Assembly (NCBI GenBank): GCA_002238665.1
Contig: MPMU01000018.1
Span: 1 to 35,513, forward strand
Source: Gammaproteobacteria bacterium bin55
GTDB taxonomy: Bacteria > Pseudomonadota > Gammaproteobacteria > Pseudomonadales > Azotimanducaceae
Direction of reading: 5' to 3'
DNA: 35,513 nucleotides
A program made the translations under genes and the position numbers. Shown here piece after piece: positions 1 to 35,513 of this stretch (its first letter is position 1; every line of letters begins with the position of its first letter). The notes under the pieces were generated by a model, which did not search any database, was not told the origin of the DNA, and saw only the letters and a list, made by a program, of their open reading frames with translations.

Positions 1-349
1 TCACCTTCATCATGGCTCTGGATACCTTCGCGGAGCAATATGTGAATGAAAACAACCTTGCGATCATGATGAAACCAAGTCCTATCAAATAGGCCGTAGC
101 TCCTTCACTGAACTCAGAGTTGCTGTCGACATTGACCCTGCTTGTGACTAGCTTATTTGCTACTTTCCGTCTGTCATCTTCGTTTTTTGAAGTACTTTCT
201 TTGTAAGTCTAGAACGTATGGATTCGTTCCCTTTTATAACTTGAGAAAAAACGCAATTACCCGATAATCGCGCTCTGAGGGAGCGGGACTATACCTTCTT
301 AGCAAACGTGAGTTCTTGAGGTGAACTAGCACGCATCCCATAGGCTGGT

Positions 350-1678
350 CTAGCGATTGTAGGTGAGAGGTTTTCCTATTGAGTTTGAACGGAACAGACC
401 GTTACTGAACTTTAACTCACCATTGACTATGGTGTGCGTGACCCTAGTTGAGAAAGTGACACCCCCAAAGGGTGTCCACTGACACTTCGCGTAGACGGGC
501 TCGTCGTCTACTACCGTAGGAGTGCCATGATCGATGACTACGACATCTGCAAAGTAGCCCTCTCTCAGATACCCACGATTTTGAACTTGATAGAGCTCTG
601 CAGGTGCATGTGAGGTCTTTTGCACCGCTTTTTCCAAGGGGATGATCCCTAGTTTTACACCTTCCATAACAGCCGTTAATGCGTATTCGACCAAGGGCAG
701 ACCTGCCGGTGCATCCATGAATGGTAGATTCTTCTCATCTAATGTGTGAGGAGCGTGATCGGTTGCTATGACATCAATACGATCCTCTAAGAGAGCTTGT
801 TGAACAGCTAGCTGGTCTGCTCGCTTCTTAATCGCGGGATTGCATTTGATCAAGCTGCCTTTCGATGCATACCACGACTCATTAAAAAACAAATGGTGTA
901 CACAGACTTCGGCAGTTATTCGCTTCCCAGATAGTTTGCCAGGTTCAAAGAGGTCCATTTCTCGCGCGGTAGTCAGATGTAGCACATGGAGTTTTGATCC
1001 ATGACGTTTTGCAAGTTCAACGGCAAGCGAAGATGACTTGTAGCAAGCTTCAGCTGAGCGGATGTTTGGATGTTCAGACGCAGGTACCTCATCGCCCCAC
1101 TTTTCTCGTGCCTTGGCTTCGTTTTCAAGTATTGTTGGCGTGTCTTCGCAGTGAGTCGCGATCAAAATCGGACTTGAAGCGAAGATGTCGTTCAAGGTAG
1201 CTTCATTGTCTACCAACATATTGCCGGTAGAAGCACCCATAAACACTTTGACGCCACAGGCTTTATGTATGTCTACTGACTTAATTTCTTCAATGTTGTC
1301 ATTCGTCGCCCCAAGGTAGAACCCATAGTTAGCGAAGGAATGTTGTGCAGCCCTATCATGCTTTTTTTGGAGTTCTGAAGCATTGACAGTTTGTGGAATG
1401 CAATTAGGCATTTCCATGTAGCTGGTGATGCCACCTGCCACGGCCGCTCGGGATTCAGTAGCGATAGTAGCTTTGTGTTCAAAACCCGGCTCACGAAAGT
1501 GAACCTGATCGTCAATCATTCCAGGGATGACCCAAGCACCATCTACATCAATTTCGATATTGCCGCTCGCATTACCGCCGACTTGCTCAATGCGTTCACC
1601 GGAGATTCCGAGATCTCCTTCTATCTGCTCGCCTTCATTGACTAGCAAAGCATTCTTCAGGACTAGGTCGTGTGGCAA
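350..1678 (-). CDS. pyrC: dihydroorotase (amidohydrolase family)
   Basis: 442 aa ORF; motifs DDQVHFREPG, MEMPNCIPQT, GVKVFMGASTGNM and IATDHAPH are typical of dihydroorotase/allantoinase-type amidohydrolases. Confidence 0.88.
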   Translation of the reverse strand: MPHDLVLKNALLVNEGEQIEGDLGISGERIEQVGGNASGNIEIDVDGAWVIPGMIDDQVHFREPGFEHKATIATESRAAVAGGITSYMEMPNCIPQTVNASELQKKHDRAAQHSFANYGFYLGATNDNIEEIKSVDIHKACGVKVFMGASTGNMLVDNEATLNDIFASSPILIATHCEDTPTILENEAKAREKWGDEVPASEHPNIRSAEACYKSSSLAVELAKRHGSKLHVLHLTTAREMDLFEPGKLSGKRITAEVCVHHLFFNESWYASKGSLIKCNPAIKKRADQLAVQQALLEDRIDVIATDHAPHTLDEKNLPFMDAPAGLPLVEYALTAVMEGVKLGIIPLEKAVQKTSHAPAELYQVQNRGYLREGYFADVVVIDHGTPTVVDDEPVYAKCQWTPFGGVTFSTRVTHTIVNGELKFSNGLFRSNSIGKPLTYNR

Positions 1679-1953
1679 GATGGATTCCAGAATTGCTTAT
1701 TAAAGGATTGTATTGTGAATTTCTTTCAACAGGTGGACGATTGGGTTTTGAGAAGTAGCCAGATCCCATACCACAAGACAAGTCGGTTTTGTAGCAGACG
1801 AGAAACTGTCACAGAGAACGAAACTTCCTGGAGCTGATGTAGCATAGCTTGAGTGAGCATGCCGGGTATCCAGTCTACAGCTTCCGGTTTTTGCAGACCT
1901 GCAAACGATAATTCTCCTGTCGAATTTCAAACATCAAGTGACAAGGAAAGGAC

Positions 1954-2574
1954 TTGAACAATCAAGATGTCAGTTCATTGGGTCAAAACCATCTGAAATC
2001 GCAGTTCCCAAAATTAGACTCTCTCTTTGATTCTGTGGGACCTCTCACTTACCCGGAAGCACCGGATATACACTTGCTCGACGCGATTGCGCGAGTTGTC
2101 AACTCTCAAATGTTGTCAACACACGCTGCGAAAGCGATATTGGATCGTCTGGAACAGGAGAGAAAAGCTACAAATGCAGAACTGCTCGTGGAACTGTCTG
2201 ACGAGAAACTTCGAGCATGTGGTTGGAGCCGAAGCAAAGTAAAAACCCTTCGACTATTTGCAGAAAGTTACAGGCTAGACTCGGAAAGATTCGAACGATG
2301 GCGAAGCTTGCCATTTGAAGAATTGGAACCAGAGGTCAAGTCATGTTGGGGAATCTCAACATGGACAGCTGAAATGCTCGCAATCTTCTATTTCAACAAT
2401 CGCGATGTCTTTCCGAAGTTTGATTTAGCGATCAATCGAGCAGTCGAACGCTTCAGCAAGATTGACACGCAATTTGAGCCTGCTCGAGCTTCACCACACC
2501 AGACACTATTAGCAATGTATATGTGGGCGAGCTATCGCACCGACTATTGGGAAACAGCAAAAGAGAACTTTTAG
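1954..2574 (+). CDS. HhH-GPD DNA glycosylase, AlkA-like (DNA-3-methyladenine glycosylase II family)
   Basis: 206 aa; VNSQMLSTHAAKAILDRL, CWGISTWTAEMLAIFYFNNRDVFPKFDLAINRAV (HhH and catalytic Asp region), C-terminal WASYRTDYW. Confidence 0.8.
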   Translation: MNNQDVSSLGQNHLKSQFPKLDSLFDSVGPLTYPEAPDIHLLDAIARVVNSQMLSTHAAKAILDRLEQERKATNAELLVELSDEKLRACGWSRSKVKTLRLFAESYRLDSERFERWRSLPFEELEPEVKSCWGISTWTAEMLAIFYFNNRDVFPKFDLAINRAVERFSKIDTQFEPARASPHQTLLAMYMWASYRTDYWETAKENF

Positions 2575-2647
2575 CTCAACTGCAACGTAACACGGGTAGC
2601 AAGTTATCATTTTTACCTGCCGAAAATCACAAATTGGAAGGAGTTCT

Positions 2648-3517
2648 GTGAGCATGAAGCATGCGCATGTCCGATACATGGATAGGACTAGACAATACTA
2701 CGAGGCACAGGGATTCGAGAAACCTTATGCTTGGGCGAACTATGAAGATGTTCCGTTTACGCAACCCAAATCTCGTCTGTCAGAAATGCGTCTTGCGGTC
2801 ATTACGACTGGTGCGTTGTACGACCGTCAGCAGTCTGATCCACGGTTTGTTGATTCCGGCTCAATTCACGATCTACCGAACCATCTCTTTGCAAATGATC
2901 TCGCTTGGGATAAAGATGCGACACACCTAAACGATCTAGGATCGTACTTACCGATTGATGTGCTCCAGGATCTCGTTGACGAAGGCGAATTAGGCTCGAT
3001 AGCACCGCGATTCCACAGCGTGCCTACTGAATACAGCCAGAGAAGAACCAAGGAAGTCGATGCACCTGAAGTACTGAAGAGATGCGTTGAAGACGGCTCT
3101 GATATTGCACTCTTGATACCGTTGTGACCAGTCTGTCACCAAACAGTTAGTTTGGTTGCTCGTCATCTAGAATCTAACGGTATACCCTGTGTAGTTTTAG
3201 GTTCTGCACGCGATATCGTGGAGTACTGCAAAGTGTCGCGTTTCTACTTCGTCGATTACCCTTTAGGTAATCCTTGTGGTGTACCCTATAACCGATCAGA
3301 ACAGACTGAAATAGTGCGCTCTGCACTTGAGCTATTTTCCGTCCCCGCACCGACTGGTACTGTGTTTGCTCCATATGAATGGCCTAGAGGCCAAGACTGG
3401 CGCGAAAACTACATGCGAGTACTGCCTGAGGATGTAGAAAGGCTCAGGGCGGCGGGTGAGAGAAGAAAACTCGAACGGCAGAAACTTCGTGATATAGGGC
3501 AAGTTCGCAAAGATTAA
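2648..3517 (+). CDS. GrdB/PrdB-like glycine/betaine/proline reductase selenoprotein-B family protein; in-frame UGA (3125-3127) probably decoded as selenocysteine
   Basis: The two listed ORFs 2648..3127 and 3152..3517 share one reading frame separated only by a TGA; the joined protein reads ...SDIALLIPL-U-PVCHQTVSLVARHLESNGIPCVVLGSARD..., giving a UxxC motif. GTG start with upstream GGAAGGAG. Confidence 0.8.
3138..3156 (+). promoter_or_regulatory. candidate bacterial SECIS-like hairpin downstream of the in-frame UGA
   Basis: ACCAAAC (3138-3144) / loop AGTTA (3145-3149) / GTTTGGT (3150-3156): perfect 7-bp stem, 5-nt loop with G at loop position 2, 19 nt past the UGA. Confidence 0.6.
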
Positions 3518-3535
3518 CAGAGGGGTCATGTTCTT

Positions 3536-4990
3536 ATGACTCAAGCATTAGCGTTACAGCAACTTAGTTCCGCGCTCCCTCCGGATCGGTTGATTAGCAA
3601 GGAATTTGCCAAGAGACCTTACGAAACTGACGGTTTAACGGCCTATCGTGAAGTGCCTTGGCTGGTAGCATTGCCTCGAAACACGAACGAAGTCAGACAG
3701 ATATTGCGCATCTGTAATGAATGTTCAGTCCCAGTGGTTACACGAGGAGCTGGTACTGGTCTATCCGGTGGTGCGCGGCCATTAAAAGAAGGGTTGCTTC
3801 TTGTCCTGTCAAGGATGAAGAGGATACTTGAGGTGGATTTCGATGCTTGTACCGCAACGGTTGAACCTGGAGTCACCAATCTCTCCATCTCACAGGAGGT
3901 TCAGCCCTATGGCCTCTACTATGCGCCAGACCCTTCTTCTCAAATAGCCTGCTCTATAGGCGGTAATGTAGCGGAAAATTCAGGTGGGGTTCATTGTCTC
4001 AAGTATGGGCTGACTCTGCACAACGTGACAGGCTTAGTCGTTCAAACAATTGATGGAGATGAACTCGTTCTTGGCGGTAAAAGCTACGAGTCGCCCGGTC
4101 TCGATTTACTTCCTTTGATCACTGGTTCCGAGGGACTGTTGGGCGTTGTCACACAGGTAACCGTTAAGTTACTCCCGCAACCTACGAATCAAGCTGTGCT
4201 ATTAGGCGCGTTTGATTCCATCGAATCTGCCGGAAATTGCGTATCTGCGATTATTGCGACTGGAATAATTCCAGCTGCCTTAGAGATGATGGACTCCCTA
4301 GCGATAAAGGCATCGGAGGAATTTGCACATTGTGGGTATCCAATTGACGCAGAAGCAATTTTGTTATGTGAGCTTGACGGAACTAAAACGACTTTAGATC
4401 AAGATCTCGTACGGATTCGAGAAGTCTTGGATGATTACGACGTGAAGGATTTTCAGATTGCTACCGATGCTGAATCTCGGGAATTACTTTGGCGGGGTCG
4501 AAAGTCTGCATTTCCAGCCGCTGGCAGAATTGCAACAGATTATTACTGCATGGATGGGACCATTCCGAGAAAACACATTGGCTATGTGTTGCGTACGATC
4601 AAGGAACTCGGCGAATCCTATGGACTAGGTGTAGCCAACGTCTTCCATGCTGGCGACGGAAATCTACATCCGTTGATTCTGTACGATGCGTCGAAACCCG
4701 ATGAAATAGAGCGATCCGAACAGTTTGGCATGGACATTCTGAATTTGTGCGTGAAGGTGGGAGGAACCGTTACAGGGGAACACGGCATAGGGGTTGAAAA
4801 GCTGGACGCGGCGTGCTCGCAATTTACCGATCATGAGTTAGAGCAGTTTTTCAGAGTCAAGCAAGCGTTTGATCGACAAGGCATTATGAATCCTGGAAAG
4901 GCTATCCCAACGCTCACTCGATGCTCAGAGTTAGGCGGTATGCATGTACACAATGGAGAGGTTCCATTTCCGGAGATTCCTAGGTTTTGA
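3536..4990 (+). CDS. glcD: glycolate oxidase subunit GlcD (FAD-linked oxidase)
   Basis: 484 aa; VTRGAGTGLSGGA FAD-binding motif, GNVAENSGGVHCLKYGLT, VFHAGDGNLHPLI, TGEHGIGVEK; followed by glcE and glcF. Confidence 0.93.
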   Translation: MTQALALQQLSSALPPDRLISKEFAKRPYETDGLTAYREVPWLVALPRNTNEVRQILRICNECSVPVVTRGAGTGLSGGARPLKEGLLLVLSRMKRILEVDFDACTATVEPGVTNLSISQEVQPYGLYYAPDPSSQIACSIGGNVAENSGGVHCLKYGLTLHNVTGLVVQTIDGDELVLGGKSYESPGLDLLPLITGSEGLLGVVTQVTVKLLPQPTNQAVLLGAFDSIESAGNCVSAIIATGIIPAALEMMDSLAIKASEEFAHCGYPIDAEAILLCELDGTKTTLDQDLVRIREVLDDYDVKDFQIATDAESRELLWRGRKSAFPAAGRIATDYYCMDGTIPRKHIGYVLRTIKELGESYGLGVANVFHAGDGNLHPLILYDASKPDEIERSEQFGMDILNLCVKVGGTVTGEHGIGVEKLDAACSQFTDHELEQFFRVKQAFDRQGIMNPGKAIPTLTRCSELGGMHVHNGEVPFPEIPRF

Positions 4991-6006
4991 TTAGGGATCA
5001 TGACGATTCAGAACGGCTTGTTGAGACCATCGCAAGAGCGAATGAACAATCAAATCAAGTATTGATCCGCGGCCACGGGAGTAAGAGATTTCTCACTGGG
5101 GACTTTGTTGGAAATGCATTACAAACCCAGGACCACACGGGAATTCTCTCCTACGAACCAGAGGAACTGGTGGTTACAGTCAGATCAGGTACATCGCTCG
5201 AAACCGTTCGTAATCTGCTGGCAAGTCAGAACCAGATGTTGCCTTTTGACCCACCGTCTTTTGGCGGTGCTGGAACAGTAGGCGGTGCAATCGCATCTGG
5301 ATTTTCCGGCCCAAGTCGACCGTGGAATGGGTCACTTAGGGATTCCTTGCTAGGCATAGAAATGGTCAATGGCTTGGGTCAGAGGCTCAAGTTCGGCGGT
5401 CAAGTAATGAAGAACGTTGCGGGATTCGATCTTTCACGACTCATGGCAGGTTCATTCGGTACTTTGGGACTTATCCTGAGTGCGAGTTTTAAGGTTATAC
5501 CGAAGCCGAGAGTGGAGATTTCTTTTGCGGCGGATATTAGTCCCGAGGATGCATCCGCGTGTTATCGCAAGATTCTGCAACTCTCCAATCATGTTCGTGG
5601 CTCCTACTATGATCAGAAGAGGATGTACTTGCTGGCAACCGACGTGGAGGCAATGAAGTCATTGGACTTACCAGAATTTAAGCCTCACAGCGAGATCGAC
5701 CGTAGTTTTTGGAACGATATACGAGATCACAAGACCGAGTGGTTTTCGAACTCTGAGAAGGTTGTGCGCATTGTCTTGCCTAGAGGTCAGCAACTGCCTC
5801 CAGCACTCAGAGAACACTCCGTAGAGGAATGGCATGGTACATTGGCGTGGTACTCTGGTAACCAAGACCTGACCGAGCTACTTCCACAAACAAAAATTAC
5901 GAACTTTCGTGGAATAAGCAAACGTCGTTCATTGCCTTCGATCATGATTCGCTTGCAGAATGCGTTTGATCCGAATGGTGTATTTGCTAACCATTTTGTG
6001 ATCTAG
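4987..6006 (+). CDS. glcE: glycolate oxidase subunit GlcE
   Basis: 339 aa; LIRGHGSKRF, PPSFGGAGTVGGAIASGFSGPSRPWNGSLRDSLLG, GGQVMKNVAGFDLSRLMAGSFGTLG; TTG start overlaps the glcD stop (TTGA). Confidence 0.9.
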   Translation: MIRDHDDSERLVETIARANEQSNQVLIRGHGSKRFLTGDFVGNALQTQDHTGILSYEPEELVVTVRSGTSLETVRNLLASQNQMLPFDPPSFGGAGTVGGAIASGFSGPSRPWNGSLRDSLLGIEMVNGLGQRLKFGGQVMKNVAGFDLSRLMAGSFGTLGLILSASFKVIPKPRVEISFAADISPEDASACYRKILQLSNHVRGSYYDQKRMYLLATDVEAMKSLDLPEFKPHSEIDRSFWNDIRDHKTEWFSNSEKVVRIVLPRGQQLPPALREHSVEEWHGTLAWYSGNQDLTELLPQTKITNFRGISKRRSLPSIMIRLQNAFDPNGVFANHFVI

Positions 6007-7167
6007 ATGCAGACTCAATTCAGCGCGAGCTTTCTAGCTACAGAGGAAGGTCGTGAAGCCGACAGAATTCTCCGTAAGTGTGTTCACTGCGGATTTTGTA
6101 ACACTACTTGCCCTACGTATCAGCTACTTGGGGATGAACTGGATGGTCCTCGTGGCCGGATCTATTTGGTCAAGGAGTTACTAGAAACCGAACAGAATAT
6201 CGATGTAACAAAGTTCCACTTAGATCGGTGCCTGACTTGCAAAAGTTGTGAAACAACCTGTCCTTCCGGTGTTGAGTACAGTCAACTAGCGGAGATTGCA
6301 AGAGTCGTTATAGCAGAGCACGGGCCGCCTAAAAAGCTCTTGGAAAAGCTGGTGTTATGGATCACACCAAAATATCAATTATTTAGGAAGCTCGTAAGAC
6401 TAGGCCGACTGTTTAGAACATTTGCACCGCGTACTTTTAGACCATTTTTACGTAATAAACCCACCCGGAAAACTATTCGAACGTCAACCAGCAGTAGTGT
6501 GGTTCTGTTACAAGGATGCGTTCAGCGAGCAATGACCCCAGATGTGGTAGACCATCTCCAAAAACTACTCCAAAGTAGGGGAGTAGCTGTTAGTACGGTG
6601 GATAACGAGTCCTGTTGCGGAGGTCTACATTTACATTCTGGTGAACGCAATAGAGCGCACGAATTGATGACTGAGTGCTTGCAGACCTTAGAGTCAAATG
6701 AGAGCAAGCAATATATATCCTCAGCTAGCGGATGTGGTGCGGTACTTAAGGACTATGGTAGAGTATTGAAAACTGAAGAAGCTACAGAGTTTGCAAATCA
6801 GGTTCAAGATGTCTCAGAGTACCTCAGTCAGTTTGAGTTCTCTCGAGGCTCAAATTACCTGAAAGTCGCTCTGCATATTCCTTGCTCATTACAACATGGG
6901 TTACGAACGCACAAATCTATAGCTCCCTTACTTGAGGGCGCAGGTTACGTGCTCGTTCCGACTTCAAACGATCATTTATGTTGTGGATCTGCCGGCACTT
7001 ACTCGTTGTTTCAATCCGAACTTGCAAAAGATTTGCTGAGTCGGAAGGTCGAAGATCTCTCCGCAGATTCGCCCGATGTCATAGCTACGGCAAATGTGGG
7101 ATGCCAGCTACATTTAGCGGGTGGTACCAAGACCCCTGTGGTTCATTGGTTGTCGTTATTAGCTTGA
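6007..7167 (+). CDS. glcF: glycolate oxidase iron-sulfur subunit GlcF
   Basis: 386 aa; two CxxCxxCxxxCP clusters (CVHCGFCNTTCP, CLTCKSCETTCP) and CCG motifs (ESCCGG, HLCCGSAGTYS). Confidence 0.93.
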   Translation: MQTQFSASFLATEEGREADRILRKCVHCGFCNTTCPTYQLLGDELDGPRGRIYLVKELLETEQNIDVTKFHLDRCLTCKSCETTCPSGVEYSQLAEIARVVIAEHGPPKKLLEKLVLWITPKYQLFRKLVRLGRLFRTFAPRTFRPFLRNKPTRKTIRTSTSSSVVLLQGCVQRAMTPDVVDHLQKLLQSRGVAVSTVDNESCCGGLHLHSGERNRAHELMTECLQTLESNESKQYISSASGCGAVLKDYGRVLKTEEATEFANQVQDVSEYLSQFEFSRGSNYLKVALHIPCSLQHGLRTHKSIAPLLEGAGYVLVPTSNDHLCCGSAGTYSLFQSELAKDLLSRKVEDLSADSPDVIATANVGCQLHLAGGTKTPVVHWLSLLA

Positions 7168-8081
7168 GTATCCTCAGACGTTTCAGGATCCTCGGTCACT
7201 TGAGCTTTGGTATCCTCAGTCACCTCAGCTTCAGTGTCTGATTCGGCTGTTTCAGGTTCAGTGTCTGATTCGGCTGTTTCAGGTTCTGTTTCGTCGGCTA
7301 TGTCAGACATTTCTTCGTTTTCCTCGGTAACACTGGATTCCTCGGATTCCGCCGCGCTATCAGGTAACGCGTCTTCTTCGTCTGAAGCTTCCTCAGAATC
7401 CTCTTCAGGTTCAGGGCTCAAATCAGGCGGTTCTCTACCAGCCAGTATTTCACTGACGAGATAATCCACGGTTGAAACAGCTTCCTTGCGACCTTGGCTG
7501 ACGAATACGCCATATTTGTTGCCTACGAGTACGAATGGCACTGAACTTACACCGATATCCTGAATTCGCTCCTGTCGAGTTCGAGCTAAACGATCAATAC
7601 GGTCGCCGCCATAGAGCGTTAGAAACTGGTCTTTGGTCATACCCGAACCGTCGACGAACTCTGCAACCGCTTCGGAAGTTAGAAAAACTCTTCCACGATC
7701 TTGGAGCTCACGAAATATCCTCTCCCGGTTTTCCTCAAGTACACCTCTCGCGTCGAGAGTGAGAAAGGACCTCGCAAGTATTTCTTCAGTGCGAGTAAAC
7801 GCCACATGCGACTGTATGAACTCCACACCTTCTGGCAGATCTTCTGCCCAATCCAGTATCAGAGGATCGAAACTTCGACAATGCGGACAGCTGAACGTGA
7901 AGAACATCTCTACAGAAACGGGATCAGTTTCTAGGGCCCTTTCCAGCGTGATATACCTTTCAGGTTCTTCACCAAACGAAGGCAGCCAATCAAACGTATA
8001 TAGGAGACTATATCCCAACACGATTACAACAATGGTAGCGATGCTACCAAGGATTATTTTTCGAAGTTTATCTACTTTCAA
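7143..8081 (-). CDS. membrane-anchored DsbA-like thiol:disulfide oxidoreductase with long acidic C-terminal tail
   Basis: N-terminal hydrophobic segment IILGSIATIVVIVLGYSLLYTF; MFFTFSCPHCRSFDPLI (CPHC), SVPFVLVGNKYGV (cis-Pro region); C-terminus rich in E/D/S/T. Confidence 0.85.
   Translation of the reverse strand: MKVDKLRKIILGSIATIVVIVLGYSLLYTFDWLPSFGEEPERYITLERALETDPVSVEMFFTFSCPHCRSFDPLILDWAEDLPEGVEFIQSHVAFTRTEEILARSFLTLDARGVLEENRERIFRELQDRGRVFLTSEAVAEFVDGSGMTKDQFLTLYGGDRIDRLARTRQERIQDIGVSSVPFVLVGNKYGVFVSQGRKEAVSTVDYLVSEILAGREPPDLSPEPEEDSEEASDEEDALPDSAAESEESSVTEENEEMSDIADETEPETAESDTEPETAESDTEAEVTEDTKAQVTEDPETSEDTQANNDNQ
7231..7286 (-). repeat. 27-bp tandem repeat (two exact copies) in the acidic tail of the DsbA-like gene
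   Basis: cagtgtctgattcggctgtttcaggtt at 7232-7258 and 7259-7285; encodes the repeated ETAESDTEP. Confidence 0.95.
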
Positions 8082-8373
8082 CGAGGTGAATCTAGAGCGA
8101 GTTATTGAACGGAAATGCTTATTTTAAGTAGGAAATACGCGTCTAGGTTAACCATTGAGAATTGCCAAAAAAGCGCGTTAATTGAGTTGGTAAGATCGAC
8201 TGAATCTGATCCAGATCACAAATTTTGTCGATTAATCTCTGTAATCGCTGTCTATGTCCTTTCCAGGTTCGGGGAAAAGAAGGCATTTTTTGTATTTAAT
8301 TGTTTCGCTCTTTGTCTGGAAACCCAGAGAAAAAGCCTACATCTCACATCAATTAGACATATGAGGTTCGAAA

Positions 8374-8643
8374 CTGACTGAACTGACCCTGTTTCAAGAT
8401 CCAACCTGCCCATTTTGCCAACGTGTACTGCATTTCATGCGGCAGAAGGGAATGAACTTGCCCATGCGCGATACTCTACAGGATCTTGAAGCATACAAAG
8501 AACTATTTCGAGGTGGTGGGCGAGGGATGGTGCCATGCCTGAAAATTGACCATGGCGATGACAATGTAGAGTGGCTCTATGAGTCCTTGGACATTATGAA
8601 GTATCTCGACCAGAACATGAGCTCATCACGCAAGTCCGGCTGA
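8374..8643 (+). CDS. glutaredoxin-like protein; start codon uncertain
   Basis: Open frame from a TGA at 8362-8364 to 8643 reads KLTELTLFQDPTCPFCQRVLHFMRQKGMNLPMRDTLQDLEAYKELFRGGGRGMVPCLKIDH...; CPFC motif lies upstream of the first ATG (8437); GAGG (8363-8366) sits 7 nt before a CTG at 8374. Confidence 0.65.
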   Translation: MTELTLFQDPTCPFCQRVLHFMRQKGMNLPMRDTLQDLEAYKELFRGGGRGMVPCLKIDHGDDNVEWLYESLDIMKYLDQNMSSSRKSG

Positions 8644-9681
8644 TTGGATTAATCGCCAAGCCGCTTCAGCTCGCTGACGAGGAGCTTTTGCATACTCCAT
8701 GAATTTCTCGGAGCTTGCATTGCCGTCCAATCCACGTTTGTACACACCCTGCACGATTCCAGCTGATCGGAACATGTTGTACGCGATATAGAAGACCCAG
8801 TTCTTTATTTGGTCACGACCTGCATGTGTGCAATAGGCGTTTACTAGCTCTTCTTCAGTCGGTAGATTCGACGAAATCAGGTCAGCTGTTGCAAGGGTGT
8901 CCTCCTTAGAAGTGTTGTCTCCATAGTACTCCTGACACCAATAACCTAGATCTGCAAGCGGATCGCCCAGTGTGGATAACTCCCAGTCAAGCACTGCGAC
9001 AACCTTAGGTTCTTGCTCATCAAGTAAGACATTTCCTAGGCGATAGTCGCCGTGTACGATTACGGGTTTGCTTGAATCGGGAAGGTGATCGGGGAGCCAT
9101 TCGATGAGAAAATTCATTGCCTTGATGGTTTCAGTCTCTGATGCGACGTATTGCTTGGACCAACGGGATACCTGACGTGCGAAGTAATTTCCGCTTCGTC
9201 CAAAACTCTCTAATCCAACTGCTGACGGATCTACTTTGTGAAGATCGGCAAGAACCTTGACCATATCAAGGTAGACTGCGCGTCGATCCTCACGCGATAG
9301 CGTTGGTAGAGCTGTCTTCGTATAGAGCCGACCTTCCACCATTTCCATCACGTAGAACTTCGTTCCAATCACAGAAGTGTCTTCGCAAAGCGAATACATC
9401 ATTGGAACTGGGACTGGTGTGTCTCTCAGTGCATCCATGACACGATACTCACGGTCCACTGCGTGCGCCGACGGGAGTAATTGTCCTGGTGGTTGCTTTC
9501 TTAACACGTATCGCTTGGTTGGGGTTTCCAGCAAAAACGTGGGATTACTCTGACCGCCTTCAAATTGTTGAATCGAAAAAGGTCCTCTATATGCTTCAAT
9601 ATTTGACTGCATGTACCGATGCAACGCGCTTTCATCGAATCTGTGCGTTTCACGTACTGGAGTTAGTTCAACATCGCTCAT
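8626..9681 (-). CDS. APH-family phosphotransferase (ACAD10/aminoglycoside phosphotransferase-like)
   Basis: FEGGQSNPTFLLETPTKRYVLRKQPPG, VIVHGDYRLGNVLLDEQEPKVVAVLDWELSTLGDPLADLGYW; ORF is open to 9735, start placed at the internal Met (MSDVELTPV). Confidence 0.88.
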   Translation of the reverse strand: MSDVELTPVRETHRFDESALHRYMQSNIEAYRGPFSIQQFEGGQSNPTFLLETPTKRYVLRKQPPGQLLPSAHAVDREYRVMDALRDTPVPVPMMYSLCEDTSVIGTKFYVMEMVEGRLYTKTALPTLSREDRRAVYLDMVKVLADLHKVDPSAVGLESFGRSGNYFARQVSRWSKQYVASETETIKAMNFLIEWLPDHLPDSSKPVIVHGDYRLGNVLLDEQEPKVVAVLDWELSTLGDPLADLGYWCQEYYGDNTSKEDTLATADLISSNLPTEEELVNAYCTHAGRDQIKNWVFYIAYNMFRSAGIVQGVYKRGLDGNASSEKFMEYAKAPRQRAEAAWRLIQSAGLA

Positions 9682-9926
9682 CGGCAGTTCATTTCTCGAT
9701 CTGAATTCTTCAACAAATCTTAAGTTCCTGACCAACGACGAGGTCTTCTTTGGTAAATCGGATTGCCTCTTCTAACACGCTCGGAGAGGTTTTGGGATGC
9801 CTCAGAAATTGGTGCGGATTAGGTTTTCTTGCGATTTCTCAGCTAATCTGTAGGTAAGAGCTATTGAATACTCCGCTAATTCTTTTAAAATTCACCACGC
9901 TATTCGAAGGTCTGAATCAGAAATCC

Positions 9927-10355
9927 GTGAAAACTCTTAGTGTGCGTGCACAGGATGCTGTGCATGATTGGTTGGTTGTTGATGCATCGAAGTACACGCT
10001 TGGGCGATTGGCCTCAGCTATTGCATTTCGTCTGCGAGGCAAACATAAGCCTGAATATACACCACATGTCGATACCGGTGACTATGTCATCGTGATCAAT
10101 GCCGCACAGGTTCAAACCACTGGTAGAAAGGAAACCGATAAGTTGTACTATCGGCATTCTGGTTACCCCGGCGGAATCAAGTCGATTTCACTTAAGGATC
10201 TTCGGAAACAAGCACCTGAACGGATTATTGAAAGTGCTGTTAGAGGTATGTTACCTAGAACGCCGCTCGGACGAGCGATGCTGAAAAAGCTCAAGGTGTA
10301 TGCGGAAGCAGATCATCCTCACGCGGCTCAGCTACCCAAAAATCTAGAGCTCTAA
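9927..10355 (+). CDS. rplM: 50S ribosomal protein L13
   Basis: [72 protein letters not shown] start 9927 chosen by alignment to the E. coli N-terminus (ORF open from 9864). Confidence 0.96.
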
Positions 10356-10420
10356 GACAGGTGCTTCGCCGAAGCTAGCAACTTCAGTTTTTCTACGTAC
10401 AGTAATCTAGGATCAAAAAC

Positions 10421-10831
10421 TTGGCAGAACGAGTCGATTACAAACCAAATCCAAACTATGGCACGGGTCGTCGTAAATCAGCAACGGCCAGAGTTTATCT
10501 CATGGATGGAAATGGTCAGATCAATGTGAATAAGAAACCGCTTGATGAGTATTTCGGGCGTGAATCTTCCCGAATGATCGTCCGCCAGCCGCTCGAGCTG
10601 ACAGATACGAACGATCGACTTAATGTCAAGGTAACTGTGCGAGGTGGCGGCGGCTCCGGACAGGCTGGTGCAATCCGACACGGCATAGCACGCGCACTTG
10701 TTGAGTACAACGAGGAACTTAAAGGACCGTTGCGAGCTGCAGGATTTCTCACCAGAGATTCCAGAGTCGTGGAGCGTAAAAAGGTTGGGTTACGAAAAGC
10801 TCGTAAGAGACCCCAATACTCCAAACGATAG
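10421..10831 (+). CDS. rpsI: 30S ribosomal protein S9
   Basis: [66 protein letters not shown]. Confidence 0.97.
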
Positions 10832-10910
10832 GATTGACATCCTCCTCAAGGATAATTAGTTTTTTGTCAGGTTTTACACCAGAACATACTGTTAAAGAGG
10901 TTGAGCTACA

Positions 10911-11510
10911 TTGGTAGATAAAGTACCTAAACCCACAAGAAGGTATTTGCTGATAGGAACCGCTGCTGTCAGTACAGTAGGTGTTGTGGCTACTGCTGTA
11001 CCGTTTGTGAAAGCTTGGAACCCTAGTGCAAAAGCTCGTGCACTCGGCGCGCCAATTAAAGTGAATATTTCCAAACTGCAACCTGGTGAAACACTTGGTC
11101 CTATGCCTGCGTGGCGAGGACAACCAATCTTCATTGTTCGCCGTACGCCAGAGGCTATCTCCAAGCTTGAAATGGAACGAACGGATCTTGCAGATCCGAA
11201 CTCAGAAGATGCCAATCAGCAACCTGAGTATGCTCAGAATCAGCATCGTTCGCGAACACCTGAGATTGGTGTTTATCTGGGACTATGTACGCATTTAGGG
11301 TGTTCGCCAAAGTACTACGGTCAGGTCCAGCCCGAAGCCTTTGATAGTGAATGGCAAGGTGGATTCTTCTGTCCGTGTCACGGCTCGAAATTCGATTTGG
11401 CCGGCCGAGTTGAAAAAAATCTTCCAGCACCTAGCAATTTGCTGGTGCCTCCATATTCTTTTGAGTCCGATGACGTGATCGTCATTGGTGTAGATGAGCA
11501 GACTGCATAG
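10911..11510 (+). CDS. petA: ubiquinol-cytochrome c reductase Rieske iron-sulfur subunit
   Basis: RRYLLIGTAAVSTVGVVATAVPFVKAWNPSAKARALGAPIKV; Rieske motifs CTHLGCSP and CPCHGSKFD. Confidence 0.96.
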   Translation: MVDKVPKPTRRYLLIGTAAVSTVGVVATAVPFVKAWNPSAKARALGAPIKVNISKLQPGETLGPMPAWRGQPIFIVRRTPEAISKLEMERTDLADPNSEDANQQPEYAQNQHRSRTPEIGVYLGLCTHLGCSPKYYGQVQPEAFDSEWQGGFFCPCHGSKFDLAGRVEKNLPAPSNLLVPPYSFESDDVIVIGVDEQTA

Positions 11511-12775
11511 TGTCAGAAATTAGTGAAAACCAAGGGGTGATCGCCCGAGCTTTAGCGTGGATTGACGCACGTTTTCCGTTAACGAAAACATTTGAGTCTC
11601 ACGCATCCAAGTATTACGCACCTAGAAACTTCAATGTTTGGTACGTCTTTGGTGTACTGAGCATGGTTGTCCTGGTCATTCAATTCCTGACCGGGATCTG
11701 GTTAACCATGTCCTACGAAGCCAGTGGGGAAAATGCATTTCGATCCGTTGAATACATCATGCGGGATGTTGAATTCGGATATCTGATTCGCTACATACAC
11801 TCCACAGGAGCTTCCGCTTTCTTTGTGGTTGTGTATCTACACATGTTCCGAGGATTTGCATACGGCTCCTATCGCAAGCCACGCGAATTGCTTTGGATGA
11901 TCGGTATGGCAATCTACCTGGTCCTCATGGCAGAAGGATTCTTCGGATACCTACTTCCGTGGGGCAACATGTCGTTCTGGGGTGCTCAAGTCATCGTCTC
12001 CCTAATCGGTGCCATTCCGTTCGTTGGACCAGAGCTGATGGAGTGGGTTCGAGGGGATTTCGTGATGTCGGGCATCACGCTGAACAGATTCTTTGCTTTA
12101 CACGTGATCTTTTTGCCGGTGGCGCTGATTGCACTGGTTTTCATCCACATTGTCGCCTTGCATCACGTAGGCTCCAATAATCCTGATGGTGTTGAGATCA
12201 AACAAAATAAGGATTCCTCGGGAATTCCACTGGACGGCATTCCGTTCCATCCGTACTACATAACTAAAGATTTTGTTGCGATTGTGATCTTCTTGATAGC
12301 GTTTTGTGCAATTGTTTTTTACGCACCAGAGATGTTTGGTTACTTCATCGAAAAACCAAACTTTGAAATCGCAAATCCACTCAAGACACCAGAACATATT
12401 GCACCGGTCTGGTATTACACACCGTTCTATGCGATGTTACGTGCCGCCACGTTTCCATTCCTAGGTGTTGACGCTAAGTTCTGGGGATTGCTGATCATGG
12501 TTGGTGCCATCCTGATTCCTACGGTTCTTCCTTGGCTCGACAGGAGTCCCGTTAAATCAATGCGTTACAAAGGCTCAATCTCCAAAGCGATGTTGGCTTT
12601 GTTTGTCATTAGTTTCTTTATATTAGGCTATCTCGGCACCATACCTCCAAGCCCATTTGGGACGGCCACAGCGCAGGTTTTCACCGTGATTTACTTCGCA
12701 TATTTCATTCTGATGCCTTGGTACACGCAGGCTGAAAAAACCAAAACTGTACCAGAACGTGTTCAGGATCATTGA
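11510..12775 (+). CDS. petB: cytochrome b subunit of the bc1 complex
   Basis: 421 aa multi-TM; VRYIHSTGASAFF-like heme-ligand helix, YVLPWGNMSFWGA-like segment, HIVALHHVGSNNPDG; GTG start overlaps petA stop by 1 nt. Confidence 0.96.
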   Translation: MSEISENQGVIARALAWIDARFPLTKTFESHASKYYAPRNFNVWYVFGVLSMVVLVIQFLTGIWLTMSYEASGENAFRSVEYIMRDVEFGYLIRYIHSTGASAFFVVVYLHMFRGFAYGSYRKPRELLWMIGMAIYLVLMAEGFFGYLLPWGNMSFWGAQVIVSLIGAIPFVGPELMEWVRGDFVMSGITLNRFFALHVIFLPVALIALVFIHIVALHHVGSNNPDGVEIKQNKDSSGIPLDGIPFHPYYITKDFVAIVIFLIAFCAIVFYAPEMFGYFIEKPNFEIANPLKTPEHIAPVWYYTPFYAMLRAATFPFLGVDAKFWGLLIMVGAILIPTVLPWLDRSPVKSMRYKGSISKAMLALFVISFFILGYLGTIPPSPFGTATAQVFTVIYFAYFILMPWYTQAEKTKTVPERVQDH

Positions 12776-12790
12776 GGGGCGGAGTCACAA

Positions 12791-13600
12791 ATGGTTATGC
12801 GATTGTTTAGATCCTGTATTAGATTCGTCGCTGTTCTTGCGATTGGGTCTTTTACCTGCGTAGCGTTTGCTGCGGACACTACTTGGCCGATGAAAGAATT
12901 CAGCCCAGACCTCGACGACAAAGCGTCTCTACAACGTGGAGCAAACCTGTTCGTAAATTTCTGCCTCGGTTGTCATTCATTACAGTACCAGCGCTATGAG
13001 CGCACCGCGAACGATATCGGGCCGATTGATCCAGATCTTGTCACGCAATATCTAATCCACACTGATCAGAAAATTGGCGAACACATGACATCTTCCATGT
13101 CCGAGGAAGATGCAAAACGATGGTTCGGGGCACCACCACCTGATTTAACAATGGTGACTCGAGTTCGAAGTCCTGAATGGGTCTACAACTTCCTCAATGC
13201 GTTCTATGCGGATGAATCTAGGCCTTTCGGTGCGAACAACAAGATTTTTCCAGATGTTGGGATGCCTAATGTACTCCTACCTTTGCAAGGAATTACGAAC
13301 GAAGTCTGTGAAGGAAAAGTAGCAGTTGATATAACTGGCGGTTTAACGGCAATAGACGCGCCTCGCCAAGATAACTGTTTCAAGCTGGAAACATCGGCTG
13401 GCACAGGGATGTATGACGCGGTACAGTTCAATCAGGCAACGATGGACATCACCAACTTTCTCCACTATGTCGCCGATCCGACTCGACAGGAGCGCGAAGC
13501 ACTAGGTGGACCGGTCCTGATCTTCTTATTTGTTCTCTTGGTTCTTGCCTACTTCCTGAATAAAAATTACTGGCAAGACGTTAAACGCGATCCCGAATAA
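12791..13600 (+). CDS. petC: cytochrome c1
   Basis: signal peptide; heme motif CLGCH in LFVNFCLGCHSLQYQRY; C-terminal TM anchor LGGPVLIFLFVLLVLAYFLNKNYW. Confidence 0.95.
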   Translation: MVMRLFRSCIRFVAVLAIGSFTCVAFAADTTWPMKEFSPDLDDKASLQRGANLFVNFCLGCHSLQYQRYERTANDIGPIDPDLVTQYLIHTDQKIGEHMTSSMSEEDAKRWFGAPPPDLTMVTRVRSPEWVYNFLNAFYADESRPFGANNKIFPDVGMPNVLLPLQGITNEVCEGKVAVDITGGLTAIDAPRQDNCFKLETSAGTGMYDAVQFNQATMDITNFLHYVADPTRQEREALGGPVLIFLFVLLVLAYFLNKNYWQDVKRDPE

Positions 13601-13639
13601 ATTCGTAAGTCAGAATTGATCTGACTGGGAGTATGTACA

Positions 13640-14278
13640 TTGAGTAGCGGCTCAGAAGAACACAAACCAATTACCCTATACACAAGTTTGGATTCTCAGT
13701 ACTGTCACCGTGTTCGGTATGTACTTGAGGAGAAAAAACTTAAGCCCGATAGAGTAGAGATCGAATCTGGCGAAGTCAATGAAGATTTAATTGAGATAAA
13801 CAGTACAGGATCTCTTCCGACTTTACTCGACCGAGATACAAAGCTCTATAACAGCATGGTCATCATGGAATATCTGGAAGAAAGGTATCCAAGCCCACCG
13901 TTGATGCCAGCATTTCCATCGCCACGAGCGGAAGCTCGGATCATGATGCGGGAAATGGACCGTGAACTCAGCGATAATGCAGAGGTACTGGCACATCGTA
14001 GTAAAAACACGAAACAGTACGAAACGGCCAAGGAAACGCTCAGGAGATATGCGGTCCATCTTTCGATGATCCTGGGGGATAGAAAGTTCTTCCTTGACTC
14101 AGGTATTTCGCTTGTTGACTGTTGTGCGGTGCCGGTGCTGTGGCGCTTAAAAATGTTGGGTATTTCTCTTCCAGCGCGTACGACCCGTTCGCTCCGTTTG
14201 TATATGGAGCGAATGTTCGCGAGAGAGGCTTTTCTCGAGAGCATGACGGTGGACGAAGAGGAGATGAATGAACTCTAA
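13640..14278 (+). CDS. sspA: stringent starvation protein A (GST fold)
   Basis: SQYCHRVRYVLEEKKL, SGSLPTL-like segment, NSMVIMEYLEERYPSPPLMP; adjacent to sspB and downstream of petABC. Confidence 0.92.
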   Translation: MSSGSEEHKPITLYTSLDSQYCHRVRYVLEEKKLKPDRVEIESGEVNEDLIEINSTGSLPTLLDRDTKLYNSMVIMEYLEERYPSPPLMPAFPSPRAEARIMMREMDRELSDNAEVLAHRSKNTKQYETAKETLRRYAVHLSMILGDRKFFLDSGISLVDCCAVPVLWRLKMLGISLPARTTRSLRLYMERMFAREAFLESMTVDEEEMNEL

Positions 14279-14678
14279 CCGTTCATATCTCGTAAATGCA
14301 ATTATTGACTGGATCTTAGATAACGGCTGTACACCACACATCATCCTAGATACCACGGTAGAAGGAGTGGATGTTCCATCTGCCAACGTGACACAAGGGC
14401 GCATCATTTTAAATGTTGCCCCGACCGCGATTCACAACTTTAGTCTCATTCCCGATGGATTGTTTCTACAGGCTAGGTTTGGTGGGATTGAGAAGCATAT
14501 TCGAGCACCGGTAGTAGCGATAATCGGTGTTTACGCGAAAGAGAACGGACATGGCCTCTTTTTTCAGAATGAAGGTATGGCAAATAGCGAGTCTGAGACA
14601 CTGAAGGACGCAGATTCACCTGTGACTACCGATTCAGCAGAATCTTCCAATGTGATTCAATTCAAGAAACCTGAGTAG
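14268..14678 (+). CDS. sspB: ClpXP adaptor SspB
   Basis: AIIDWILDNGCTPHIILDTTVEGVDVP, IILNVAPTAIHNFSL, ARFGGIEKHIRAPVVAIIGVYAKENGHGLFF; overlaps sspA by 11 nt. Confidence 0.94.
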   Translation: MNSNRSYLVNAIIDWILDNGCTPHIILDTTVEGVDVPSANVTQGRIILNVAPTAIHNFSLIPDGLFLQARFGGIEKHIRAPVVAIIGVYAKENGHGLFFQNEGMANSESETLKDADSPVTTDSAESSNVIQFKKPE

Positions 14679-14807
14679 GACGACCATTGATGAGGCTGAT
14701 TAGTCTTTACCCTTCAGTCCCGCTGGTTCTTCAAGTTTGCTTATAGGGTAGTTCCCATTGCGAACTGACTGTGATGAGATGGAAATATCACTCTGTAGTG
14801 GTCTCTG

Positions 14808-15365
14808 TCACTGACTCAATTCAAGCAGTGACACTAACCTTTCAACGCCGTTCAGGTTCTCTACGATTTTGTTCGTGTAATCTCTTTCTTCTTCAGTCAC
14901 GATACCCAATAGATACACAACGTTATCTCTGACTACGACTTGCATTTTTCCGTGTGGTATTTCCGCGTGATTGAGAAAAGCTAGACGAACTCTGTTCTGG
15001 AGTATTCCGTCTCCTACCCTTGCTCCTATACCTGTCGCTTCTCCTACGACGAGCTCATTGTGAAGTGTTTTGATACCCACGATTTTGCTCAATAGAGCGG
15101 CTATATCAGACTTTTGCTCCTTTGTGGCAACATTTCCAGTAACAAGAACCACGCCATTTTGTATATATACATGGGTCTTGACGTCTGAATCGTCTTCGTA
15201 ATCTACTCCAAGTACCGACTGGATCACCTCTCGCAGATCTAAGTCTTGCGCTCTCGGGTCACGGTTTTGATCATTTGACAAGAATTGACATGCATTGAGA
15301 CCTAAAACCACGAAAGCCAGGCAACCAAACTGGCTCACTTTAACAATCCGAGCTTTGAGTTTCAA
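14808..15365 (-). CDS. BON-domain lipoprotein (OsmY/DolP-like)
   Basis: lipobox VLGLNAC; two BON-like modules (VYIQNGVVLVTGNVATKEQKSDI, VVRDNVVYLLGIVTEEERDYTNKIVENLNGVERL). Confidence 0.85.
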   Translation of the reverse strand: MKLKARIVKVSQFGCLAFVVLGLNACQFLSNDQNRDPRAQDLDLREVIQSVLGVDYEDDSDVKTHVYIQNGVVLVTGNVATKEQKSDIAALLSKIVGIKTLHNELVVGEATGIGARVGDGILQNRVRLAFLNHAEIPHGKMQVVVRDNVVYLLGIVTEEERDYTNKIVENLNGVERLVSLLELSQ

Positions 15366-17149
15366 CGAACAGCTACAGGTAGGTTCGTATAAGAATGGTT
15401 ATATGGAAAACCGGTGTCTTTCTTATGCACCTGGAACACCTGGTTGTCTAGTTGTCCCCAAACGGGTTGGCGCACGATAACACCTTGCTGATCAAGTTCA
15501 AACACACCTGAGCTACCTACGATCCATCTTGACTCTTGAAAACGTTCCCAATCACTTGCGATTCGGTAGATGTCAATACCAAAAGCATACAGCGATTTCA
15601 TGTTTACCTTCGGCGAAAACGTAGATTGAACGGTTTGTTCCATCGCGGTGTCTTCAATTAACCACGGAGTGGCAGTGAAATAGACCGGGGATTCAAAAAC
15701 CGTAGTTTTGCCAGATCGAACGGCTGCTTCAGTAACGTAGAGTGGGACATCGGTCGCGTAGTGATAGTTCAGTGCGGCAAGCATTGAGTCGAATTCACCT
15801 TCATCGACAAAGGCCACGATCGCGTCGATATCCATTCGTCTTCTCGGAATAAACTCATAGGCATCTCTGGTTAGTTGCTCAAGTTCTGCATGTCGCTGCA
15901 CGCTCTTAGCAATGTCCAATCCTTCACCGACGGCATCGATAATCGTAGTAGGGTCAAGAAAATACTGCTGCGCAACGATTACACCGAAGTCTTGACCAAA
16001 CATGTCCAGAAATCTATTCCTTGATCGAATTGCCCAATTATGATCGCCAGCGAAGAGAACAATTCGTTCATGACCAAGGTTCTTCAATTCTTCTGCGATT
16101 GTCTCAATCTCATCATCAATGGAAAGGGAAAACTGAAGGATTTGTTGAGAGCCAAGAGTTTGATTCTCTATTCTGTTCAACAACATTATGGGACCAGGGA
16201 AAGATGCTTGCCGCAATATGGCACTCACATTGTCTTTGTCGATAAATCCGACTACGAGGTCAGCACCATCCTCAAATGATCTTTCCACCAACTGTACTGG
16301 GTTTGTACCATAGCTGTCGTAGAAACGCACCTCAATGTTTGAGTCAGATTGGTTCCCATTGACATCAGACATGTATGCAAGCATAAATCCGTCTCGAATG
16401 GTCGAAGCAGCCAAGGACAATCGACCTTGCTTCGGTAGGATAAAGCCGATTTGGTTTGAGGTTTCACCGCGTCCAGATAAGTCTTCGTGGACAAATGGAT
16501 CTAAGAGGTGATTGGCTGCTGGATGTTGTGTATTGCTAGCGCGCCAACTCTCGAACGAATCTCTTAGATTTGCGGTATTGGTGCTGGACCGATAAATCGA
16601 TGCTAAGTCATGCCAACCCAATAAATCCGGTTCGTTCACGTCTGACCAATTAATCGAATGAATAGCACCATCCAAGAAGAGTAATCGCCAGATTCGTTCG
16701 TTTGCTTCTTGTTGCGGTAAGTGCCCATATGCACCCAATTCATTTAGTATTGATATTGCTGGTACAAACGCGGCGGTCTTTAAGTACAGGTCAGCCAGAA
16801 GTAAATTGACTGGAAGAACCAAATCAGTGTCCAAATAATTGAACTGACGAACAAACTGAAGCGCATCACCCACACTTTCTTGACTTAACACCAGAGCGAT
16901 GGACTCAACGATTTTTAATTTGGTTGAACCGTTGAGTTTATTGAACTCGTTTCGATTTTCATAGAGAGGAAAGAGTATTTCGTATGCTTGTGCAAACTCC
17001 TTTCGGTCAATCGCTTGCTGAGAAAGAATCAACCCTTCTTCTACGGATGTTGTATCGCGTTCTCCTATCAGGGTGCGTTCTGGCTGTGGAAGAGGGGTTG
17101 TCGAAGTGTGAGGTGTACATGCCCCGATACATAGAAATAGAAATGCCAT
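15362..17149 (-). CDS. lpoA: penicillin-binding protein activator LpoA (LppC family)
   Basis: lipoprotein signal MAFLFLCIGAC; tetratricopeptide-like N-domain and periplasmic-binding-like C-domain (IGFILPKQGRLSLAASTIRDGFMLAY, IVAFVDEGEFDSMLAALNYHYATDVPLYVTEAA); lpoA-rsmI divergent pair is typical. Start set at the lipoprotein Met (ORF open to 17254). Confidence 0.87.
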   Translation of the reverse strand: MAFLFLCIGACTPHTSTTPLPQPERTLIGERDTTSVEEGLILSQQAIDRKEFAQAYEILFPLYENRNEFNKLNGSTKLKIVESIALVLSQESVGDALQFVRQFNYLDTDLVLPVNLLLADLYLKTAAFVPAISILNELGAYGHLPQQEANERIWRLLFLDGAIHSINWSDVNEPDLLGWHDLASIYRSSTNTANLRDSFESWRASNTQHPAANHLLDPFVHEDLSGRGETSNQIGFILPKQGRLSLAASTIRDGFMLAYMSDVNGNQSDSNIEVRFYDSYGTNPVQLVERSFEDGADLVVGFIDKDNVSAILRQASFPGPIMLLNRIENQTLGSQQILQFSLSIDDEIETIAEELKNLGHERIVLFAGDHNWAIRSRNRFLDMFGQDFGVIVAQQYFLDPTTIIDAVGEGLDIAKSVQRHAELEQLTRDAYEFIPRRRMDIDAIVAFVDEGEFDSMLAALNYHYATDVPLYVTEAAVRSGKTTVFESPVYFTATPWLIEDTAMEQTVQSTFSPKVNMKSLYAFGIDIYRIASDWERFQESRWIVGSSGVFELDQQGVIVRQPVWGQLDNQVFQVHKKDTGFPYNHSYTNLPVAVR

Positions 17150-18023
17150 GAGCAACGTAGGAAGCGATTCTCGGGGAACCTTGTACGTCGTGGCTACACC
17201 CATCGGTAATGCTCGAGATATATCATTAAGAGCGTTAGATGTCCTCGAGTCCATCAGCTATATGGCTTGTGAACACCCTCGTAGAACAAGGCTATTGTTG
17301 ACTAAACACAACATAACGCTTGAGAACAAGACTTTCATTCAATTGGCTGATGGCAGGGAAGCAAAACCTACAGATCGGATTCTGACTATTTTAGAGACAG
17401 GTAATGATGTAGCTCTTGTCTCTGACGCGGGTACACCGCTTATTTCAGACCCAGGTTTCCCACTGATTCAGGCAACCCATACTCGACAATACAGTGTTGT
17501 ACCAATCCCTGGTGCTTCTGCGGTGACAACACTTGCTTCGGTATGCCCCATTCCATTGAACTCGTTTCGTTTTATCGGATTCCTGGATGCTAATAGAAAG
17601 CACTTCAAAATGAAAATTAGTGAGTTGGTCAATTCGTCAGATCCCACCATTTTTTATGCCAGTCCCAAGGACATAACCAAGATTCTCCGTGCGATTGAGG
17701 AGGAAGGTTCTCGGCAGCGCACCATATTCTTAGGTCGCGAAATCACCAAGATGTTTGAATCCTTTGCCTTTGGCACTGTCGAGGAGCTTCTGTTAAGGTT
17801 CGATCAAGATCTCGAACAAAAAGGTGAATTTACTATGGTTGTTGAAGGTGCTCCGGATTCGCCAGCGAACATTCAGCTCCACACGTTATTGGATGAATTG
17901 ATGAAGACCAATTTACGCGATACGGATATTGCGCGAATCATTGGACGAATTTCGCCTCTAACTCGAAAAGTCATCTATGAGAGGATCCGAACACTTAAAC
18001 TAAAGAAATCTGACAAGGATTGA
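17148..18023 (+). CDS. rsmI: 16S rRNA (cytidine-1402-2'-O)-methyltransferase
   Basis: GTLYVVATPIGNARDISLRALDVL, VALVSDAGTPLISDPGFPLI, VPIPGASAVTTLAS, FLGREITKMFE, KGEFTMVVEG. Confidence 0.95.
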   Translation: MSNVGSDSRGTLYVVATPIGNARDISLRALDVLESISYMACEHPRRTRLLLTKHNITLENKTFIQLADGREAKPTDRILTILETGNDVALVSDAGTPLISDPGFPLIQATHTRQYSVVPIPGASAVTTLASVCPIPLNSFRFIGFLDANRKHFKMKISELVNSSDPTIFYASPKDITKILRAIEEEGSRQRTIFLGREITKMFESFAFGTVEELLLRFDQDLEQKGEFTMVVEGAPDSPANIQLHTLLDELMKTNLRDTDIARIIGRISPLTRKVIYERIRTLKLKKSDKD

Positions 18024-18367
18024 GTCAACCAGGCAATCGCTGGCTTGAATATCTGTTCGAGCTAGAGGAAAGTCCGGGCTCCTAGGACAAGGTGCCAGGT
18101 AATCCCTGGGGAGTGTGAACTCACGGAAAGTGCAACAGAAAACAAACCGCCTCACAGATTCTGTAGGGTAAGGGTGAAATGGTGTGGTAAGAGCACACCG
18201 CGATTGTGGTAACAGAATCGGCATGGTAAACCCCACTTGGAGCAAGGCTAAATAGGAGTTATATGGTGTGGTCCGCACCAACTCGGGTAGGCTGCGAGGA
18301 GATGCATGGTGACATGTATCCGAGATGAATGATTGCCCAAGACAGAACCCGGCTTATCGGTTGACTC
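18022..18367 (+). ncRNA. rnpB: RNase P RNA (bacterial type A)
   Basis: GAGGAAAGTCCGGGCTCC, GGTGCCAGGTAA...CCTGGGGAG, GAGATGCATGGTGAC, AGACAGAACCCGGCTTATCGG; terminal helix GAGTCAACC (18022-18030)/GGTTGACTC (18359-18367). Confidence 0.96.
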
Positions 18368-18907
18368 AATTCTCCTTGCTAGAAGCCGCTAGGAAGTATG
18401 TTCCGTAATCCAGGCTTTGTAGGTGCTTTAAAATTCGCGCCGCATCCTTGATCAGTTCACTCCTGAATTCTGGGTGTCTCAGATCTCTCAATTCAGTTTT
18501 CAAAGACTGTCGAATTGAATTACCATATTGTCAAAGACCTGTTTTCGCTTGAAGTGGCAGTAATAAATGCTGTTAGTGACTAACAAGATGGTTAGGGAGT
18601 GAAGCAGAAAACTTTTTAGTCGTAGTTTGAGTTGAGTCGCGAGCTACGGAGACTACGTTCAGGATGAACATGCCAACATGGAGTAGAAAGGCGCATCAGT
18701 TTTTCTTTCAATTTGCTTGTATAGTAAGACTAGAAAGAACAAGAAACCTGTGAACCCCCGCCAGTCCAGACTCGGTAGACATCAGTCAATATCTGTATTT
18801 TCCGTCTGACGTGGAATTCGCTCGTGAAAAAGGGAACTAAATCAACAAAATAACGGACTAAATTGCGCAAATCAATTCTGCACCAAGCTAGTAATTGGAG
18901 GAGACCC

Positions 18908-19813
18908 ATGGAACATCGACCAGTTATGGTTGAAGCGGTGATGTCTGGCTTGGTGTGGAACCCTCACGGTACCTACCTAGATGCAACGTTTGGGAGAGGA
19001 GGCCATGCCCAGTGTCTGCTTAACCTGATAGCCAAGGACGCGAAGCTCGTGGTATTGGATAGAGACCCTGAGGCGATCTGCTTTGCGCGTCATCTACGAG
19101 CATCTGAACCCAGAGTTCATGTCATTCAGGGGTGTTTTGGCGCTCTGTCAACTGCGATTTCGTCACATGGATTTGGCGGTTTTGACGGGATTCTCTTCGA
19201 TTGTGGGGTTTCTAGTCCACAGCTTGATGACGCGAGACGCGGATTCAGTTTTCAACAAACAGGCCAGCTCGACATGAGAATGGATCCTGAAACTGGAGTG
19301 AGTGCGGCCGAGTGGCTAAACAACGCTCCTGAGCGGGAAATTGCGGACGTAATCAAAGAATACGGCGGCGAACGGAATGCGAACGCTATTGCCAAGAGCA
19401 TCGTTCAACATCGACCACTAAAGTGCACCAATCAATTAAGCCAACTCATCATTGAAGCCTCGACGCATTTTGATTCGGGCAAGCATCCCGCGACCCGTAC
19501 CTTCCAGGCTGTTCGCATGAAAATCAACGATGAACTTGCGGAGTTAGATAAAGGTCTTTCTCAGGCATTCGAACTACTCAATGTGGGCGGTCGGATCGCA
19601 ACCCTGACATTCCACAGTCTCGAGCATCGACTTGTGCGACAAAAGTTCAGAGCACTCACACAATCGAATGTACCTAGAGGATTGCCTCTACAAGGTGACT
19701 TGAGTGGACCAGGAAGACTTGTGGTGAAGAAGGCAGTTCCCTCCTATTTGGAAACTGCTGAGAATCCTCGTTCTCGAAGTGCGATGTTGCAGATTATTGA
19801 GAAGGCTCGTTAA
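18908..19813 (+). CDS. rsmH: 16S rRNA (cytosine-1402-N4)-methyltransferase
   Basis: MEHRPVMVEAVMSGL, GTYLDATFGRGGHA, FDGILFDCGVSSPQLDDARRGFSFQQTGQLDMRMD, RTFQAVRMKINDEL, LTFHSLEHRLVRQKFR; start with upstream GGAGGAG. Confidence 0.96.
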   Translation: MEHRPVMVEAVMSGLVWNPHGTYLDATFGRGGHAQCLLNLIAKDAKLVVLDRDPEAICFARHLRASEPRVHVIQGCFGALSTAISSHGFGGFDGILFDCGVSSPQLDDARRGFSFQQTGQLDMRMDPETGVSAAEWLNNAPEREIADVIKEYGGERNANAIAKSIVQHRPLKCTNQLSQLIIEASTHFDSGKHPATRTFQAVRMKINDELAELDKGLSQAFELLNVGGRIATLTFHSLEHRLVRQKFRALTQSNVPRGLPLQGDLSGPGRLVVKKAVPSYLETAENPRSRSAMLQIIEKAR

Positions 19814-20000
19814 TAGACTTTACTAGCGTGTGCTAAGGTGGTTCGCTCCGGTGTATTACCACCTAACCCTTCTAGCTCCTGCATAGGTAGCATTTAAAAG
19901 TGCTGAGATCGACATGAGTTGCCAGGATCTTAAAAGCCTTGCATTTTCCACCAGGGCGCTCTTAACTGCTCGTCCCTGAGGACGGAACGCTTACGACATC

Positions 20001-20180
20001 TAAAGGGAGCGGATTGGATTAAACTACAGTTGTATGTTGACAAATCAATCTGCTTATCGCTTACTGTCCTGAATCGGCAGAAACAACGGGTCATTATTCT
20101 GGACTGGTTACAGTCTTATGCACACGATTGGTGTAGTGCAGGCGCTAAAGTGTCTATTTGTTCGGCAGTTGGTAATATGC
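20001..20180 (+). pseudogene. truncated, frameshifted copy of the nucleotidyltransferase module (5' flank plus N-terminus)
   Basis: taaagggagcggattggattaaactacagt...tgttgacaaatcaatctgcttatcgcttactgtcctg closely matches 21459..21635; reading frame from ATG 20034 stops after 12 codons and single-nt deletions are visible. Confidence 0.85.
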
Positions 20181-20233
20181 CGTTTGTGGCATGAATAGCC
20201 AGAAAACACATTAGGCCACTGTTATCCGACGAG

Positions 20234-21178
20234 GTGATTGTTACGAAACCAATGCATCATTTGCTCGGATGGGACCGAGCCAAGCAACCTGTGGTCATTC
20301 CGGATTGGTTGAAGGAATACGCTCGCAGTTGGTGCGAGGCTGGAGCAAAGAGCGTTTATCTATATGGTAGTAGGTCTAATGGTTATTACCTTCCTGATAG
20401 TGATTGGGATATCGCCGTAGTATACGAGAGTGAACGACTTAAAGCCGGTAGCTCCGGTCCAGATAGCCACACCCCGAGTTGGACAGAAATCAACGTCATT
20501 CAATTCACAGACGAAGAAATTCATAGCCGTGCACAGAAGCAACCTAATGTGGCCAGCGAAATCATTCAAAGCAAACTTATTGAAGGTGAAGAACTCTCTA
20601 TGCCACGAGCAAACCACATACCAGATAGAGACGAATTAAAAAGACATTTGGTGGTGGTATTTAATGCTTCCAAGAGCACATTGACTGGGATTAATGCAAG
20701 ATGGTTGTCTACCGACGTCTCAAATGAAGAATTGGATGATTTAGAAGACCATGACACTGAATCAACATCTGCACTTGCCGCCGAAAGATTGGTGAAAGCG
20801 CTCTGTTGCCTTTATGATCAGCCATATGAAAAGACACACAAAGTCTCTGAGTTTATAGAGATCTTACCCGATGACTATGCGGGTCATATTTCCAAAATGA
20901 ACGGCTCCACACATAAGTTAGGTATTAGTCCATATGAAGGCGGCCCTTTGGAATCCTGTCAGGACTCCCTCAATCGAATTATCTATACGTTAAATCTGCT
21001 TGATAAGGTGGTAAAACAAGGCGACTTGGAATTGACCCAAGAAGAGCGTCGATATATTCAGAAGGAATATAGAGTGGGGGCGAGGAAATATGCGGACTTA
21101 ACGGAGGAAGAAACGCACCCCGACATAGTTCAGACTATCTTTCGAATGGATGGAACTATCGAAGGCTTGAGCAACTAG
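20234..21178 (+). CDS. MNT-type nucleotidyltransferase fused to HEPN-like C-terminal domain, copy 1
   Basis: SVYLYGSRSNGYYLPDSDWDIAVVYE (GSxxxG...DSDxD NTase motif); SALAAERLVKALCCLYDQPYEKTHKVSEFIEILP resembles HEPN helices; paralogue of 21492..22427. Confidence 0.8.
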   Translation: MIVTKPMHHLLGWDRAKQPVVIPDWLKEYARSWCEAGAKSVYLYGSRSNGYYLPDSDWDIAVVYESERLKAGSSGPDSHTPSWTEINVIQFTDEEIHSRAQKQPNVASEIIQSKLIEGEELSMPRANHIPDRDELKRHLVVVFNASKSTLTGINARWLSTDVSNEELDDLEDHDTESTSALAAERLVKALCCLYDQPYEKTHKVSEFIEILPDDYAGHISKMNGSTHKLGISPYEGGPLESCQDSLNRIIYTLNLLDKVVKQGDLELTQEERRYIQKEYRVGARKYADLTEEETHPDIVQTIFRMDGTIEGLSN

Positions 21179-21201
21179 CTGCAGCATGGCATTCACACAC
21201 C

Positions 21202-21237
21202 TGAACCGAGCGGTAAAGGCGGACGATTCGATTAAAA
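21202..21237 (+). repeat. 36-bp exact repeat downstream of NTase copy 1 (partner at 22451-22486)
   Basis: tgaaccgagcggtaaaggcggacgattcgattaaaa, embedded in a longer similar 3' flank. Confidence 0.95.
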
Positions 21238-21491
21238 GGTACAGTGCGACAACCGGGACTCCAACCTGGATCCACCGTCTGGTGTTCTAAGGCAAGGGAT
21301 TTTCCGAGCCTGTGTCTAAGCAAGTTTTGGCCTTTGCAAAAACTCTTATTCGCGCTTATATGAACGAGTCGGATACTGGGATTTCGCGCTACTTGTTGGA
21401 AGATTTTGAGAAAATGCCCAATGACGATGCGAAAATTATGAGGAACGCTGACGACATCTAAAGGGAGTGGATTGGATTAAACTACAGTTCT

Positions 21492-22427
21492 ATGTTGACA
21501 CATAAATCGCCTTATCGCTTACTGTCCTGGGATCGACAGAAACAACCGGTCATTATTCCAGACTGGTTACAGACTTATGCACACGATTGGTGTAATGCAG
21601 GCGCTAAAAGTGTCTATTTGTTCGGCAGTCGGTCCAATGGTTTCTATTTGCCTGATAGTGACTGGGACATTGCTATTGTGCATGAGAGTGAGGAAGTTCA
21701 AAACGCTATTCGTTCTACCCATGTCCGTCTGTCAATACAAGAAGAAATCAATGAAATTCACAAAACCGCCGAAGATATTTGTCGGCAGGCACAAAAGCAG
21801 CCAAACATTGCCAGTGAGATTATTCGTAGCAGATTAATCGAAGGAGACCCTCTCAGTTTTCCAAGAAGGAAACATTATTCTGATCGAGAAGAATTAAAAC
21901 GTCATTTGGCGGAAACGTTCATGACTGTTACGAGTACGCTGATAGGAATTAATGCGCAATGGAAGGTGAATGAGAAAGAGCTAGAAGATCTAGCGGATAC
22001 CCACACAGAATCGCAGTCTGCATATGCGGCTGAAAGGTTGGTAAAAGGGTTGTGCTGCATTTATGAGCAACCATACGAAATGGTGCATAACATCACCGAA
22101 TTTATTCCGCTCCTCCCTGAAGGCTATGAGTCTGATATTGTCAAAATGAACGGCACAACGGGAGATCTCCATGTGAGTCCATACCTCAACCCGCCTATGG
22201 AGTCTTGCCAGAATTCTCTAAATCGTCTCAACTATACGTTAGATCTATTTGACAAGATGGTGGCAGAGGGAGATGTTAAGTTGAGACATGAAGAGCTAGC
22301 ATATATTCAGAATCAGCACTCCGTGCGAACCAGTCTGTGGTGGGAGCTACCAGAGGAAGAAATGCATCCTGACGTTGCTGCGGTTAAAGTTCGCCTGGAT
22401 AGGACTATTGAAAGCTTGAGCAACTAG
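21492..22427 (+). CDS. MNT-type nucleotidyltransferase fused to HEPN-like C-terminal domain, copy 2
   Basis: SVYLFGSRSNGFYLPDSDWDIAIVHE; SAYAAERLVKGLCCIYEQPYEMVHNITEFIPLLP; alignable along its full length with copy 1. Confidence 0.8.
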   Translation: MLTHKSPYRLLSWDRQKQPVIIPDWLQTYAHDWCNAGAKSVYLFGSRSNGFYLPDSDWDIAIVHESEEVQNAIRSTHVRLSIQEEINEIHKTAEDICRQAQKQPNIASEIIRSRLIEGDPLSFPRRKHYSDREELKRHLAETFMTVTSTLIGINAQWKVNEKELEDLADTHTESQSAYAAERLVKGLCCIYEQPYEMVHNITEFIPLLPEGYESDIVKMNGTTGDLHVSPYLNPPMESCQNSLNRLNYTLDLFDKMVAEGDVKLRHEELAYIQNQHSVRTSLWWELPEEEMHPDVAAVKVRLDRTIESLSN

Positions 22428-22450
22428 CTGTAGCATGACATTCGCACACT

Positions 22451-22486
22451 TGAACCGAGCGGTAAAGGCGGACGATTCGATTAAAA
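22451..22486 (+). repeat. 36-bp exact repeat downstream of NTase copy 2 (partner at 21202-21237)
   Basis: tgaaccgagcggtaaaggcggacgattcgattaaaa. Confidence 0.95.
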
Positions 22487-22586
22487 ACATAAAGTGCGAC
22501 AACCACAACGCCAACCTGGATTCGTCGGTTGACGATTCTCGGCTAAGCACTGGCTAAATCTACTGCCTAAGTGGGAATCTCGTTCA

Positions 22587-24005
22587 TTGCTCCTAAGAGA
22601 ATTATTTGAACGACAAGATCTTCCATCTGTTGAAGTGCTCGGACTGAGCAATGACTCGCGACAGGTCGTAGCCGGCGATTGTTTTTTTGCCTATAAAGGT
22701 CAGTCCTCGGATGGTAATTGCTTTGTCCAGGAAGCAATCGAAAAAGGCGCGGTCGCAATATGTACTGATTCAAAATCCGACCTAAACGGTGCGGTTCCGA
22801 AAATTTATGTGAGGAATCTCGCACAGGAGCAAAGTGAAATCGCCGGTCGTTTTTTTGACCACCCAAGTCGTTCGATTCGTTGTGTTGGCGTGACCGGGAC
22901 CAATGGCAAAACCAGCATCGCCTACGGACTCTCAACTCTTCTACATGATTCTGGGTTTGGAGGATCTGTAGGATGGGGTAGACCTCCTAGGTTAAACAAG
23001 ACATCTCTGACAACCGTTGATGCAATTTCTTTCCAAGCAGGACTTAGTAATTTTGTAAATTGTGGACTAAAACATGCCATTCTCGAAGTATCTTCCCACG
23101 CGCTACATCAGAGTAGAGTTGACGGCGTGCGATTTGAAGTTGGAATCTTCTCGAATTTGACGAGAGATCATTTGGATTACCACGGCGATATGCGAGAATA
23201 TGGGCGATGTAAGAGTCTCCTGTTTAAACGACCTGAATTGAAACTTGGCATCGTCAATATTGATGATCCGTTTGGCGCAGAAATCCAACACATTTTGAAG
23301 CAAAACGAAACTCCCCTCTTAACTTATGGTAGATCTCCATCTGCCAATGTCTCTTGGCGAGAATTACGTTGGGAGTCTGATCGAGTATTTGGTGAGTGGT
23401 GCACCCCCTGGGGTAGCTTCGATTTTGAATTGCCGGTTTTATCAGAGTTTTCTGTCGCTAACTGTGCCGCAATATTCGCATGTATGCACCATTTTGGCGC
23501 GGATGCAAGAGACACAACCTTTAGTATGAGGGATTTACAAACGCCGCCTGGTCGAATGGAACGCTTGAACCATCCGTCTGGTGCCCGTGCGATCCTAGAC
23601 TTTGCACACACGCCTGATGCCTTGCAAAACGTATTAAGTGCTGTAAAGCCCACCGTGAGCGGAAAACTCATATGTGTCTTTGGGTGTGGTGGTGATCGAG
23701 ATCAAGGAAAACGCAGTCTTATGGGAAAGATTGCCGAGAAATTTGCGGACTTTTCGGTGATTACTTCAGATAATCCGAGATTTGAAGAGCCGAATAAGAT
23801 AATTGACGACATCGTAGAGGGATTTTCACATCGAAAACGGTATAGAGTGGAATCAGACAGAGCTGCGGCGATTGCTTTTGCTATGAACATGGCGACGAAG
23901 GACGACTTAATCGTCATAGCAGGTAAAGGCTCAGAACAGTTTATGGAAATAGAAGGGCAACGTATACCCTTCAATGACCGCGATAGTTTCATGGAGAACA
24001 CGTAG
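22587..24005 (+). CDS. murE: UDP-MurNAc-L-Ala-D-Glu:meso-diaminopimelate ligase
   Basis: VGVTGTNGKTSIAYGL, EVSSHALHQSRVDGVRFEVGIFSNLTRDHLDYHGDMREY, VITSDNPRFEEP (DNPR meso-DAP motif), FGCGGDRDQGKR; TTG start. Confidence 0.94.
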   Translation: MLLRELFERQDLPSVEVLGLSNDSRQVVAGDCFFAYKGQSSDGNCFVQEAIEKGAVAICTDSKSDLNGAVPKIYVRNLAQEQSEIAGRFFDHPSRSIRCVGVTGTNGKTSIAYGLSTLLHDSGFGGSVGWGRPPRLNKTSLTTVDAISFQAGLSNFVNCGLKHAILEVSSHALHQSRVDGVRFEVGIFSNLTRDHLDYHGDMREYGRCKSLLFKRPELKLGIVNIDDPFGAEIQHILKQNETPLLTYGRSPSANVSWRELRWESDRVFGEWCTPWGSFDFELPVLSEFSVANCAAIFACMHHFGADARDTTFSMRDLQTPPGRMERLNHPSGARAILDFAHTPDALQNVLSAVKPTVSGKLICVFGCGGDRDQGKRSLMGKIAEKFADFSVITSDNPRFEEPNKIIDDIVEGFSHRKRYRVESDRAAAIAFAMNMATKDDLIVIAGKGSEQFMEIEGQRIPFNDRDSFMENT

Positions 24006-24015
24006 GTAGGCACAT

Positions 24016-25098
24016 ATGCTCACTTGGTTAACGGATTACCTGAGCCAGTACATATCGTTTTTTAACGTATTTCAGTACATCACATTTCGGTCGGCGGTAA
24101 GCGCTGCCACCGCACTGATTATTTCCATCTGCATTGGCCCAACCATCATTCGGTTATTGCAGCAGAATCAGATTGGTGCGGTCATTCGAACGGATGGTCC
24201 TGAGACTCACCTTGCGAAATCTGGGACACCCACCATGGGTGGTATTCTGATCCTCATAGCTATTTTTGCTTCCACACTATTATGGGGGGACCTCACGAAT
24301 AAGAACGTATTGGTCGTGCTATTTGTGCTTCTAGGTTTTGGTTTTGTCGGTTGGCTAGATGACTATTTGAAGGTCATCAAGAAGAACAGCAAGGGCTTAA
24401 CGGCAGGCAAAAAATACACTCTACAGAGTATCTTTGGTCTTGGTGTAGCCGTGTATCTGTTCTTTACCGCAGAGTCTCCAGCATCATTGAATTACATTAT
24501 TCCTTTTGTAAAGAACATCGCCATTCCTCTGGGATTTGGTTACATCGTCATTACGTATCTAATGGTGGTCGGCATGAGCAACAGTGTCAATTTCACTGAT
24601 GGGCTTGACGGCTTGGCAATCTTGCCTGTGGTTTTGGTCGGTGGCGCGTTAGGGTTAATTGGCTATCTAGTTGGCCACAGTGAGTTTGCGAATTACCTGC
24701 AAATTCCTCATATTGCCGATATGGGTGAGGTAGCTGTGTTATGTGGGGCGATTGTTGGTGCGGGATTGGGATTCTTATGGTTCAACGCATATCCAGCAAG
24801 TGTCATGATGGGCGATGTCGGAGCGCTTTCACTAGGTGCAGCTCTCGGTTTAATTGGTGTTTTGGTACGACATGAAATCGTACTCCTGATCATGGGTGGG
24901 TTATTTGTACTGGAGACCCTTTCTGTAATGGCACAGGTAGCAAATTTCAAGCTCTTTGGTAAGCGGATACTGCGCATGGCACCCTTACACCACCATTTCG
25001 AAATGAAGGGATGGCCGGAGTCGCACGTCATCATTCGATTCTGGATTTTCTCGGTCATGTTTGTAATGATCGGCTTGTCCACATTGAAACTACGCTAG
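24016..25098 (+). CDS. mraY: phospho-MurNAc-pentapeptide transferase
   Basis: [87 protein letters not shown]. Confidence 0.97.
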
Positions 25099-25111
25099 TC
25101 TCGAGGTAGGA

Positions 25112-26446
25112 GTGCCTGCCAGCACTACGGTCTTAATCTGTGGTCTAGGTATAACAGGCCAGTCCATAGTTCGCTATTTAGCGAGTGAAGCTAATTTGCT
25201 GGTAACAGATACGAGACTTGAAACGAGTCCTGAAATCGCGCGCATAGCGGAGCAATTGAGTTCCAAGAGTGATCAATTAAAGGTCGTAAAGGTGTCAGAA
25301 CTTGCGACGCATTGGGCCGAAATCACCGAAATGTATGTAAGCCCTGGTCTACCACTCTCACACGAGATCGTTCAAAAAGCACTGGAAGAAGACATTCCGG
25401 TTCGCGGTGACATAGATCTCTTCCTCGACCATGTAGATAAACCAGTACTAGCCATAACTGGCACCAACGGCAAGACTACGGTTGTTTCCTTAATTACCGA
25501 GTTACTTGCATCCCGCGGATTTATCTCTGTTGGAAATATTGGAACTCCTGTACTCGACGGCTTGCAAAGAAGAGCGTCCGGTTTTGTGTTGGAACTGTCT
25601 AGTTTCCAACTTGAGCGTCTCAAGAGTCCAAGTTTTAAGGTAGCTACTTGTCTAAATGTCACCGCAGACCATTTAGATCACCACGCTTCTTTTGACGAAT
25701 ATCTCAATGCGAAGCGAAGAATTTACGAGAACTGCGAGATGGTGATTTACAACGCAAAAGATGAACTGACGGTACCCCAGAATACCGTTGGAAGGCAGTC
25801 TATTGCCATCAATGACGATCCGAAATGGCGCGTGGAGTCAGGTGGTGTGGTTATTTCAGGCGAATTCGTGCCAGCGAGCGAATTTAGTTTGACAGGAGAA
25901 CACAATCTGTATAACATCGTGGTTTCGGCGGCGTTTGCGCATCACATGGGAGTTTCTCTTGAAGAAATGTTGCCGGTCTTACGGTCTTTTAAGGGCTTAC
26001 CACACCGACAGCAACTCATCAAGGTAGACAGTGGAGTTACTTTGATTGATGATTCCAAATCCACCAATGTCGCCTCGACGGTGGTAGCAATTCAGGCATT
26101 CAACTGTGCAAGAAGACCGCTCGTGCTTTTATTAGGAGGTGATAGCAAAGGTGTGGACCTTGCTCCATTGACGAACGCCACGCTTACTACGGACCATGTG
26201 GTGCTTTACGGTCAAGATGCCTATCGATTCAAGGAGATTATGGATTCAACTATGGTAGTACACATGGCTAAGACATTTGAGCACGCGATTCGAACTTCGA
26301 TCGAGTGCGCTGGTTCTGAAGGGACAATCTTGTTCTCTCCTGCATGTGCGAGTTTCGACATGTTCTCAAACTATGTCGAACGCGGTAGGTCTTTTTGCGC
26401 CATTGCTAGACGCTTACTAGATCCAACAACAAGAGATTGCCACTGA
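25112..26446 (+). CDS. murD: UDP-N-acetylmuramoylalanine--D-glutamate ligase
   Basis: VLICGLGITGQSIVRYLA, LAITGTNGKTTVVSLI, NIGTPVLD, ELSSFQLERL, LNVTADHLDHHASFDEYLNAKRRI; GTG start. Confidence 0.96.
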   Translation: MPASTTVLICGLGITGQSIVRYLASEANLLVTDTRLETSPEIARIAEQLSSKSDQLKVVKVSELATHWAEITEMYVSPGLPLSHEIVQKALEEDIPVRGDIDLFLDHVDKPVLAITGTNGKTTVVSLITELLASRGFISVGNIGTPVLDGLQRRASGFVLELSSFQLERLKSPSFKVATCLNVTADHLDHHASFDEYLNAKRRIYENCEMVIYNAKDELTVPQNTVGRQSIAINDDPKWRVESGGVVISGEFVPASEFSLTGEHNLYNIVVSAAFAHHMGVSLEEMLPVLRSFKGLPHRQQLIKVDSGVTLIDDSKSTNVASTVVAIQAFNCARRPLVLLLGGDSKGVDLAPLTNATLTTDHVVLYGQDAYRFKEIMDSTMVVHMAKTFEHAIRTSIECAGSEGTILFSPACASFDMFSNYVERGRSFCAIARRLLDPTTRDCH

Positions 26447-27855
26447 TGTCTGTAGTGTACCCCATGCGCCATGTTCGGCACATTCATCTGATAGGTATCG
26501 GAGGTAGTGGAATGTGTGGGATTGCAGAAGTCTTGATTAACCAAGGCTATCACGTCAGTGGTTCAGATCTCCAACAATCACAGAGTACGCGCAGGTTGCG
26601 TCAGCTCGGTATTCAGGTATTTAATGAACATGCCGCCGAAAACGTTCAGAATGCTGATGTAGTGGTAATTTCGAGCGCAATCTCAAACGAAAACGTGGAA
26701 TTGGTATCTGCTCACGAGCATCTAGTTCCAGTCATTAACCGGGCGGAGATGCTCGGTGAATTAATGCGGCATCGGTATGGTATAGCGGTTGCTGGTACAC
26801 ACGGTAAAACGACAACCACTAGCTTGATCACCAGCATCTTTCAGAGTGCGGGTCTAGATCCCACCTATGTAATCGGTGGTCTATTGAAAAGTGAAGACAG
26901 AAATGCTGGGTTAGGACTTAGCAAGTACATTATCGCGGAAGCGGATGAGAGCGACGCATCCTTTCTCTACCTAAAACCCATGCTTGCGGTGATTACCAAC
27001 ATTGATCAAGACCACATGTCTACATATGACCACGATGTTGAGTTATTGTCATCCACATTTGAAGAATTCATCACGCGATTGCCGTTCTACGGTGCGGTCG
27101 TAGTCTGCATCGACGATGAAGGGATTCAACAGATAGCTTCTCGCATCACCCGTCCACTCCTGACGTACGGGTACAATGAATCCGCAGACTTTCGAGCGAT
27201 TAATCTAGATACCTCTAAACAGACTTGGAGATATACCTGTCTCCGACCTGGAGGGTTAGCCCCATTAGATATAGAGCTCAATCTTCCTGGAAACCAAAAT
27301 GTGCTAAATTCGTTAGCTGCCATCGCTACAGCGACCGACGAGCGCATCGACGATAGATTCATAGTAGAGGGGCTCGCGAATTTTCACGGAGTGGGACGTC
27401 GTTTTGAAATTTCAGAGGTCCAGCTTGCTGGTCACACATTCACGATGGTGGATGACTACGGGCACCATCCAACAGAAATCTCATATGTGGTAGAAACGGC
27501 AAATCTCCTGTGGCCAGATCGCAAAGTTGCTATGGTTTATCAGCCTCATCGATACACCCGGACGAGAGACTTATTTCATGACTTTGTCGATGTCCTTGGT
27601 CGAGTCGACAGATTGATTTTGTTAGAGACGTATGGGGCGGGTGAAAGTCCTATAGATGGTGCAAACGTTTGTGACCTGGCGAAATTTATCAGAGAGTTTC
27701 ACGGCAAAGAGGTGGCAATTTGTGAAGACTCAACACAAGCACTTCAGACACTAGAGAAGAATCTTGAAATGAATGATCTCATACTGGTACAGGGGGCAGG
27801 TAGCGTAAGCGAAGTCTCAGAATTACTCAAATCTCCGATGATAAGTCCGGCGTAG
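26446..27855 (+). CDS. murC: UDP-N-acetylmuramate--L-alanine ligase
   Basis: HIHLIGIGGSGMCGIAEVLINQGYHVSGSD, GIAVAGTHGKTTTTSLI, AEADESDASFLYLKP, VDDYGHHPTEI, YQPHRYTRTRDL; ATG overlaps the murD stop (TGATG). Confidence 0.96.
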   Translation: MSVVYPMRHVRHIHLIGIGGSGMCGIAEVLINQGYHVSGSDLQQSQSTRRLRQLGIQVFNEHAAENVQNADVVVISSAISNENVELVSAHEHLVPVINRAEMLGELMRHRYGIAVAGTHGKTTTTSLITSIFQSAGLDPTYVIGGLLKSEDRNAGLGLSKYIIAEADESDASFLYLKPMLAVITNIDQDHMSTYDHDVELLSSTFEEFITRLPFYGAVVVCIDDEGIQQIASRITRPLLTYGYNESADFRAINLDTSKQTWRYTCLRPGGLAPLDIELNLPGNQNVLNSLAAIATATDERIDDRFIVEGLANFHGVGRRFEISEVQLAGHTFTMVDDYGHHPTEISYVVETANLLWPDRKVAMVYQPHRYTRTRDLFHDFVDVLGRVDRLILLETYGAGESPIDGANVCDLAKFIREFHGKEVAICEDSTQALQTLEKNLEMNDLILVQGAGSVSEVSELLKSPMISPA

Positions 27856-28008
27856 CGAATTAAATTCTCAATGGTCAGAAAACCGACTACACGAATCCCG
27901 TTCCATAGTGGTCTGATTCCGCCTGACTATTAAAATGTTAATTACATTCCTAGGTCGTATGCTTGTTAGACAGGAAGTCGTTCAACATGATCCACCAAGA
28001 GGGTTAAC

Positions 28009-29208
28009 ATGCCTCCAGAATCATTCTCACCGTCATTCAGCGTCCAATTCGATAGCGACGAAAAGAAGCCATTAAAACGGGTCGAAAAAGACCTTCACAT
28101 ACAAGTCATTGGTGTTGGTGGAGGTGGCGGTAGCATCATTGCAGAGTGTTCTGAAGCCAATCTAGAGGGAGTCAATCTGTGGGCAGCAAATACTGATTCA
28201 CAAGCGCTCGAACGATTGAATGATCTAGATATCAATACTCTGAACCTTGGTAAGGAACGGACCGAGGGCGCTGGTGGAAATCCAGAGATTGGCGCACAAC
28301 TAGCTGCAGAATCGACATTTGAAATACTGCAGATACTCGAGAACACACGCCTACTTTTTGTAGTTGCTTGTATGGGTGGTGGAACTGGTACCGGTGCTGC
28401 TCCAGTGATCGCGCGTTGTGGTAAAGAAGCAGGCATCCTGACTGTTGGTATCGTTACTCGTCCTCGAGAACTGGAACAACGCGGCAAACGTGCTGAAGAA
28501 GGTATTCAGGAATTACGTAACAACTGCCATGCGTTAATGGTTTTCCCAAACGATAACGCATTTCCTCCGGAAGAGGATTTAGATTGGAAGACTGCGGTTG
28601 GAAACATCAACCAACGGCTAGTCCAGTCTATTCAAGTCATCTGTGACATGCTATTTGAGATTGGTGTGATAAATCGCGACTTCAAAGATCTTGAGACTTG
28701 TATTCCACTGAATAGTAAGAAAGCGCTGGATTTATATATTGGTATCGCGGAGGCCAGCGGAACTAATCGGCGAGAACTCATTAAAGAACAGATTCTGGAT
28801 GTGTCTTTGCATGAATTGTCACTCCATAAGTTGGCCTTTGCACACATTATTAACTTCACGTCGAACAACCAATCAGGAGAAAGCCCCAAAGACTCTGAAA
28901 TGACAGAATTGGTCAATACCATTAAAGGTACTGGTGACCAGGATACGGAACAATACATCGGACTTTATGAAAGCGATCAAGTGCCAGAGGGATCTCTTCG
29001 TGTCTCGGTCATAATGCCGATGCGTAGTGATGAAGAAGCTAGTACTGTGACTACTACGCCAGATGAGATCTTTAGTTCGGTACCCCCCTCAAGACTTCGC
29101 GCAGTTGAGCCTGAAGAACAGGATGAGGATGACGTAGACTGGGGTGAGATTACCCAGGCAATGCTTGACGCAGACACGCAAGACACGCAAGGTCGAGTTG
29201 ACAACTGA
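28009..29208 (+). CDS. ftsZ: divergent cell division protein FtsZ
   Basis: IQVIGVGGGGGSII, AANTDSQAL, ACMGGGTGTGAAPVIA (tubulin signature), T7-loop-like NRDFKDL; atypical N-terminus and C-terminus. Confidence 0.85.
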   Translation: MPPESFSPSFSVQFDSDEKKPLKRVEKDLHIQVIGVGGGGGSIIAECSEANLEGVNLWAANTDSQALERLNDLDINTLNLGKERTEGAGGNPEIGAQLAAESTFEILQILENTRLLFVVACMGGGTGTGAAPVIARCGKEAGILTVGIVTRPRELEQRGKRAEEGIQELRNNCHALMVFPNDNAFPPEEDLDWKTAVGNINQRLVQSIQVICDMLFEIGVINRDFKDLETCIPLNSKKALDLYIGIAEASGTNRRELIKEQILDVSLHELSLHKLAFAHIINFTSNNQSGESPKDSEMTELVNTIKGTGDQDTEQYIGLYESDQVPEGSLRVSVIMPMRSDEEASTVTTTPDEIFSSVPPSRLRAVEPEEQDEDDVDWGEITQAMLDADTQDTQGRVDN

Positions 29209-29327
29209 CCAATGTCAGCACGACTCTAGTTTCGGTAGAACCTTCTCTCAAGAATTAATGTGCTGTGGTGGTCGCTACAGCGAGACAAATTCTGAGTAAT
29301 CATATTATGCGTAGGTCAAAGACGAAG

Positions 29328-29937
29328 CTCATTTGCATAAGCATGTATTTTTGGTTTAAAACTCATGTTGTTTCAATGGGTTAGGAAGACCTAATTAACA
29401 GTCCGTCAATTCACTCACCAGGACGGTTAGCATTTGACCTGCTTGATTTTGAGCAAGCCATGGATTGCCTTGGAAGGCAGTGACTCGCAAAAGGCGGCTC
29501 AAGGTTCGGAATCAAAAAGTTGGAAAAGAACGGACTGGTTCTCAGTGTGGTAGCACCCGTTCGATCAAGTTCGGTCAAGATGCACATGTCCAACAATGCT
29601 ATCGATGTGTCGTTCGTAATGAAAGTGGTTGTAGTAAAGCCTATAAGGTATCGACCGGCACCGAAATAAGTGGCATGAATCAACCGAATCAATGGGACCC
29701 ATTCATGGTGGCAATGTACAAAAAAGGATATCGGGCCATCAAGGAGACGCAGGTAACTGGGGATTTCCAGGTCAACACCGACCAACGGTAAGGCTTTGGC
29801 GACACCGGATACTACCTGCATTGGCGCCGCGCGAAATGCAGGTCTCGAGTGGTGTCGTGGAGGCGTATGACATACACATCCGAGAAAGTTTCAAATGCTC
29901 TAAAGAGAGGAAGCGAAGTAATCCACTAGTGGTTTGA
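29328..29937 (+). pseudogene. decayed IS1595-family transposase, left copy (5' part only)
   Basis: zinc-ribbon CGSTRSIKFGQDAHVQQCYRCVVRNESGCSKAYKVSTGTE; after a frameshift LWRHRILPALAPREMQVSSGVVEAYDIHIRESFKCSKERKR resembles WRHRIL...GxVEADETYFxESFKGS; DNA similar to the right copy. Confidence 0.75.
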
Positions 29938-30013
29938 CCTATAATGATTGATGAGGAAACAATTAACTCTCACGTAAGTTAGCCTGAATATTTTCAACCT
30001 GGAGAAACTCCCA

Positions 30014-30661
30014 ATGGACAGTCAAATATTAAAAAAGTGCATAAAGAAAGCGTTTGAAGAAACAAAAACAGATGTAAAACATAAAACAGTTAAAAATGAA
30101 GAAAAATCAGGTAGATTTAAACAAAGGGTAAGTGAGTATATTTATAAAGAGTTATATAGTAAAGATGAGTATCATCTAAACGTGATCAATACAAAATTTG
30201 GTGAAGATAACGAACCAGGTGAATGGTTATTAGATGCCTGTATTACTGATGTGGACCCTAAAACTGACAGTCGCCCGGTAAAGAGAATATTTTTTGCGAT
30301 GGAATGCGAGAGTCAGACGGCTTATAGTGAGTTCAATCAAGATTTCGCAAAGTTAGTTCACATCAAAGCTGACCATAAACTTTATTTGCAGGGTCTAAAC
30401 CAAAAGACAACAAAAGGAGTTTGTGACCACATTGGAAAGAAATTGGAAAATTCTTGTAGTTGGCTAAAAGACACAAATTCGCTGACGGAAAGTAGTGAAG
30501 AATTCTACATGGCATTTTGGCCCTCACCAGAAAAGAAAGAGGGATCTTCGATCTGGGATCAATTTGACGGTACGTTTAAACACTTAGATCGGATCCGTTT
30601 ATTTCGATTTGTGTATTCTGAGGGGAATGTTACATTCAAAGAGATAAACCAAAATGGATAG
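30014..30661 (+). CDS. hypothetical protein, AT-rich/Lys-rich orphan
   Basis: 215 aa ORF with SD-like GGAG upstream (ctGGAGaaactcccaATG); no family confidently recognised. Confidence 0.65.
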   Translation: MDSQILKKCIKKAFEETKTDVKHKTVKNEEKSGRFKQRVSEYIYKELYSKDEYHLNVINTKFGEDNEPGEWLLDACITDVDPKTDSRPVKRIFFAMECESQTAYSEFNQDFAKLVHIKADHKLYLQGLNQKTTKGVCDHIGKKLENSCSWLKDTNSLTESSEEFYMAFWPSPEKKEGSSIWDQFDGTFKHLDRIRLFRFVYSEGNVTFKEINQNG

Positions 30662-30734
30662 GTTGCTCTTTTGCAGTTACATGCGTTTAGTAATTTCGTA
30701 AAAAGAGGTGCCATTTTCGAGGAGTTCGCGACTT

Positions 30735-31747
30735 GATTTAGCATGCCAACTCAGGTAACGTAGTAGATAGGTTGTCGACACTTCTTGAGCGTGTTCGTTC
30801 ACGAAAAATTTCATGATCTGCTGACATGTGCAAGACGCAGTTGCTGAGTTTTGTTGGTGTATTTAGCCACAGGTAGAGTGACTTTTCTTTGTTCCTCATT
30901 TCGATGTGCTGAACGTTGTTATAGAACGTAGCCCGTCGATAGTTTGAGCGTCGTTACGAGCACAGCACAGTTGCTTCTTTAATACTTTGTTACAGGCCTG
31001 TTTCATTTGCGTCAATGTTGCCTATGGGCGGTATTACTGCGCTAGACGTACAATCGCAGTGAACACTACGAAGTGTCCATTGGAAAATTCACCTTTTGCT
31101 CTCACTCGGTCGGCGCGGTTCTTGAGCCACGGGTGGCATATTTCTCTTCCACCCTCGCGAGCCTTTGCGCGTATCTCGGAACTAGGTCTCATCCGCCTTG
31201 AAGACTCCGTTCAAGATCGTCGTTTCACACTCCGCCAATGCACGTAGGAACCGATGTCGTTAACGCCATGACGTCCTTCGGTTGATCGGGACTTCCTCAG
31301 ATTCATGTAGCTTGTTGAAGGATTGATATTCTTTGGAAACCGTTACCTTGAATTGTCCGCATGGGTCCCCTCGCATCATGCCACGGAATGTGGCACCGGT
31401 CAGATCCGTATAGGTTCTACCACAACCATTCTCATCACTGACGACACATCGATAGCGTTGTTGGTCATGTGCATCTTGACCGGGCTTGTTCAAGTGGGTG
31501 CTACCACAATGAGGAAAGGTCTGTTCTTTTTCTACTTTATGATTCCGAATTTCGAGGCTCCTTTCTTAGATTCATTGTCGTCCAAGATCACGTATAGCTC
31601 ACTCTAGTTCAAACAGATCGGATGCGGTGAAATCCGAGGATTGGATCGTTTTGATCAGTGAATTGATAGACTCGTTATTGGGTCGTCTTAATCCATTGAA
31701 ACTACTTGAATTTCAAACCAACAAACATGATTGTCTAAATGGGCTGC
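30735..31747 (-). pseudogene. decayed IS1595-family transposase, right copy (inverted relative to left)
   Basis: on minus strand: CGSTHLNKPGQDAHDQQRYRCVVSDENGCGRTYTDLTGATFRG, then LNGVFKADET*FRDTRKGSREGWKRN, and near the end VSTTYLLRYLSWHAK; multiple stops/frameshifts. Confidence 0.75.
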
Positions 31748-31901
31748 TCAGATTCTCTTTGTGTGCAACACTTTAAGCTTGGTTGATGTATCCTTTGCCA
31801 TAGGAGGCATCATTTCTGAGTGAGACCACACTATGAAACATCAAACGTTCATCAACGACTGAAATTTAGTTTCACCCCCACAACTAAAGTAGCAATCAAC
31901 A

Positions 31902-33386
31902 GTGAATAGAAGACGATTTAGTCTCTCTAAAACTAGGTTCATGAATGGCCAACAGTGCCACTTACGTCTCTGGTATGATGTGCATAACAGACGTCTCTCG
32001 GCACCGATAGACGAAGTCACTCAAGCAAGATTTAACGTAGGACATGAGGTTGGTCAATTGGCTTGCCAGCTCTACGCCAAAGGAAAACCGGTCGAATCAG
32101 ACCCTAGAGACTTCAACGAAGCAGCCAATGAAACGCAGCTACTTCTAGCTGATCAATCTGTCTCGGCAATATTCGAAGCAACGTTCAAATTTAATGGAGT
32201 TCAGTGCTCCGTCGATATTCTCGAAAAACTGTCTGATGGTTCGTACCACTTGATCGAGGTCAAGTCAGCGACAAAATCAAAGCCTGTTTATGTGCTAGAT
32301 GCCGCCGTTCAATACTGGATCTTGACAGGGTGTGGATTTGAGGTGACCAAGGTCAGTGTTATGACATTTAACTCCGACTATGTCAAAGGCCCGAGACTCA
32401 GTATTTGTTCGCTGTTCAAACTCCACCCTTGCTTAACTGAAGTCATCCGGCTCCAGGCAGAAGTTAACTCCAACGTGTTGACTATGCAACGAATGCTTGC
32501 GGGAGAAAGTCCACCGAAGATCTCCACCGGGTTTCAATGCACGGACCCTTACCCTTGTCCTTATTTCGAGCATTGCAGTCAAGATGATCCCGTCTACGAT
32601 CACCCAATTTCAGAGCTTGGACCAACCCAACTTCCAATACTAGAGGAGCTACATCTCCTGGATATCAAGGAAATCCGAGATATTCCATCCAGCATCAAAT
32701 TGAATGTTCGCCAACAAGCCATTGTGGATTCAATCAAATCCGATTGTTCGATGGTGGGAAATAATCTACGTACCGAACTGAGGCAACTTAAAAATCCGAT
32801 CTATCACTTGGATTTCGAAACCGTTTCTCACGCGATTCCACAGTACATTGGAACAAAACCCTTCCAAGCTGTTCCGTTCATGTTCTCTGTGCTCACGGAG
32901 CAATCAGATGGAGAACCAATATATAGAGGTTACCTTCACCAAACGGCAGATGACCCAAGACGCGAAGTCGCCTTGCATCTCATCGAGACATTAGGAAGAA
33001 GTGGGTCAATTTGTGTCTACTCCGCCTTTGAAACCAGAGTCATTAACCACTTGATTGACGCGCTTCCTGATTTAGCTTGTGATTTGCGTCCAATTCAGGA
33101 ACGGCTCTTCGATCTCCTAAATATTGTTAAGAATCACGTCTACCATCCCAACTTTAGGGGATCCTTCAGTCTTAAAAATGTGCTACCAGCATTGACAGAG
33201 GTAGATTACCTAGATCTGGAAATTGACGAAGGGCAATTGGCTTCGTTCCGCTACCTGCAAGCACTTACAACAGCAGACGCCACTGAACGAGAATCAATAT
33301 TCGACGATCTTATAGCTTATTGTGATAGAGATACACTCGCTACGTTTAAGGTCAAACAAGCACTTGAGAGTCTTGTTGAGAAGTGA
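31902..33386 (+). CDS. DUF2779-type protein: Cas4/RecB-like PD-(D/E)XK nuclease domain plus DnaQ/RNase H-like C-terminal domain
   Basis: LSKTRFMNGQQCHLRLWYD, CSVDILEKLSDGSYHLIEVKSATK (PD-(D/E)XK-like), Cys cluster CTDPYPCPYFEHC, YHLDFETVSHAIPQYIGTKPFQAVPFMFSVL, IAYCDRDTLATFKV. Confidence 0.82.
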   Translation: MNRRRFSLSKTRFMNGQQCHLRLWYDVHNRRLSAPIDEVTQARFNVGHEVGQLACQLYAKGKPVESDPRDFNEAANETQLLLADQSVSAIFEATFKFNGVQCSVDILEKLSDGSYHLIEVKSATKSKPVYVLDAAVQYWILTGCGFEVTKVSVMTFNSDYVKGPRLSICSLFKLHPCLTEVIRLQAEVNSNVLTMQRMLAGESPPKISTGFQCTDPYPCPYFEHCSQDDPVYDHPISELGPTQLPILEELHLLDIKEIRDIPSSIKLNVRQQAIVDSIKSDCSMVGNNLRTELRQLKNPIYHLDFETVSHAIPQYIGTKPFQAVPFMFSVLTEQSDGEPIYRGYLHQTADDPRREVALHLIETLGRSGSICVYSAFETRVINHLIDALPDLACDLRPIQERLFDLLNIVKNHVYHPNFRGSFSLKNVLPALTEVDYLDLEIDEGQLASFRYLQALTTADATERESIFDDLIAYCDRDTLATFKVKQALESLVEK

Positions 33387-33486
33387 TTGCTGTAACAATT
33401 TGATACAGAAATCCACAGCGGAAATTCAGTTTTCTGTATTACACTGATTCTAGTTTTGACACGAATGTGTTCAACTAGGAAGTACC

Positions 33487-34383
33487 ATGCAGTTGTATCA
33501 AAATACCATCCAAGACGAGTTGTTGATCGAAGGAGAAGGGTTGCATACTGGTCAATCCTGTCGATTAGCTATACGACCTGCACCTGTTAATACTGGGATT
33601 CTTTTTCACAAACAAGCAGGTGACGCGGAAATACAGATTCCTGCTATTGCAACAAATGTCGTGAGCACTAGCTTTGCGACTACGTTGGGGTTGGATGATT
33701 CACCTGAAATGTCCATTTCAACCGTTGAACATCTGATGGCCGCAATACAGGGGTTAGGGATCGACAACCTGTATTGCTATGTGAGTGGACCAGAAATTCC
33801 GATGTTGGACGGATGTTCTCAGCGGTTCGTTGAGTGCTTGGGAGAAATAGGAATTCTTGCACAGGATGAGTTTAAAAAGGTCCTGAGAATTAAGGAAACT
33901 GTGTGTTGCGCAGATGGGGATGCCTGGGCGATTCTCAAACCGCATGATTCGTTTCGATTGAATGTCCAGATAGATTACGAGCACAGTAGTTTTCAAGACC
34001 CGATGGTGTGTCACGCATCATTCGACAATGCAGAACATTCGTTTATCGACGAGATCAGTCAGGCCCGTACCTTTGGGTTCCGTAGAGATTACTTGGATTT
34101 GCTTGAAGCCGGATATGCACAAGGCATCAAAGAGAAATCAAGTGCCGTATTGATCTATGAGAAGCATTGCCTGGCTGAAGGTGCTGAGCTACGATATCCA
34201 AATGAAGCCGCTAGACACAAAATTCTCGATGCACTTGGTGATCTCGCTCTGACGGGATTTGGTAGCATATTAGGATCGTATACAGGCTATAAAGCTGGTC
34301 ATACCCTGAACAATCGCCTAGCTAGAAAGTTGCTCGCGCAACCACACTGTTTCGAAGAAACTTACCTATCAGATTTAAACTAG
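33487..34383 (+). CDS. lpxC: UDP-3-O-acyl-N-acetylglucosamine deacetylase
   Basis: GEGLHTGQ, ISTVEHLMAAIQGLGIDNL, EIPMLDGCSQRFVE, ISQARTFGFRRD, RHKILDALGDLALTG, YKAGHTLNNRLARKLL. Confidence 0.96.
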   Translation: MQLYQNTIQDELLIEGEGLHTGQSCRLAIRPAPVNTGILFHKQAGDAEIQIPAIATNVVSTSFATTLGLDDSPEMSISTVEHLMAAIQGLGIDNLYCYVSGPEIPMLDGCSQRFVECLGEIGILAQDEFKKVLRIKETVCCADGDAWAILKPHDSFRLNVQIDYEHSSFQDPMVCHASFDNAEHSFIDEISQARTFGFRRDYLDLLEAGYAQGIKEKSSAVLIYEKHCLAEGAELRYPNEAARHKILDALGDLALTGFGSILGSYTGYKAGHTLNNRLARKLLAQPHCFEETYLSDLN

Positions 34384-34393
34384 CTGGACGACC

Positions 34394-35086
34394 TCAATCT
34401 CCGACAATCTCATCGGCGAAGGTCTGAAGATCGTCATAAGTCCAGGTTGGCTTAGCATCAGACAACCAAACATTACTGCCTGAATCGCCATCGCGATTGA
34501 TCCAAACACTGTCGTTGCTAAGATCATTCGCGGGCTTGATGTCGTGAAACAAACTCTGAGCGACATGTAATTTTCGTTTATCCGGGCCAATGAGGGTCAT
34601 GGCTTGACTCATCATTTCTTCCGTCGGTTTGTACGCTCCTGTCTGATCTGCTGTGCACAAATAATCGAACTCAACGGTAAATGGATTCAGTGTTTGTTGG
34701 AGCAAGTTCAGGTCGGTGTTTGAAACGATTGCCAGTTCAAAATGTTCTTTAAGTTTTTCGATTGCCTCAATGGAATCGTCGAATGGACGACTATTCGCGA
34801 GGCTGTCTACAAATCCATCTAGTTCTTCTGCTGAAGGCGTAAACGCCAGTCGATCTCCTAATCTATTCATCACACGTTTTAAGACATCTCGATAGAGACC
34901 GCCTGCATTTTGCTCAACAGGTTCCCATTGAGCGTGGAAGCTGAGCAAAAATTCATCCGTGACGTGTGCGTCGTGTTTGGTCAAAACAGATTGCCAGTAC
35001 GAAGAGATCGCGGTCTGCCAATCGACCAGTGTGCCGTAGCAATCAAAGATGAGGACATCGTACTCATCTGTACTTAAAGTGGACAT
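34394..35086 (-). CDS. HAD-family hydrolase (haloacid dehalogenase type II-like)
   Basis: VLIFDCYGTLVDWQTAI, LAIVSNTDLNLLQQTL, HVAQSLFHDIKPANDLSNDSVWINR. Confidence 0.88.
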   Translation of the reverse strand: MSTLSTDEYDVLIFDCYGTLVDWQTAISSYWQSVLTKHDAHVTDEFLLSFHAQWEPVEQNAGGLYRDVLKRVMNRLGDRLAFTPSAEELDGFVDSLANSRPFDDSIEAIEKLKEHFELAIVSNTDLNLLQQTLNPFTVEFDYLCTADQTGAYKPTEEMMSQAMTLIGPDKRKLHVAQSLFHDIKPANDLSNDSVWINRDGDSGSNVWLSDAKPTWTYDDLQTFADEIVGD

Positions 35087-35090
35087 AAAC

Positions 35091-35456
35091 CTAAATTCGT
35101 TGAATCTCTATCCGGGACCTGATTAGACCATAGAAATGGTCACTACCCGAAAATAGCCAACCTAGATGTTCCTTGCAATGTGGACATTCGGCAAGTTGCC
35201 ATACGTAACCTGCAAACCAACTGTCTGCGTGATACTGTTCGCCTGCAAGCGAGCAACCCATGGCATCTCGGAAACACCTAATGACGTACTCGATTCCAAT
35301 TGGATTAATTCGTGTGTGAATGTGCTGACCTTCTACTTCAATAGCATCCTGCTCGTTGGCGAGCAATTCCTTACACTTAACGCAAACTACGTACTCGTCT
35401 CCGGTCTTTGATTCCTTCTCATGTATGACTTCTTCTGTGAGATCGACTTTTGGCAC
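35091..35456 (-). CDS. single-domain CULT (cereblon-like, thalidomide-binding fold) protein
   Basis: 121 aa; CVKC ... DSWFAGYVWQLAECPHCKEHLGWLFSGSDHFYGLIRS matches the cereblon WFPGYAWxxxxCxxCxxHxGWxF pattern, with Trp spacing 6 and 14 as in CRBN. Confidence 0.8.
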   Translation of the reverse strand: MPKVDLTEEVIHEKESKTGDEYVVCVKCKELLANEQDAIEVEGQHIHTRINPIGIEYVIRCFRDAMGCSLAGEQYHADSWFAGYVWQLAECPHCKEHLGWLFSGSDHFYGLIRSRIEIQRI

Positions 35457-35513
35457 GTTTTGTCACCTAAAAATGTAGGCAAAATTTTAGGAAGAAGCTT
35501 GTGTCAGCCACGC

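Follow-up and report, generated by a model that had tools for sequence, protein, structure and literature searches.

Apparent loss of the septal-wall module FtsA-FtsQLB-FtsWI-FtsN in a walled gammaproteobacterium that retains FtsZ

In Proteobacteria, the FtsW-FtsI pair and FtsQLB are held to be essential for the synthesis of the septal wall, and they serve as antibiotic targets. What precedents are there for dividing without them? Most members of Wolbachia supergroups B, C and D, which are obligate intracellular alphaproteobacteria, lack FtsL, FtsB, FtsI, FtsW and FtsN, keep FtsZ, FtsK, MreB, PBP2 and RodA (PMC10591338, Table 2), and have been proposed to build the septum as a product of RodA-PBP2; FtsA and FtsQ are present, and ZipA, FtsEX and class A PBPs are absent (PMC10591338). 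Vegetative division of the Gram-positive C. difficile proceeds with no functional FtsW/FtsI pair and no FtsA or FtsN, the main septal synthase being a class A PBP, and FtsL, FtsQ, FtsB and SpoVD/SpoVE are still encoded and serve sporulation (PMC10693644). Buchnera of Lachninae aphids and Babela massiliensis have kept FtsZ and FtsA and lost most of the divisome, together with the peptidoglycan synthases or the wall, in small genomes (PMC10591338, PMC4378268), and the deviant divisomes of Planctomycetes and Chlamydiae have lost FtsZ, with FtsI/FtsW kept by many (PMC12283558). For the genome described here, C. difficile (PMC10693644) and Wolbachia supergroups B-D (PMC10591338) are partial precedents only. 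With the latter it shares FtsZ and RodA/PBP2 in the absence of FtsW, FtsI, FtsL and FtsB; however, FtsA and FtsQ are gone as well, ZipA, FtsEX, PBP1A and MreCD persist, and by the standard of its genus the genome shows no reduction. Unlike in C. difficile, the whole module is absent, and this in a Gram-negative. In contrast to Lachninae Buchnera and Babela massiliensis, this genome has the wall pathway but no FtsA, and the pattern is the reverse of that in Planctomycetes and Chlamydiae, as FtsZ is kept and FtsI/FtsW are gone.

The window, that is the whole analysed stretch of 35,513 nucleotides, holds the dcw cluster of Gammaproteobacteria bacterium bin55, our sample being this one metagenome-assembled genome (87.8% complete, 0.08% contamination, 183 contigs), with no second genome showing the same losses. 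The gene order and identities given in the original prediction are borne out by NCBIfam, all on the forward strand: rsmH (mraW; 18863-19813, TIGR00006, 1.2e-89), murE (22587-24005, TIGR01085, 2e-137), mraY (24016-25098, TIGR00445, 2.1e-123), murD (25112-26446, TIGR01087, 2e-109), murC (26464-27855 from its likely ATG start, the longest ORF beginning at 26437; TIGR01082, 4.5e-155), a divergent ftsZ (28009-29208, TIGR00065, 1.9e-61) and lpxC (33487-34383, TIGR00325, 2.4e-72). Upstream lie the RNase P RNA gene rnpB, a usual neighbour of the cluster (18021-18372, forward strand; Rfam RF00010, 320.7 bits), and, on the reverse strand, the retained lpoA (LppC; 15362-17254, Pfam LppC, 1.6e-49), which encodes the outer-membrane activator of PBP1A. 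The retained genes thus keep the conserved gammaproteobacterial order from rsmH to lpxC, but the canonical interleaved set of mur and fts genes is incomplete, with ftsL, ftsI, ftsW, ftsQ and ftsA missing.

Ten genes had been listed as absent, and indeed none of ftsL, ftsI, murF, ftsW, murG, murB, ddl, ftsQ, ftsA and mraZ lies between the retained cluster genes; they do not, however, form a single class. The cluster of genus mates reads rsmH-ftsL-ftsI-murE-mraY-murD-ftsW-murC-ftsQ-ftsA-ftsZ, with murF, murG and ddl placed outside, as they are here, and mraZ is likewise missing from it; murB is outside the cluster even in one checked outgroup. That the cluster lacks mraZ, murF, murG and ddl is therefore ordinary for the genus. 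The loss of ftsL, ftsI, ftsW, ftsQ and ftsA, in contrast, is specific to this genome: ftsL-ftsI, ftsW and ftsQ-ftsA are in the cluster of genus mates and of the close species L083 wherever a contig covers it. A divisome loss across the genus or family was rejected, given that, on contigs that cover the cluster, the genes are present in genus mates and in the nearest named relatives alike; seeming gaps in several loci, mostly Pseudomonas, were attributed to greedy ORF picking, and split dcw clusters are known from Acinetobacter.

The joints left behind are clean. The ftsL-ftsI slot of genus mates (19814-22586, by synteny) has lost both genes and is now 2.77 kb of accessory DNA. The gaps of 10 bp between murE and mraY (24006-24015, where murF is absent throughout the genus and found elsewhere) and of 13 bp between mraY and murD are as first described. 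The overlap claimed for murD and murC exists only with a TTG start; the conserved MRHV ATG at 26464 leaves a 17-bp gap (26447-26463), which synteny and this conserved MurC start mark as the ftsW position of genus mates. The genome has a single SEDS gene, rodA; ftsW is gone, and neither start leaves space for it. Between murC and ftsZ, 153 bp (27856-28008) mark the position of ftsQ-ftsA in genus mates, both gone here. A tblastn search of the cluster with relatives' proteins gave no remnants or pseudogenes of FtsL, FtsI, FtsW, FtsQ or FtsA.

Searched throughout, the genome yields MurF, MurG, MurB, Ddl, FtsK, MreB and RodA, whereas no FtsI, FtsW, FtsA, FtsQ or FtsL turned up in any part of the bin (~88% complete), nor did an intact second cluster, the sign of a rearrangement. 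There is one class-B PBP, PBP2 (638 bits, cut-off 455), and one SEDS protein, RodA (378 bits, cut-off 337), where every genus mate has two. Their genes adjoin each other on contig C105; a relocated FtsI-FtsW pair was rejected here, as the two score as MrdA-RodA and lie beside rlpA and dacA. The FtsA profile matched only MreB in this genome and found FtsA in genus mates, and the FtsQ search was negative here and positive in 15 of 15 genus mates. FtsL-like (C126, E 0.008) and FtsB-like (C68, E 0.05) matches lie inside frames of 571 and 293 codons, respectively, and were rejected as chance. The FtsB search scored 61 bits or more in every one of 22 relatives and 15 bits here, and ftsB is cut from its eno-ftsB-truD locus (contig C181), leaving 8 bp between eno and truD without any insert, in surroundings that remain syntenic (tilS-pyrG-kdsA and the far side are kept). 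Relatives carry a SPOR gene between aroB and hslV, which by size, by its single-pass topology and by having hslV as a neighbour we tentatively call FtsN-like rather than DamX; the corresponding interval here (contig C92) has no SPOR ORF. The absences thus fall on three unlinked loci on separate contigs, each with intact neighbours. As ftsA, ftsQ, ftsL, ftsB, ftsW, ftsI and the ftsN-like gene are all gone from their slots and were not found elsewhere, the septal-wall module FtsA-FtsQLB-FtsWI-FtsN is wholly missing, and very probably by true loss; the short length and fast evolution of FtsL, FtsQ, FtsB and FtsN mean that diverged copies elsewhere could be missed, which does not apply to FtsI, FtsW and FtsA.

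What has been kept? The genes for MurF (contig C4), MurG (C106), Ddl (C93) and MurB (C13) lie elsewhere, just as they do in genus mates, and with those for MurC, MurD, MurE and MraY they complete the set of lipid II genes that the searches covered. Broken lipid II synthesis was thus rejected, and from its gene content precursor synthesis looks intact and unmodified. Of the original alternatives, that the missing genes had moved or that the system was modified, the former applies to murF, murG, ddl and murB; the latter applies to division, since the five Fts proteins were not found and the loci of ftsB and the ftsN-like gene no longer contain them, but not to peptidoglycan precursors. FtsK, FtsX, FtsE, DedD and MreBCD (MreC and MreD assigned by position) are also kept, as is ZipA, its gene beside smc, and PBP1A, whose frame runs off a contig end, and PBP2 carry their catalytic motifs. 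Of the essential divisome set of E. coli, FtsZ, ZipA, FtsK and FtsEX are accordingly encoded, and the FtsW-FtsI pair, FtsQLB, FtsA and FtsN are not. At 2.93 Mb, the recovered genome is within the range of the genus (1.5-3.8 Mb), so the loss does not reflect general erosion.

FtsZ keeps the GGGTGTG GTP motif and the NxDxxD T7 loop in the alignment, its fold matches solved FtsZ at 4.5e-33, and, judging from such features, it is quite probably functional still; a single-protein FtsZ scan of the genome contigs returned nothing. The C-terminal peptide that binds FtsA and ZipA (DIPAFLRxQAD) is not recognisable, the tail ending in WGEITQAMLDADTQDTQGRVDN, and a recognisable peptide is also missing from FtsZ of four relatives (G001, G005, G009 and G015). 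In the tree, the end branch of FtsZ measures 2.62, compared to 0.76 for five concatenated cluster proteins. This acceleration is partly older than the gene losses, but the loss of FtsA and other partners would have lifted constraints on FtsZ and would explain part of the long branch.

We consider it moderately likely that the septal module was selectively deleted while FtsZ and peptidoglycan synthesis were kept, with the remaining synthases building the septum. A minimal, ZipA-tethered Z-ring would mark the division site, assisted by FtsEX, FtsK and DedD, and the wall would grow inward by the action of PBP1A-LpoA, as with the class A PBP of C. difficile; alternatively or additionally, RodA-PBP2 could act with MreBCD, along the lines suggested for Wolbachia supergroups B-D. 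By analogy with these systems, septation by PBP1A and/or RodA-PBP2 is slightly favoured over its contrary. The full combination, an FtsA-independent ring of peptide-less FtsZ driving PBP1A and/or RodA-PBP2 in one lineage with canonical close relatives, has somewhat less than an even chance. The tethering step is weakened by the retention of ZipA alongside an FtsZ in which no ZipA-binding peptide can be recognised.

Septal division might instead have been largely given up in favour of long, filamentous, polyploid, budding or fragmenting cells, with FtsZ a relic or re-purposed. The disappearance of the complete septal module beside intact elongation machinery and the extreme divergence of FtsZ fit such a course, which would resemble that of Ca. 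Thiomargarita magnifica, a giant gammaproteobacterium of far larger genome that, reportedly in work of Volland and colleagues from 2022, has elongation genes and FtsZ but lacks several core divisome genes, and is said to be without ZipA and FtsEX as well. Here, however, ZipA and FtsEX are kept, as are FtsK and DedD, which argues for a working Z-ring-dependent division, and the invariant GTP-binding and T7-loop residues and intact predicted fold of FtsZ also make abandoned septation unlikely.

The remaining explanations are much less probable. New genes stand in the cluster: in the ftsL-ftsI slot, a tandem pair of MNT-like nucleotidyltransferase genes (20234-21178, Pfam NTP_transf_2, 3.9e-7; 21492-22427, Pfam Polbeta, 2.1e-9; both forward), 56% identical and with duplicated flanking DNA, and in the ~4.3 kb between ftsZ and lpxC, four orphan ORFs without Pfam match (29411-31607: 29411-29821 reverse; 30014-30661, 30987-31247 and 31323-31607 forward) and a DUF2779/RecB-like nuclease gene (31902-33386, forward; PF11074, 7.6e-33). 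The missing proteins could have been replaced by unrelated ones or have diverged beyond recognition, with, for example, the nucleotidyltransferase pair or the orphan ORFs supplying a substitute function; the new genes in both places are unmatched in the dcw stretches of genus mates. However, the pair resembles MNT-type antitoxin nucleotidyltransferases and not wall enzymes, there is no class-B PBP or SEDS protein besides PBP2 and RodA, and eno-truD has no insert at all, making substitution improbable. Relocation of the seven genes to a replicon or contigs outside the bin is improbable to the same degree: the bin is 87.8% complete, and murF, murG and ddl show that cluster genes do move in this group, but the missing 12% would need to contain all seven genes, which come from three unlinked loci, while the other wall and division genes of the genus that were sought (murB-G, ddl, ftsK/E/X, zipA, mreB, mrdA, rodA and PBP1A) were all found. 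The chance of this is ~0.12^7 if the genes are independent and ~12% if they form one block, and a block would also require that divisome genes, and no others, had come together, which is unlikely. Least credible is a misassembly or chimeric bin. Although this is a single fragmented genome of 183 contigs, contamination is 0.08%, the genes flanking every joint are intact, the tree of five cluster proteins places the window firmly inside the genus (support 100), GC is even at 0.46-0.47 in the window and other contigs, and the losses on three separate contigs are functionally concordant.

A walled gammaproteobacterium thus seems to do without FtsWI, FtsQLB, FtsA and FtsN, and without general genome reduction. 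If selective deletion of the septal module with continued septation is the true course, natural evolution would have produced, in the class to which E. coli belongs, a septation that is independent of FtsWI. Sister species with the standard set allow a natural comparison of which parts a minimal septation machine requires, one that also bears on the takeover by elongation or class A synthases and on the constraints that partners impose on FtsZ. A literature search for sponge symbionts with divisome loss gave nothing usable; the group to which this bacterium belongs is known chiefly from marine sponge samples.

What has the dcw cluster, the run of division and cell-wall genes from rsmH to lpxC, really lost in G000, the bin55 genome? 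The window is contig C49 of that genome, and curated models identify in it rsmH, murE, mraY, murD, murC, ftsZ and lpxC, the seven retained genes named in the original prediction. Their surroundings are usual for gammaproteobacteria (cytochrome b, lpoA, an rsmI-like methylase, RNase P RNA), and a search of the window for traces of FtsL, FtsI, FtsW, FtsQ and FtsA found none. The tight joints reported for murE-mraY (10 bp) and mraY-murD (13 bp) stand, whereas a murD/murC overlap arises only with a TTG start, the conserved murC ATG at 26464 leaving 17 bp between the two. Comparing the region gene by gene with its counterparts in genus mates and in other families of the order narrows the list of ten missing genes. 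Genus mates read rsmH-ftsL-ftsI-murE-mraY-murD-ftsW-murC-ftsQ-ftsA-ftsZ, and only G000 has a cluster without ftsL, ftsI, ftsW, ftsQ and ftsA; a further close species, L083, carries all five. By contrast, mraZ, murF, murG and ddl are absent from the cluster genus-wide, and even the outgroup G016 has its murB away from the cluster. Outgroups do have mraZ, the gene that opens the cluster, but none turned up at the loci of the genus mates. As murF, murG, ddl and murB were all found on other contigs of G000 (C4, C106, C93 and C13, respectively), its precursor pathway appears complete as far as tested, and the suggestion of a modified peptidoglycan fails on the precursor side.

Genome-wide searches of this metagenome-assembled genome (2.93 Mb, 183 contigs, 87.8% complete, 0.08% contaminated), which the prediction had called for, recovered FtsK, MreB and RodA, but not FtsI, FtsW, FtsA, FtsQ or FtsL. 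The only class-B PBP is PBP2, the other transpeptidase being PBP1A, and the single SEDS protein is RodA, adjoining PBP2, against two SEDS proteins in every genus mate. The FtsA search matched MreB alone, and FtsQ, present in 15/15 genus mates, gave none in G000. FtsL is likewise without a match, a weaker test taken alone since two genus mates with incomplete genomes, G001 and G012, gave none either. FtsB reached a chance score of 15 bits, compared with at least 61 bits in every relative, and two SPOR proteins were found, compared with three in most genus mates. FtsE and FtsX are retained, as is ZipA, whose score is low but whose gene adjoins smc; the two genes that come after mreB fit mreC and mreD in size and character.

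Two further losses lie at unlinked loci. Relatives carry tilS-pyrG-kdsA-eno-ftsB-truD; contig C181 of G000 has the same genes in the same order without ftsB, with 8 bp between eno and truD. Relatives also encode a 184-193-aa single-pass, FtsN-like SPOR protein between aroB and hslV-hslU; contig C92 retains aroB and hslVU, with no SPOR ORF in the 1.86 kb separating them (L200 4102-5964), an interval without any recognisable gene. At another locus, the DedD-type SPOR gene is still in its syntenic position. With losses at three unlinked places and both flanking neighbours on the same contig each time, contig ends cannot have produced them, and the chance of all seven genes going unrecovered is about 4 in 10 million if each is missed independently at 12%. 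Genome size lies inside the range of the genus, so the losses are not due to general erosion. A move of the missing genes as a block to an unbinned replicon is a residual risk. The finding is real: its mur-gene part is ordinary, and its divisome part is stronger than predicted. The modified division system then offered as an option extends to ftsB and the FtsN-like SPOR gene.

The FtsZ of G000 keeps the GTP motif and T7-loop residues invariant in a 31-sequence alignment, and its AlphaFold model has a confident FtsZ core (mean pLDDT 80) matching solved FtsZ at 4.5e-33; no C-terminal peptide, the part that binds FtsA and ZipA, can be recognised. In trees built from one set of genomes, the FtsZ of G000 has an end branch of 2.62 changes per site, whereas five concatenated cluster proteins give 0.76; the corresponding values in outgroups G016-G021 are 0.14-0.38 and 0.45-0.61. 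The FtsZ stem of the subclade G005/G009/G015/L083 is long too (1.82), and this subclade still has FtsA, FtsQ, FtsW and other divisome genes where contigs cover them. Part of the acceleration therefore seems older than the losses in G000. In the aligned members of this sister subclade, G001, G005, G009 and G015 (loci L063, L067, L071 and L076), the FtsZ proteins are very divergent and lack the usual C-terminal peptide; ZipA was unfound in three of these four genomes and reached E 0.02 at best in the remaining one.

Judged by gene content, G000 selectively lacks the septal module while retaining the ring protein, coupling proteins, precursor pathway, elongation synthases and PBP1A-LpoA. A Z-ring tethered on ZipA could then guide PBP1A-LpoA and/or RodA-PBP2, a mechanism made credible by two precedents. 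In C. difficile, which has no FtsA, no FtsN and no functional FtsW/FtsI pair, a class A PBP serves division, and FtsL/Q/B are dispensable in vegetative growth (PMC10693644); FtsL, FtsB, FtsI and FtsW are missing from most Wolbachia of supergroups B-D, for which use of RodA-PBP2 has been proposed (PMC10591338). Unlike both, G000 belongs to the gammaproteobacteria and has ZipA and FtsEX, and its loss goes further than that of Wolbachia in including FtsA and FtsQ. While division with FtsZ but without FtsWI is already known, the combination seen in this one metagenome-assembled genome is unusual.

With an E. coli query, MinD went undetected in G000 and five genus mates (G001 to G005), where only weak matches to other ATPases appeared; it is present in two other families of the order. 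Named relatives include genomes with the isolate codes COS, RHO, CLI and SB, which we infer refer to sponges, as Coscinoderma, Rhopaloeides, Cliona and Ircinia were sampled in a sponge study (PMC8163846); this concerns the relatives, not G000 itself.

The cluster also holds accessory DNA. Between ftsZ and lpxC (29411-33386) lie four orphan ORFs that match no family, together with a DUF2779/RecB-like gene weakly similar to Cas4; none of the five has a counterpart in the genus-mate dcw stretches. The 2.77 kb between rsmH and murE contain two tandem MNT-like nucleotidyltransferase genes (20234-22427), 56% identical and with duplicated flanking DNA, in the exact place of the genus mates' ftsL-ftsI; their C-terminal half is possibly HEPN-like, and the pair may be a self-contained toxin-antitoxin relative.
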